This document shows, in pieces, positions 1 to 64,000 of a DNA stretch of 64,000 nucleotides; positions within the stretch are counted from its first letter, which is position 1, and each line of letters starts with the position of its first letter. The notes under the pieces are model-generated. The model made no database searches and was not told where the DNA came from. It saw only the letters and a list, made by a program, of their open reading frames with translations. Position numbers and translations under genes: made by a program. Source of the stretch: Carex sylvatica (Eukaryota; Streptophyta; Magnoliopsida; Poales; Cyperaceae); the NCBI GenBank assembly GCA_964058845.1, contig CAXKVR010000041.1, positions 1-64,000 of the forward strand. Reading direction: 5' to 3'.

Positions 1-126
1 CCCAAAAAAAAAAATTATTTTATTAAAAATAACCAAGATTTAAAAATAATTTTAAAAATACCCAACCCGTGGAAATTTTTCCACGGGCCAGAATTTTAAT
101 TCCAACCCGTGGAATTTTTCCACGGG

Positions 127-166
<40 letters not shown>

Positions 167-1240
167 AACAGAAATTTATATTTACTTTTTATTTTTTTAT
201 GAAAATATTAGAAATGTTGGATATATTTTTTTGAAAATAGATGTAATACAATACAATTTGATTTATTAGAAAGATTGTAACAAATAATCCGATCAATATT
301 TTTCAGGCCGGATTTTTCGCGGCTGTAAAGAAAAATTAATATATTTCATTATGTGTTCTTGTAAAAAAATAAAAATGCATGAATTCTGAGTTATTGATCC
401 CGGTTCAAAAGTCACTTCTAGGTAATATAGAAATTATTGTGATCCTTCTAGTACATTTAATTTATAAAAAGTTGTATCTATTTTGAGAATTTTTTTTGAA
501 TAATAATCATTAAATAACTTTAATTTTTTTTTTTTTTATTTTTTACAAAAACAGAAATTTATATTTACTTTTTATTTTTCTTTATGAAAATATTAGAAAT
601 GTTGGATTTTTTTTTAAAAAAATAGATGGAATACTATACAATTTGATTTTATTAGAAAGATTGTAACAAAGTAATCCGATCAATATTTTTTCAGGCCGGA
701 TTTTTTCGCGGGCTGTAAGAAAAATTAATATATTTCATTATATGTTCTTGTAAAAAATAAAAATGCATGAATTCTGAGTTATTGATCCCGGTTCAAAAGT
801 CACTTCTAGGTAATATAGAAATTATTGTGATCCTTCTAGTACATTTAATTTATAAAAAGTTGTATCTATTTAAAAAAAAAAAAACTTAAAGTTATTTAAT
901 GATTATTATTCAAAAAAAATTCTCAAAATAGATACAACTTTTTATAAATTAAATGTACTAGAAGGATCACAATAATTTCTATATTACCTAGAAGTGACTT
1001 TTGAACCGGGATCAATAACTCAGAATTCATGCATTTTTATTTTTTTTATAAGAACACATAATGAAATATATTAATTTTTCTTACAGCCGCGAAAAATCCG
1101 GCCTGAAAAATATTGATCGGATTATTTGTTACAATCTTTCTAATAAATCAAATTGTATTGTATTACATCTATTTTCAAAAAATATATCCAACATTTCTAA
1201 TATTTTCATAAAAAATAAAAAGTAAATATAAATTTCTGTT

Positions 1241-1276
<36 letters not shown>

Positions 1277-1403
1277 GGGCCCGTGGAAAAATTCCACGGG
1301 TTGGAATTAAAATTCTGGCCCGTGAAAAATTTCCACGGGTTGGGTATTTTTAAAATTATTTTTAAATCTTGGTTATTTTTAATAAAATAATTTTTTTTTT
1401 GGG
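1..1403. mobile_element. Palindromic (fold-back) element A
   Basis: The first about 130 bases are the reverse complement of about 1265-1403; both carry paired CCACGGG/CCCGTGG words, and the ends read CCCAAAAA and TTTTTGGG. Inside, a core of about 350 bp occurs twice in direct orientation (about 143-525 and 525-885) and once inverted (886-1260). The same core returns at 6958-8365, 10985-12210 and 40466-41721, so this is a family. No transposase is encoded. The left target duplication cannot be seen because the element starts at the window edge. Confidence 0.8.
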
Positions 1404-2600
1404 TAAAAATAAAAATGTCGGTAAAAAGAGCACTAAATATAGAATAAAAATCACATTCTAGTCCACAACAATCTTGAAATTTTGGACTGTCTTCAGTAAA
1501 GTTTTATAGTATATACATTAATATTGGGTATATGCCAAGCATTAATTCTGGTTTTTCCTTTGGGGCTGTGAGTAAAAATTCTTGAGAATTTGGTTTTAGT
1601 TTAGTAGAAAATAAAATTCTAACTTATTCTTTTCTACTTGGAAAATTGTGTTAAAGCAAAGCAAAATTAAATATGTTCAATTAAGTAATTAAAATACAAG
1701 AAAAAGTAAGAATTGGTAATTGAATATCATTATGTAATTAAATAACAAAAGGATTATCATATCTAGTTATTATTTATTAGTTGCATGCATATATTTCTCA
1801 ATGGCAAGGATCTAACTTGAGCCTTTAAATACTGAACTCACAAAATTTAATTATAAGAGAATAAACTTTTGGTATATTTGCTTTCACAAAAGATAAATAG
1901 TAACACCAACTTATGTTGTTTATAGATAAAATTAAAAATGTGACCACACATGCAATGCAATCATACAAATTATAGATTTTGTACCCTTTATATGACCAGC
2001 ATGCTGTTGTATTACTTTTTATACCATCATGTAACTTTTTGAAACAAAATATATTGTTTGTAAATCCCAATGAAGATCCAGCACTGAATAATATTGTTTT
2101 AATCTGATAATAACCACAAAAGATTATTTTTATTAACAACATTGTCTTGTCCTCACAAAACTAGCTTACAATAATTTAATTTGTGAGGGGCTTGCAAGAG
2201 ACCATTTTGTAACAAAATTGCTAAGAACAAAAATTAGTGTTTTGCAAATAAAATAATTATAATTTAATTATTTTAAGACATTATAATATAACAAATAGAA
2301 GTGCTAAAGATGAATTAAAAAGTAATATTAAATCATCATATTTTCCAATTTTAATCTCACTACTTTACTTATTAATTACATTGAGGACAATTTAATATAA
2401 CTTTATTTATTTTATTATTATTAAATACTAATACTTCAAAATTATTTATCTTTAATTTTACTTCACTTATTCAGCTGTCACTGACAAAAAAAAAACAATG
2501 TAACAAGAAAAAGAAAAAACATACAAAAAGTACTAAATCCAAAACTACAGTAAAGAATAAAAAAAGGAAACTTAATGCATGGATAGTATCTGATCTGTCA
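1404..2600. other. AT-rich intergenic DNA, no gene seen
   Basis: Low-complexity AT-rich sequence. The only open frame, on the minus strand near 1825-2142, has no recognisable domain and chance-like composition. No RNA gene or terminal repeat was recognised. Confidence 0.6.
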
Positions 2601-2620
2601 CAAAAATAGTCGCTGGACAC

Positions 2621-2716
2621 GCCACGTGTCCTATTTGATTGACCTTCTCATGCTGTTTTCACACATTCGCCACGTGTCCTCTTTGATTGACCTTCTCATG
2701 CTGTTTTCACACATTC
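2621..2716 (+). promoter_or_regulatory. Tandem 48-bp promoter repeat with two G-box cores
   Basis: Two nearly identical 48-bp units (2621-2668, 2669-2716) each start GCCACGTGTCC and so contain the CACGTG G-box, a known binding core of plant bZIP and bHLH factors. They lie about 800 bp upstream of the CCX start codon. A role in CCX regulation is inferred from position only. Confidence 0.55.
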
Positions 2717-2790
2717 ACCAATTTACCTTCCCTCTCTCTCTATCTACTCTCCATAAATAAACTAAAGAAAGCATTTCCCTTTCTTCAACA
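2717..2790 (+). repeat. Upstream copy of duplicated CCX leader
   Basis: This pyrimidine-rich segment (CTCTCTCTCT, then TACTCTCCATAAA, then AAAGAAAGCATTTCCC) recurs at 3364-3430, immediately before the CCX coding region. The two copies are separated by the inverted-repeat element at 2820-3360. The original transcription start could lie in either copy. Confidence 0.7.
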
Positions 2791-2819
2791 CCTGTCTTTA
2801 TTTTCAAACTAAAATCAAG

Positions 2820-3360
2820 GGTGATTTCATATATACCCCTAAAAAACTTGAAAATTACGTCTTTGTTCTTGTAAATTTCATAATATCATATTTATTCTTC
2901 TAAAATTTTAAAACTTACAATTTTATCCATTTATATTTTTTTGTCAATTAAAACTCATTTTAAATTTACAAAGTATCCGTTGTATTATTTGTGAAAAGAA
3001 AAATATAGTTTGTTTTAGAAAAATATCAGTTTATAATTAAATAATTTCAAAAAGCAAATTGGTCATTTTTTATGCTTACACTGTCATTTAAATATATGTG
3101 TATGCATTAGAAGTAAAGAAATGACTTCTTTATTCTTAAAAGTTAATCAATTAAATGACTGGTATTTTTTTGAAACATGTTACTATTTTATTTAATGAAG
3201 AAAAAATGAATATTTTATAAATTAAAATGAATTTTAATATAAATGACAATATAATATATAAATTTATAAGTTCTTAAAGTTTAAAAGCGTAATATGATAT
3301 TATGAAACTGAACAACAAGAAGTAATATTCAAAAACTTTAGGGGTATACTTGAAATCCCC
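2820..3360. mobile_element. MITE with GGGTGATTTCA ends in the CCX promoter
   Basis: The left end GGGTGATTTCATATATACCC is matched inverted by the right end, which reads GGGTATACTTGAAATCCCC. The interior is non-coding and AT-rich. The ends resemble those of the element at 39717-40393, which has a 9-bp target duplication, so I place both in one Mutator-like MITE family. No clean target duplication is visible here because the flanks are themselves duplicated. Confidence 0.7.
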
Positions 3361-3363
3361 TTT

Positions 3364-3430
3364 ACCAATTATCCTTTCCCCCTCTCTCTCTCTCTACTCT
3401 CCATAAAGAAAGCATCTCCCTTTCTTTGAC
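3364..3430 (+). promoter_or_regulatory. Proximal copy of duplicated CCX leader
   Basis: Second copy of the CT-rich block seen at 2717-2790, ending about 85 bases before the CCX start codon. CT-rich tracts are common in plant core promoters and 5' leaders. No convincing TATA box was identified, so the transcription start is not assigned. Confidence 0.5.
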
Positions 3431-3514
3431 ATCATCATACAAAACCAAATCAAACCAAACCCATAAAACCAATGTCCTCAATCCCAATTCTCTAACGATT
3501 CCTCTCTCTCTTTA

Positions 3515-5227
3515 ATGGCATTTTCTATCTCAAACAGATACAATGTGCCATTGATCAACCTCTTCTTTCTATTCCTCCTCTGTTTCTTCATCTCAACCCA
3601 CCCCAATTTCTCCATCTCTCTCCTCTCCTCCTCAACCCCACAAGACAACAATTGCGAAGACTTTCTCTCTCTAACCGACTCCAATTCAAAGTGTGCATAC
3701 CTCAAATCGCATGCCTCGTGTGTTCCTCTCGGTTACATCGACTATCTCCAGTTGTTCTATTGCGCATTCGGCGAAAGCCCTGTTCTTGGTTACTTTGTAT
3801 CTCTGTTATGGCTCTTAATCCTGTTCTATCTACTTGGCAACACTGCCTCGGAGTACTTTTGCTCTTCACTTGAGAGCCTTTCGAAGGTTCTCAAGCTTTC
3901 TCCGGCCATGGCCGGGGTAACGCTTCTCTCCTTAGGAAACGGAGCCCCGGATTTCTTCTCCAGTATAGTCTCCTTCACGGCTGGATCCGGTGTAGGAGAG
4001 GTGGGGCTAAGTAGTGTTCTCGGTGGGGCCCTCTTTGTAACGACGGTGGTTGTCGGGGTCATTGGCCTAACAATCGGGAGCTCGCGCACCGTGTCCATAG
4101 ACCGAAACAGCTTCATAAGAGATGTATTGCTTCTAATTTTGGCGCTTGGTTCTATCCTCACAATTTTGATTTATAAAAGGATTTCAATTTGGGGCTCACT
4201 TTCTTTCCTCTGTATTTATATTGGTTATGTGTTACTGGTTTGTACCTCACATTTTTGTGGGGATGATCAAGAGGCAAGAAATGAACTTGAGGCTCCATTG
4301 TTGATCAATTCAAATTCCGAAATTGAAGAAAATCGAGTTCAAATCGTGATAAAAGATGTGGTCGACGGCAATCAAATTGAAGTCTTGTCGAATTATTACA
4401 TACCGAGTTTATCGAATCGGAGCCCGTTTCAGCTGTTCTTGAAAATTTTGGAGCTGCCTCTGTCTCTGCCAAGGAGGCTAACCATACCTGACATAACAGA
4501 GGAGCGGTGGCACAAACCAACCGCAGTTCTTTCAGTACTTTTTGCCCCGATTTTCCTAGCCACAATTTGGAATTCAAAATACGATGATACACGATCAAAG
4601 AAAGCTGTCTCGATTTACATTGCTGGTGCAGTAATCGGGTTACTTTTGTTCATAATTGCATTGAAAGGGACCGAAGATTCGAAACCACCGAAAAAGGCAA
4701 CCTTGCCATGGTTAATAGGGGGTTTTATCATGAGTGTTGTATGGACTTACTTAGTTGCCAGAGAATTGGTTGCTCTGTTGGTTTCTCTGGGTTACATAAT
4801 TGGAATAAGCCCGTCGATTTTGGGGCTAACAGTTCTCGCATGGGGCAATTCACTCGGCGATTTGATCTCAAATGTAGCAATGGCATTGAAAGGCGGCGAT
4901 GGTGGGGTCCAGATAGCAGTCTCTGGCTGCTACGCGGGCCCGCTGTTCAACACGGTCGTCGGGTTAGGGGTGTCTCTATCAATTGCATCATGGAGAGAAT
5001 ACCCACAGTGGTTTGAGATAACAGAGGACTATGCAATGTTTGAGACTCTGTTTTTTCTCATTTTGGCATTGATTTGGGCTCTTTTGGTGTTGCCAAGGAG
5101 AGAAATGAAACTTGATAAGGTGTTAGGTTTTGGGTTATTAGGGATTTACCTCTGTTTTCTGATTTTGAGGGGTTTAGAAGTGGTTGGATTTTTTAATTTG
5201 GGAAAATGTTTAGGGTTGGAATTTTAG
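3515..5227 (+). CDS. CCX: Cation/calcium exchanger (CCX family), membrane antiporter
   Basis: A single-exon reading frame of 570 residues for a plant K+-dependent-type Na+/Ca2+ exchanger relative, which moves cations across a membrane against a counter-ion gradient. An N-terminal hydrophobic segment (about residues 11-30) is followed by a cysteine-containing loop and multiple membrane helices. The two family alpha-repeats are clear: GNGAPD at 141-146 within SLGNGAPDFFSS, and GNSLGD at 444-449 within AWGNSLGDLISN. A hydrophilic loop with acidic patches (about 250-330) separates the two halves. Length and lack of introns fit plant CCX proteins. The first ATG is used; it follows the CT-rich leader and gives a complete N-terminus. 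The paralogue number, transported ion and membrane cannot be decided from the sequence. Confidence 0.93.
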   Translation: MAFSISNRYNVPLINLFFLFLLCFFISTHPNFSISLLSSSTPQDNNCEDFLSLTDSNSKCAYLKSHASCVPLGYIDYLQLFYCAFGESPVLGYFVSLLWLLILFYLLGNTASEYFCSSLESLSKVLKLSPAMAGVTLLSLGNGAPDFFSSIVSFTAGSGVGEVGLSSVLGGALFVTTVVVGVIGLTIGSSRTVSIDRNSFIRDVLLLILALGSILTILIYKRISIWGSLSFLCIYIGYVLLVCTSHFCGDDQEARNELEAPLLINSNSEIEENRVQIVIKDVVDGNQIEVLSNYYIPSLSNRSPFQLFLKILELPLSLPRRLTIPDITEERWHKPTAVLSVLFAPIFLATIWNSKYDDTRSKKAVSIYIAGAVIGLLLFIIALKGTEDSKPPKKATLPWLIGGFIMSVVWTYLVARELVALLVSLGYIIGISPSILGLTVLAWGNSLGDLISNVAMALKGGDGGVQIAVSGCYAGPLFNTVVGLGVSLSIASWREYPQWFEITEDYAMFETLFFLILALIWALLVLPRREMKLDKVLGFGLLGIYLCFLILRGLEVVGFFNLGKCLGLEF

Positions 5228-5342
5228 GATTTTTAGGAATCATGTACAGAATGTTTTTGTTTTCTCACATGTGCAAGTTATTTAGAAAGGGGAATCAATC
5301 AAGGTTGTAAATTAAACAAGTTCATCTCTCTGTTTCTCAATT
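5228..5342 (+). other. Probable CCX 3' untranslated region
   Basis: AT-rich sequence directly after the CCX stop codon. No AATAAA signal was recognised in this stretch, so the end of the transcript is not fixed. Confidence 0.4.
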
Positions 5343-6950
5343 TTGATCATAATGAACGGTTCAGATCCACCATGTGAGAAACATTTGACTTTAATAGCTT
5401 GTATATTTTTAATATTATTGTTAGCTGGAATTATTTCCTTATTTAATTTTGGATTACTCTTAATTTTAGGTATTTTGCCCAAAAGGATGAATCATAGTAG
5501 AAAATGTACAAAAAAAATGTCATTGGGTTAAATTTAATTAAATAGGTTGTAAATTTCTTGTACCATTAGTTCTAACAGATTATTATTATAGGGTGGGTTC
5601 TTTTATTCGAATAATTTTAGACAGTTTTTATTATTTAAAGTCTATACCGATTCGTGTTGAATTCGTACTAAGAAATTAAATTCTAAATGTGATTCACGAA
5701 TTGTAAAATAAAATTAAAAATAAGACGCAGAATAAAATCCCATCCCATTATTATATAAGATCAAATCATGAATCTTTTAACTTGTATTTAATTCAATTCC
5801 TTAAAGACCAAGAAAACTGGATCAAGTCCACTGTAGTATAAAAATGAGATAAAAAAATATTATTTTCAACAAGAGAGAGAGAGAGAGAGATGCCACGTGG
5901 CCCACGTAGGACTACAACACGGTTTGAGTTTTTATTTCCGTGTTATTTTGAGAAAGAGGAGCAGCAATAAATCACATGTTCATGTTTTATATTCTTTTTG
6001 TTGTGTAGCTGTAGCGTCATTATGAGGCTGCAATTTTTGAAATATACTGTATATTTTTATTTATTTTAATAAAAAATAAAATATTTTTTATTAATTAAAT
6101 TGAGTCATAATATAAAAGATAATAAAATGAATTAATCTGTAAGTTTTTTTAATTTTTTAAGGAAGAAATACATGATTTTATAACTTTTAGACAATATATA
6201 AAAATTCCCCCAAATATTTTTCTAAAATAACAAAAAGGTTTTTCATTTAAATTTCGAACTCACAATTTTTTATATCAAAAGACATTTATTTTACCACCAG
6301 ATACAAATTAATTATTTAATACCATCCAAAATTTACATACAACTTGGGAAAAAACTAATCTTATCCATATTAACAACCGACTTACTGGAAATATCATTAA
6401 ATCCTTTCTTTCTACTTTCTTAGTAAAAATTTCAAGAGGAAAGTATAAAGAAAAAGGAAAGAATATAAAAAGAAAACGCGTTTAAAAGCTTTTGGATTTT
6501 GAAATCGAGACGGAGTCGGAGTAGGTCCGATGTCCATTGGACCTACTTTGGTTCGATGGGAGTTGTGGTCCATCAATTGCATCGAGATTCGTGTACTCCG
6601 TATTAAAATAAGTGCGAGAGTTTATCAATTTGCGCGAGCACAGATCTTAATACTAATCGTACGGTGATAGAGCCCATTGAACCTAAAAGTAGGTCCAATG
6701 GGCATCGGACCTACTCCTATCTCAATGGAGACATCCTCCGAAAGAAAAGGATAGTTCAGGTTTCAACCGAAAGTGGGGGCAGTTAAACAACGACCACTTG
6801 TCGACTCCACAGTGACCCCATTCCAAATTTCCTTTTTTGTTTTTTCTTCTTTATTTCTTTAGTCGGCAGTTAACTTCTCCTGTGCAGATATTCCTGTTGT
6901 TGTTATTTTTAGATATTCCTGTTGTTGTTATTTTTACAGCTAATTAAGTA
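5343..6950. repeat. Segmental duplication, copy 1 (downstream of CCX)
   Basis: Two blocks here recur further right. About 5375-5850 matches about 8645-9215, with shared words such as CAGATTATTA and CCGATTCGTGTTGAAT. About 6350-6950 matches about 12610-13000, with shared AACGCGTTT, GTGGGGGCAGTTAAACAACG and TCTTTAGTCGG. A short third copy lies at 15108-15250. A 62-codon frame at 5343-5531 is not kept in the second copy and is not called a gene. A (GA)n tract is at 5872-5889, followed by a CACGTGG word. Confidence 0.75.
6512..6723. mobile_element. 212-bp MITE with 9-bp target duplication
   Basis: Terminal inverted repeats GGAGTCGGAGTAGGTCCGAT and, on the other strand, GAGATAGGAGTAGGTCCGAT. It is flanked by AATCGAGAC (6503-6511) and AATGGAGAC (6724-6732), a 9-bp duplication with one mismatch. 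The paralogous segment near 12790-12830 lacks the element, so it is an empty site. A 9-bp duplication points to the Mutator superfamily. No coding capacity. Confidence 0.8.
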
Positions 6951-6957
6951 TCAAATG

Positions 6958-8365
6958 CCGAAATTTTTATAAATACTAAAAAAAAAAATGAAATTACGCA
7001 AACTACCCAATTTTAGAATGGATTTTGATAAATGCCCAATCTGATTACTAAATAACCCGATTAAGAACAAATTTCCGGTAACTTAGTAACCGGACCTAGA
7101 ATAAAGTGTCCGGTTACTTAATAACCGAAAAGTTGTAGATTTTTTTTTTGTAATGAAATATTAGAAATATTGATTATATTTATTTGAAAATAGATGGAAT
7201 ACAATATAATTTGATTTATTAAAAATACTGCAACAAATAACCCGGATCAATATTTTCCAGGTCAGATTTTTCACGGCTGTAAGAAAAATTAATATATTTC
7301 TTTATGTGCTATTGGAAAAAAAATAATTAATATATTTCTTTCTGTTATTGGAAAAAAAAATGCTTTGAATGTGAGTTATTGATCGCGGTTCAAAAGTGAC
7401 TTCTAGGTAATACATAAAATATTGTGATCCTTCTACATTTAATTTCTAAAATGTTTTATCTATTTTGAGAATTCTTTTTGAATATTAATCATTAAATAAC
7501 TTAAAGTTTTTTTATTTTTTTTTAAAATAGAAATTTTTAAATTTTTCTATTTTTTGTATTGAAATATTATAAATATTGAATATATTTATTCAAAAATAGA
7601 TGGAATACAATATAATTTGATTTATTAGAAATACTACAACAAATAATCCAGATCAATATTTTTCAGGTCGGATTTTTCACAGCTATAAGATAAATTAATA
7701 TATTTCTTGATGTGTTATTGGAAAAAAAAAATGCTTTTAATGTGAGTTATTAATCACGGTTCAAAAGTCACTTCTAGGTAATACATAAAATATTAAGATC
7801 CTTCTTGTACACTTAATTTCTAAAAAGTTGTATCTATTTTGAGATTTTTTTTTAATATCAATCATTAAATAATAAAAAAGTTTTTATTTTTTTTAATAGA
7901 TACAACTTTTTAGAAATTAAATGTACTAGAAGGAAGATAATTTTTATTTTTTTTCAATAACACATAAAGAAATATAATCTTTTTTCTTACAGCCTCAACA
8001 AATCTGGCCTGAAAAATGTTGATCCGAATTATTTGTTGCAATATTTCTTATAAATCAAATTATATTATATTTTATATATTTTCAAAGAAATATATTCAAT
8101 ATTTCTAATATTTTAATAAAAAAATAAAAATAAAAATTCTGTTTTGTAAAAAAAAAAAAAACCCGGTCACTATGTAACCGAAAATTTGTATACTTTCCGG
8201 TTACTAAATAACATGACATTTTCCAATATCCAGTTATTGGCTCAACGGAAAGTATTTCAAAATCCGGTTATGTTGTAACCGGATTGGGTAGATTTCAAAA
8301 TATATTCAATTTTTAAATAGATTTCGTAATTTTATTTTATTTTTTGATATTTATAAAAATTTCGG
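6958..8365. mobile_element. Palindromic element B with perfect 9-bp target duplication
   Basis: Begins CCGAAATTTTTATAAATA and ends with its inverse (TATTTATAAAAATTTCGG, with small differences). Both sides are flanked by TATCAAATG (6949-6957 and 8366-8374). Outer arms carry short CGGTTACT/AGTAACCGG palindromes. The core of about 350 bp shared with element A occurs twice direct (about 7140-7510, 7535-7890) and once inverted and shortened (7890-8150). Non-coding. The 9-bp duplication places it with Mutator-like elements. Confidence 0.87.
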
Positions 8366-8559
8366 TATCAAATGCTGAATACGAAAGTAGAGGACTAGCC
8401 AAGATGCTTATGTGAGTACGAAAATTATTGTTTTTAGAAGTTCAAAATTTTCAAATTATATGATTTTCTAACTATCTAAAATAATAAAATAATTTTAAAA
8501 ATATAAAATTCAGTCTGCAAATATATATTTATGTAGAGTTTATGTTGAATGGTTCATAT

Positions 8560-9215
8560 CGATCATTAGAACTTTTAAAATGAATATTTGAGTTCATAGT
8601 GCGGACCAATATACGCTATGAGCATGAGTAGCATAGTTTTGATTATTATGCTTTTTCCATGTCACAAACATTGACTTTAATATTTTTGCATTTTTAATAC
8701 TTCTGCTATAGCTGTAATATTTAGCTTATTTAATTTTTTATTACTCTTAATTTTTTTATTTTGCTCACTATAACCTGATTTTATATTTTTTTTATATTCT
8801 CTCTTAATTAATCTTAGTCCAAAAGAATGAATGGCAGAAGAAAAAGTAAACAAAAATATATATCATTGGGTTAAATTTAATTAAATAGTTTGTAAATTTC
8901 CTGTACCATTAGTTCTAACAGATTATTAAGGGTGGGTTTTTTATTGGATTAATTTTGTACAGAGTTATTGATAGTCTATACCGATTCGTGTTGAATGAGT
9001 ACTATCAATTTAAATTTAGGAATAATTTAAACAATTTTTTTAAATACTTTTGCACGAATTATAATTCGAATAAAAGAGATACATGATAAACTCCAATCCC
9101 GTTATTATATCAGATCAAATCATAATTCTTTAATTTGTAATTAATTCAATTCCTTGAAGACCAACAAGAAAACAAGATCAAGTCCACTGTAGTATTTAAA
9201 GACTAGGACAGTATA
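8560..9215. repeat. Segmental duplication, copy 2 (first block)
   Basis: Degenerate repeat of 5343-5850, including GGGTTAAATTTAATTAAATA and the CCGATTCGTGTTGAAT word. The first part (about 8500-8650) also resembles the right end of the hairpin MITE family seen at 27763-28101 (GCGGACCAATATACGCTATG). No intact reading frame. Confidence 0.65.
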
Positions 9216-9225
9216 AAAATGAGAT

Positions 9226-9227
9226 AA

Positions 9228-9310
<83 letters not shown>
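9226..9310. repeat. (TAA)n microsatellite
   Basis: About 28 uninterrupted AAT/TAA units. It sits inside the second copy of the duplicated block, where copy 1 has other sequence, so it expanded after the duplication or at its edge. Confidence 0.95.
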
Positions 9311-9754
9311 GTTACATGTTAATGTTTTGTACTATTTTTACAATGTATTGCAAAAATATAATGTATGGAAAAAAAATTACAGCACAACTTATTAGACATG
9401 TTATGAGTAGATGTATTTATGTCGTATAGGTTTGGTGGTGGGTTAAAATTATGATCAAATAAGTTATTTATTCTAAGTTAAGATGGTATAATATCAGAAG
9501 CGGCTCCAAGATTTTTGTCGGAAAGTAAAGAAATACAAATCAAATTTAAATAACTAATTGGTACTATAATATTAAATAAAATAATATATGCTTTAACTTA
9601 TAATTCTCAATCCTCAAACTTGTAATTTATATACTCTAATTTATAATTCTATTACTAATTAATTATAATTGACATTTTTTTTTAATTTTAACTCTAAACT
9701 TAATCCGAAACACAAATTAAAATTTCAGAGGGGATAATATATATATATATATAT

Positions 9755-10172
9755 AGAGTAAGTCTACCATACATTGCAATGCATAGGCACCTCTATGCAT
9801 TGGACTATAAATCACGGATTCAAAGTTCAAATGACGGATCCAAACCGTTCATCTTGTTCTCCATATTAATATGTACTTGGAGATCAAATTTTATATTTTT
9901 TGGAATTGTTTTACTATTTATTAAGCCACATTGAAAATCGCTGATCCAACGGTTACAGTAAAATCAAAAGGCACTGTTGGATCAGTGATTTTCAAAGTGA
10001 CTTAATAAATAGTAAAAAAATTCCAAAAAATATAAAATTTGATCTCCAAGTACATATTAATATGGAGAACAAGATGAACAGTTTGGATCGGTCATTTGAA
10101 CTTTGAATATGGTAATTTATAGTCCAATGCATAGAGGTGCCTATGCATTGCAATGTATGGTAGACTTACTCT
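9755..10172. mobile_element. Hairpin MITE M1 inside (TA)n
   Basis: A near-perfect inverted repeat of 418 bp. Outer arms start AGAGTAAGTCTACCATACAT and pair with the right end. The inner arms hold the family core ATTTATTAAGCCAC and GATCCAACGGT. (TA)n runs lie directly on both sides (about 9735-9754, 10173-10190). The same core with different outer arms occurs at 15791-16215 and 16260-16675. Non-coding. Confidence 0.88.
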
Positions 10173-10190
10173 ATATATATATATATATAT

Positions 10191-10984
10191 TTTTTTTGGG
10201 GGGGCAAAGTCGCCCAGATCAAAAGATATCCATAAAAATTCAAAATCTAGGGTTCTTGTTTGATTGTGGATTGAAGTTATGATGAAATAAGTTGAACCTC
10301 TTAATCCCCATACTTTGTTTTACGCATTTGATAATAATTAGCAAGCTTTTTTTTAATTTCAAAATAATTTAAAGTTAAAAAGTTATAAATGTTAGTCTAG
10401 TCTTACGTATTCTTGGAACTAAATGGATGTATAGAAACTAAATTCATTTATACAGAGAAAAAATTTAAACATATATAGCATACTAATGTGCAAACTCAAA
10501 AAAATAAGACTAAAGGCTTTTAGAGAATTAAAAAAGAAATATTATATAATTTAGAACACAATATGATAAATTGGAGATAGAAAATATTTTTCAAGCAACA
10601 GTATAAATCATATTATATAAAAGTTTAATTTCTCTGTTACTTTTATTTTCACAATACGTTCTTAATACTATTTCAAATAATATTTCATGTAGCAATGTTA
10701 GTAGCATTAGTTTTTTCAGAATTCCAACACACGTGTAAAAAAAAAAGTAGGCACTTTTTACGAGGGTAAAAAGTAATTTTTCGTAACGGAATACCGTTAT
10801 AAACGTATTTTTTTATTAGTGACGGTGCTTTTAGCGACAGAGTATCGTCATAAATGCATTTTTTCTCTCGCAAAAAGTGCCTACCTTGTTGTTGTGACGA
10901 CACAACACGATACGTCTAAAAACAAATCTAAACATACTTAGATACGGATGAATATCTTTATAAACTAATTTCAAATATTAGGTA
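10191..10984. other. AT-rich DNA, no gene seen
   Basis: No recognisable coding sequence, RNA gene or complete element. A short self-complementary stretch about 10730-10890 (AGGCACTTTTT near 10749 and AAAAAGTGCCTAC near 10874) suggests a small decayed MITE. Confidence 0.5.
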
Positions 10985-12210
10985 CCGAATTTTTTATAAA
11001 TATCTAAAAAAATAATTAAATTTTAAAAACTAATCAAAGTTGCATAAGATTTTGAAATCCATCCAACCGCAAATTTTTTTTGTGGTAATTCAGTCTAAAA
11101 CCGTAATTTTTATTTTATTTTAAAATTCCAAAACCACGGTTTAAAAAAAAAATCGCAATTTTTTTTTCCTGTTTTAGAATTCCAAAACCAAAAAAAAAAT
11201 CCACAAAAAATTCATTTTTCAGATTTTTTTTATTTAAATAGAAATATTTATAATTTATTTATTTTTTATATTAAAATATTAAAAATATTTTTTTTTTGAA
11301 AATAGATGAAATACTATATAATTTGATTTATTAGAAAGACTACTACAAATAACTCCGATCAATTTTTTTCCTATCGGATTTTTTGCGGATGTAAGAAAAA
11401 TTAATATTTTTTTTATGAGTTATTGGAAAAAAACAAAAATGCTTGGATTCTGAGTTATTGATCCCAATTTAAAAGTTACTTTTAGATAATACATAAAAAA
11501 TTGTGATAAGTACATTAATTTATCAAAAGTTGTATCCATTTTGAAAATTCTTTTTAATAACAATCATTAAATAACTTAAAATTTTTGTTTTTTTAAAAAT
11601 AGATACAACTTTTTAGAACTTAAATGCACTAGAAGAATGACAATATTTTATGTTTTTACTTAGAAATGACTTTTGAACCGAGATCAATAACTGAGAATCC
11701 AAGCATTTTTTTTTTCCAATAACACATAACTTAATATATTAATTTTTCTTACAGTCGTAAAAAATCCGGCACGAAAAATATTGATCCGAATTATTTGTAG
11801 CAGTCTTTCTAATAAATCAAATTATATAGTATTCCATCTATTTTCAAAGAAATATAATAAGTATTTCTAATATTTCAATACATATAAAAAATAAATTATA
11901 AATATATCTATTTAAAAAAATCTAAAAAATGAAAAAAAAATGGAAACCGCAAAAAATTTAGTTTTTTTTTTTAGATTGGGATTCTAAAAAAGCAAAAAAA
12001 ATTGTGGTTTATTTTTTTTTTAAACTATGGTTTGGAAATTCTAAAACCGCAATAAACCACGGTTTTAAAAAAAACCGCAATTTTTTTTTTTGGCAGTTTT
12101 AGACTGAATTACCGTAAATATTTTTTGCTATTTGAATAGATTTCGAAATCTTCCGCAACTTGGTTAGTTTTTGAAATTTAATTTTTTTTGGATATTTATA
12201 AAAAAATCGG
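10985..12210. mobile_element. Palindromic element C, same family as A and B
   Basis: Starts CCGAATTTTTTATAAATATC and ends with the inverse (GATATTTATAAAAAAATCGG). The flanks are ATATTAGGTA on the left and ATATAGGTA on the right, an imperfect 9-10-bp duplication. The core occurs once direct (about 11220-11590) and once inverted (about 11605-11900). Outer arms are rich in AAACCG/CGGTTT words, unlike those of A, B and D. Non-coding. Confidence 0.8.
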
Positions 12211-12364
12211 ATATAGGTATAATCAGTAAAAAATATTCATATTTGATAAGTTAGAGGACGAAATTAAATATTTACTGTGTAAAGCTAAACAAAATATGTA
12301 AATCTTGACACATAATAAATAGTTCAAACGAAACATTGTACCACCTCTATCAATTTAAGTCTTT

Positions 12365-12610
12365 ACATTCTGTTGGATAGGAGGCCGCATCGTTTGCATT
12401 AAGTCAAAAGAGTATCTTTTGAGTTAATGCATATCGGTCGTTTGATTTTAAGAGGAGTCAATTTAGCCACAGTTTATAATTCAGGAGCTATTTAATATTA
12501 GTGTGAATTTAGTCCGCATAAATATTAAAACGGATGAGATGGTTCAGATGCATTAATTCAAATATTTTTTGTTTTAGTTAATACAGAGGATACGAATTAT
12601 CTAGAAAGAC
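12365..12610. mobile_element. Small inverted-repeat MITE, copy at 12.4 kb
   Basis: The segment from GGATAGGAGG to CAGAGGATACGAAT contains an AAAAGAGTATCTTTTGAGTT hairpin. It is repeated at about 14090-14300 (AAAAGAGCATCTTTTGAGTT to CAGAGGATAGGAAT). A related terminal word, CAGAGGATACGAATTC, ends the element at 43438-43619. Confidence 0.55.
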
Positions 12611-13000
12611 GGCTAATTTTATCCATTTAATGTATAACAAGCAAAATTAATTGAAAATATCATCGAATCCTTCCTTTCTAGTTTGTACCATTTTTAGTGA
12701 GAACTACAAGAAGAAAGAAGAAAGAATAAAGAAAAAAAGAAAGAACATAAAAAAAAAAAAAAAAAAAAAAACGCGTTTGAAAGATTTTGGATTTTGAAAT
12801 AGAAACAGCCTCCGAAAAGAAAAGGATAGTTTATCTGAAAGTGGGGGCAGTTAAACAACGACCACTTGTCAGCTCCACAGTCGACTCCATGCCAACTTTT
12901 CTTTTTCGTTTTTTGTTATTTCTTTAGTCGGTTGTTAACTTCTCCAGTGCACCAATTCCTCCTGTTACTATATATAGCAGGGTTATGATCTTTCTCGTTC
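12611..13000. repeat. Segmental duplication, copy 2 (second block)
   Basis: Matches about 6350-6500 plus 6723-6950 but lacks the 212-bp MITE present there. It keeps ACGCGTTT, GTGGGGGCAGTTAAACAACG and TTTCTTTAGTCGG. A poly(A) tract is at about 12750-12770. Confidence 0.7.
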
Positions 13001-13223
13001 TCGCTGTCACTATTTTATGTGATGTGATTCCAACTGTTTGGTAGCACTTATTAGCACTTGTGGACAAAATCAGACGTAACGTATTTGGACTCAAACTTGT
13101 ACGTAATAAATGCTTCCTAGCTGAAATTTCAATCAATATTTATAGAGGCGAAGAAACAAATAATGTTTTATTGATCACTGTATTAAATCTTATTGATCAC
13201 TGTACTAAATCTATATATATATT

Positions 13224-13804
13224 AGAGTGTGATGTGTTTATTAAGATAATTTAGTGAGTATATATTAAAATTTTAAATAATATTTATTGCGTCATAGCGG
13301 AATAGTTAAAAGAATGACGTTACGTACATATAGCGCCACTATAGCATGCTATAATTAATGTCAATAGCATCATAGCTTTTATGGTCCAAAAATGCTGCAA
13401 CGTCACTGTAGTATGCTATTTAGAATCTTGGTGAACACAATTTTTCAAATCTCTATCGAATGGACTTCAAATAATACATTCAAACTGTTGGAATCCATCT
13501 ACTTCATGAGTGATATGCATGTATATGACAAAATAGGGAAGTTTCAAATTCATGTAGTATAAAGTCTCAAGTGGTAAAAAAAATATATTTTTATAAGTTA
13601 TTTCATAAGTTGTCTTATGTATTTTTTTTTTTTTTTACTGCTTGATTTGATACTAAATGAATTCAAAACTTTTAAAATTATGTATGTACACACATCACTA
13701 ATGAAGTAGATAAATTCCAATGATTTGAATTATCGTTTATAGTCAATATGATATAGTTTTGAACTTATGCTTACTAAACTCTCTTGATGAACACATCACA
13801 CCCT
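13224..13804. mobile_element. Inverted-repeat element with a nested MITE
   Basis: Left end AGAGTGTGATGTGTTTATTA matches the inverse of the right end (GATGAACACATCACACCCT). Subterminal stretches such as GATCTACTTCAT/ATGAAGTAGAT-like words resemble the element at 19672-20073. A second small element (13288-13432) is nested inside. Non-coding. Confidence 0.65.
13288..13432. mobile_element. Nested small MITE of the TAGCGG/CCGCTA type
   Basis: Bounded by CATAGCGGAAT on the left and AGTATGCTATTTAGAATCTT on the right, with CACTATAGCATGC inside. A longer relative is at 17565-17720, where the CCGCTATAGC words are better preserved. Short and non-coding. The CTATTTAGAA end recalls hAT-derived plant MITEs, but the superfamily is not proven here. 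Confidence 0.45.
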
Positions 13805-14089
13805 AACTTAATTTGCTATAGTAACCATATCAGGTTATATAATAAAGTATTGATGAGTGCACATATGATTTTCAGTTTAGAAAGAACCGATTATCATAAT
13901 TTTCAATTGAGAGTCAAGGGTAATTTTGATTTTGTAACCTGTTCCAATTAAACTAATATTTTTTTTAATAATTTAACTAGATTTAACATAAGAATAATTA
14001 CATAAGACGTAAATAAAAAAATTACAGGATGGATAAGCAATAAACTTATAAATTACAAGGGTACTTAAAAAAATATTTCATTGAAAATA

Positions 14090-14300
14090 CATCTCAGCAA
14101 TCTACATTAACTCAAAAGAGCATCTTTTGAGTTAATGCATCTCGGCCGTCTGATTTAAAACATAATGTCTATAATTCAGGAGTTCTTTTATATTAGTGTG
14201 GATCTAATCCGCACAAATCTTAAAGAAAATTGGATGGTCCAGATATATTAACTCTAAAATTTTTTTTTTTAGTTAATGCAGAGGATAGGAATTCATTGAA
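14090..14300. mobile_element. Small inverted-repeat MITE, copy at 14.1 kb
   Basis: Second copy of the 12365-12610 unit, with the same TCTTTTGAGTTAATGCAT hairpin and the CTATAATTCAGGAG word. It is followed by a block (about 14380-14460) that matches the start of the duplicated CCX-downstream block, including AATCCTTAATTCC and GTGGGGGCC. Confidence 0.5.
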
Positions 14301-14460
14301 TTGCATACAAATGAAATGAAGAGAAAACTAATTCTCATCTATATATATATATACATATTTATTCTATCTAGTAAACTTAAAATATGATCATCGAATCCTT
14401 AATTCCTTTCTAATCCTTAATTCTATCTAGTAAACTTAAAATATGATAGTTTAGCATATA

Positions 14461-15107
14461 GTGGGGGCCATTACTTTGTTTTTGTCCTTTTTCTTTTTCG
14501 ATACTTCATATATGATCTTGTATCCATATCTATTACAGATTGAATACGTATTCGATATCCGTATCTGTATCGTTGTATTTTCATATCATTTTGAAAATTT
14601 ATCGGATATATCACTATATCCGTATCATATTCGTATTCAATACAGTACTTGTATTCATATCAAAACAACCATACTTTTTGATAGACCCTTCAAAACCGAT
14701 AATTTTGTACCTATCAAAAAATAACAAAGAATTAAAAATATATAAAATTTTGTTTTAAATACATTTTAATATAAAAATCATGCATAGAGGTTGGGATCAA
14801 TTATTTGACTTTTGAAAATAAAAATAATAATATAAGATACGATTGAAGAATAAAAGACATAAGACATTTGAAACCTTCTCGTAAATATGTATATATTTAG
14901 TAATAAGTTTGTTATAGTATGATTGACGATATAATTCGGAATTTATTGTTTGTTTTACAATATAATAATATAGAAAACATTGATTTTCTTATAAAATAAA
15001 TAAACAGTTTATAAATTTGGTGAACAATGTGGATAAATATTGTATTGTTCAAGTAATTGGTCAAAATTCATAAATACTTTGAAAACGTATAAAAATGATA
15101 ATTCTCA
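14461..15107. other. AT-rich DNA, no gene seen
   Basis: Contains degenerate ATCCGTATC/GATACGGAT words, as in the decayed element at 15382-15638. The open frames here are rich in Ile, Tyr and Phe and look like chance frames in AT-rich DNA. Confidence 0.5.
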
Positions 15108-15250
15108 AGGTGGGGGCCAGTTAAACAACGACCTCTTGTCGAACCCATGCGAACAATTTCTTTCTTCAAATAAAAAAAAGAAATCTTTATTCAGTTGGAT
15201 CTGATGTAAACTTTCCTGTGTTGCCATTCCTCCTGCTGTTATCTGTAATA
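15108..15250. repeat. Segmental duplication, copy 3 (short)
   Basis: Matches 6770-6920 and 12840-12970: GTGGGGGCCAGTTAAACAAC, then CTTGTCGA, then TCCTGCTGTTATC. It is the most diverged of the three. Confidence 0.6.
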
Positions 15251-15381
15251 AGTTTGTGATGGTGATTAATTGAAAAATACTGTCACATTATTTATAAATT
15301 ATTTTAGTGAAATAATACTAATTCAATTATATTTTGGAAAAATATAAATACATCTAAATTACGTCTACGGGATTCTTATAG

Positions 15382-15638
15382 TAGGGGTGCAAATAGATCG
15401 GATAGTAGTAAAATCATATCTGTATCTGATTTTATTTTTCGGATACAAATAAGGATTAGATATATATAGATATAGATCGTATATCGAATATCCATAGATA
15501 TATACATAAATATTTTTATAATATATAAAAATCAAGATTATATCGTATCCCTGTCCATACGAATATTCTTATCTAATTTTCACGTATTAATCCGGATACT
15601 AATGGATAATACATATTGGATCCGTTTGCATCCCTTTA
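15382..15638. mobile_element. hAT-like MITE with TAGGGGTGCAAA ends
   Basis: Starts TAGGGGTGCAAA and ends TTTGCATCCCTTTA, near-inverse ends typical of plant hAT-derived MITEs. The interior is a run of GGATA/TATCC words. The flanks TCTTATAG and TCATAATA are only weakly alike, so an 8-bp target duplication is possible but not shown. Confidence 0.55.
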
Positions 15639-15750
15639 TCATAATAAGTACTAGAACAATGTTACTACTACCTAACTAGCTTGTTCATGATAAAGTGAGT
15701 TCATCTCTAGAGTCAAACACCCCCACCACAAAAAAAAAAACAAAAACAAA

Positions 15751-15790
<40 letters not shown>

Positions 15791-15793
<3 letters not shown>

Positions 15794-16212
15794 GTTGGCT
15801 ACTATGCTTATATAAGCATATCCCCACATATGCTTATAACTCATTTTTGTGTTTCTAATGTTCAAATGGTCGATCTGAACCGTTAGATGTGATCTCTATA
15901 TTGAAATGTGCTTGGAGACAAAATTTTACATTTTTCTGAATTTTTTTACTATTTATTAAGCCACTTTGAAAATCGTTGATCCAACGGTGGCTTCTGATTT
16001 TACTGTTTTGTTAAGCCACCGTTGGATCAACGATTTTCAATGTGGCTTAATAAATAGTAAAAACATTCAGAAAAATGTAAAATTTTGTCTCCAAGCACAT
16101 TTCAATATAGATATCACATCTAACGATTCAGATCGACCATTTGGACATTGAAAACACAAAAAAGAGTTATAAGCATATGTGGGGATATGCTTATATAAGC
16201 ATAGTAGCCAAC

Positions 16213-16215
<3 letters not shown>
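15791..16215. mobile_element. Hairpin MITE M2 between (TA)n tracts
   Basis: Near-perfect 425-bp inverted repeat. Outer arms are GAGGTTGGCTACTATGCTTA and its inverse. The inner core holds TTTATTAAGCCAC and GATCCAACGGTGGC. (TA)n lies on the left (about 15756-15790) and a (CT)n then (TA)n run on the right (16216-16249). The small frames predicted here are products of the palindrome. Confidence 0.88.
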
Positions 16216-16259
<44 letters not shown>

Positions 16260-16262
<3 letters not shown>

Positions 16263-16673
16263 GCTAATATACAATCGATTGTTCCTAGCCTCCCGTGCAA
16301 CCAAGTCGGTTTCTAATTTTTAAAGTCCAAATGATCGATCCAAACCGTTAGATGTGATCTCCATATTAAAATATGCTAGGAGACCAAATTTTACATTTTT
16401 TGAAAGTTTTTTACTATTTATTAAGCCACTTTGAAAATAGCTGATCCAACGGTGGCTTAACCAAACAGTAAAATCAGAAGCTACCGTTGGATCAGCGATT
16501 TTCAAAGTGGCTTAATAAATAATAAAAAAATTCCAAAAAATGTAAAATTTGGTCTCCTAGTACATTTTAATATGGAGATCATATCTAACGGTTTGGATCG
16601 ATCATTTGGACTTTAAAAATCGAAAAATGGGTTGGTTGCACGGGAGGCTAGGAACAATCGATTGTATATTAGC

Positions 16674-16675
<2 letters not shown>
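16260..16675. mobile_element. Hairpin MITE M3
   Basis: 416-bp inverted repeat that shares M2's inner core (CTGATCCAACGGTGGCTTAA) but has different outer arms (GAGGCTAATATACAATCGAT). It lies 45 bases right of M2, separated only by (CT)n(TA)n(GA)n simple sequence. Confidence 0.88.
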
Positions 16676-16713
<38 letters not shown>

Positions 16714-16728
16714 ATATATATATATATA
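16676..16728. repeat. (TATC)n then (TA)n microsatellite
   Basis: About ten TATC units followed by TA dinucleotides, directly bordering M3 on its right side. Confidence 0.9.
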
Positions 16729-16830
16729 GTTGGGCTAAAATGAGCCATGACTTATTTCGCATTGGTGAGCCATGACTCATTTTAGTCATTTTAAAAATTC
16801 AAACAACCGATCCAAAAATTATATTTTATA
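16729..16830. mobile_element. Partial hairpin MITE (one end only)
   Basis: Begins GTTGGGCTAAAATGAGCCAT after the (TA)n run and continues to TTCAAACAACCGATCC, a word at the matching position in M1-M3. The rest of the element is missing. It is a third type of outer arm next to M2 and M3. Confidence 0.45.
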
Positions 16831-16866
16831 TTTCTACTAATAGTAAAAATGTTTCATCAAAAAAAA

Positions 16867-17257
16867 GAGGAGGGTTCAAATGCCTCCACTTTTTGTACCT
16901 CCATAATGCCTCCATTTTTAAAATTTTTAATAACTCAAAATTTAAATCTTAAAATTCAAAATAAAACTATTAGATATGAACTACATCATTTTATCTTGCA
17001 CATGTAAAAAATTATGGCATTTCAATTTTATTTTAGTTGTCATCTTGAGTTTGTAAAAATGTATACTAGTTTTTAGAAATGATTTACATAAAAGAAAAAT
17101 CAAAATGTAATATTTTTTTATAGACACATAGAGAAAATAACATAGATCACATCCAACAATTTTATTTTGACGTTTAAATTTTAAACTTTGAGTTATTTAA
17201 GTTTTTAAAAATGGAGGCATGATGGAGGCACAAAAATGGAGGCATTTGAACCCTCTT
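16867..17257. mobile_element. Inverted-repeat MITE with GAGGGTTCAAATGCCTCCA ends
   Basis: The left end GAGGGTTCAAATGCCTCC is mirrored by GGAGGCATTTGAACCCTC on the right; the words ATGCCTCCAT and ATGGAGGCAT follow inside. The interior is AT-rich. A relative with similar ends lies at 56125-56388, beside the copia element. Confidence 0.75.
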
Positions 17258-17564
17258 CAGAAAAAAAAACCAAATTAATTAAGAAGTTCTAATATTCATA
17301 TTAAACCAATGCAAAGTTCAAATTGTCATTCAAAATATTCCTAATTAAAAAACTATCGATATATTTTATATTCAAAATATACCACTACCATATATTAATG
17401 CATGATACAAAATTTAATTGATATAGCGGTATAGCCCGCACATGTTTCATTGTATTGATATAGCTTGATAAAGTAAAAAAAAACCAATCTGGACATTAAG
17501 GTCCATTAAAATTGCAAAATCATGTTTTCAGAAGAAGAAAAAAAATACAAAATCATAACCCCAT

Positions 17565-17720
17565 GTAGCATAGCGGACCGCTATTGCCGCTACGCGCTAT
17601 AGCGGACCACTATTACCGCTATAGCGGCCGTAGCTTGATTAGCGCAGTTTTAGCCTGTAACTTAGCTTTCTGGGTCCAAAACCGCTATAGCTGCGCTATA
17701 GCTAGCTATTTAGAAGTTTG
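17565..17720. mobile_element. MITE rich in CCGCTATAGC words
   Basis: Runs from GTAGCATAGCGGACCGC to GCTATAGCTAGCTATTTAGAA. Many self-complementary TAGCGG/CCGCTA words could fold. Relative of 13288-13432. Confidence 0.5.
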
Positions 17721-18440
17721 GTTAAAATCGAAATAAAATAATTAAATTAATATTTTATTCGAATTTTAAAAATACAATTGTACTGCTTTAAATAATTAAA
17801 TTTATTAACTGAACTAATATCAAATCAAATAAAATGAATTAAATTTTAGTTTGTTCGGTTGAACTGAAATAAGAAAATTAATTATAAGAATAAACAATTT
17901 TTGTTAATTTTATTTATTATCTTATTGGCTTAAAAGAATTGTTTTTTCCAATACGCAAAATGTTTGTAATTAATTTTTTATAGACTCAAAAGAGTCACAC
18001 TCGTCTTTTCGGTTAGTTCGGTCTAATTAATCTTAAAATTTTTTAAACCGAACTGATCCAAACAATTAAATTGGTTTTAAAAATAAATCTAAATAATTCA
18101 TTCTATCAGACTATTTAATCTGAAATTTTTAATTCAATTTAAAACCAATTAAACCGGATCTTAATATCTTATGAACACTCGAGCACTTTCCTAATAAATT
18201 CGTCATAGCTGAAATTCCAAAGTGGTCGAAACAGTGTGTGGGGCTAAAACGAGTCGTCAAGTGTATTTGGAATGGTTAATTTTAAAACTAGTGTATCCGG
18301 CCCATTTCAAGGGATCAAAATGGGCTGTGTTGGGCCAAGATGGCCTGACACGATTCCTCGTTCTTTGTCTTTTATAGTGACCTCTTGAGAAAACTAAAAC
18401 AAACTGTTATTAGTAATTAATAGTGAAAGTAAACCGAAAA
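17721..18440. other. AT-rich DNA with a decayed repeat, no gene
   Basis: Words such as TTCGGTTGAACTG and AAACCGAACTGATCC suggest a degenerate inverted-repeat element (about 17730-18150). No coding signal. Confidence 0.4.
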
Positions 18441-18511
18441 GCACCAGTGGTCTAGTGGTAGAATAGTACCCTGCCACGGTACAGACCCGGGTTCGATTCC
18501 CGGCTGGTGCA
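18441..18511 (+). tRNA. tRNA-Gly(GCC): tRNA-Gly (anticodon GCC)
   Basis: A 71-nt cloverleaf. The acceptor stem GCACCAG pairs with CTGGTGC, and the anticodon loop CTGCCAC has GCC at 18473-18475. The T arm is CCCGGGTTCGATTCCCGG, including the B box GGTTCGATTCC; the A box lies in TGGTCTAGTGGTA. There is no intron. A T-run about ten bases downstream can end RNA polymerase III transcription. All stems are intact, so the gene is probably functional. Confidence 0.96.
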
Positions 18512-19671
18512 CAATTTTAACTTTTTTGACGGTGGCATCTTTTTGCTGAAATCCGTTAGTTATTAATATGAGTGAATTTGAATAGCACATTGTAACATTG
18601 TGAAATTTATAAAAAGGTAACAGAAAATTTTAAATTTATGCCAATAGCTTAAATTAAAAAATTGGCATAAATTAAAAAAATTTCTGATGCTTTAACCCCC
18701 GAATCATGAAAATCTGGTAAATAAATATCTTTGTATAATATTTTGTTTCAATTTAATAATTGTATTATAATATATAAATAAATTATTTGTGTAATATTTT
18801 GTTTCAATTTAATAATTTTAACATATTATTATTTTATAAACTTTTTTACTAGTTTTTGGTACAAATTAAACAAGCTTCTGCCTAAAAGATCCGAGTTTTC
18901 GATCTAATTCAACCGATTCCAACTGATTCCAATCGATTCATCCGGTTCCAATTTCACAATCAAGTGACCGATTCCGATTCCAATTCCGATTTTTTCTTCA
19001 ATGGTTTAAACCCTAATCTAGTACTGAGAACTTGTGGACTGATTATTGCAAATAAAGATTAAAAGTAGTAGATGGTCGAACTTGTATCTCTTGATATCGG
19101 TATCATTCAGTATCAGTGTCTATACTAGATTATGATAGATTTGATATTTCAAGGTTTAAGGGTTGAACTTGTAAAATTCTCTAATTTAGTGAATTGATCA
19201 TGTCAGAGGAACGAAATGCATAACAATGAAAGCTACCAGTTAAATTGGGTACCAATGTTGATCAGATATGATTCGAGGGAAATTTTCATGGTGTTCAAAA
19301 TGAAATGAACAAGTGATAATCAAATTAGATAAAAGAAAATAAATAAAGGATATGAAACTGGAGAGAATACAAAGCTCAAATAAACTGAAAATCTGAAAAT
19401 TGGAAATTTGCAAACACGCATATGTGTTTCTCACCCCTCTTCTCTCTTGTGGGTTTTGTTTCATGAAAGCGAGAATAGGGATCCGAGTGTATCGAGCAAG
19501 TAGTAAGTCAATATAGTATACATGTCACCATCAATCCTAGAACATATTTTTGTTATCTGGTTGGAGGATTGTAAATTATTTTGTTGTACAGTTTTTTCAA
19601 TCAGACCTTGTCACGATGTAAATATGTGAAATTCTATTTATCTATTTTCTTTGACTGGAGATTATTAATGA
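18512..19671. other. Intergenic DNA, no gene seen
   Basis: AT-rich, with short runs of repeated words around 18890-18970 (TTCCAACTGATTCCAATCG, a degenerate GATTCCAA repeat). The small minus-strand frame at 19240-19464 has no recognisable domain. Confidence 0.5.
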
Positions 19672-20073
19672 GTATGACTAGTTTAACATCAGTGTTATTT
19701 AAGCCTATATAACACCAACTTCAAAACCTATCGAGTTAACTTCAAACAGTGAATTCAAACCGTTCAAACCGATCTACTTCATTAGTTGTGCGTTTATATG
19801 CAAATTTATAAATTTTCGAATTTATTTAGTACCAAGTCAAACGGTCAAATGAGTGAGTTTTAAAGTTAATTTTAATACATTCATTTTTCAACATTTTTAC
19901 CGCTTGATTTGATACAAAAATAACTCGAAAATATAAAAAAATTGCATGTAAACGCATTACTCATAAAGTAAATCGGTTTGAACGGTTTGAATTAATTGTT
20001 TAAAGTCTATTCAATCAAATTTGAAGTTAATATCATATGACACCAATATCATACTAGCCGTACTCATTATTAA
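19672..20073. mobile_element. Inverted-repeat element of about 400 bp
   Basis: Ends AATGAGTATGACTAG and CTAGCCGTACTCATT are near-inverse. Inner arms share AACCGTTCAAACCGATCTAC and its inverse. Relative of 13224-13804. Non-coding. Confidence 0.65.
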
Positions 20074-20479
20074 CAGTTTCTACTTATTTTACTGTAATGG
20101 TATTTTATGGTACTTATGGCAATATATGTATGTGTTGTAAATAAATTATTAATAAAATATTTCTTTGGAATTATATCTAAGTAAATGCTTTGTGATTGCA
20201 TAGGAAACTGTGTATTCACAGCATAAATGCTTTGTGACTCACATCCTTTTCATGATATAGAGGCATTTGTGTCTTCGGGACATATTGGCCAAATCGGAAA
20301 AATAGAAATTTATAGATGTGTTTTCTATACTTCTTTAGGTTGAATTAGAATAACTGAGAATCACATGGTATACATTTGATATATCCTTATATCTTAGATG
20401 AGTACTAAACAAATTTTAATTTGTCCAAAATTGATATACCTTTGTAATTTTAACTTTGTTCAAAATGTATCTAACCGAT

Positions 20480-20560
20480 AGATGATGACAACAATAACAA
20501 CTAAGATTTTAGTTCCAAACAAGTTAAGATAGACTAGAAATGAAACCTCACCGGAAATCA
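20480..20560 (-). mobile_element. Possible RTE-type LINE 3' tail remnant
   Basis: GATGACAACAATAACAACTA followed by TTTTAGTTCCAAACAAGTTA resembles the conserved 3' end of plant RTE-type non-LTR elements (ACAACAACAAC plus a CCCAA..AGTTGG word). Only a short diverged piece is left. A second hint lies at about 20900-20945 (GGCCCAAGGGCTTTGG, then CAACAACAACAATA). Confidence 0.35.
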
Positions 20561-21199
20561 CAAAATCAAAGTAGATAGCAATAAAAAGAAATAAAAAAAA
20601 TAATAATAATAATAAGAACAATAGTAGTAATACTAATAGTAATAAATTATAATAATACTAATAATAATTATAACCAAATTATACTTAGACTATAAATAAC
20701 AGGAGCTAAAGTCCTAAGCTCTATACTTACACTATGAATTAGTGGAAAGTGGAAATTATATTCTACCAAAATCAGATAGGTTCTTGTCTTGCACTGATTA
20801 TTATGCTTTGTCCGCTCTTTAACTAACAGCTTTCTTTTTTCCTGCCAAATCAAGAAATACAATGTTAATTGACACGCAACAAAGATTCCCTATAATTGCC
20901 GGCCCAAGGGCTTTGGAAAAAAAAAGCAACAACAACAATATAAAACGGAATTTGCTTTTAAAAAATGGAAGCAAAAGTAGGGAAAATCTCGAAGTTCTGT
21001 AAAATTACCAAATTTTATCAAATACAATTTGTATTATTTTGAACGAACCTGGATACAATTAAGACAGTGGGAAATCTTCGTCCTGTTCCTGTTCCTGTTC
21101 CTTTTTTTTATTGCATAGTAAGCCTTGTTATGTAAATGAACCTTGCTAGAACGCATATTGGGCTTTTTAATAAAGCGGCATATAATACCAACGCTTTTT

Positions 21200-21411
21200 T
21201 ATATAAAGATTAAAGAGGGATATTTAATTTATTTAATTACTTTCCACTGCAAAATGTAATGATTCTGTGTAAGGCTAGAGCATATTGGGCCTTTTAATAA
21301 AGCAGTATACACAAACTTGAGTCCGAGTAATAGGCTAACAGCATCAACCTATCAAATTAAGAACTCCTGAGTTCATCCAAAAAGAAAAATAAAAGAGAAA
21401 CCAGAGCAAAG
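21200..21411 (+). promoter_or_regulatory. Upstream region of the first DUF4220 gene
   Basis: About 21225-21270 (TTAATTACTTTCCACTGCAAA) is the inverse of a segment upstream of the second, inverted DUF4220 gene (about 39382-39420) and of the orphan copy near 46310. This supports shared ancestry of the promoters. Two AGCATATTGGGC(C)TTTTAATAAAGC-like words recur at about 21150 and 21280. Confidence 0.5.
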
Positions 21412-23655
21412 ATGATTTCTTTAGAAAAATTATGGAGCAAACTTGAGATCCGGGTGCTCGTGATGAGCAGCCTCGGCCTTCAGATCTTTCTCCTTGCCTT
21501 CGCCGGCTTTCGGAAGCATGTAATTTCTACCCGGTTGGCGCGAACGACCACTAGAACGTGGCATGGTCCTCTGGCTCTTATGTTCCACTGGCTTCTCTGG
21601 TTGGCCTACCTCTTGGCTGACTATGTGGCCACGGTCGCTCTTGCCTACCTCCCAGGGAGCGAAAGAAATAAGGATACTCTTGAAATCAAGACTCACCACC
21701 TGCTCATGTTTTGGGCCCCTTTCTTCATCCTCCACCTTGGTGGGCAGGACACCATCACCGCCTTGTCCGTCGAAGATAATGAGCTGTGGGCGCGACACTT
21801 GCTAACACTCTGCTCTCAGGTCGTGCTTGCAATATACTATTATCTTTCATCCAACCTAGAAGTCGGTGCACTGCGGCTCCCTGCTGCTCTCATGTTTTCC
21901 GTTGCAATCTTCAAGTATGCCGAGAGGGTTTGGTCATTACAGCGTGCAAGCATGTCTTCCCTGCGGAGTTCCATGATCACCAAACCTGATCCTGGCCCTA
22001 ACTATGCCAAGTTCATGCAGGAGTACACATCATCTAATGAGGCTGGGCTGAAAGCCACAATCCAAGTGGAGGTCGAGAAACATAAAGGTGATCTAGAGAG
22101 CCAGCGCCAACCGAAAGAATCAGCAGTGGACGAGTCTCCCAAAGAATATGAAGTAGTTGTGTGCAAGGCGTACGAGTTCTTCCCGACATTCAAGCGACTC
22201 TTTGTGGACCTAATTCTGAGCTATAAGAATCGTGAGGACAGCCAGAAGTATTTCGAGGGCCTTATCTCCGATGATGCGTACAAGTTGATTGAAATTGAGC
22301 TCTCCTGGATGTACGAGATTCTCCATTCTAAAGGTTCTGTTATTTATGCCTTTAAGCACTATGGCTGGATTTCTCGTGGGATCACTTTGGTCATTACTAC
22401 GGCCACCCTTTGTATATTTGCGGTGGCCGACCATGCTGGGTATGGAGGGTTTGAGACAACTCTAACGTATGTGCTTCTAGGGGGTGCAGTTAGCTTGGAA
22501 ATCATTGCACTTGGTATTATGCTTCTGTCACTCTGGACCTACGCAGCAATGAGAGAGTCCAAATCTTTAGACTGTCTTTCAAAGTTCCTCTTTTCTATTC
22601 AAAAAAAATTGAGGTCTCAGACAAAGCCAAGATGGTCCGAAAAAATGGCACAGTTTAGTCTGATTACATACTCCCTAGAAGATAAGCCTTGTTGTTTGAA
22701 GTCCATAATAAAATCTGTCGGATTTAAAGAGACTTGGGATAATTACCGGTACACTGCAAATGTTATGGTTAGAGGCGGTCTAAAAGAGTTAGTATTTCGA
22801 GAGTTAAAAAACAAGATGAAAAACATAGAGGATACAGCTAGTTATAGGAGATTCACTAGCCATAGAGGCCAGTGGGCACTTCAGCGCAAGGGCTACTACC
22901 AAGAGTTCGGTTGGAGTGTGGAGGCCGAATTCGATGAGAGCATCCTCCTGTGGCACATAGCAACTGATCTATTATACCATGAAACCGAAAAGTCCAAATT
23001 CACCTTGGACAAACAGAAACAGTCGGAACAACAAGAACAGAAACATGAATCGCAGTCGGAACAACAGTCAGAACAGAAATCGGAACCACAGCCAGCCCAG
23101 CAACTGGAAGACAATCCAGAACAGCAACAGCAAAAAGAACGAGCGATAAGCCAGGACATTTCAAACTACATGTTGTTCCTGCTCATCGTGCGACCTTTTA
23201 TGATGCCTGCTGGCATTGGGCAGATTCGATTCGGTGACACCTGTGAAGAGGCAAAGAACTTCTTGCAGCAACAAGGTCATATCAGTATGATTGGTGCTGT
23301 AGGAAAGATACTAGATGTGAATACGGAGTATGACCCAGCGCTTGTTAAAGGTGATCGCAGCAAGTCAGTGTTGTTCAAAGGATGCAAGCTAGCACACGAT
23401 TTAAAGAATGAATTCACCAGTAAGGAGAACGGTATACTAGATTGGAATAAAATATGGAGATTAATCAGTGCTGTGTGGGTTGAGATGTTATGCTATGCAG
23501 CCAGCAAATGCAGCGGGCAGTACCACGCCAAGCAATTAAGCAAGGGTGGAGAGCTGCTCACGGTGATCTGGTTCCTGATGGCTCATTTGGGAATGGGAGA
23601 ACAGTACCGCATTGAGGAAGGTCATGCCCGCGCCAAGTTGATTATATCCAAGTGA
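21412..23655 (+). CDS. DUF4220/DUF594 membrane protein, paralogue 1
   Basis: A 747-residue single-exon protein of the plant DUF4220 plus DUF594 family, whose biochemical role is unknown. Hydrophobic segments lie at about residues 15-33, 52-80, 97-112 and 125-145, with a further pair at about 325-375. The DUF4220 hallmark GGQDTITALSVEDNELWARH is complete. After a Gln/Glu/Ser-rich linker (about 534-575, repeated SEQQ units) the C-terminal DUF594 part holds SNYMLFLLIVRPFMMP and a conserved GGELLTVIWFLMAHLGMGEQ motif near the end. The first ATG is chosen because the paralogue at 36796-39255 starts at the same aligned residue (MISLEKLWSKLEIRVLV versus MLSFEQIWNKLEIRVLV). The reading frame is unbroken and looks functional. 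Confidence 0.9.
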   Translation: MISLEKLWSKLEIRVLVMSSLGLQIFLLAFAGFRKHVISTRLARTTTRTWHGPLALMFHWLLWLAYLLADYVATVALAYLPGSERNKDTLEIKTHHLLMFWAPFFILHLGGQDTITALSVEDNELWARHLLTLCSQVVLAIYYYLSSNLEVGALRLPAALMFSVAIFKYAERVWSLQRASMSSLRSSMITKPDPGPNYAKFMQEYTSSNEAGLKATIQVEVEKHKGDLESQRQPKESAVDESPKEYEVVVCKAYEFFPTFKRLFVDLILSYKNREDSQKYFEGLISDDAYKLIEIELSWMYEILHSKGSVIYAFKHYGWISRGITLVITTATLCIFAVADHAGYGGFETTLTYVLLGGAVSLEIIALGIMLLSLWTYAAMRESKSLDCLSKFLFSIQKKLRSQTKPRWSEKMAQFSLITYSLEDKPCCLKSIIKSVGFKETWDNYRYTANVMVRGGLKELVFRELKNKMKNIEDTASYRRFTSHRGQWALQRKGYYQEFGWSVEAEFDESILLWHIATDLLYHETEKSKFTLDKQKQSEQQEQKHESQSEQQSEQKSEPQPAQQLEDNPEQQQQKERAISQDISNYMLFLLIVRPFMMPAGIGQIRFGDTCEEAKNFLQQQGHISMIGAVGKILDVNTEYDPALVKGDRSKSVLFKGCKLAHDLKNEFTSKENGILDWNKIWRLISAVWVEMLCYAASKCSGQYHAKQLSKGGELLTVIWFLMAHLGMGEQYRIEEGHARAKLIISK

Positions 23656-24680
23656 CGCAATTTGTTTCAACAATCTTCATGTTTCCATTAATTTTCATCC
23701 CCTTTAGTAATGTTCATTGTAAACATATATATAATGTACCATGATTTTCATTATTAACAGCAACCTTTTTTTTTTCGTCCTTTTTGTAAAATTATTTATG
23801 TAAAGTGTGCGTGGATGAGTTTATAATTATATATTACAGTGTGTTTGTGTGATATATATAAAGTTTTGCAAAGTGTATATGAAATGTCACTGGATGCTCA
23901 ACACCAGAGTCCATTAATAGACTTGAATGAAATTATTAAATTCAAGCCTCAATGGGATCAGGGAACTTGCATGGGAGGCTTTGTTGTGTCGGTGATTTGT
24001 CACAGATTGTTCATCATCGCAATGCGAAACCTTTTTCTTTCCAAAACGACCCTACATAAAGCACCGAAGCACAAAGAAAGACGAAAGCAGAATTTAATAA
24101 TGTACTCAATTAATTGATTCTCCCCTGCATTAATTCCTCCTCTTTATTGCGTCCGCATCACAATCCCATAAAACCATGAGCGATATCTCATCTAAAAAAT
24201 GTGGCATTTAAAACGTTGTGATATCTCAATTACTCCTAATATTAAATTTGATTTAAAATGTGATATTTCATCTAAAAAAATATTTTGTACGTATAATATT
24301 TTCTGAAGTTTGAGTGATCGGGTGAGAATTTGTGGGGCTATAAACTTCTTTTCGACTTATATATTTTTCGTCAATTTAATTTATCACAATTTTTTTATTA
24401 TAATAAAAGGAAGAGATATCCATTTCATTTGCATGAAATCAGAAGTTAACTTACAACCAACAAAATCATTAGATCACTTAACTTTTATCATAATTTTAGC
24501 AAGATGAGTTTGGGTATGTGACTCTTTAAGTTGTGCACGGCCAACTATTAGATATTTTCATTTATAGAAGATACTTTGCGAGTTTTCCTGAACTTGGGGT
24601 AAATGTTGATTTCCTATTCTATGGGAAAAGTGTGATAGAAAACAGATTTAACAAAGTAGGAGACTATTACAAGATTAAGG
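23656..24680. other. 3' flank of DUF4220 gene 1, no further gene
   Basis: AT-rich. Two words of the GATATCTCATCTAAAAAA type (about 24180 and 24260) suggest a small repeat. The frames at 23839-24117 and 24310-24507 carry no recognisable domain. Confidence 0.5.
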
Positions 24681-24689
24681 GATCCAGAA

Positions 24690-25240
24690 AACTCTAGCTA
24701 TCTTTGTCATCTCCTTCCTTCCATTTCGTGCCGCAAGCCTCCTTAGCTCCGTCCATCTCCTTCCTCCCATCTCTTCGCCAACAAGCCTCCTCAGCTCCGT
24801 CCTCGCCTCCCGCTCCCTCCAAGGGAGAGCGGGGGATCCTCACCGATAACTCTCTCCTCTTCCTCCTTTTCTTCTCTGTCTTCTTCATTCTCTCCTCTGC
24901 CCTCTTCCACTCTCATCCACCCCACTTCCTCTTCAAAAAATTCTAGCTGCCAACAAGTGTTACTCGTTCCTACCCCCTACCCCAGCACCTATCCATCAAG
25001 AGAAGAGAAAATTGACAATAATAGTCTTAGTCGTCATCTTTCTTGTCTATCGGTACCTTCTTTTCCTTCACCATTATTGAGAGAATTAAGGACAATTGGC
25101 GACAATAACCATAATCGTCGGCTCTCATCTCTCTTTGCACTTCCACCACCGCTGCACCCTGGCTTCTCCACCCGCAACCCAAATAGGAAAAAAGAAGAAA
25201 ACAAATGTCTCCTTTCCTTTGGTCGTTAGTCAGTCAAAAC
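24690..25240. other. Pyrimidine-rich segment of unknown origin
   Basis: More GC-rich than its surroundings and strongly CT-biased (TCCTTCCTTCC, CTCCTCTTCC). It supports open frames of 80-90 codons, but they are Ser/Pro/Leu-rich low complexity without a domain. It could be an old 5' leader or gene fragment; no assignment is made. Confidence 0.35.
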
Positions 25241-26184
25241 TGAAGATTATTGGTGTTTTCCACTAAATGATATGGTTTGTTTCTTTTGTTGTTTTAGTTG
25301 GTTGTGTTGTTAGATGTTGATGTTTAGATATTGATGTTTTTTAGATGTTGATGTAGTTGAATGATGTTTTGAATGTAGAACATTGAATGTATTTTATGTT
25401 TTAAATAATAAAATTTATACTTGATAGCCACTCTTAAAGTTAAAAAAAAAAAAAAAACATATTTAACAAAAATATTGTGATACAAATTTTTTAGTGGTTG
25501 AGAATTGAAATTTGTTTTAGTGGCAAAATGCAATGTCTCCCATACAGGACTCAAAATTCGGTAGAAAATTCTTTTAAGGAGAATTTTAGAAGGCCAGACT
25601 TTCATTTTTTTATTTTTAAATAGAACTTTTTTGATAGTTGGAGAGAGAAAGAGCTGGTGGAATAATTGAGGATGCTGTCCATAAGGCCTTGTTTGGTAGG
25701 GCTGGCAAAGTTGTTGTGGGTTGAAGTTAAGGAAGAATTACTTGCTTACCTCCAAGTTAAGATGACTTTAAGTTATTCTTGTCTGGTTGAGATTTAAAAG
25801 TTAAGTCATGGCTTAAATTATTTTTATTTAGTTAGAGCTTGTTACTTAAGTCATGTTTTAAAATAATTGTTGAATTGTATATTGTTTTATTTTTAAGTGT
25901 GGGGTGTTTAAAAAATATATTGTTGTATACAATATGATAATTTGATTAATACAGTGTATTTTTATAACCAGCAAAAATTTCTTATAATTTGGTCATTTTT
26001 TTGTCTTACACGTTTGATAACTATTAGTATTTTTTTAAGTTACAAACTAATTTATAATTAAAAAATTATAGATGTTATAGTTTTGCCATAATATTACCAT
26101 TACTACATTCTTTGGATTAGTTGAATGTACATAAATAAAATTGATGCTTAAAGGACAAAAATTTAAACGTAAGTAGTATACTAA
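25241..26184. other. AT-rich DNA, no gene seen
   Basis: Contains a short tandem of TTGATGTTTAGATATTGATG-like words (about 25310-25360) and a poly(A) tract at 25443-25457. No other signal. Confidence 0.5.
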
Positions 26185-26214
26185 CTAGTCAAATGGCCGT
26201 GCGTTTGCAACGGG
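26185..26214 (-). mobile_element. Helitron-like 3' terminus 1
   Basis: Read on the minus strand, a hairpin CCGTTGCAAACGCACGG (six pairs with one bulged T, loop AAAC) is followed after eight bases by CTAG and then a T. This is the standard Helitron 3' end: a hairpin 5-12 bases before CTRR, inserted 5' of a host T. The element would extend to the right, over the gene fragments at 27353-29668. The 5' TC end was not found. Confidence 0.6.
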
Positions 26215-27352
26215 ATTGAAATATTATTTTGATTACTTTTTTTAAATGTGATTAATTTTTAATTTATTTCTTCATTATGTGTTCGTCAATAATAAGAGCA
26301 AACGATAACCTTAGAACTTAATACTATATTATTTGTGGAGATAATTAATTGTAAATACATTTCATGCTGAACCTTGCGAAATACACCTGTTCATCACATC
26401 TATGCACTATATAAAAGCTTCATATTGGACATGCATAAATTTCACATGTTACTGATCCCATACCTATAAAGAACATTTAGCATGATCCCGTCAATTAATT
26501 GTGATGAAAATCATGAGTAATTCACAGTTGTGCATGCACAGTCATATTTCTCAATGGTCAATGTGAGTTTTCCAGTAATAATAAGTTATTCCATAGCACC
26601 GAATCCTGGATGGCATGCCATTTTGGCTTTATATCGCACCACATTTAATGAGTAATAATAGCAGATTGATGGATTATGGAGTCACAAGAATCTGCCAAAT
26701 TAACTACTTCAATTGTATCAGGAATAGAACTTAATTAATTGGTTTCACAAGTAGGTATTTATCAGTGGGCCGGGTTCAGGTTTTGGTTTACCAATGGTAA
26801 GTGTATGTTCTCTGGTCTCGTTCAGTTATTTGATACTGGTAGATTCCGGTACCATTATGAACCAACTTGTTTCTATACTTGTGCATTTAACTATAATTGA
26901 CCATTAGTCCTCGAGTATCTTATATTTTAACTATGATATAGACTCTTCAATAGAAATATGATGCACCAGTTGAATATAAAATGTATCAAATACCAACCAA
27001 TTCAATACTGATACAGGAACACTATACTTAGTATGTACTGATCAGTATACAGTACACAACTTCATTTTTTTTTTAAACCAATAAAGAAACTAATTTATTT
27101 TCACTGATCACTATACAGTACACAACTTCTCCTTGTTAAACAAACTCATGATCTCCTTATGATGCATATGAAAAGTAATGCGAAGATCAAAAGAAACAAT
27201 TTATTTTTATTTAATTTTTGAGAATATATGAACCAAAATCTCTGTTAGTGACCATGACAAGTAAAGGAGAATAAAAATGAAATGACAAAATAATATACAA
27301 TTAATGAATAAGTGAAAATATTATATAATCATGAAAAACAAGATTTCGGCAA

Positions 27353-27514
27353 TTAAGCACCATTGCGAAAATCATGAAAAATGCGGTTATGGTGATCCTG
27401 CAGCATCTTGGTGTGAATGTAGAAACACGAGTAGCCGAGCTCAGCAATTTTCTTAGCCAGTAGCTCCACACGGTTCACCAAGTTGCAAAATATTATCGAT
27501 TGATTTATTTGAAG
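27353..27514 (-). pseudogene. Captured exon of a DHH1/DDX6-type DEAD-box RNA helicase
   Basis: The minus strand encodes about 53 residues matching the helicase C-terminal domain of plant RH6/RH8/RH12, the cytoplasmic mRNA-decapping helicases. It includes [35 protein letters not shown] and IFHDFRNGA. It starts exactly after a splice acceptor (GGTGGCAG at 27515-27522) and runs into a TAA stop at 27353-27355, where the family protein would continue. The preceding exon of the same gene is at 28148-28270. The N-terminal motor domain is absent, so this is a fragment. Confidence 0.85.
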
Positions 27515-27762
27515 CTGCCACCAAAACAAAAGGCTTTATATATTACACTCTAGATCGATCGATGGAATAAACCTTCGGTAAAAGTTTTGAAGAATACCCA
27601 ATATTTCAGTAAAGAGTCCATGTAATATTCACAGCATATCCGAATCAACCCTTAGATAATTCTTAGAAAAAACTATACCATATAATATTAAACAAAAACA
27701 ATAGCCGAAGGCAAGACCTCAAGACTCCACCAAAACAAGTATAATTTCTTGAGTGGGATTAC

Positions 27763-28101
27763 GGTACTATGCATAGTGCATATTGGTCCATACTATAGTT
27801 CAATATTTTTATTTTCAAAATTCAAATCATCGATCTGAACCATTCAACATGATCTCGATATGAAAATGTAGTTTTAGACCAGGTTTCACATTATTTATAA
27901 TTTGTTTATTATTTCTTAGATGAGTGGAAAATCACTTGATAGTGATTTTATCTAAAAAAACAATAAATTTTTTTATAAATAATGTAAAATTTAATCTTGA
28001 AGTATATTTTTATATGAAAATCATGTTTAACGGTCCAGATATACTATTTGGACTTTAAAAAATAAAAATATTGATCCATAGTACGGACCAATCTGCGATA
28101 T
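27763..28101. mobile_element. Hairpin MITE M5 in the helicase-fragment intron
   Basis: Left GGTACTATGCATAGTGCATA and right TATGCATAGCACC are near-inverse, followed inward by TTGGTCCATACTAT and its inverse and by a shared ATTTTATCTAAAAAA region. It lies between the two helicase exons. Partial relatives are at 8500-8650 and 28500-28815. Confidence 0.7.
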
Positions 28102-28147
28102 GCATAGCACCAGACCTCATATTGTAAAAGATCAAAAGAGAAGTTAC

Positions 28148-28270
28148 CTTGGAAAACACTGTGTTGAGGCAGTGTTCTTTCTGTTTCCCTTCAACATATG
28201 CATAATACTGGGTGATACCCTTGAGAGTAAATCATCCTTGAGATTTATCACGTAGACTCGTAGTAAGTAA
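28148..28270 (-). pseudogene. Captured preceding exon of the same RNA helicase
   Basis: The minus strand reads [10 protein letters not shown] in one frame, then [18 protein letters not shown] and LNTVFSK in another, so a small indel near 28225 breaks the frame. In DHH1/DDX6 helicases this stretch directly precedes the NQSIIFCN exon, matching the order seen here. Boundaries agree with a TTACAG acceptor (28271-28276) and an AAG/GTAAC donor (28143-28150). Exon order, splice sites and phase are therefore kept, while the frame is lost. Confidence 0.8.
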
Positions 28271-28499
28271 CTGTAACCGATTATATAATTCTCTATTTGA
28301 TGCACCATAAAGTAAAATGAAGATAACAACAAATGAGAACACAAAAATCCAACATCCTTTTATAGGAGTAAGGAAGTAAGGATAAGATTGGATATCTCTA
28401 ATTAATGTTACAACCAAATTTAATTAATTTTTGAAAAAGGAAAGAAAGTTCCTCTCAAGCTGCCAACTAACATTGTAAATAGTGAAGGCAACTTCTACA

Positions 28500-28815
28500 G
28501 GGCCATTTTATAAACCTCTGCCATGATTCCATATGAAAATGTACTATCAGATTAAATTTTATAAATTTTACAACTTTTTTTTTTTTTGATAGATAGAAAA
28601 GATCTTGATCTAAAAAATTGTAGAACATTCAAAAGTACTGATTTTCTGCTTGTCTAAAAAAATAGTATAAAAATTCTCAAAAATATAAAATATATTCTGC
28701 AAGTACATTTTTATTTTCATATGGAGATCAAATTGAACTATTTAGATCGACTATTAAAATTTGAAAATAAAAATATTGATCCATAGTATGGACCACTCTG
28801 TGTTATGCATAGTAA
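28500..28815. mobile_element. Decayed hairpin MITE M6
   Basis: The right arm (ATTGATCCATAGTATGGACC, then GTTATGCATAGTA) matches M5. The left arm is largely eroded. Inner words AAATGTACTATCAG and GCAAGTACATTTTTATT still pair partly. Confidence 0.5.
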
Positions 28816-28862
28816 TACACAATTGTGTTGTGGAGCAAAATACTTTCAATTATATTTGTTGA

Positions 28863-28943
28863 ATTATTCTTTGCGTACCATGCGGCGTAGTGATTTATAC
28901 CAATAAAATCCAATGATCCCTTAACCAATACTGCCTCATTAGT
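28863..28943 (-). pseudogene. Captured piece of a GH1 beta-glucosidase exon
   Basis: The minus strand encodes 27 residues including LVKGSLDFIGINHYAAWYAK. This is the conserved KGS-DF-G-NHY block of plant glycoside hydrolase family 1 enzymes, which hydrolyse beta-glucosides. No catalytic glutamate motif is present and no other GH1 exon was recognised nearby. It shares the minus orientation of the neighbouring fragments. Confidence 0.7.
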
Positions 28944-29089
28944 TGAGACTCACAAACACCATCCCTGTTATTAAAAAATGAAAAAAAAAACTAAATTCAG
29001 TTTAAACATCAAACCAAAATCCATTACAGCTTATAAGAAATGAACAACTAATAGGCAATTATTTTTTTTATTGGCAACGTACGTGAGAA

Positions 29090-29160
29090 ATGATCAGCAA
29101 CTAAGAGGGACCTGCAGCTCAGGTGCTTTATAAGGTTGGCAATACCACCTTAGCACCCAG
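29090..29160 (-). pseudogene. Possible captured exon, unassigned
   Basis: The minus strand has a more GC-rich, coding-like stretch (ANLIKHLSCRSLLVAD in one frame) between the GH1 and RSZ pieces. I do not recognise the source gene. It is listed only because it sits in a row of minus-strand fragments. Confidence 0.25.
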
Positions 29161-29467
29161 CTATGTTCTTTAACCTAAAATCCTATAAATCCTATAAGAA
29201 CATATTTTATTTTTCAGAATGAAGAACATTACAGAACATTATAAATTTGTTTATTTTTCTTTCTTTTTTGCAAATTTTCTTTCCTCAGATTATAGTAATG
29301 TGTATTTTCTTTTTTAATTATAGCAAGGGAACAAACATCCTCTCTAGCTTAGTTCAAAGGAAATTAAGCAAGAGTATTTTTTTTAGTGGCTAATGGATGT
29401 CCAATTCAGACTAATTAAATAGTAAAAAGGATGTAAACGGTAAATAAAAGATTTACAACTAATGATG

Positions 29468-29668
29468 TTATAAATGTACATGCTTGCGACCGTAAGTAGG
29501 GCTAGGTCTGTTGTAGTGGGGACTGGGGCTTCGGCGACGGCCATGACCAGACTCCACACGCAGTCTACATTCCCTTGCAAAGTGACCTGGTTCCCCACAC
29601 TCAAAGCACCTCTTGTTCCCTGGCCCACCATGTAAATAGTCATGCCCGCCACGGCCATAGGCTTTCAA
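29468..29668 (-). pseudogene. Captured fragment of an RSZ-type SR splicing factor
   Basis: The minus strand encodes 66 residues with a CCHC zinc knuckle, CFECGEPGHFAREC, then GHGRRRSPSPHYNRPSP and TYGRK. This matches the zinc-knuckle to RS-domain junction of plant RSZ21/RSZ22 proteins, which bind pre-mRNA. The N-terminal RRM domain and most of the RS domain are missing. The coding-upstream side is cut at 29669 by the CACTA-like sequence. It is an isolated fragment. Confidence 0.75.
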
Positions 29669-30140
29669 CCACTAGTACAAAAAACCTCTTCATTGACTGT
29701 TCTAATACCCCTACACCGACTGTTATAGCAGCGTCAGTAAAGCCAGCGACAGTGAAGATTACCTTTTATTGACGCTTTAAAAACAGTAAGTGTTGAACAC
29801 CAACACTGACTGTTTTTACGTCAGTGTTGAACGCTAACACTGACTCTCTAAAAACAATCAGTGTTGGTGTTCAACACTGACTGTTTTTAGAGCGTCAGTG
29901 TTGATCACAACACTGACTGTTTTTAAAGCGTAAGTGTTGAATGCCAACACTGATGCTTCAAAAACAGTCAGTGTTGAGCCCAACCATGACGCTTAAAAAA
30001 CAGTCAGTGTTGGTGTTCAACACTGACGCTTTAAAAATAATCGGTGTTAATGTTAAAAATGTCAGTGTAGATATTAAAAACAATCGGTGTTGACATAAAA
30101 ATTTTGGCATGGTTCCGCTTGTATCGAGGCTAGCCTCCAT
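29669..30140. mobile_element. CACTA-like terminus with subterminal repeats
   Basis: Begins CCACTAGTACAAAAAACC, which resembles a CACTA-superfamily end, and continues with about ten direct and inverted copies of a word like AACACTGACTGTTTTTA/TCAGTGTTG. Such subterminal arrays are typical of CACTA elements, where the transposase binds. A matching array is at 33132-33250. No 3' terminus with inverse CACTA ends was identified with certainty. Confidence 0.6.
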
Positions 30141-30304
30141 ATTTTGTTAGCCATATAACTATTCGACATTCATTGACATTAAATAGAATATCATGCAAAT
30201 AATGTAGACAACATACATAAAAGGCAACACAATTTAACAACATAACATATTCATTCACAAAAAGTCACACTATAGCAAAATTTACATAACCCATAAAAAC
30301 AAAA

Positions 30305-30333
30305 CTAGTATCGTACCCGTGCGTTGCAACGGG
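30305..30333 (-). mobile_element. Helitron-like 3' terminus 2
   Basis: On the minus strand the hairpin CCCGTTGCAACGCACGGG (seven pairs with one bulged T) is followed after seven bases by CTAG and a host T. It is nearly the same as terminus 1 at 26185. The element would extend rightward over the xylose isomerase, eL37 and KIN17 fragments. The 5' end was not found. Confidence 0.65.
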
Positions 30334-30516
30334 GACATATTGTAAGAGAATAAAGCTTATAACATGAAGTAAGCACACAGCTCAAAGACTATATATACCG
30401 TTTTATCACAGTTAGTAAGAACAAGAAAAAACATGCATCGGTACCATTAAGTGTGCACAAAATAAATGCCAAACTGGAAATGTGAATCTTGTACAAGGAC
30501 ACAAGAAGAAAATATC

Positions 30517-30567
30517 CTGAAGTTCCTTTGCTAGCTCAACTACTTGATCCAAGTTCGCATTTGTTTC
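30517..30567 (-). pseudogene. Captured xylose isomerase exon (downstream piece)
   Basis: The minus strand encodes ETNANLDQVVELAKELQ, which in xylose isomerase follows the RDIAPDG segment closely. It is preceded by a CTGGCAG acceptor (30568-30574). Together with 30674-30769 it keeps the order of the parent gene. Xylose isomerase interconverts xylose and xylulose. Confidence 0.8.
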
Positions 30568-30673
30568 CTGCCAGTGTAATCAAATATTAAATGAGAGCCA
30601 ACTAAATATATATATATGGGTTTCAGTACTGCATATTGTAAAAGATTAAAAAGCTATATAGACAAGCATATAC

Positions 30674-30769
30674 CGAAAGGGTATTGATTAGCATCAGGAG
30701 CAATGTCTCTATCAGAGAAGCACCACTTATTGACCCCAAGCTTATTTATAAACTCAAGTTGTGCTCTCA
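30674..30769 (-). pseudogene. Captured xylose isomerase exon (upstream piece)
   Basis: The minus strand encodes RAQLEFINKLGVNKWCFS then DRDIAPDANQYPF. The KLGV-KWCF-DRDIAPD block is characteristic of xylose isomerase active-site strands. Boundaries fit a GTGCAG acceptor (30770-30775) and a G/GTATATG donor (30668-30674). The last residues differ from the family, and the rest of the enzyme is missing. Confidence 0.83.
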
Positions 30770-31226
30770 CTGCACCATTTCCACAAATCAAAACAAAAAT
30801 AAATTTAGTATCACACTTTGGTGTCGGATGAGTAGGTGATTTTCAAAGTATCCACAAAAAGTGCACTAATATTATAAAGTTTCTGTCACAAAACACACTA
30901 CAATACAAGCAACAGAATTGGTATCATCCTCCCATGGCCATGACTTAGTAGGCGCACCAAAATGCTACACTAAACCTAAACCAGAATGCTACACTAAACA
31001 AAAAGTATCACACCAGAATGCTAAACCAGAATGCTACACTAACCAGAATGTATCACACCAGTGCCTCGAAAAGTGTACCAGAATGCTACACTAAACCTAA
31101 ACCAGTCCTGCCATAATAACATCAACAATATGATAAAAACAACATGAGAAGCTCAAATTGAAGAAAAGAATTTTCTATTGTGCATATGCAGATATATAGC
31201 ATTGTAAAGAGTACCCTCATTTGTAC

Positions 31227-31332
31227 GGCATCTGACGCTATTTCTACGGCATCTGACGCACGCAACTGCCCATGGAGCAGCAGGTTCGGCATCCAGTTGT
31301 CTTCCTCCTAATTGCCCTCACACTCCAGTTAT
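31227..31332 (-). pseudogene. Captured exon piece of ribosomal protein eL37
   Basis: The minus strand starts after a GTGCAG acceptor (31333-31338) and encodes NWSVRAIRRKTTG, the invariant block of large-subunit protein eL37 (RPL37). Past this point the sequence diverges and contains a TAG. Two copies of GGCATCTGACGC (about 31228 and 31249) suggest a local rearrangement. It is a fragment only. Confidence 0.7.
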
Positions 31333-31639
31333 CTGCACAATAAAATCAAATTAGCTTCAAATAAATGCAAAAACCTTAGAAGAAGGCAAATCAGACAAGC
31401 GAAATAAAAAAAAACCCTTAAAAATGATCTAGAGGTCATTTTTTTTAATTCGATGTGCACATTTTTCAATACAAAATGGTAATGAAATAAAAAAATCGCT
31501 TAAAAATGATATAGAGGTCATCTTTATGTTTGTTGTACTGATTGACTGGCAAGTGTTTCAATATACTCAAATATGTCACAAAATATCACAGTATCAACTG
31601 AATATAAAACAATATCAGATAGTTTGAATTATTGGTATA

Positions 31640-31710
31640 AATGCATACTTTTGTAGCTCCTGAAGCAATATAAGTTTGTTCGTCTCTTCATTAATTTTCT
31701 GAGTTTATTA
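31640..31710 (-). pseudogene. Possible captured exon, unassigned
   Basis: The minus strand shows CTCAG followed by an open, charged stretch (KINEETNKLILLQELQK) that could be a coiled-coil exon. I do not recognise the parent gene. Support is composition and its position between other fragments. Confidence 0.25.
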
Positions 31711-31989
31711 AGTCACAAACATTAGTAAATAAGCAGGTGGAATTTATATCGTTAAGATAATTAAATATTCTTAATTAATAAGCATTGCTTTTGAAAGCTC
31801 AAGCCAACATTGTTTAGTTAATCAAAAATCGACATCATGAATTATATATATACATGCAGTCTCAGCAATCAAAAGTATCCAGATTAAGATATCAATAAGA
31901 AAATGAAAAATATTGTACCTCTTTATTTACCTCCAGGCTGAGCAGTACATATAAAATATTGCAGCAAAAAGAATGACAATGACAACAAG

Positions 31990-32125
31990 CTAATTCATCT
32001 TGATCAATTCTTCATTTGTGTTTTGTTTCGAGCATTTTGATTCCTCCGACGTACTTGTCTATTACCATTTTCACCACCCATTTCTCCTTGTAGTATCCCT
32101 TCTCAGCCAGTGACTTGATCATCAC
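31990..32125 (-). pseudogene. Captured KIN17 exon with an in-frame stop
   Basis: The minus strand follows a TTAACAG acceptor (32126-32132) and encodes VMIKSLAEKGYYKEK, then VIDKYV, then MLETKHK, then TGA (32012-32014). After the stop the same frame continues RIDQDEL, as in the KIN17 C-terminal KOW region, so the stop is a nonsense change inside the original coding sequence. KIN17 is a nuclear DNA- and RNA-binding protein. Only this part of the gene is present. Confidence 0.78.
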
Positions 32126-32257
32126 CTGTTAATTATTTTTTACAAAATAGTGTCAGTAGCATTAAAATTTTCATAATCAATATTAATATTTTTAATTATA
32201 TATCAGTGAAATTGAAAATCAAATTCATAAAATATACAGTAAGAAAGAATTTATCAC

Positions 32258-32290
32258 CTTGACTATTATTCCTTCACAGAGCCAGTAATC
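32258..32290 (-). pseudogene. Captured small KIN17 exon
   Basis: A 33-base exon on the minus strand encodes DYWLCEGIIVK, which in plant KIN17 directly precedes the VMIKSLAEKGYY segment of the next exon. Acceptor AATAGAAAG (32291-32299) and donor AAG/GTGATAA (32252-32260) are canonical. Phase with the exon at 32125 is preserved. Confidence 0.78.
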
Positions 32291-32639
32291 CTTTCTATTT
32301 CAATTGAATTTGTACATATGTAAATCTAATTTATACAACAAATAATATGAAAAAAAATTAAAATAAAATATTTTCAAACATTTTACAGCTTTCATGGACA
32401 AATCATACTTATAATTGTTGATTTTATAGAATTTAATTATTATTTACTTTTTCAATATGTGTAAATATTTGTGGACCATTCATTTTCACACGAGCAATCG
32501 ACGGTCGATTTTCAATGAAATAATTCCAAAGTTATTTTTAAATGATCAATGGAAAATATTAAACATAATCAAAATAAAATTTTTGAAGTTCAATCATGTC
32601 TAAGCTTCAATACAATGTCTCTTATGTAAAATTGAGAAA

Positions 32640-32790
32640 TTTGGTTACCTCAGGCGAAACAAATTTGTTGGGAGGTGTCTCTATGCAAATGTGATATAGA
32701 GAGTTACTTGTTCTCTGGATAATAGGTGATTTTTCTAAAATCGAAACCCATCCCCTCTCTGGATACTTGGTGATTTGTTCTCTGAAAACG
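32640..32790 (-). pseudogene. Possible captured exon, unassigned
   Basis: Minus-strand stretch bounded by CAG (near 32779) and GAG/GTAACC (near 32648), with two ATCCAGAGA words and an open piece (ETPPNKFVSPE). The source was not recognised. Confidence 0.25.
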
Positions 32791-33131
32791 TATTAATTTT
32801 TTCATCACATTGTTAGCAAAATATTATACATTAACATATAATTTTCTTAAATACAATTAGATTTAAATAAATGAATTTTGAATGTCTAAATTAATTCTAT
32901 ATAAAGGAAAAAAATAAAAAAAAAGATAAGAAAAAAAACCAATTTTTTTTTTGTTTTTGAGATTTTTTTATATACCTTATCGGATTAGAATTTTATTCAT
33001 TCTGAAATATAAAATATTTTTTTAATATAATTTCAATAGAAAAATTCTATTTTATTTTTAAAAATATCATGATTCGTAAATATATCATAACTTGCAAACA
33101 TCCCTCTAAATTTAATTGCTGTTTTCTCATT

Positions 33132-33250
33132 TTTGGTTGCCTACACTGACTGTTTTTTAAAAAACAGTCAGTGTTGGTTGCCTACACCAACTATTTTTGA
33201 AAAACAGTCAGTGTTGATTGCCTACACCGACTGTGTTTTTTTTAAACTTG
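33132..33250. repeat. Second CACTA-like subterminal array
   Basis: Three units of GTTGGTTGCCTACACCGACT type with AAAAACAGTCAGTGTTGG, matching the array at 29690-30120. The predicted frame across it simply translates the repeat. It suggests the right side of the element that starts at 29669. Confidence 0.55.
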
Positions 33251-33458
33251 TCTCATGCTATATTTTTTGTATGAATCTATCAGTGTTGATCACCGTAGTT
33301 TGTAACAAAACTTTACCAAGTGAAGCTAGTGACAAATACATTGCCTTCTGTGTTCGTATTTTCGAAATCCGAAAAAAAAATTCTTGATATTAAACTAGTT
33401 CATTAACTTAACTTCAACTTTACTAGAAAAAAAGACCAACTTGTAATGATCTAGGTAG

Positions 33459-33560
33459 CACTACTATAAAAAACCCGACTATACACAGCTAAAAATTGAG
33501 GTTGTACACGGTTTTGCATCCATATCCATGATCGTTGTATATGAAAGCATCGATAAATTT
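33459..33560. mobile_element. Another CACTA-like end
   Basis: CACTACTATAAAAAACCCGA followed by ACACAGCTAAAAATTGAGGT is typical of a plant CACTA terminus. No partner end with the same sequence was found in the window. Confidence 0.4.
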
Positions 33561-33804
33561 TACATTGTGTATATCAGTTTACCTACATACATTTTACAAA
33601 ATACATGCGAATTATCGGGAGAAATCCAAACAAATAAAACAGAAACCAGCAAATATAATTTGACAACAAGATAGGCAATAAGATTTGGGAAGTGCCTTCT
33701 TTTGTAATCATTTTGGTCAAGAGATACGAGTCAGTACATTTTCGGAGTGCATTTCCACTCTTTTTATTTCAAAAAAGCGGATTTGCATTTTCTTTTATTT
33801 TGGA

Positions 33805-34012
33805 AAACCAAGTCAGAGGAATTCACATCCCCTCAGTTACTGGACTGAGTACAATTGAATCAGATGGTTCAAAATTGTTCTTTTTAATTTGGCACGAATC
33901 TCAAAGAACAACTATTACTGTCCCCCGCGCCATCCCAAGGAAGCACCGACTGAGAGTAAATCCGAGCCATCCGTTTCAATTGTGTTGAGTCAGATACATG
34001 GGAGGATACGGA
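33805..34012. mobile_element. MITE of about 200 bp with GAATTC..CCCCTCAG ends, copy 1
   Basis: Left GGAATTCACATCCCCTCAGT and ACTGAGTACAATTGAATCAG are mirrored by AATTGTGTTGAGTCAGATAC and GGAGGATACGGATCC on the right. A second copy in opposite orientation lies at 50905-51115. Confidence 0.55.
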
Positions 34013-34429
34013 TCCAAGTCAGAGTCGGTCACGTGCTGCCTCTAATTGGCTCAGATCTAGGTCCAACGCCAGGGATCATGATTTTACTAATTAATTTGTT
34101 ATGGACTGTCGATCTAGGTCCAACGGCTGAGGTTAAATAAATGGTTTTTTTTTTAATGTCAAATTATCGACACGTTCTCCACTTTCAATCTCTTGTTTGA
34201 TCCTCTAAACTCATTTTCTTTTCTTTTTTAACTTATTTTTCTATATCCAATTTACTTTTTGAACTTGTAATTGTGCTAGCGACCTTTTTGAAGGTGGTAA
34301 TTATCGAAAGTTGCTAGTTGCGAGATTTGACTGGAGGATTATTATCACGTCCATTTTTTTATTTAGGTAGCAAATTTTTTTTTTTTTTTGAAATAAATAG
34401 TTAAGAATATGATTGAGGCTTTTCTATGT

Positions 34430-34660
34430 TAATATGCATATTACGGATCAACCTATTATATATGTGTATGTATATATTTATTTTCAAAGTTTAAATAGTT
34501 GATATGAACGGTTAAATATGATCTCTATGGAAAAATATACATGTTGGCCAAATTTTATATTTAAAAAAAAAATCTTTTAGGTGGATAGGAAATCACTCAC
34601 TTTGAATCAAATGATATTCTATCTATCTTAATAAATAGTAAAAAAATTATAGGAGCCTGA
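34430..34660. mobile_element. Decayed hairpin MITE of the M family
   Basis: Words TTTAAATAGTTGATATGAACGG, then ATGATCTCTATGG, then TTAATAAATAGTAAAAAAATT match inner-arm positions of M1-M3. Ends are eroded. Confidence 0.4.
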
Positions 34661-34759
34661 ACAAAATTCCCGAGCGTGTCCCTCAAGTAGTTTAACAGAA
34701 TTTTTTTTTAATATTATCTAACTTTCATTTTCAGAGTTAATATCCAAACATTTAAAGCT

Positions 34760-35985
34760 TTATTTATAACATTTTACAATGCTACTCGCAAGCATTTAAA
34801 GCTCTGTCTGCAAGCATTAAAATTCTAAATCTGTATAGTTTTAACTCCTAACTACTTTCAATTTCAAGCCAAAAATGGAAAGACCTTTCACCCACTTTTT
34901 TTAATTTTTTCTTTGATCATTCTGATTCATTTTCTCGACGATTCGTGATGAATTTTGGGAATCTAAAAATATGAACATTTTTTTATCCGATTTTCTCTTT
35001 CAAATGATATCCATGAAGAATAACTTTCAAGTTATATTTGTGTCGTAATTTTTTTTTTACCACTTTAAATCTTTGTGACTTTTAATTTTTCTTTTTTAAT
35101 TTTGCTTCAAATAATTTAAACCTCTGTTTACAAGTATATAAATATCATATACAAGCATATAAACCTCATTAATAACACTTTAAATCTTGAGAATAAAATA
35201 TATAAACCTCAAGTACAAAGAATTAAAACCTCAACAATAACATTTGAAAGCATATAAACCTCAACAATAACATTTGAAAGCATATAAACCTCAACAATAA
35301 CACTGCATTTACAAAGCTCATTTACAAAGCATATAAACCTCATGTACAAAGAATTAAAACCTCAACAATAACATTTCAAAGTATATAAACCTCAACAATA
35401 ACACTGCATTTACAAAGCTCATTTACAGAGCATATAAACCTCATGTACAAAGAATTAAAATCTCAACAATAATATTTCAAAGCATATAAATCTCAACAAT
35501 AACACTGCAGTGTAAATGCATATAAACCTCATGTACAAAGAATTAAAATCTCAACAATAACATTTCAAAGCATATAAACCTTAACAATAACACTGCATTT
35601 ACAAAGCATATAAACCTCATGTGTAAAGCCTTGAAAATTTTAATAGTTGTAGACTGAGATTTAAAAAGTTGAAAATTTAAAGTGCTCATGAGTTTCACTT
35701 TAAAAAAACAAATGACTTCAAAATTACTCAAAAATATTTCTTCATAGATCTTATTTGAGTGATAAAATCGAATAGAAAATATTCGTATTTTTAGATTCGT
35801 AAAATTCATCACGGATCATCGAAAAAATAAATTATAATAATCAGAGAAAAAAATAAAAAAGTGTGGGTGAAAGAAATCTTTTTATTTTTGGCTTGAAGAC
35901 AAAAATAATTAGGAGTTAAAACTATGTAGATTTAGAATTTTAATACTTTCAGACAGAGGTTTACATACTTGCGAGTAGCATTGGG
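34760..35985. repeat. Fold-back element with minisatellite core
   Basis: About 34760-35060 is the inverse of about 35690-35985. Shared words include TGCTACTCGCAAG/CTTGCGAGTAGCA, AGTTTTAACTCCTAA/TTAGGAGTTAAAACT and CATCACGGATC/GATTCGTGATG. Between the arms lies an array of about 35100-35620 built from CATATAAACCTCAACAATAA and CATTTACAAAGCTC units, in higher-order repeats of roughly 110 bp. Non-coding. Confidence 0.8.
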
Positions 35986-36155
35986 TTGGTCCAGTTGGGG
36001 TCAGTTGTCTTCAATAATTAATTGTGTTGGGTCGAGTTAGGTCAGTTGGAGACTTGGAGTCAATAATTAATTGTGTTGGGTCCAGTTAGGGTCAGATGTT
36101 TCAATAATTAATTGTGTTGGGTCCAGTTAGGTTTTCAATTATTGAATTTCCAATT
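35986..36155. repeat. Tandem repeat of about 50 bp
   Basis: Three to four units of TCAATAATTAATTGTGTTGG followed by GTCCAGTTAGGGTCAG. It directly abuts the right arm of the fold-back element. Confidence 0.8.
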
Positions 36156-36795
36156 AATTTCCGACTAAAAAATAATTTTAAATTGAATCATAAACCACAG
36201 AATTTGAATACATTGTCGGAAGTTCGTCTGAAGTTCGCCAAACCACTTCTAAATGTTCGTTGGACCCCGGCTTAAGTTGGCAACACACTGCCGAATGTTT
36301 GCCAAAAGCTCCGCCACAGGTTGTATGCAATAAGAAGGTTGGTTGCTGATGTATAACTAATGAAAAAATATTATTAGTCAAGTTATTGGCTAATTATGAG
36401 TTGTTATATATATACCGTTAACTGGATTTTTTTATGGTACCTTGAAAAAGAATCGAAATAGACTTATTTATTTAAAGGGAGGGCGTGAAAGGAGGTTATT
36501 GAAATAAATTTTTTTTATCTCGTAGTCGTACACTAGTAAAATGTTCAATGTTGTCAAAGCAATTGAGGAATTAGAATACCTAAACAGGCTAACACGAAAG
36601 CAAATATTGATGACACAAGTAAACAGTTAATAGTGGATAATAAGCGTGAATGAAATTAACATGACTTCAATATTTGTCTAAAATTAATACTTGTCTAAAC
36701 AAGGGGAGCAAATTTGAAAGATAACTAATTAAAAGGGATAAAAAAAAGAAAACATGAAGATAGATGGAACTAAAATGACTAATGATTACACAACA
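36156..36795. other. 3' flank of DUF4220 gene 2, no further gene
   Basis: AT-rich, with a more mixed stretch at 36200-36320 (GGAAGTTCGTCTGAAGTTCG). The small minus-strand frame there has no domain. It includes the 3' untranslated end of the minus-strand gene. Confidence 0.45.
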
Positions 36796-39255
36796 TCACT
36801 TTGATACAATTAACTTGGCACGGGCATGACCTTCTTCAATTCGGTACTGTTCTCCCATGCCCAAGTGAGCCATCAAGAACCAGATCACGGTGAGAAGCTC
36901 ACCTCCTTTACTTAACTGCTTTGCATGGAACTGCCCGCTGCATTTGCTGGCAGCATAGCACAATATCTCTACCCACACAACACTGATTAATCTCCACATT
37001 TTATCCCAATCTGGTTCACCGTTAGTAGTTTCGAATTCTTTCTTCAATTGGTGTGCAAGCATGCAACCTTTGAACAACACTGACTTGCTGCGATCGCCTT
37101 TAATAAGTGATGGATCATAGTCTGTATTCACTTCTAGTAACCTTTTTACAGCATTACTCTTCTTTGTAATATCCTTATCGATGTTACTCTTCTCAGGATT
37201 ATCCTTCCCGACTTTACCGTCCTCCACATCACCCTCCTTGACATTATCGTTCTCGTTATTAATTTTCTTTAAATTACGCTTCTCAATTTCACCCAGTGGC
37301 TGTAAGAAGTTCGCCGCCTCTGCACAGGTGTCACCAAATCGAATCTGCCCAATTCCAGCAGGCATCATAAAAGGTCGCACAATGAGGAGGAACAACATGT
37401 AGTTTGAAATGTCTTGACTTATCTCTCGTTTTGTTTTTTTTCCCTGTTCCGGCTGCTGTTCTGGATTGTGTCCCAGCTTTTGATCCGGCTGTGGTTCCGA
37501 TTTCTTTTCTGGCTGTTGTTCCGACTGCGATTCATCTTTCTGTTCTTGCTGTTGTTCCGACTGCAATCCCGGTTTCTGTTGTTCCGACTGCAATTCTGGT
37601 TTCTGCGATTCCAGTTGCTGTTGCTCCGACTGCAGTTCTGGTTTCTGCGATTCATGGAATAATAGATCAGTTGCTATGTGCCACAGGAGGATGCTCTCAT
37701 CGAATTCAGCCTCCACACTCCAACCGAACTCCTGGTAGTAACCCTTGCGTTGGAGTGCCCACTGGCCTCTATGGTCAGTGAATCTCCTATAGCTAGCTGT
37801 ATCGTCTATGTTATTCATCTTCTTTTTCAACTCTTCAAATACTAATTTCTTGAGATTACGATCAACAGTTACACATGTTGTGTACCGATATTGATCCCAA
37901 GTGCTCTTGAGACCAAGGCATTCCATTATGGACTTCCACCAACAAGGTTTATCTTCAAGGGAGTATGTAATCAGACTATACTGTGCCATTTTATCAGACC
38001 ACCTTGCCTTTTTCTCAGGCCTAAGCCATCTTTCCTGAAAAGAAAAGAGGCGACCTGAAAGGCCATTAAGAAAGTTTGATTTTCTCATTGCAGCATATGT
38101 CCAGAATGATAGAAGCATAAAAACAAGTGCAATGATTTCCAAACCAACTGCACCTCCTAGCAGCACATACGTTAGAAATGTCTCGAACCGTCCATACCCA
38201 TTATGGTCGGATAACACAAATAAACAAAGGGCGATAATAATGATGATCAGTGTGATCACACGAGAAATCCAGCCATAGTGCTTATAGGAGTAAATAATAG
38301 AACCTTTTGAATGGAGAATCTCGTACATCCAAGAGAGCTCAATTTCAATCAACTTGTAGGCATTATTGGTGTTAAGCTTCACAAAGTACTTCTGGCTGTC
38401 CTCCCGATTCTTGTAGCTCAGAATTAGGTCCACAAAGAGGCGTTTGAACGTTTGGAAGAACTCGTATGCCTTGCACACAACAGTTGCATAATCGGGTTCC
38501 TTCCATGGATCTGCTTCTGCTACTCTATTTTGATGGCTCTCGAGATCACCTTTTTCTTTATAACCTTTTTCTTTATGCTTCTCGTTCTCCACTTTGATTT
38601 CGGCTTTAAGCCCAGCAGCATTAGATGATGTGTACTCTTGCATGAACTTGGCATAGTTAGGGCCTGGATCAGGTTTGGTGATCATGGAACTCCGCAAGGC
38701 TGACATGCTTGCACGCTGCAAAGACACAACCCTCTCGCTATACTTGAAGATTGCCACAGCAAACATGAGAGCGGCAGGTGGCCACAGCCCGCGGACACGT
38801 AGGTTTGATGAAAAATAATTGTACATTGCAAGTGCAACCTGGGATATTAGTATTAGCAAGTGCCGCGCCCACAACTCATTATCTTCGACGGACAAGGCAG
38901 TGATGGTGTCCTGCCCACCAAGGTGTAGGATGAAGAAAGGGGCCCAGAACACGAGCAGGTATTTAGTGTTAGTCTTGTTGTCTTGAGCAGCCCCTCTAAT
39001 TATTTCGCTCCCGCGGAGGTATGCAAGAGCAACTGTGGCCACGTAATCAGCCAAGAGGTATGCTAACCAGAGAAGCAAGTGGAACACAAAAGCCAGAGGT
39101 CCTCGCAACGTAAAGCCGGTCGTTTCAGCCCACCGGACCGAAATAACATGCTTCCGTAAGCCGGCGAAGGCAAGGAGAAATATCTGTAGGAAGAGGCTGC
39201 TAATCACGAGCACCCTGATCTCAAGTTTGTTCCATATTTGTTCGAAGGATAACAT
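36796..39255 (-). CDS. DUF4220/DUF594 membrane protein, paralogue 2
   Basis: An 819-residue single-exon protein, a close paralogue of the product of 21412-23655 in inverted orientation. It has the same layout: N-terminal membrane helices, the GGQDTITALSVEDNELWARH motif, two more helices at about 340-390, a Gln/Glu-rich linker, SNYMLFLLIVRPFMMP, and the C-terminal DUF594 part with GGELLTVIWFLMAHLGMGEQ. Two regions are longer than in paralogue 1. The linker (about residues 530-605) holds extra ESQKPELQSEQQ-type repeats, and a Lys/Asn/Asp-rich insert (about 655-708, units like KSNIDKDITKKSNAVK) separates the conserved blocks. The start aligns with paralogue 1. The frame is intact. Function of the family is unknown; I do not infer one. 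Confidence 0.9.
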   Translation of the reverse strand: MLSFEQIWNKLEIRVLVISSLFLQIFLLAFAGLRKHVISVRWAETTGFTLRGPLAFVFHLLLWLAYLLADYVATVALAYLRGSEIIRGAAQDNKTNTKYLLVFWAPFFILHLGGQDTITALSVEDNELWARHLLILISQVALAMYNYFSSNLRVRGLWPPAALMFAVAIFKYSERVVSLQRASMSALRSSMITKPDPGPNYAKFMQEYTSSNAAGLKAEIKVENEKHKEKGYKEKGDLESHQNRVAEADPWKEPDYATVVCKAYEFFQTFKRLFVDLILSYKNREDSQKYFVKLNTNNAYKLIEIELSWMYEILHSKGSIIYSYKHYGWISRVITLIIIIIALCLFVLSDHNGYGRFETFLTYVLLGGAVGLEIIALVFMLLSFWTYAAMRKSNFLNGLSGRLFSFQERWLRPEKKARWSDKMAQYSLITYSLEDKPCWWKSIMECLGLKSTWDQYRYTTCVTVDRNLKKLVFEELKKKMNNIDDTASYRRFTDHRGQWALQRKGYYQEFGWSVEAEFDESILLWHIATDLLFHESQKPELQSEQQQLESQKPELQSEQQKPGLQSEQQQEQKDESQSEQQPEKKSEPQPDQKLGHNPEQQPEQGKKTKREISQDISNYMLFLLIVRPFMMPAGIGQIRFGDTCAEAANFLQPLGEIEKRNLKKINNENDNVKEGDVEDGKVGKDNPEKSNIDKDITKKSNAVKRLLEVNTDYDPSLIKGDRSKSVLFKGCMLAHQLKKEFETTNGEPDWDKMWRLISVVWVEILCYAASKCSGQFHAKQLSKGGELLTVIWFLMAHLGMGEQYRIEEGHARAKLIVSK

Positions 39256-39615
39256 AATAGTTTCTCTTTTCTCTCTTTTTTTTCTTCTTCTTCTTCTGTT
39301 TGGATGAACTTAGTTCTTACTTAGATAGGAGGAAGCTGTTTAGCAGTTTAACGTTCCTATTTCGATTATCCATATAACCTTTACATTTTGCAGTAGAAAA
39401 TAATTAAATAAGATATTCCTAAGACCCTATCTAGTCTTACACACAAAATAATATTCCTTCTTTTATGGGTGCCACGTGAAAAACTTAAATCCGCACATGG
39501 AAGGAATTTGTTGTTAAAACGAGAGCTCGCAGGGGGGCCCACATTCATTTAATATATTACCTTTTCTATTGTAGTTTCCGGGACACTTCCTTTTTTGTCT
39601 GTGGTGACATTATAT
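39256..39615 (-). promoter_or_regulatory. Upstream region of DUF4220 gene 2
   Basis: A purine-rich leader (AAGAAGAAGAAG on the minus strand) precedes the start codon. Further up are GCCACGTG (G-box core, about 39472) and CCACAGACAAAAAAGGAAGT. About 39320-39615 is repeated at 46241-46555, where no coding region follows. Part (39382-39420) is also shared with DUF4220 gene 1. Confidence 0.6.
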
Positions 39616-39716
39616 ATAAATAAATAATATTCCTTTTTTTATGGGTGCCACGTGAAAAACATAGAATTTGTGGTTAAAACGAGAGATGATAGAGGGGTCC
39701 ATATTCATTTAATATA
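39616..39716. repeat. Partial tandem duplication of the promoter block
   Basis: Repeats 39448-39555: ATAATATTCCTT, TATGGGTGCCACGTGAAAAA, then GGTTAAAACGAGAG. The copy continues at 40394-40465 after the MITE insertion, ending with TGTCTGTGGTGACATTATAT. The promoter thus carries a second G-box. Confidence 0.75.
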
Positions 39717-40393
39717 GGGGCAATTTCATGTATATTCCTCAAAAGATTCAATATTATATATTTATATCTCCAAAATCAATAATTATATTTATCCTTAAAA
39801 ATCATACAAACTCACATATTTGTTCAATCTAACTCTATAACATATCAAATTTCTCTAAAAATAATTAAATAATATTTTTTTAAATGTAAAAAATTATTGT
39901 ACAGTATTAATTATAAAAAAATAATTACTATTATATTCTTCAATTTTGTCTCTTTAGTCTGTCTATATTATCTTCTCTCTAAGGTGCCAAACCTTCCGTC
40001 TCTCTTCAAACGAAAATGAAAAATTAAAGCAGCGAAGGGCAACATAAATCTGTGAGAGGGCATGCGACTAGGGAAGGCGGAGAGAAATCTGTGATTCGGC
40101 ACGTTTGGAGAGAGGTAGTGGAGATTTGGCGCCTTACAGAGAAGAGAACTCAAGTGGACTAAAGAGGTCGAAGGACATAATGGTCAACATATTATTAATT
40201 AATATTGTAAAATAATTTTTAAAGTTAAAAAAATATTATTTAATTATTTTTGGAGATATTTGATATGTTATAGAGTTAGATTATACAAATATGTGAGTTT
40301 GTACAATTTTTAAGGATAAATATATAATTACTAATTTTGGAAGGATCAATATGTAATATTAAATTTTTTGAGAGATATATATGAAATTCCCCC
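39717..40393. mobile_element. 677-bp MITE with perfect 9-bp target duplication
   Basis: Ends GGGGCAATTTCATGTATA and TATATATGAAATTCCCCC are near-inverse and the arms pair for about 150 bp. It is flanked by TTTAATATA at 39708-39716 and 40394-40402. It sits inside the duplicated promoter block and therefore postdates that duplication. The GC-richer middle (about 39990-40150) pairs poorly and may be unrelated captured sequence. Confidence 0.87.
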
Positions 40394-40465
40394 TTTAATA
40401 TATAGCTACCTTTTCCATTGTAGTTTCCGGGAAACTTCCTGTTTTGTCTGTGGTGACATTATATA

Positions 40466-41721
40466 TAAATAAATATCTAAAAATATAATGAAATTACCGA
40501 ATCTACTCAGTTTTTGAATAGATTCCAAAAAATTTTCCTTTCAGTTACTAGATAACCGGACTCAGAATACCTTTCCACTGAGCTAGTCCCCGGATGCATG
40601 AAAAATGCCTGGTTACCTAGTAACCAGAAATTACTCTTATGTCCGGTTACTAAGTAACCGAACTCACTATTTTAATTAAAAAGCAGATGGAAAGCTGTGC
40701 CGGTTATTAAAAAGCAGATGCAATTTTTTGGCGCATTTTTTTTTTTTACAAAACAGAAATTTTTTAAATTTTTTTATTTTTTGTATTGAAATATTAGAAA
40801 TATTGAATAAGATGAAATACAATATAATTTGATTTATTAGAAAGAATGCAACAAATAATCCGAATCAATATTTTTTATGCCGGATTTTTTACGGCTGTAA
40901 GAAAAATTAATATAATTCTTTATGTGTTATTGGAAAAAAAAAATACTTAGATTCTGAGTTATTGATTCCGGTTCAAAAGTCACTTCTAGGTAAATACAGA
41001 AAATATTGTGATTCTTCTAGTACAATTAATTTCTAAAAAGTTGTATCTATTCTTAAAAAAAACAAAAACTTAAAATTTTTTAATGATTGTTATTAAAAAA
41101 TAATTTTCAAAATAGATACAATTTTTTAGAAATTAAATGTACTAGAAGGATCACAATATTTTATGTATTTACTTAGAAGTGACTTTGGAACCGCGATCAA
41201 TAACTCACATTCAAAGCATAGTTTTTTTTTCCAATAACACATAAAGAAATATATTAATTTTTCTTACATCCGCGAAAAATCTGACCTGAAAAATGTTGGT
41301 CCAGATTATTTGTTGCAGTCTTTCTAATAAATTAAATTATATTGTATTCCATCTATTTTCAAAGAAATATATTTAATATTTCTAATATTTCAATACAAAA
41401 AATAAAAAATTTAAATATTTCAATTTTGTAAAAAAAAAAAATGTGCCAAAAATTGCATCTGCTATTTAATAAACAGCACAGCATTCAAAAATTGCATTTG
41501 CTTTTTCAATTAAAATAGTGAGTCCGGTTACTTAGAGACGTAGGGGTAATTTTCAGTTACTAAGTAAATGGGTATTTTTCATTTATTCGGGGACTAGTTC
41601 AGCGGAAAGATATTCTGAATCCGATTATCTAGTAACTGAAAGAGGCATTTTTTGAAATTCATTCAAAACTGAGAAGATTCGGTAATTTTTTTATATTTTT
41701 GGGTATTAATAAAAATTTCGG
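40466..41721. mobile_element. Palindromic element D, same family as A-C
   Basis: The right end ATTAATAAAAATTTCGG matches the family terminus; the left end starts at ATAAATATCTAAA and lacks the first dozen bases. Outer arms hold CGGTTACTAAGTAACCG words, as in element B. The core occurs direct (40738-41060) and inverted (41065-41430). No target duplication is visible because the left end is lost. Confidence 0.8.
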
Positions 41722-41890
41722 CTCTTCTTTCTCCCACTTTATTTTTGCTTTTTACATTTTTTAATCCTCAGCGGGTCCCACCTATATGGCTATATCCCAC
41801 TTACTATTTTCTCCCTCATTTCAACTTTTTTCCAGCTGGGTCCCACTCCCCACTAACTCTTCTATCTATCTCATTTTCACTTCCCCACAC

Positions 41891-42776
41891 TAGGGCTGGC
41901 AAAAAAATTCGAGGTTCGAAATTCGATTCGGGTTTGATTCGGGTTTGATTCGAGTTTAATTCGATTCGAAATGGGTTCGAATTGAAACGAACCAAACCAG
42001 GTTCGGTTCGGAATTAATTCAAACCAAACTCAAACCTAACTTGGTTCGATCGAAATAGGTTCGTGATTTTTTTGTGGTTCGAATCTCATAATAACATCGG
42101 TCGTTCATTTACTTAATGAAATTAAAATCAAAGATAGAGAGTTATAATTTAACTTAGCCAACGCTCCATCGCTCTCAAATCTTAATAACCTAGTTCTCTT
42201 TCTGCCTCTCCCTAACTCACTCTCTCTCTCGCTCCAAAATCTAGCTGACGCTCTCGACGACTGCCTGTCTCTCCTCTCTCCAGCCTAGATGGCTGTCTCT
42301 CCTCTCTCTTCGGCCGTATCTCCTCCTCCTTCTCTACCTTTCGGATTCTCACTTCATTAGATGGTCTGATCAAGAGTTTGATCGAGTGAGCACTCGAGAT
42401 ACGATTACTTGTTTTACTGTATATTTCAGTTCTTGTACTTAATCCTCTTTTTACGATTATTTGTTGTGATATATTTTTTCATGAATAATTTTTCAACTTA
42501 AAAACACTCATTTATACTGGTAAAAGTAAGCCATGTGAATTTTGTCCCGCGAGAAAAAAGTTAATGTATAAACTACCAGTATAACTAGGGCTGCTAAAAA
42601 ATAATTTGGTTCGTAATTCGATTCGGGTTCGATTCGAAAAATGTGTAGTTCGCAATTAATTCGGTTCGAAATAGGTTCGATTCGAAACAAATCAAACCAG
42701 GTTCGGTTCGAAATTAATTCAAACCAAACTCAAACCTAGGATAAGTTCGATTCGGTTCGATTCGTTGCCACCCCTA
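41891..42776. mobile_element. hAT-type element with 8-bp target duplication
   Basis: Starts TAGGGCTGGCAA and ends TTGCCACCCCTA. It is flanked by CCCCACAC at 41883-41890 and 42777-42784, the 8-bp duplication expected for hAT. The first 190 bases and the segment from 42586 are direct repeats (CCAAACTCAAACCTA, GGTTCGGTTCG words), so a second end is nested inside. The middle is CT-rich, leader-like sequence without a transposase frame. Confidence 0.8.
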
Positions 42777-42799
42777 CCCCACACGGCCACACACCACTT

Positions 42800-42972
42800 G
42801 TTTAGTAGGGGTGTTGGATGGAATTTTGTTTGAATCTTTGTTATTTTGAGCTTGTTTGTAAATTGAATGTCTAAGACCAAATAATTGAGTAAAAATCATG
42901 CCATAAAGTAGGACTCGAACCTTGATTCTTTAGCTACTGCAACAACAACTTTGCCGCTGCACTATCCTAATT
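42800..42972 (-). mobile_element. tRNA-derived SINE with complete A and B boxes
   Basis: On the minus strand, TAGTGCAGCGG (42954-42964) fits the A-box consensus and GGTTCGAGTCC (42911-42921) fits the B-box consensus, 32 bases apart, as in an RNA polymerase III promoter. The flanking sequence does not fold into a tRNA acceptor stem, so a SINE is more likely than a tRNA gene. The 3' end is uncertain. Confidence 0.55.
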
Positions 42973-43249
42973 TTATTTTTGCATTGCAGTACTACTTTTA
43001 TTTAACGTATACAATATACTTTATCTAAGATTTTTAATATTTAATTTATATAATATAATTATACTAATAAAAAAATAATATATAATAAACATATCGTATT
43101 CAGAATTTTTGAAAATTGTCGTATCGCTGTATCTGTATCGTATCCGATGTGATATACATACCATTATTCATGCAACATAGACTCACGCATACTATACTTA
43201 AAATAATTTATAAATCTACACCTTAGTATGCTAGATTTTAAAATTTATT

Positions 43250-44130
43250 CAAATCGGAGATTAAATCGCCGGTTTCATATATAACTTTTTAACTTTTTGC
43301 ACAAAAAAAATTTCGGTTCTAGTCAGTCTAAAATCGAAGATTAACCGGTTCTAATTTTTTTTTTTTAATCGGTTCTACGAAAATATTTTCAGAAATATCA
43401 GATGAGCAACTGTTTTCTCACGGGATTGAATTAAATGAGTGCGTATCTTCTGAGATATCTCAACTTTAATTTTGCATGACCGACGTGTCCGGTTCCTATT
43501 CGAGGGTAGCGCAGGGCCCAGTATTATTGAGCTTTGAGATTCGTGTAGACTGTATTTGAGCGGTTTAGATTTTCCAAAAAGTCACGCAAAATTTGAGATA
43601 TCTCAGAGGATACGAATTCGAATTAAATGGGGATACGTAGTAGAAGATTTTATGTACCTGGATTGGTATGCCTTTCTATGTGCTCTGTAACTGACAACGT
43701 TAAAGTGTATTGAAGTATTGTGAATGGATGGTATAAATCACATGCAGAGTCACTCAAATTCATTATCATTTGTACAACGATTAAATATAAATACATTATA
43801 TGAAAATCATTACTATGCACAAATGCACAATCCAATAATTAGAATTAAATTAATATGGCACTAAAGTCGCATTATGAAAAGAAATATATGTATAAATTTT
43901 TCAGCTATGTATGAAAAAGAAATACCATCCATTCACAGAAAACATAGAAGGGCATACTAATACAGGTACATAAAATCTGTTATTAGGTATCTCCTTTTAA
44001 ATCCATCCCGTTGCTCATCTAAAATTTCTTACAATATTCTTTTAGAACCGATTAAAAAAACAAAAAAAAAAACTTAGAATCGGAAATTTAATCTCTGATT
44101 CGATCTGGAAATCGGATATTTAATCTTTAA
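43250..44130. repeat. Nested palindromes
   Basis: Outer arms: 43250-43430 (AATCGGAGATTAAAT, GGTTCTAATTTTTT, ATCAGATGAGCAAC) pair with 44000-44130 (GTTGCTCATCT, TTAGAACCGATT, AATCGGAAATTTAATCTC). Inner arms: 43640-43690 (AGATTTTATGTACCTGGATT) pair with 43935-43980. A separate MITE is inserted at 43438-43619. Non-coding. Confidence 0.65.
43438..43619. mobile_element. 182-bp MITE with 10-bp direct flanks
   Basis: Ends CGTATCTTCTGAGATATCTC and GAGATATCTCAGAGGATACG are near-inverse. GAATTAAATG flanks it on both sides (43428-43437, 43620-43629). The CAGAGGATACGAAT end is shared with 12365-12610. Confidence 0.7.
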
Positions 44131-44289
44131 TTTCAGACTGTCTATAACTGAAAATTTTATTTGAAGAAAGTTTGTATTGAAAATGGAGATTTAATTTCTG
44201 GATTGGAAAAATTTTGAAATCCAGCACATCAAGATATAGATTTGTAAATTATTTATTAATTTTGAATATTTATAAAATATTCAGAAAAA

Positions 44290-44690
44290 TTTATAAAGAG
44301 GATGACAAAAAAATGAATATCAATTTCTTTCGTCTTATCCTCGGTTATAATTATGTTTTACTATTGCATGCAATCACAAATTCTTGTAGTGATAGTATAT
44401 ATATGTTCTCCAAATAATCAACAATTCCACTAATCAACAATCAACAATGACTATGTTTTATTTTTTATCCAATTTGATATTCAAGCCGTTGGACTCTGTA
44501 TCTTTAATTGTTACATATGTCAAGTCAATTATATGAGAGAGAATTAGTCTAATAAAATCAATTTAGTTGTCTCTTGCTCTTTCTCCTCTTCTCAACTCTA
44601 AAAACTTCAACAAATTGATATGAGAGTCACTTATCGCCAATAGTCCGATTGGCATTTCTAGGGTTCAGATCAAATAGGTACCCTATCAAG
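44290..44690 (+). mobile_element. Decayed copia LTR and PBS segment, copy 1
   Basis: Closely repeated at 46630-47010. It ends in CTCTTCTCAACTCTAAAAAC followed by AACAAATTGATATGAGAGTC, which corresponds to an LTR end plus a primer-binding site related to the initiator-tRNA site TGGTATCAGAGC. Transcription-leader words (AGTTGTCTCTTGCTC) precede it. Confidence 0.6.
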
Positions 44691-44860
44691 TCATATATAT
44701 AAAAATAATAATATTCATCAAACAGGTACCAATAAAATGGGTTACCCAACATCCAAAAAAATTTCATTCCAATAATTATAGGAATAAAAGTTACAAGAAT
44801 ATTAACCAGACGGTATGAAAACCTAGGACTCGATCAGACTCAAGAAATTGTACATTTTTT

Positions 44861-44926
44861 TGCAATTATTGTCATAAAAATGGCCACATCTCATTGAATT
44901 GTAGATTTAGGAAGAGATCGAAATAA
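44861..44926 (+). pseudogene. Relic gag zinc knuckle of the decayed copia element
   Basis: Encodes CNYCHKNGHISLNC, a CX2CX4HX4C zinc knuckle, followed by RFRKRSK and a stop. It lies 170 bases downstream of the PBS-like site of copy 1. The rest of gag and pol is gone, so this is an internally deleted retroelement. Confidence 0.65.
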
Positions 44927-46240
44927 CAAATCAAAGTTTATTTGGGTTTGTAAATCTCAACAAAACTAGAGTCCTGACTAAATAATCTCCCTCTTTCATT
45001 CGATTTGACAAATAAAAAAAGGGGAGACAATCAAACAAGTATTGTTTAAAGAAAATGCTTGATTTCATTGGTAATAAATGGTAACTTAAATAAGACTTGT
45101 GTTAGCTTAAATTATTTGCATTGAATGATCAAATGTCTACATCTTGACTTACAATTAGGGATGTTGACTAGACAGCATAGCAACCACCTAAATCGTTTAT
45201 TCTATTACGATCTATATTCATATAATTAATTATATCTTTTCTATAGTCGATAGTTGGAAAATTCTTAATAACAGCCAAGTATGTCATAAGAGCTATACAA
45301 AGAAAGAATAATCTAAAAATATGTATCTTCATTCTTATAATATGCACGTAGATGTCATGATCTGTCAATGACTATGATTGAAAAAATAAATTTCAGATTT
45401 AATATCAACCCTCCAATTAAATAATTTCTCTTTTTATTAAATGTATTTTTTTAAGTATAAATTTCTAAATTTAGTTAGAAACATACTCGACACACATACT
45501 AAAAACACAATATGTTACTATAGTTGAATAGATAATAAAATTGGAGAGAAGATTAATTTTTTCATTTTCTTATTTCTCCTCTCCAGCTATCTTTCATTAT
45601 TTATTTTTTTATTTAAGAATCATGACGGATGATCAATTTATTTCTAAGAATATTAATTACTGATATCTTCTAAAAATATTTTATCAACATTTGATATCTC
45701 CAAAGTTAATACATTACTCAATTTAAGCTATAATGAATCATTTTACAATTTTACTTCTTTAATTTTGATAAGATAAAATATTCTTTTTTATTAGTATGTT
45801 TAGGTTCGTTCTTAGTTTTAGTTATTAATTATATGGAGAACATATATTGAGAATGAATTTTAGTAACATTAACTATAGATAGTGTCATAAAATAGAGCAA
45901 CTAATTTATTAATGTAAATTCACTTTTACTAAATATTTTTTGTCCTTTTGGTTTTGACTATGGGATGTATATATTTGTACAAGTCATTTGTTTTTTTTTT
46001 TTTAATCAAATATCTTTACTTGTATCGAAGTTTGAAATTAAAATTGTAAATCAAACTGTTAATTTATTTCATTTTATAATATATTTATGTTGCAACACAC
46101 AGTATGATACTAGTTTAGAATTATACTCTTCTATTCCATTTGATATCCCGTATTAATTGTGATTTCCGAGATTGAGCAATAACCTCATGAGTTATATATC
46201 TAGCAACAGGAGGACTCGATTTGAACAGACCCACGCACAC
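44927..46240. other. AT-rich DNA, no gene seen
   Basis: A purine tract AAAAAAAGGGGAGAC (about 45013-45027) could be a former polypurine tract of the decayed copia element. Otherwise nothing recognisable. Confidence 0.4.
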
Positions 46241-46555
46241 AATTAGATAGAAGGAAACTGTTTTGCTGTTTAACCTTCGTAATTCGATTATCCATTACAT
46301 AACCATTACATTTTGCAGTAGAAAATAACTAAATAAGATATTCCCAAGAGCCTAGACTTACACATAATAATATTCCTTTTTTTATGGCGCCACGTGAAAA
46401 ACTTGAATCCGCACATGGAAAGGAATTTGTTGTTTAAACGAGCTAGAGCTGGTATAGGGACCCGCACATTCATTAAATATATATCCACCATTTCTATTGA
46501 AGTTACCGGGAAACTTCTTTTTTTGTCTGTGGTGACATTATATATATGTTTGGCA
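46241..46555. repeat. Orphan copy of the DUF4220 gene 2 upstream region
   Basis: Collinear with 39320-39615: TTACATTTTGCAGTAGAAAA, GCCACGTGAAAAACTT, ATCCGCACATGGAA, then TGTCTGTGGTGACATTATAT. No DUF4220 coding sequence lies on the expected side (left); decayed copia DNA is there instead. Confidence 0.8.
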
Positions 46556-46629
46556 AATGATGCCTTACAGCCCACAAACACACTGTATAAACAGACCCAC
46601 ACACACTATACACAAACAATTAATTTTAA

Positions 46630-47010
46630 AAATATAATAACAAAAAAGTGAATATCAATTTCTTTGTGCTTATCCTCGGTTATGGTCATGTTTTACCTTG
46701 CATATACTGATATTCTTGTAGTGATAATACATATATGTTCACAAAATAATCAACAATTCAACTAATGAACGATCAACAATGACTATGTTATGTTTTAACG
46801 CAAATTGTTAATTATTCAGGACCGCTGTGTTTTGTATCTTTAATTGTTGAATATGTCAAGACTATTATAGGAGAGAGAAATAGTCTAATGAAATCAATTT
46901 AGTTCTCTCTCTTTATTCTCTTCTCAACTCTAGAAACTATAACAAATTGATATCAGAGCTACTTATCGTTGATATCTAGGGTTCAGATCAGAGTCTGCTG
47001 CTGTTGAAGG
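46630..47010 (+). mobile_element. Decayed copia LTR and PBS segment, copy 2
   Basis: Matches 44290-44690. The junction CTCTTCTCAACTCTAGAAAC then AACAAATTGATATCAGAGCT is closer to the initiator-tRNA PBS than copy 1. No coding region follows. Confidence 0.6.
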
Positions 47011-47410
47011 TTTACTGTTGTTCTCCATTCATCGCTCGTTATTTATTTGTTGAGCCCACTAACATCTGCCGTTAGATCGAGTTTATATCAAGGTAGGTAC
47101 AACTATTATATTTTGGATAGCCCACTCCGATCTGCACCCATGCATGGATCATGGTTTTACTTGATGTTTATGGGCCGTCCATTCAGATCCGTGACTCATA
47201 TTAAAAAGGATCATTTTCAACGGATTCCAGTTGATTTATTAAGAGGCAGAAATTGCCGCAAGAAGTAAACATGGCGACCCTTGAAATAATAGGGGTACAT
47301 TTAGCTAAAGAGAAAAGAAAAAAATTTCCTTTTATTTTCTAAAATAAGTAATTTAGGTACAAAGAAAATAAACTTGATTTTGTTTCTAGATTTTGAAGAA
47401 GATTATAATA

Positions 47411-47436
47411 CTATTGTGCCCGTGTGTTGCAACGTA
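47411..47436 (-). mobile_element. Degenerate Helitron-like 3' end
   Basis: GTGCCCGTGTGTTGCAACGT resembles the hairpins at 26195 and 30316, but the CTAG terminus reads ATAG on the minus strand. It is probably a mutated relative. Confidence 0.35.
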
Positions 47437-48419
47437 GACATATTATAAGATTGAATATAATATAAAGAATTTTTTTTATTTTGCATTCACACAAAATTAA
47501 GAAAAAATATATTTAAATGAAAATAAAATACACAAATGAAAAAAATATCAAAAAAAATAAATAGCAATAAAAGAAACCACAACAAATTAAAAATATAGAT
47601 CAAATATAACATTAAAAAAAATTTGAAGTATGATTGCGATTTAATAACTAATTTCTCCACAATCAAGACAAATCATTAAATGATTTAGAAGAAAAATGAT
47701 ATGTAAAGAAACAAAATTGAGATAAGATATAACTAAATGATTCAAATAAAGATTTTCTCCACATATATTCTTGATAAAAATTATTTTAACGATGAAAATT
47801 TATCTACATATCATTTCTCTTCATGAAAATTCTAAATATTCTTCATTTTCTTTTCAGGTCAAAAATATATGATTATTTTCATCAGCACAAGATATGTTAT
47901 TCATCTATTCATAAAGATACAGTAGTCCTAAACAAAATATGAAGAGATATGATTGTTTCTATTTTCATTATCGAAACGATAAAGAAAGAGGAGAAATAAA
48001 ATGGAGGAAACGAAGAAATAATAAAATAATTTAATTCTAGGAATCAGAGATAATTATAAAGAGAAATAAAGAAACGGATCGCTAGAGATTTGTTTAATTT
48101 TAATTGTGGTAAACCATTTGGGGTGAAAACGGAGCGGATATAACAAACTATATGTATCCGTTTTTGGATTTTTTCCCATATTGAAAAAATATCTGGATCC
48201 AAATTCGGATATTATCCTGATATAGAGCAAATTCAAAAATGGATAATCTGAATCCGTTTTCAGCACTACAAATTATGTAGCAGTTTGTGTGGCGAGTATA
48301 TTTTTAACTAATTTAGATCGACTTCTACTAATAAAATAAATATATTTAATCAAAAGAAGATAGATTTTGTGATTGGAGTACTGATATTTAATTGAAAAAT
48401 TAATCTTTTAATCTCAGCT
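47437..48419. other. AT-rich DNA, no gene seen
   Basis: AT-rich. A 25-base stretch at about 47714-47738 (AAAATTGAGATAAGATATAA and on) recurs at about 48583, at the left edge of the LINE insertion. A decayed GGATAATCTGAATCCG-type hAT remnant is at about 48120-48270. Confidence 0.45.
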
Positions 48420-48582
48420 GTTGGTGGATCAAACTAACTATGTGTATAATATAAGAATAGAGAAATGGAGATGTAACGGCTAATTGTATTTTTCGTTCTT
48501 TGTATGCAGCCAATCAACGGTCCTGTAATAAAGAAGGGGCCACCAAATCGAATCTTTTGCTCTTTGTCCTCTTCTCAACTCA
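48420..48582 (+). mobile_element. Decayed copia LTR segment, copy 3 (left part)
   Basis: Ends in GCTCTTTGTCCTCTTCTCAA, matching the LTR ends of copies 1 and 2. Its continuation, with the PBS-like CAAATTACAATCAGAGCGAC, is at 49545-49700. The LINE at 48583-49544 splits it. Confidence 0.55.
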
Positions 48583-49544
48583 AAATTGAGATAAGATATA
48601 ACTAAAAAGGGGAGACACACCACAAAAAATGGAGGTTCTAAAGGGTACAGAAGTAGTATTGGTAGACGGTTCATGGGACACCACAAATGGGGCAGGGTGG
48701 GGTTTAACTGGTTACAATATAGAGGGGACACTAAAGACAGTTAAATATGGGGCAGTACAGGCAGTGGATGCCTTGCAAGCGGAGGCAGAAGGGGTATTGC
48801 AAGCTTTCAGGCATATAGAGGAAATAAGAACAGCCCAACCAACAACAAAATTTACAATCTTTTCTGATTGCCAAATCTTAGTCAAGGCAGTCCAACAAAA
48901 TTCAATTGAAGAATTACCGGCTTGGAGAACAGCGAGCATTGTGGCAGAATGTGGCAGACAATACCAAGCTTGTAAGGAATACACAACTCTGAAAAAAACA
49001 GCAAGGGAAGCATTGCAAGACCCTCACCAACTGGCAAATTGGGCTAGAAGAACGCGGCAGTTCTTTTATGGCACCGGAAATGAGGCAACAACACTCAATT
49101 TCAACTTAAAGGCAGAGTTAGACATGCAATACTTTGCCTGGAAGGGACCGAATGTAGAAGATTGAAGAATTTGCAACAGCCTCCAAGTCTTACTGGCATG
49201 AAAGTAGGCTCCATTGGAGGGTACAGGGCAGCATAGAACAAAACTGGTAATAGAATATCAGACTGTCAGAAGAGGGGATGGGTTTTCTTACAAAATTCCC
49301 CTCATGCGTTTCGCTTTTCACAAAAAGGAAAAGAGCAGTAGTTTAAGTAACTCTACATTTAAGTTTAAGTAGGTGCTGTTAATTTTAAATAAATATTTAT
49401 TCTTCACTTTTAGTTTTTAGGTAGATGCACTGTAGTAGCAGACTTTTTGTTTTTTGTTTTTTCGCTTTCTACAATGTATGGTCTCAAGTACTTTGGCTTT
49501 CAATAAAATACACCTAAGGGTTTTTCTCAAAAAAAAAAAAAAAA
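48583..49544 (+). mobile_element. 5'-truncated LINE (L1 type) with poly(A) tail
   Basis: Carries a C-terminal RNase H-like frame (48629-49165), about 360 bases of 3' untranslated sequence with AATAAAA (about 49503), and ends in a pure A-run (about 49529-49544) after GGGTTTTTCTC. This is the usual 3' end of plant L1 elements. It inserted into a copia LTR/PBS segment, whose halves flank it. No clear target duplication was found. Confidence 0.75.
48629..49165 (+). CDS. RNase H-like domain protein fragment of a LINE
   Basis: 178 codons resembling the type I RNase H-like domain found at the C-terminus of plant L1 polyproteins. Visible motifs are VDGSW (first Asp), LQAEAEGVLQA (Glu) and IFSDCQILVKA (second Asp), in the right order and spacing. 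The C-terminal part (HQLANWARRTRQF) follows. RNase H would degrade RNA in the RNA-DNA hybrid. The reverse transcriptase and endonuclease that normally precede it are absent because of 5' truncation. The ATG may be an internal methionine, and expression is unlikely without a promoter. A domesticated RNase H gene is a less likely alternative. Confidence 0.7.
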   Translation: MEVLKGTEVVLVDGSWDTTNGAGWGLTGYNIEGTLKTVKYGAVQAVDALQAEAEGVLQAFRHIEEIRTAQPTTKFTIFSDCQILVKAVQQNSIEELPAWRTASIVAECGRQYQACKEYTTLKKTAREALQDPHQLANWARRTRQFFYGTGNEATTLNFNLKAELDMQYFAWKGPNVED

Positions 49545-49700
49545 GCTCTAACAAATTACAATCAGAGCGACTTATAATCGTCGATAGTCCGATCGGCAGT
49601 TCCAGGATTCAATCTGCTCTGCTTTCTGTGTGGACCATGACCACTGTGAGCCGCAATAATTCCTATTTTGGTGCGTGACTCTCATCTGGTGGATCATGCC
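49545..49700 (+). mobile_element. Decayed copia segment, copy 3 (PBS and leader)
   Basis: AACAAATTACAATCAGAGCG followed by TCGATAGTCCGATCGGCAG matches 44610-44680. It is the right half of the LTR/PBS copy interrupted by the LINE. Confidence 0.55.
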
Positions 49701-50904
49701 AAATCCTTGGTAGACCACACCGTTGTTCTCCTGTGTGCTGCGCCAACACCAAGGCAGGATGTTGTTGTGGTCCACGACAACACCAATCTGTTATTTGTTC
49801 TGGACTTCTGGGTGTTTAGTACACCACACAAACACCAGCGACAAAGGGTCATGTGTTGTGGTCTGCAGTGAACCAGGCTATGACCAGAACTGGTCTTATT
49901 ATTTTAAATTATTTGGCTAAAACAAATTTTTTAATTTTGTGTCAATTTTTTTTATTTAGAAATGGGAGATTTGTGGATTGGGGGTTGAAGAACTTCACTG
50001 GATGTGTCCAGAAAGGAGGATATTGGGAAATATGATGGGAAAATAAGTTATGTACTTTTGCAAATGCAAATTGCAATTATATAAGAAGTATCAAGAATGC
50101 CACTTTGGTAGAGAAAATTTAATTGATGCATTGACGGATATATAAGAAGTAGAGAGATGGATAATAAGGTACTCTCTATTATTTAATTTTGTTTGAGTAA
50201 TTCAATAATGGAAGAGCTCATATTGGAAATTGGAGAACATCTACATGAAGAAGTCTCTCATCAATTAATTGCGAGAGGTTGAAGGTACATAAATTACCCA
50301 TTGACACCCCTAACTCCAGCACTACCGGAATATTTTAATTTTGATTAATCTAAAAATAAACGTCAATTCGATGTGCATTGGACACCCTGACATTTAATTG
50401 ACAACCTGTTGATTCCAAAGTGGCTGTGTTATGCTTGTTACAACAAATTTGGGGTTGATATATTTCTAGCAACAGATAGAGTAGGGATTGATTTTAACTT
50501 CAGGGGAATAGCTCAGTGAAGGAATTTTTTTGATATTTTATTTTGTAGGGGTGTCTATACAACTTTTCCACATTTGGTTACTTTCATGAAAGAATCATTA
50601 CGGAAATATAAAATTTTTGTACAGATCACGGAACATTTTTTTTAAATATAAAATTTGCATGCAACTCATGATTAGCCAGCTTTTTAGTTCTATTCGGAAT
50701 CTGCTAATTAATTCAATGACCTCGAATTTGCATTTGAATACTCTTTTTTTTTTTTTTTAAATATGGATTCTCACATCGCTCGTGTACAGTATTCAAATGA
50801 TTATAAAGTACACATCACATCATGTCAGAATCGGATACAATTATGATACATCAATCATACTTAATCTGACGCAGCTATCTTTTGTGGTCGACATCGTGAA
50901 TTGT
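49701..50904. other. Probable eroded copia interior, no intact gene
   Basis: At 49960-50050 an AATGGGAGATTTG then GGAAAATATGATGGGAAAAT-like stretch could be a degraded gag start, but frames are broken. The rest is AT-rich without recognisable features. Confidence 0.3.
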
Positions 50905-51115
50905 TCCCAAGCTCTGAGCTCGGATCCGTGTCCTCCGAGGTACCTGACTTAATACAATTGCAAACAACGGCCTAGATTTATTCTAAGCCAATACTTGCTC
51001 GGAATGACTCGGGAGGGTATCATTTGTGCTTTGCGATTGGTGTCAAGTTAAAAAACAATTTCAGACCATCCGATTCAATTGTACTCAGTCCGGTAACCTG
51101 AGGGGATTTGAATTC
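50905..51115. mobile_element. MITE of about 200 bp, copy 2
   Basis: Left GAGCTCGGATCCGTGTCCTC and right GAATTCTTTGAGCTC with TACTCAGTCCGGTAACCTGA pair imperfectly. The same sequence, inverted, is at 33805-34012. Confidence 0.55.
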
Positions 51116-51980
51116 TTTGAGCTCTCCCCAACTTTTTATGCATTGCACTAAAAATATATATAAAATTAGTACTATTTAATAATTAATTTTCTTTAAGAAA
51201 AAATAAGCAAAACCCGAACGAAATTAGACGACCATCCGACTCTGACAAAACTTACCGCTCAACATGATATTCATATTAAAATGTGTTTGGAGACTAAAAT
51301 TTATATTTTTTAAAATTTATTTACTATTTGTTTAGATAGACACAAAATAATTGTTTTCAAATGATAATGGACCATCCAAAATAAGAGTTACATGTCTCAT
51401 GGTGGTTCCTAAGTCAGAAAGTGAAGACTACTTAAATACTTCTCACCTAATAGTTAAAGTCAAAAGTCTTTTGTGTACGTAGGAAGTTATTAAGTTTGAA
51501 AGCAATAGAGTATCATGAGTATTAAAAGGTGAGCAACTTAAATAGTTCTCATCTTTATATTAAAATTAATTAGATGGCAATGCACAAATCTCTATATCAT
51601 ATATGATGACTTAACCTCAACGTTCCTAGAAAAATATCTGAGAACTAATGAAGGGCCCAGACCAACCTATATATGTTAGCGGATGACTTTCACAAGAGAG
51701 TTTAATATCAGTTTTGAACTCATAAATCTAGCTAGTGTACTAATGCACCATAATACTGATATCATAAGTCATCAAATGTTAATTAAACAAAACCTATATC
51801 TTAGTATTGTTAATTATTTTGCGTAATATGATTCCACATTTCCACAACACATTTTGCAACAAAAATGGTATATATCGAACACAAGTAATCATTTTCTCAA
51901 TCAGAAAAAGAGAAATATGGTTTAAGTTATCGCAGAGATTGGCGTAGTTTGATTTGGGCTAAAAAGACAAGCCCACAAGG
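51116..51980. other. AT-rich DNA with a MITE remnant
   Basis: At 51250-51370 the words ATGATATTCATATTAAAATGTG and TTTGGAGACTAAAATTTATA match inner-arm positions of the M-family hairpins. No gene is seen. Confidence 0.4.
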
Positions 51981-52150
51981 AAATGATTTTTGGGCCAAGT
52001 AGATTTAAAGACGTGGCATGTACTGCATATCTCTAATGAAATGATTTGAAATGATTTTCAGCCCAAGTAGCCGAAGATGTGGCACGGAGTGCGTATTCCG
52101 AAGGAAATGATTTTTGGGCCAACTAGATTCTAACAGTGCGTATCTCATAA
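51981..52150. repeat. Three-unit tandem repeat of about 58 bp
   Basis: Units start AAATGATTTTTGGGCCAA, AAATGATTTTCAGCCCAAGT and AAATGATTTTTGGGCCAACT and continue with TAGATT..GTGGCA..TGCGTAT-like sequence. The third unit is shortened. Confidence 0.7.
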
Positions 52151-53500
52151 ATTTGTATGGTATGTCTTAGATACATATATTTTTTGGAGCAGAGTTAGAT
52201 TTTTGAATTATATATGGAGGTCAAATAAAAAGTTTATATTGAGAAGGGAATCAATTTACAATGTTTATGATATTTAATTTTACACTAAATTATATAAAAT
52301 AGTACATAAATACAAAATAAAAATAAAAATGAATATTAATTGACCCCATTCAATGTTCTTATTTAACTCATGTCCTCTTTAAATTTTGTGCTAATAAAAC
52401 GAACGGTTCGGATCTCTCTCTATATGGTTGATATATCTATGTTTTTTGTTATTATAACAAGCAAAAATCATATTATCGGTTAAAAAAAAAATACTCTATC
52501 AGTACATAATTAACATATTATCGGTGAAAATATAAAATTTCTGCACAGATTATGAGATATTTTTTAAATCTAATGAACAAACAACTCTCCATAACGATCG
52601 GAGCAATTTTCGCCGATGCAAGCGTCAGTTCGCTTTTCAGTTTTCACTCGTTGAAAGAGCAGAGATATTTTAATTAAATGCGCACATGGTGCCACAAGCA
52701 GCGAGAATATATATATATCACCGCCCTTTATTTCGATACAATCACATAAGAACATTGTTATTAAAATCGGACTAAACCGAAGGGATGGACCGGAATAAAC
52801 CGAATCCGAAACAAAATCCGATTCGGTTCGAATAAAGGACCGAATATGTATACAGACCGGAAGAACGATTAAGACCGGAATATTTTAATTTTGACAAACT
52901 TTAAAATATGTATCACAACTGCAGCCAATCTTTTTGTGTGAACTCAAATTTTTTATTTATTTTTAAAGTCAGATGGCAACCAGCCACTGACAGAAATATT
53001 AGTAAATGATTTTTTTCTGCCACCTAAGGTTTATCAAGATTATAATTAGTCACCTGTTTCTTAGCTGGTAGAAACAAATCATTTTCTAATATTTATGTGA
53101 GTGGCCGGTTGATTCAGTTTTTATCCGGTTTGATTCAGTACTTTTTTGGTTGTATATTTTTCTGAGTGGTGACTATTTCGATTTGATTGATTCAATTCTC
53201 GATTTGGTTTCATATAGTGCTTTTTTCGGTTGTACATTCCTTTGAGTGGAAGATGCCTTGTGCATAAGGATTCGATATGGTGTCGTCTGTTAGAAAGAAC
53301 AAGACAAATTTACACACAGAGAAAAAATAATCATTAAGCTTTTACCATTACAATCAAGCAATGATGATTAAATATGTGTCCACAGAATGCACAAACCCCT
53401 TTGTGTGTTTTTATTTATTTACAGCTAAATGCTTTCAAGAACACTCTGATATCATATAACAAAATAGCAATAATGAACAAAAATTTTATGTAAATAAGAA
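52151..53500. other. Intergenic DNA, no gene seen
   Basis: A hAT-like remnant rich in CCGAATCCG and GATTCGGTTCG words lies at 52760-52870. Otherwise AT-rich and featureless. Confidence 0.45.
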
Positions 53501-53960
53501 ATAAGTATCTGTTATGATAATAAGAAATAATTATGATATATATGATATCATATACCCCTTTGTGTGTTTTTATTATCTGTTATGATAATAAGAAATAATT
53601 ATTTACAAGTTTAAACTTACATTATTTACTTTTAATATTCTGCAAGAGATGTACACATCAATATTATAATTCATCATACATATCTATATTCGAAATACAC
53701 ATCCACAAATTATATAGAATATTCAACATACATACCTATAATTCAACAAACATTCAACACACATTCAACATAAACAACATGCATATATATTTATGCAACA
53801 AACATTCAAGTATTCAACAAATATTCAACATGAACAACATACATATATTTAAACATCCATAATTCAACAAATAATCAACATAAATAACATAAATAATTGT
53901 AAACGTCAGCAACATAATCAACATGAACAACATAAACAACATAATATTTGCTGATTTCAA
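53501..53960. repeat. Local duplications and ATTCAACA-rich tract
   Basis: TCTGTTATGATAATAAGAAA occurs twice (about 53507 and 53576), each near a CCCCTTTGTGTGTTTTTATT copy. From 53690 to 53950 the sequence is a degenerate run of ATTCAACAAACATTC-type units. Confidence 0.6.
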
Positions 53961-54399
53961 CGTTAACACTTGGTATCCTCTACCAAAATTAAAAAAAAAA
54001 AATTAAAAAAGCAAAAGAAAGTTCAAGGGGAACAAGCAGCCATAAGCTTCTATACTACATGGTTACCTTGCTCACCCAAAATAAAATAAAAAAGTTTAAA
54101 AGAAGAAACAAAGAATGTGATTACTGCTCCAGTTTCAGTCACCACCACCCTTGAAACGTCAATTTCATAGATTTTAAATCTAGAAAATATTTATATCGAT
54201 GAGGACAATAATACCGCTATAACAAGTTAACTATCTTCTATCGGTATACTACCAGGGGCCAATTGCAGAATGTTGGGGACATATCCTATCGGTTCTGGAG
54301 GGCTGAACCAATAAAAGCATATTTCAACTTAGTAAACTTGCCACAACACCATTAGTCTATCGGATTCAGATCAAGATCGGTTCAAAAAGTTGGAAACTG

Positions 54400-54432
54400 A
54401 GCATTAGGAGATCCCATTTTTGTAGTAGTGTA
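54400..54432. mobile_element. CACTA-like right end
   Basis: ATTTTTGTAGTAGTG at about 54417-54431 is the inverse of a CACTACTACAAAAAT terminus. No matching left end was found in the window, and subterminal repeats are unclear. Confidence 0.4.
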
Positions 54433-55020
54433 CATTGTCAACAAAATAAATTAAAATTTTAATCGTATGAAGATAACACAAATACGCGTTCTGAAAACAG
54501 AGTTGATAAAGAAGGTAAGATTGGTTTTTATTATCCTTTTCGTTTTTTTCTCATTAATAGTTAATGATAAAGAAGGTAAGATTGGCGCAACAGGCTATGA
54601 ACATTTTTATCTGAAAGAAGGAAAGCAATATTGGTACAACAGTCCTGTTGTATTATTTCTTAGGCACCACAACTTTAGTTCTCAAAGAAAGGAGGTTTGG
54701 AGTGGAAAAAAATAACATAGGACATCTGACCCGACCAATAGTCCAAGCATAATTGATCCAAAAAATATAAAGCAATGGGTTCAACGGGTCATCTTTCCTG
54801 ACCATTGGTAAAACTAGTACAAAGGGTCATGGCCCAACCCACCTGTACACGGTAAAACTTCAGAGCTGACAAGCAGTTAATTAATCATTGCAATGGAGCC
54901 AGATCTCTCTCTTTGAAATGGAATACCATTTGCTTCTTGGTCACTGATGCTTCCTTTTTTTATGCCTCTCTCTTGCGTAAGGTCTCCCTCTGTCTCATTT
55001 GTTCTTCTCTTTGAAATGCA

Positions 55021-55103
55021 GCAAGATCTCTCTCTCTCTCTTTTTTGAGAATAACTTGGTAGTGGCTACCAAGCTGCTCTCTCTCTCTCTCTCTCTTTTG
55101 AAA

Positions 55104-55140
<37 letters not shown>
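55021..55140. repeat. (CT)n tract with a perfect hairpin
   Basis: CT dinucleotide runs surround CTTGGTAGTGGCTACCAAG (about 55056-55074), an 8-bp perfect stem. The Arg/Glu frames on the opposite strand are translations of the simple repeat. Confidence 0.75.
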
Positions 55141-56124
55141 GCCACCCTTCACTCCTCTTTCTCTCTTCTACACTCTGACTTATAAATTTTGTAATTTAAT
55201 ACAAAAAATTCTCCTTTTATCTTTTACATTAATGAATTTCAACATTGGATGTTGCCGACACACTCGGATATTTTATATTGGAGTTTACCTATAGTCGAAT
55301 TCCAGGAAGAATTTAGTTTCTACGAGTTAGTGTGTTCACGGAGGATTAGAGGCAAACTAATCTCTATTTAAGGTTAAGATTTGGTTTCTTGTCTTGCATC
55401 TTTCCATGTTTTATTATAACCTGATCTCTTATGAAGTGCATTTATAATTACTTCTATTAATATTTAATGAGTATGTTATGATAATTGTTTATTGTTAGTA
55501 TCATGTTATATTCTCAAAATTGTCAAAATTCTCACTGATATTTCCGTATTCTTTTATATAGACTCGTACGAACTTTGTCAAAGTACTTTCCTCTAACTTC
55601 TTTAATTTGTCAATACAAATTTCAACTTTTCATGACAACAAAGATGAATGGAAACAAGAATTCTCACCTACTTATCTATTATATCAACCACTACCATGGA
55701 CTAAAACATAATTAAGTTTATATATATTTCCAACAATTATAACATTCCACTTTGCTTTGCTCTTCAAATTATTATACTAAAGTGTGATTACTTGTGCTTT
55801 GCAGTGGATGCTTTCTTTTGTCGGTAATGTTTTATGAAAAAACTACCTGCAACTCTTGGAGCTAAGTGATAACGGTTGATCAGAAGTTTGAGAAAAACAA
55901 AAACAAAATCAAATTTTGTATACAAGGGGCGCAAGGTAAATATTTTCTTTGTCGCCTTAAATCTTTCCTTGTTTTATTATAGCGTTGCCTATTTTAAATC
56001 GTATAAATATTTATAGTGACTTCCATTAAGTGTACCTTAAGGAACATTATTTATGCTATCATGTTCTGTTAATATAACTATTGCTTTCCAATTATTATTG
56101 TTCCCATCAGATAATATTTGAAGA
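55141..56124. other. AT-rich DNA, no gene seen
   Basis: No coding frame, RNA gene or clear element was recognised. Confidence 0.5.
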
Positions 56125-56388
56125 GGAGGGTTCAAATTCCTCATGCTTTTCATGCATCATGTTGGCTCCTATCCTGTATCTTCGTTTTAAAAGTTCAAAT
56201 TGTCGATTTGAACTACTCAACAAGATATCCACCTTAAAATATTCTTAAAATAGAATTTTATACTTTTGGTAATTTGGGTTGTTCAAATCAGTGATTTTGT
56301 ATCTATCTTAAAAAATATTAAATTTTTTTTCAAAAAATATAAAATTGGTATTCAAGGATATTTTAATATGAAAGGCATTTGAACCCTC
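56125..56388. mobile_element. MITE with GAGGGTTCAAA ends next to the copia element
   Basis: GAGGGTTCAAATTCCTCAT on the left and AGGCATTTGAACCCTC on the right are near-inverse. Inner words AAGATATCCACCTTAAAATA and TATTTTAATATG pair. Related to 16867-17257. Confidence 0.65.
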
Positions 56389-56415
56389 ATATTTAAATCA
56401 AATTTAGTATGATTC

Positions 56416-56736
56416 TGATGAGTTAATCTTGTTGTTAGAGGGTCGTGTCCAGTAGTTGATTTGTTTAATTTTAGCAAACTTGGTTTTTGTTTGAGTACGT
56501 AATTAGGCTGTCAGTTTTTAGTCCAGTGTGTGGCTAAAAATAAAGTAGCAGTTATTTAAGTGTTTGTTTTTTTTTAGAATCCCAAACGTGGGATGTAACT
56601 TTTGATTTTGCAGTTATGTTTTTGTCTTATATAAGAAAAACCAGAAAATGATGCATTGGTTTTGACAGCATCGCAAAACACTTTGTCTCTTCAGTTTTCT
56701 TTAATTGTTCTGTGTCAGTGGTACCAAAAACCAACA
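56416..56736 (+). repeat. 5' LTR of the copia element
   Basis: Starts TGATGAGTTAATC, ends ACCAACA. The TATATAAG word (56619-56626) is a likely TATA box for the element transcript. Confidence 0.93.
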
Positions 56737-56737
56737 T

Positions 56738-56750
56738 TTGGTATCAGAGC
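56738..56750 (+). other. Primer-binding site for initiator tRNA-Met
   Basis: TTGGTATCAGAGC directly after the 5' LTR is the standard plant copia PBS, complementary to the 3' end of initiator tRNA-Met, which primes minus-strand DNA synthesis. Confidence 0.92.
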
Positions 56751-56765
56751 CAGATTGTCAAAGTA

Positions 56766-57710
56766 ATGGCCGACGATGAAGGAGATAAATCTAAGACGCT
56801 TGCAGTCGTCAAACCGACGGCAAGAGGAGCCTCAATCTCGATCCAATATCCAACGTTAAGCGAAACGAACTACGGCATATGGGCTGTCAAGATGAAGATA
56901 ATCTTGCGTTCACTAAGATTATGGTCAGTGATCGAAGGTGGAGACACAGACGACGACAAAGATCAAGGCGCCATGGTAGCCATTTCTCAAGCCGTGCCAG
57001 ATGACGTGATGATGGCAATCGCGGAGAAGCAGACGGCAAAGGAGGCTTGGGACGCACTCAGGGAGATGCGGGTTGGTGAAGATCGCGTCAAGAAGGCACG
57101 CGTATAGGTGCTGAAACGGCAACTGAACAAGTTACACATGGAGGATTCAGAGACAATAAATGAATTTTCCATGAAGCTTACCACGTTGGTGGGTGAGATC
57201 CGCTTGCTGGGCACGAAACTCGACGACAGCGAAGTTGTTGAAAAACTGTTCAGCACAGTTCCAGATAGATTTCTCCAAATTATTGGAACGATCGAGCAGT
57301 TTGGCGATATTGAGAAGATGCCGGTTTCAGAGGCGATCGGCCGTCTCAGAACCTTCGAGGAAGGACTCAAAGGGCGACTGCACTCAAAGGGTAGTGGAGA
57401 ACAGTTACTCCTTACCAGGCCGAGTGGGAGGCAAGAATCCCAAAGGCAAAGCTTTTCGCAGGTTCCAGGAGCAACAAAAGAGGAGGATATCACGGGAGAG
57501 GACGTGGTCATGGGCGTGGAAATGGTGGAGGTCGAGGAAATGGTGAACGCAATAACGAAGACCGAAAGCCACGCAACTTTGACAAATCCAAGGTTAAGTG
57601 TTTCAATTGTAATGAATATGGACACTTCGCAAAAGATTGTCCCAGGCCAAACCGAAGAGAGAGGGCCAATCTTGTTACAACACAAACCGATGATGAACCG
57701 GCACTGTTGA
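56766..57710 (+). pseudogene. Copia gag, interrupted
   Basis: Begins at the first ATG after the PBS (56766). The N-terminal capsid-like region reads to a TAG at 57105-57107, continues in the same frame, then shifts to another frame between about 57410 and 57485. The CX2CX4HX4C zinc knuckle CFNCNEYGHFAKDC (from 57599) is in the shifted frame, preceded by a Gly/Arg-rich stretch. Gag forms the particle and binds RNA. One nonsense change and one frameshift make this copy defective. The gag and protease parts share the second frame, as in copia elements with a single polyprotein. Confidence 0.88.
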
Positions 57711-60700
57711 TGGCTGAAACTTGTGTTCTCAGCCACGCAATACAGAACGATCAGGTGTTACTGCACGAGGACAAGATGGTGCCAAAGATTAACAGCATCC
57801 AAGACAAGGTGTGGTATCTTGACACCGGTGCAAGTAACCACATGACCGGTTGTATTGATAAATTCACCGAGATTGACATGACTATCAAAGGGTCGGTAAA
57901 GTTTGGAGATGGCTCGACAGTGGACATACAAGGTAGAGGTTCAGTGCTTCTTGAGTGTTTTACTGGAGAACACCGTTTGCTTACAAATGTCTACTATATC
58001 CCAATGTTGAGAAGTAGCGTTATAAGTCTTGGTCAATTGGATGAGAATGGATGCAAGATTGTAATTGAAGGAGGAGTGATGACTATCCTGGACAGGACAC
58101 GAAGGGTACTAGCAAAAGTGAGCAGGTCAGGAAGTCGTTTATATCTGCTGCACATTGCTCAGGCCCTACCAGAATGTCTCATGGCTAGAAGCAAAGAAAG
58201 TGCTTGGCGCTAGCATGCAAGATACGGGCATGTGAACTTTCATGCCTTGAAGATTCTAAGTCAGAAACAGATGGTGCACAGCCTACCCATAATCGAGCAT
58301 GAAGACCGCATCTGCGATGGTTGCTTGATTGGAAAGCAACACCGAAATCCATTTCCAGCAGTGGCAAAATTCCGAGCAGAATCACCTCTTGAACTATGGC
58401 ATGGAGATTTGTGCGGGCCAATAACTCCTATTACACACGGAGGCAAGTGCTATTTCCTGCTGTTGGCTGACGATTGTACTAGATTCATGTGGCAGGTGCT
58501 GATCCGAAACAAAGACGAAGCATTTGAGGCATTCAAGAAGACCAAAGCATCAGTAGAAATGGAGAAAAATAGCAAACTGAAGGCTTTTCGCACAGATCGT
58601 GGCGGCGAATTCACCTCAAATGAGTTCAAGACTTACTGTGAGCTGTTGGGAATTAAGCGTTATCTCACGGCGCCTTATTCTCCTCAGCAGAACGGAGTTG
58701 TTGAACGAAGAAATCAGACGGTGGTCGGCATGGCAAGGAGCTTGTTGAAAAGCATGGGAGTCCCAGGCGAATTTTGGGGAAAAGCGGTATCAACTGCCGT
58801 ATATCTCCTAAATCGAGCACCAACAAAAAGCGTCATCGGCAAAACTCCCTATGAAGCATATTACAACCGCAAGCCAACTATTGATCACTTTCGCATCTTT
58901 GGATGTGTGTGACACGTAAAAGATGTTACACCTCACCTTTCAAAACTTGCAGACCGAAGCAAGCCAATGGTGTTTATTGGTTATGATTCGAATACAAAAG
59001 GCTATCGGATGTTTGATCCAAAGTCAAAACGAGTAGTGGTGACACGAGATGTCGTGTTCGAAGAGGAGAAGAAGTGGGAGTGGAGCAAATTTCCAGTAAC
59101 AGGAACAGAATCAGCAGGGAATACTCTTACAGCACACTATTTTACCATAGCAGGCGCATCTGATACGACAAATTAGGAAGATAAAGATGGTGTCAGCGAT
59201 TCTAGCATTGGTATCAGCAATTCTGGCATGGATTTCCCACAACCGACACAGGAACAAACTGGTAACCGATACCAGAATGCTACACCAGTGATGAACACGA
59301 GATCCAGAACATATGTTTCAAACTCACCATATACTCCAGCAGCAATTTTTGAAGAATCAGTATCAACCGACACAGGACATACGATGAGAGTTCATTAGAA
59401 GGACCACGGGGTAAGCGTGACATCAAAAGCCTTTACGATGAAACCTTCCCAATAGAACTGGAGTATTCGGGACTGTGTTTGCTAGGAGAAGAGGAGCCTT
59501 CAACTCTCGAAGAAGCTAAGGCAGACCCGATGTGGAGAAAAGCAATAGAGGAGGAAATTTCTTCCATTCGAAGGAATGAAACTTGGAAGCTCGTCCCGTT
59601 ACTCGACAGCCACAAACCTATAGGTCTAAGGTGGGTTTACAAACTAAAGAAGGACACTCAAGGCAGAATCGTGAAGCACAAGGCGAGATTAGTGGCAAAA
59701 GGGTACGTTCAAAGGCAAGGCATAGACTTTGACGAAGTTTTTGCCCCTGTTGCTCGGCTAGAGACAGTACGTTTGCTGATCTCAATTGCAACACATGAAG
59801 GATGGGAGGTGCATCATATGGACGTGAAATCAGCTTTTCTCAACGGTGATTTTGAAGAAGATGTGTATGTCGTTCAACCGCCAGGATTTGAAATAAAGGG
59901 AGAAGAGCACAAGGTGTTGAAACTACACAAAGCATTGTACGGTTTGCGACAAGCACCTAGAGCCTGGAATTCAAAACTGGACAAGTCATTGAGGACACTT
60001 GGTTTTGAGAGGTGTTCTTTAGAGCATGCCGTGTACATGAGAAATCAAGGTAAAGAAAATTTAATTGTTGGAGTCTACGTGGATGATTTAATCATCACTG
60101 GAAAGTATATTCAAGACCTAGACAAGTTCAAATCACAGATGAAAAAATTGTTTAGCACGAGTGACCTTGGGTTACTAAGTTACTATCTGGGAATTGAAGT
60201 CTGTCAGAATTCTCAAAGGATTACACTCAACCAGTCGGCATATGCAAGAAAGGTTTTAGACAAATGCGGCATGAAAGATTGCAACCCTTCGCAAATCCCG
60301 ATGGAACCTCGTCTGAAACTGAGCAAGGAAAGCACAAGTCCACCTGTAGACACAACTCTGTATCGAAGTATTGTTGGCAGTTTAAGATACCTACTGCACA
60401 CGCGCCCAGATTTGGCATTCTCTGTCGGCATGGTGAGTAGATACATGGAGAAGCCCACAACGGAGCACATGGCCGCAGTGAAGCACATACTGCAGTACGT
60501 AAAAGGAACTTTAAACCTCGGTTGCATTTATGAGAAGAAGGAAGGAAGCCTGGAGCTGATTGGTTACTCCGATAGTGATCTAGCTGGTGATACTAATGAT
60601 AGGAAAAGCACCTCAGGTTTAATATTTTTCCTTGGGTCAAATCCTATTAGTTGGTGTTCACAAAAACAGAAAGTGGTTGCGTTATCTTCCTGTGAAGCGG

Positions 60701-60996
60701 AGTACATCGCTGCCTGTGCAGCAGCGTGTCAAGGAGTGTGGCTGGCACGACTGTTGGCAGATTTGTTAAAGACTGAGGTTAAGAAAGTGGTTTTAAAGAT
60801 CGATAATCAGTCCACAATTGCATTGAGCAAGAATTCAGTTCACCATGAGAGGAGCAAACACATCGATACCCGATTCCACTACATTAGAGACTGTGTTGAA
60901 TCAAGAATGATTGAAATCCAACATGTTTGCATAGAAGATCAGTGTGCTGATATTCTGACAAAGTCGCTAGCAAGGATGAAGTTTTTGGAGATGTGA
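57711..60996 (+). pseudogene. Copia pol (protease, integrase, RT, RNase H), interrupted
   Basis: Protease: DTGASNHMTG near 57822. Integrase: an HHCC zinc domain (YGHVNFHAL to CDGCLIGKQH), then the catalytic region with HGDLCGP, FRTDRGGEF and PYSPQQNGVVERR. Reverse transcriptase: WVYKLKKD, DVKSAFLNGDF and the YVDDLIITG active site near 60080. RNase H: GYSDSDLAGD, RKSTSGLIFF and LSSCEAEY, ending at the stop 60994-60996. In-frame stops lie at 58211-58213, 58910-58912 and 59174-59176, and the frame shifts near 59360-59385. The last part, 59479-60996 (505 codons), is fully open. Enzymes would copy and integrate the element; this copy depends on proteins from elsewhere. Confidence 0.92.
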
Positions 60997-61034
60997 GAAA
61001 GGATTGGTGTGCGGATCATCAGTAGAGAACAACA

Positions 61035-61050
61035 AGCTTAAGGAGGAGAT
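61035..61050 (+). other. Polypurine tract
   Basis: AGCTTAAGGAGGAGAT immediately before the 3' LTR is the expected primer site for plus-strand DNA synthesis. Confidence 0.8.
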
Positions 61051-61370
61051 TGATGAGTTAATCTTGTTGTTAGAGGGTCGTGTCCAGTAGTTGATTTGTT
61101 TAATTGTAGCAAACTTGGTTTTTGTTTGAGTACGTAATTAGGCTGTCAGTTTTTAGTCCAGTGTGTGGCTAAAAATAAAGTAGCAGTTATTTAAGTGTTT
61201 GTTTTTTTTAGAATCCCAAACGTGGGATGTAACTTTTGATTTTGCAGTTATGTTTTTGTGTTATATAAGAAAAACCAGAAAATGATGCATTGGTTTTGAC
61301 AGCATCGCAAAACACTTTGTCTCTTCAGTTTTCTTTAATTTTTCTGTGTTAGTGGTACCGAAAACCAACA
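61051..61370 (+). repeat. 3' LTR of the copia element
   Basis: Same ends as the 5' LTR, one T shorter in the T-run near 61201-61208. Five substitutions relative to the 5' LTR were counted by eye. It is followed by the GATTC target duplication. Confidence 0.93.
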
Positions 61371-61375
61371 GATTC

Positions 61376-62086
61376 TAGTGATAATTTTTTAAGGAAATTG
61401 AGATTTTTTTTTCTTAAATTATGAATTTCTATTGATAAGAGACTATATTATTACTCTTCTTTCTGGCTTACATCTAAAAGATATCCTACATACAAAAGAC
61501 ACCTTATTTGTTATACAGACGTACATGCACTTTTTAGACACCCTACATTCACTATATACCTTTTTATACAGACGTACATGCACTTTTTTGATGGATTAAT
61601 AAAACAAATAGCTGCCGACATGTTTTACAACCAAACAGCAGATCAATTGATTATATTTGAAATTAGCTTAACCGTATGAGCACCATATTGAAATCACATT
61701 AAAGTTTTGCAATTATATTGCCATTTGATGGTTCATTCGTAAAACCAGTAAGCCGCTTTTGGAACAAGATCTTTCTTTTTTTCCACCTTGATCATGATTC
61801 GAGGAATAAATTTCCTCTGAGGAATTCTCTAAATCTCTTGGTCTACTATTGCGGTCCACGCAGTTGGCGGTCTTCAATGTGAGAATCCGTGGAACCTCTA
61901 GGTCTACTATCGTGGTTCATGAAGAAATTATAGTGGAACTTGGAGAGAGAATTCACTGCTCACAAAGTCTCAAGCGTGGCTCTCATCTCTCGCTCGGTTC
62001 ACGAGCACAGAGCAAATCCTCAGCCCACAATGGAACAACATCTTAGTATTGGAACCACCAATCGCACTGTTGGCGATAAAGATCGG
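61376..62086. other. Intergenic DNA, partly TRIM-like interior
   Basis: 61376-61790 is AT-rich with an ACAGACGTACATGCACTTTT word repeated at 61517 and 61576. From about 61800 to 62086 the sequence is more GC-rich, with two copies of a GGTCTACTAT(T/C)G(C/T)GGT word, and probably is the interior of the short-LTR element described next. Confidence 0.45.
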
Positions 62087-62236
62087 CTCTGATACCAATT
62101 GTTAGGAGTTTTACAAACACATAACACACAACAACAATGGAGGCTTTAATAAATATTCTATTATTCTGTCTCACAACAAAAAAGTAAGTTACAAAATGTT
62201 TAGATAGTCCACACAAATTACAAAGAGATCCTAACA
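62087..62236 (-). mobile_element. Short LTR with PBS (TRIM-like), minus strand
   Basis: A 137-bp segment (62100-62236) starts TGTTAGGA and ends TCCTAACA. On its left, GCTCTGATACCAATT is the reverse complement of AATTGGTATCAGAGC, the initiator-tRNA PBS, as expected after a minus-strand LTR. Such a short LTR is typical of TRIM elements. The second LTR was not found, so the element is incomplete or partly deleted. It lies just upstream of the NLR-like gene. Confidence 0.55.
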
Positions 62237-62380
62237 ATTAGAAGACCTATATTAACATAATATGTGACTTAATATATTTCTTTCAAATATTTTTTTAATT
62301 ATTCATGATATATATAATATGTTTGTATTCTAACGTCAATACACATAATTGTTTTTTCATAGGTCTGACAAACCATTGCA

Positions 62381-64000
62381 ATGAGCAACAATCATAAGGA
62401 AGCCAATTTAAAGGCCATTATTGCAGATTTCGTCGGACCTCTGACGAATCGCCTTCAATTAGCAAAGGAGAAAGTTTCTGAGAACTTGGAGTTCGCAAGA
62501 ATAATCGACCAAATTATAAGAGAGGTGGTACAGAGAAAATATAGTTTTAATGGCATACAAAAACGGGACTGGGAGGTAATTGGTTACTTTGGAAAGATAG
62601 AAAGGCAAATTTGTTCCTGGATTGATGATAATGATGAAGTGACTGCAGTGAATGAAATAAATGTAAGGAACGAGCTAAGAGATATTCTTAATAAGCTATC
62701 ACATATACCTTGTGAGAAAGCATCTGATTTGCATCAAAAATCCCAAAAAGGTCAAGTCCCAAAAGAATCAAATAGAAGTGATGAAGTGAGTGAATTGTCG
62801 CTGGATTTAAAAGATCTAGAGGAGTTGGATGTCCAGTCCAGTCTTTGCCTGTATAGCCTTGGCATTTTTCCAGAAAGCGCAAAACTGAAAAGAAGATTTG
62901 TTATTTACTGGTGGATTGGTCTGGGGCTGTTACCTGGGAATAGTTGGGAAAACGCTGAGCACCATGGTGACAATATTTTTGCTGATCTGATTAACAAGGG
63001 TTTCCTCAAATCTGTACATATCAGAAAGCATAATAAAGTAATCAACCTTTGCACCATCAATCTTACAATTTATAAGTGGTTGTTTTCTACCGAAGAAAGG
63101 GCAGACTTCATTTCGCCCTTTTTTGGAGATTGGTTCAGTACAAAAGTACTACTTAATCTTCATGACAGGTACCTCAATTCTGACGACATCAGCAAGAAGC
63201 CTAACTTGCAGGTGGTCCAACTTGGCAATTGGTGTTACACAGAGAATAAGGTTCACAACAAGGTCCACATTGAGGTTGACAAAATTGATTTCTTAAAGAA
63301 GTTGGGAGGAGATGTGACCTACCTTAGCTTGAGAGGCATTTCGGGGATAGAAGAGGTTCCTGTATCAATTGGAAAACTAGAAAATCTGATGATACTAGAC
63401 CTCAGGGCTTGTCATAATTTGGACAAATTACCACAAAAGCCAAGGTCCAAATTAAAAAAAAAATTAATGAGATGGAAATTACCCAAAGAAATGTGGTTCA
63501 CGGAATTAATTGGATGGAAATTACCGCAGGAAAGTTGGTTCAAGAAGCTGATTGTTTTAGACATTTCAGAGTGCTACCTGTTGGATTATATGCCAAGATG
63601 GATATGTCAACTCCCTAATTTAGAGGTGCTGAAGGGTTTTGTGGTTGCCAGCAATGGACACAAAAACCGACCCTGCCGGCTAGATGATCTGTCCAAATTA
63701 AATAAGCTTAGGAAGCTCACCATAAGAATTGCCAAAGGGAATTTGGTTACCGAAGATTTCAGTGGCTTAAAAAATCTGCAAAAACTTTTAGTATTGACCA
63801 TAATATGGGGAGATAATAAGTACAAATCTGCAATACCAGCCAAATATTTTCCAGAGAAACTTGAAAAGTTGGATATCAGATGTTATCCAGCAGATGAGGC
63901 ATTAGATCTGCTGAAGCCTACAGAGCTAATAAACTTGAAGAGATTATATATTAGAGGTGGGAACCTGACTAAAATTCCATGCAATGGAAAATGGAAAGTG
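62381..64000 (+). CDS. NLR-like (CC/winged-helix/LRR) protein without P-loop, partial
   Basis: An open frame of 540 codons that runs off the window. The first ATG follows a possible splice acceptor (TTTTTTCATAG, about 62351-62361), so an upstream exon cannot be excluded. Residues 1-110 are helical and charged. About 150-190 (CLYSLGIFPE, then IYWWIGLGLLP) match the RNBS-D and winged-helix part of plant NB-ARC domains. Leucine-rich repeats start near 312 (YLSLRGISGIEEVPVSIGKL, NLMILDLRAC). No P-loop GxxGxGK(T/S), kinase-2 or GLPL motif is present between the N-terminus and RNBS-D, so nucleotide binding is not expected. This layout resembles proteins annotated as RPP13-like protein 4. An internal near-repeat, WKLPKEMWFTEL and WKLPQESWFKKL, lies at about 365-390. 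A role in immunity is inferred from family only. Confidence 0.78.
   Translation, partial: MSNNHKEANLKAIIADFVGPLTNRLQLAKEKVSENLEFARIIDQIIREVVQRKYSFNGIQKRDWEVIGYFGKIERQICSWIDDNDEVTAVNEINVRNELRDILNKLSHIPCEKASDLHQKSQKGQVPKESNRSDEVSELSLDLKDLEELDVQSSLCLYSLGIFPESAKLKRRFVIYWWIGLGLLPGNSWENAEHHGDNIFADLINKGFLKSVHIRKHNKVINLCTINLTIYKWLFSTEERADFISPFFGDWFSTKVLLNLHDRYLNSDDISKKPNLQVVQLGNWCYTENKVHNKVHIEVDKIDFLKKLGGDVTYLSLRGISGIEEVPVSIGKLENLMILDLRACHNLDKLPQKPRSKLKKKLMRWKLPKEMWFTELIGWKLPQESWFKKLIVLDISECYLLDYMPRWICQLPNLEVLKGFVVASNGHKNRPCRLDDLSKLNKLRKLTIRIAKGNLVTEDFSGLKNLQKLLVLTIIWGDNKYKSAIPAKYFPEKLEKLDIRCYPADEALDLLKPTELINLKRLYIRGGNLTKIPCNGKWKV

Follow-up and report, generated by a model that had tools for sequence, protein, structure and literature searches.

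How did pieces of six unrelated host genes come to lie in a row on a single strand of Carex sylvatica DNA? The row occupies the middle of the window analyzed here, a stretch of 64,000 nucleotides from the contig C41. Read 5′ to 3′ along the minus strand, it comprises KIN17 (two exons), eL37, xylose isomerase (XI; two exons), an RSZ-like splicing factor, a GH1 β-glucosidase, and DHH1/DDX6 (two exons), spanning ~32301 to ~27336 (Table 1). The first-pass annotation had taken this row for one chimeric element carrying all six genes. Our protein, Pfam, and DNA comparisons bear out the exons, their unrelated origins, and their common strand: all six pieces are in the sense orientation, intron sequence is kept, and the reading frames are broken in the KIN17 and DHH1 pieces. 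What resembles one chain of exons, however, seems to be two Helitrons and a third transposon of another type nested in one another.

Table 1. Coordinates of the gene pieces and transposon features in the window, ordered along the minus strand
Feature	Position	Strand	Remarks
CACTA segment from the element's other side	32296..33280	.	subterminal repeats; both ends cut
KIN17 exon i	32258..32301	-	5′ side truncated where the CACTA segment begins; junction uncertain to within a few bases
KIN17 exon ii	31988..32125	-	in-frame stop
eL37 intron end and first 40 bases of exon	31293..31395	-	likeness to parent ends within exon
Candidate seventh captured piece	31052..31221	-	intron-like (GT...AG); 89% to C204:266638-266809
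XI exon 1 piece	30672..30770	-	
XI exon 2 piece	30516..30570	-	
Helitron B 3′ end	30305..30354	-	palindrome, CTAG 30308-30305, then T at 30304; downstream of KIN17-eL37-XI
CACTA terminal segment	29670..30304	.	end CACTAGTACAAAAAACC at 29670 (+ strand); subterminal repeats
RSZ-like splicing-factor exon	29480..29669	-	CCHC knuckle and RS/SP tail; begins directly at CACTA end
GH1 β-glucosidase exon piece	28854..28964	-	rice GH1 match
Second MITE-like element	28522..28814	.	just past GH1 piece; multi-copy, listed rows 76-80%
DHH1/DDX6 exon a	28147..28254	-	frame break near start, inferred from reading frames
MITE-like inverted-repeat element	27752..28119	.	between the two DHH1 exons; many copies, both orientations; inverted arms
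DHH1/DDX6 exon b	27336..27520	-	stop close to exon end
Helitron A 3′ end	26185..26522	-	palindrome region, CTAG 26188-26185, then T at 26184; downstream of RSZ-GH1-DHH1

The DHH1/DDX6 piece gave the lowest E-value, 4.8e-40 to human DDX6 compared with 5.9e-9 for the best eIF4A-type chain. Both KIN17 exons together matched the Pfam family KN17_SH3 (61.2 bits; cut-off, 27.9) and a PDB KIN17 entry at 2.8e-9; exon ii by itself reached 0.0022, and the remainder of that exon beyond its stop is presumably KIN17 as well. XI was matched in the PDB at 5.4e-7; its first exon matched nothing in Pfam. The GH1 piece matched rice Os03g0212800/β-glucosidase 6 (E 5e-8) and scored 11.9 bits in Pfam, below the cut-off of 22.6. 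The RSZ-like piece contains a zf-CCHC domain (Pfam, 1.4e-7) followed by an RS/SP-rich tail; its PDB matches, which cover the knuckle only, are mostly retroviral nucleocapsid knuckles, so that RSZ is a probable name, taken from the tail.

For eL37, the protein match was weak (E 0.032) and no Pfam match was found, and the identification comes from DNA. The piece is 93% identical over 103 bases of intron and exon to an eL37 exon on another contig (C910:14023-14124) and 86% identical over 71 bases to C116, with the parental intron retained. The keeping of intron sequence indicates that capture took place at the DNA level. The candidate seventh piece has C204 as its sole place among the matches listed, and the four open frames adjoining that match hit nothing in Pfam, even with E-values as high as 1 allowed.

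The search for parents and for other copies of the chain, which the first-pass annotation had proposed, yielded the eL37 parent: in the 64 Mb assembly the whole chain turned up a single time, and parents of KIN17, DHH1, XI, and RSZ were not found there. The best other matches were 37% for DHH1 (E 0.05) and 44% for RSZ (E 0.0017), and neither the KIN17 nor the XI pieces recurred among the matches listed. As all four genes are expected in plants, the assembly seems to be partial, and a missing parent or second copy therefore says little. The DHH1 tail (~27378-27336) recurs at three further places, on C76, C667, and C371. At two of these a B-type Helitron end lies downstream of the tail, at ~1.8 kb with an intact CTAG and on the same strand on C371, and at ~1.7 kb with a changed CTAG on C76. 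The chimeric exon upstream of the tail on C76 had no Pfam match, and its upstream part no PDB match.

Helitrons begin with 5′ TC and end with 3′ CTRR, carry a palindrome or hairpin 10-12 bases upstream of that end, and insert at A|T sites without duplicating their target; RepHel is encoded by autonomous members only. Two such 3′ ends are present, each with CTAG as its CTRR, at 30305 (Helitron B) and 26185 (Helitron A). The A stretch is 80% identical to C31:376954-377331; the likeness ends just past CTAG, T comes next in both, and the flanks then diverge, which sets the 3′ boundary of A. Of the interval 26185..33450 delimited in the first-pass annotation, the lower limit thus coincides with a true boundary, whereas no boundary was found at 33450, the sequence from 33280 to 32296 being CACTA. 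The B stretch belongs to a repeat family with 37 rows elsewhere in the assembly, of 35-70 bases each. Hairpins lie 11 and 12 bases upstream of the B and A ends, with folding energies of −5.2 kcal/mol (z −1.17) and −4.2 kcal/mol (z −1.16), respectively; these were equalled or beaten by 25 and 27 of 200 shuffles, or about 1 in 8. The ~0.8 kb between DHH1 and the conserved 3′ stretch of Helitron A has no explanation, and we counted it against a model with two Helitrons.

The insertion site of Helitron B is directly visible. Two copies of the CACTA transposon, on C70 and C199, are empty at this position and read GCATA|TTTTGT where the window reads CTAG|TTTTGT. B thus sits between A and T within a CACTA element; its insertion can be seen at the 3′ side only, as the 5′ side has been lost, cut at the junction of KIN17 and CACTA. 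No empty site was found for Helitron A, whose CTAG is followed by T. A search of the window with the family 5′ sequence gave clear matches only at 45325 (+) and 48464 (−), each with another 3′ end nearby, and revealed no 5′ end (TC...) belonging to either A or B. One long Helitron starting at 48464 was rejected, as that 5′ end has its own 3′ end at ~47411. RepHel domains gave seven rows in the assembly, none of them on the window's own contig; five places scored above the cut-off, compared with none in 14 control genomes.

CACTA transposons carry terminal CACTA inverted repeats at both ends and are flanked by a 3-base target duplication. The segment 30304-29670 is matched at 80% by C70:52858-53485, whose flank diverges right after the CACTA end; in the window, this end abuts the RSZ piece. 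Six CACTA rows start at exactly 30304. The segment on the far side of KIN17 occurs at 10 further places with 90-94% identity over most of its length, and on C199 both segments appear in the same order and on the same strand, 3,664 bases apart, where the window holds gene pieces. The partner of the end at 29670 was not seen: the other segment is cut at 33280, and the second CACTA end and the target duplication are missing.

The two Helitron 3′ ends, and the insertion of B in a CACTA element that abuts RSZ, suggest that two separately loaded Helitrons, brought together through CACTA by nested insertion, probably make up the row, rather than one element with six genes. Helitron A would have carried RSZ, GH1, and DHH1. 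A CACTA transposon would then have landed at or in the RSZ piece, and Helitron B, loaded with KIN17, eL37, the candidate further piece, and XI, would have inserted at an A|T site inside it. A later deletion would have removed the 5′ end of B together with the CACTA interior, which would explain why CACTA sequence runs straight into a KIN17 exon. Of this history, the gene pieces, the two 3′ ends, the A|T site of B, and the CACTA end are observed directly; the travel of each gene set within its Helitron, the sequence of events, and the deletion are inferred. Both Helitrons would be non-autonomous, having moved with RepHel protein supplied from elsewhere. We give this explanation as a whole a probability of about 0.8. 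The present copy looks immobile and noncoding, given the missing 5′ ends and the broken frames.

The first-pass annotation had left the capturing element open among Helitron, Pack-MULE, and CACTA. Capture by a transposon stands, and Helitrons are the type with direct evidence, namely two 3′ ends, one of them with two empty sites; a single chimeric element is not supported, given the two ends and the CACTA end that separates the two gene sets. The best surviving alternative, which we consider unlikely, is that the entire row, with its CACTA pieces and an older, bypassed Helitron 3′ end, was acquired step by step by one Helitron ending at 26185. All six pieces do share one orientation upstream of 26185, and maize Helitrons can contain several terminal sequences and make their captures in steps (PMC3288121). 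In maize, however, an intact CTAG was present in only one 3′ terminal sequence per element (PMC3288121), whereas both are intact here. The end at 30305 also occupies an A|T position in a CACTA element, two copies of which are empty there, and the CACTA end at 29670 is equally exact; both junctions look like real insertions, although they could predate a later capture.

Capture of KIN17, eL37, and XI by a Pack-CACTA element is less probable still, and we regard it as very unlikely. The segments 33280-32296 and 30304-29670 flank these three genes with inverted subterminal repeats between them, and gene-fragment capture by CACTA elements is known (PMC1947982, PMC13317346). At the very junction defined by the empty sites, however, a Helitron 3′ end lies between XI and the CACTA segment, and RSZ, GH1, and DHH1 fall beyond the CACTA end. 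Chance matches, or remnants of ordinary duplications or retrocopies, are scarcely credible: some pieces are short or weak (the eL37 protein match, the GH1 Pfam score) and frames are broken, but E-values reach 4.8e-40, introns are kept, unrelated genes adjoin, and transposon ends lie at the boundaries.

Pack-MULEs (named in PMC13317346), which likewise form chimeras of host gene fragments, were rejected: 55 inverted pairs were found in 24500-36500, and none of the 25 longest frames the full set of gene pieces. Pairs framing only KIN17-eL37-XI are CACTA subterminal repeats of 39-52 bases, and one 97-base pair (70%) spans 27965 to 34577, its left arm lying within the MITE-like element of the DHH1 intron.

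The gene-capturing maize Helitrons HelA and HelB (PMC3288121) resemble this locus in holding several unrelated gene fragments together, in a 3′ CTAG with an upstream palindrome, putative in our case, and in A|T insertion. The Carex locus differs in lacking the 5′ ends and in having two Helitrons seemingly joined through CACTA. In soybean Tgm-Express, a Pack-CACTA, gene exons with the potential to be spliced together are also flanked by CACTA sequences (PMC1947982). In the window, by contrast, a Helitron end forms the boundary next to XI, and the CACTA copy was seemingly target, not carrier.

Helitron exon capture is already well known, and the locus is a new example rather than a new kind. It offers a clear worked example, with the insertion site demonstrated by two empty paralogous sites, and it cautions against taking an orderly row of exons for one capture element, as separately loaded transposons give the same appearance once nested. 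It is a long shot that transcription runs through the nested stack and splicing yields one RNA joining exons of up to seven genes, or that the stack makes small RNAs that simultaneously dampen several housekeeping genes. Were this true, independent captures would combine by nesting into multigene chimeras exceeding the load of any one Helitron.

We searched the 64 Mb assembly (950 contigs), the window forming part of contig C41. The GH1 and eL37 matches described below, together with the kinds of transposon present, suggest plant DNA. Protein, DNA and domain matches bore out the first-pass annotation's assignment of pieces of six genes to the minus strand. The DHH1/DDX6-type RNA helicase (DHH1; E 4.8e-40, with eIF4A relatives scoring far worse), KIN17 (E 2.8e-9; KN17_SH3 domain, 61.2 bits) and xylose isomerase (XI; E 5.4e-7) were identified from protein comparisons. 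The beta-glucosidase (GH1) reached E 5e-8 in the PDB, yet lay below the Pfam cut-off. The eL37 match was weak as protein (E 0.032); as DNA, its 103 bases, which span intron and exon, shared 93% identity with an exon of eL37 on contig C910. The least certain identity is the RSZ-like splicing factor (RSZ), a piece with a clear zinc knuckle whose PDB matches were mostly retroviral knuckles. It is the RS/SP-rich tail that suggests RSZ. No whole gene was present among the six pieces, and stops occur in those of KIN17 and DHH1.

Gene pieces, listed 5' to 3' on the minus strand
Piece	Position	Strand	Order
KIN17 exon i	32301-32258	-	first
KIN17 exon ii	32125 to ~31988	-	second
eL37	31395-31293	-	3' of KIN17
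XI exons	30770-30672 and 30570-30516	-	3' of eL37
RSZ	29669-29480	-	3' of XI
GH1	28964-28854	-	3' of RSZ
DHH1 exon a	28254-28147	-	3' of GH1
DHH1 exon b	27520 to ~27336	-	last

A stretch at 31221-31052 (-), 89% identical to C204:266638-266809, is perhaps a seventh captured gene piece. Between the RSZ and GH1 pieces, 29384-29195 is 85% identical to C578:17911-18117.

The first gene set, KIN17-eL37-XI, lies upstream of a Helitron 3' end at 30305 (Helitron B). The stretch ending there recurs in at least 37 other matches of 35-70 bases in the assembly. It terminates in CTAG followed by T, as do, among the matches listed, four further ends of this family and one on C371; the C76 end does not. The adjoining 635 bases (30304-29670) match C70:52858-53485, and at least six matches start exactly at 30304. 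On C70 and C199, the upstream sequence runs from GTTGCATA straight into TTTTGT; in the window, the Helitron end takes the place of GTTGCATA. This marks an insertion of B between A and T within a repeat.

This repeat terminates at 29670 in CACTAGTACAAAAAACC. C70 shares the end and not the flank beyond, which identifies 29670 as the end of a CACTA transposon. A second CACTA segment, 33280-32296, is matched over most of its length at at least 10 other places (90-94%) and passes directly into KIN17 exon i. On C199 both segments have the same orientation and are separated by 3,664 bases; in the window, KIN17, eL37, the 31221-31052 piece and XI occupy the gap. CACTA segments on either side of the gene set would suit a Pack-CACTA that carried KIN17-eL37-XI, an origin we consider very improbable given the insertion junction of B. 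Nesting of B in the CACTA element is the best explanation, and a deletion presumably removed the interior of the CACTA element together with the 5' end of B. Two multi-copy repeats lie upstream of the gene pieces, one with inverted arms and a ~101-base tandem (34657-35983) and one of ~200 bases (34021-33816; second copy near 50922-51115).

RSZ, GH1 and DHH1 sit between the CACTA end and the 3' end of Helitron A at 26185, with two MITE-like repeats inserted there. Positions 26184-26522 are 80% identical to C31:376954-377331; the similarity ends after CTAG in both, and T follows in each.

The family 5' sequence, derived from six of 16 loci compared (L014-L029), clearly matched the window only at 45325 (+) and 48464 (-), each with its own 3' end close by; this comparison yielded no 5' end for A or B. 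Each site belongs to a short Helitron of this family that is recognizable at either end: 45326-46113 (+), whose 3' end is a loose match, and 48463-47411 (-), whose CTAG is altered. For the hairpins at the two Helitron 3' ends, 25 and 27 of 200 shuffled sequences folded at least as stably, a weak point of the Helitron reading; RepHel domains (PF14214) above cut-off at five places in the assembly count as support.

Of the presumed parents, the assembly search recovered the eL37 exon (C910; 93% DNA) and not those of KIN17, DHH1, XI or RSZ; for GH1, it held only family members (56-59% protein identity). A joint DNA search for the five genes other than eL37 gave five candidates, all scored, and outside the window refound only the DHH1 tail. 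Since the eL37 neighborhood was covered by a separate similarity search, the chain was found once, and further copies of the whole, sought by DNA in the assembly, did not appear. Copy counts are lower bounds (40 places scored).

The DHH1 tail and following intron sequence recur on C76, C667 and C371, joined to another exon. By eye, three such fusions (L089, L090, L091) are closely similar. B-type 3' ends follow on the same strand ~1.7 kb downstream on C76, with CTAG changed, and ~1.8 kb downstream on C371, with CTAG intact; none lay near the C667 tail among the matches listed.

Elsewhere in the window, long unbroken frames on opposite strands (21361-23655, +; 36796-39309, -) each encode DUF4220 and DUF594, and a 586-residue frame (3467-5227, +) carries an Na_Ca_ex domain. 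Zinc knuckle, Pol_BBD, gag_pre-integrs, rve and RVT_2 retrotransposon domains span three frames at 57395-60996 (+), an order we take to be copia-like.

For maize Helitrons, PMC3288121 describes single elements that gathered several fragments step by step, several terminal sequences within one element, TC/CTRR ends, a palindrome and an A/T insertion site. Gene-fragment capture has also been described for CACTA elements (PMC1947982, PMC13317346) and MULEs (PMC13317346). The present locus is a further example of capture, with nesting added.
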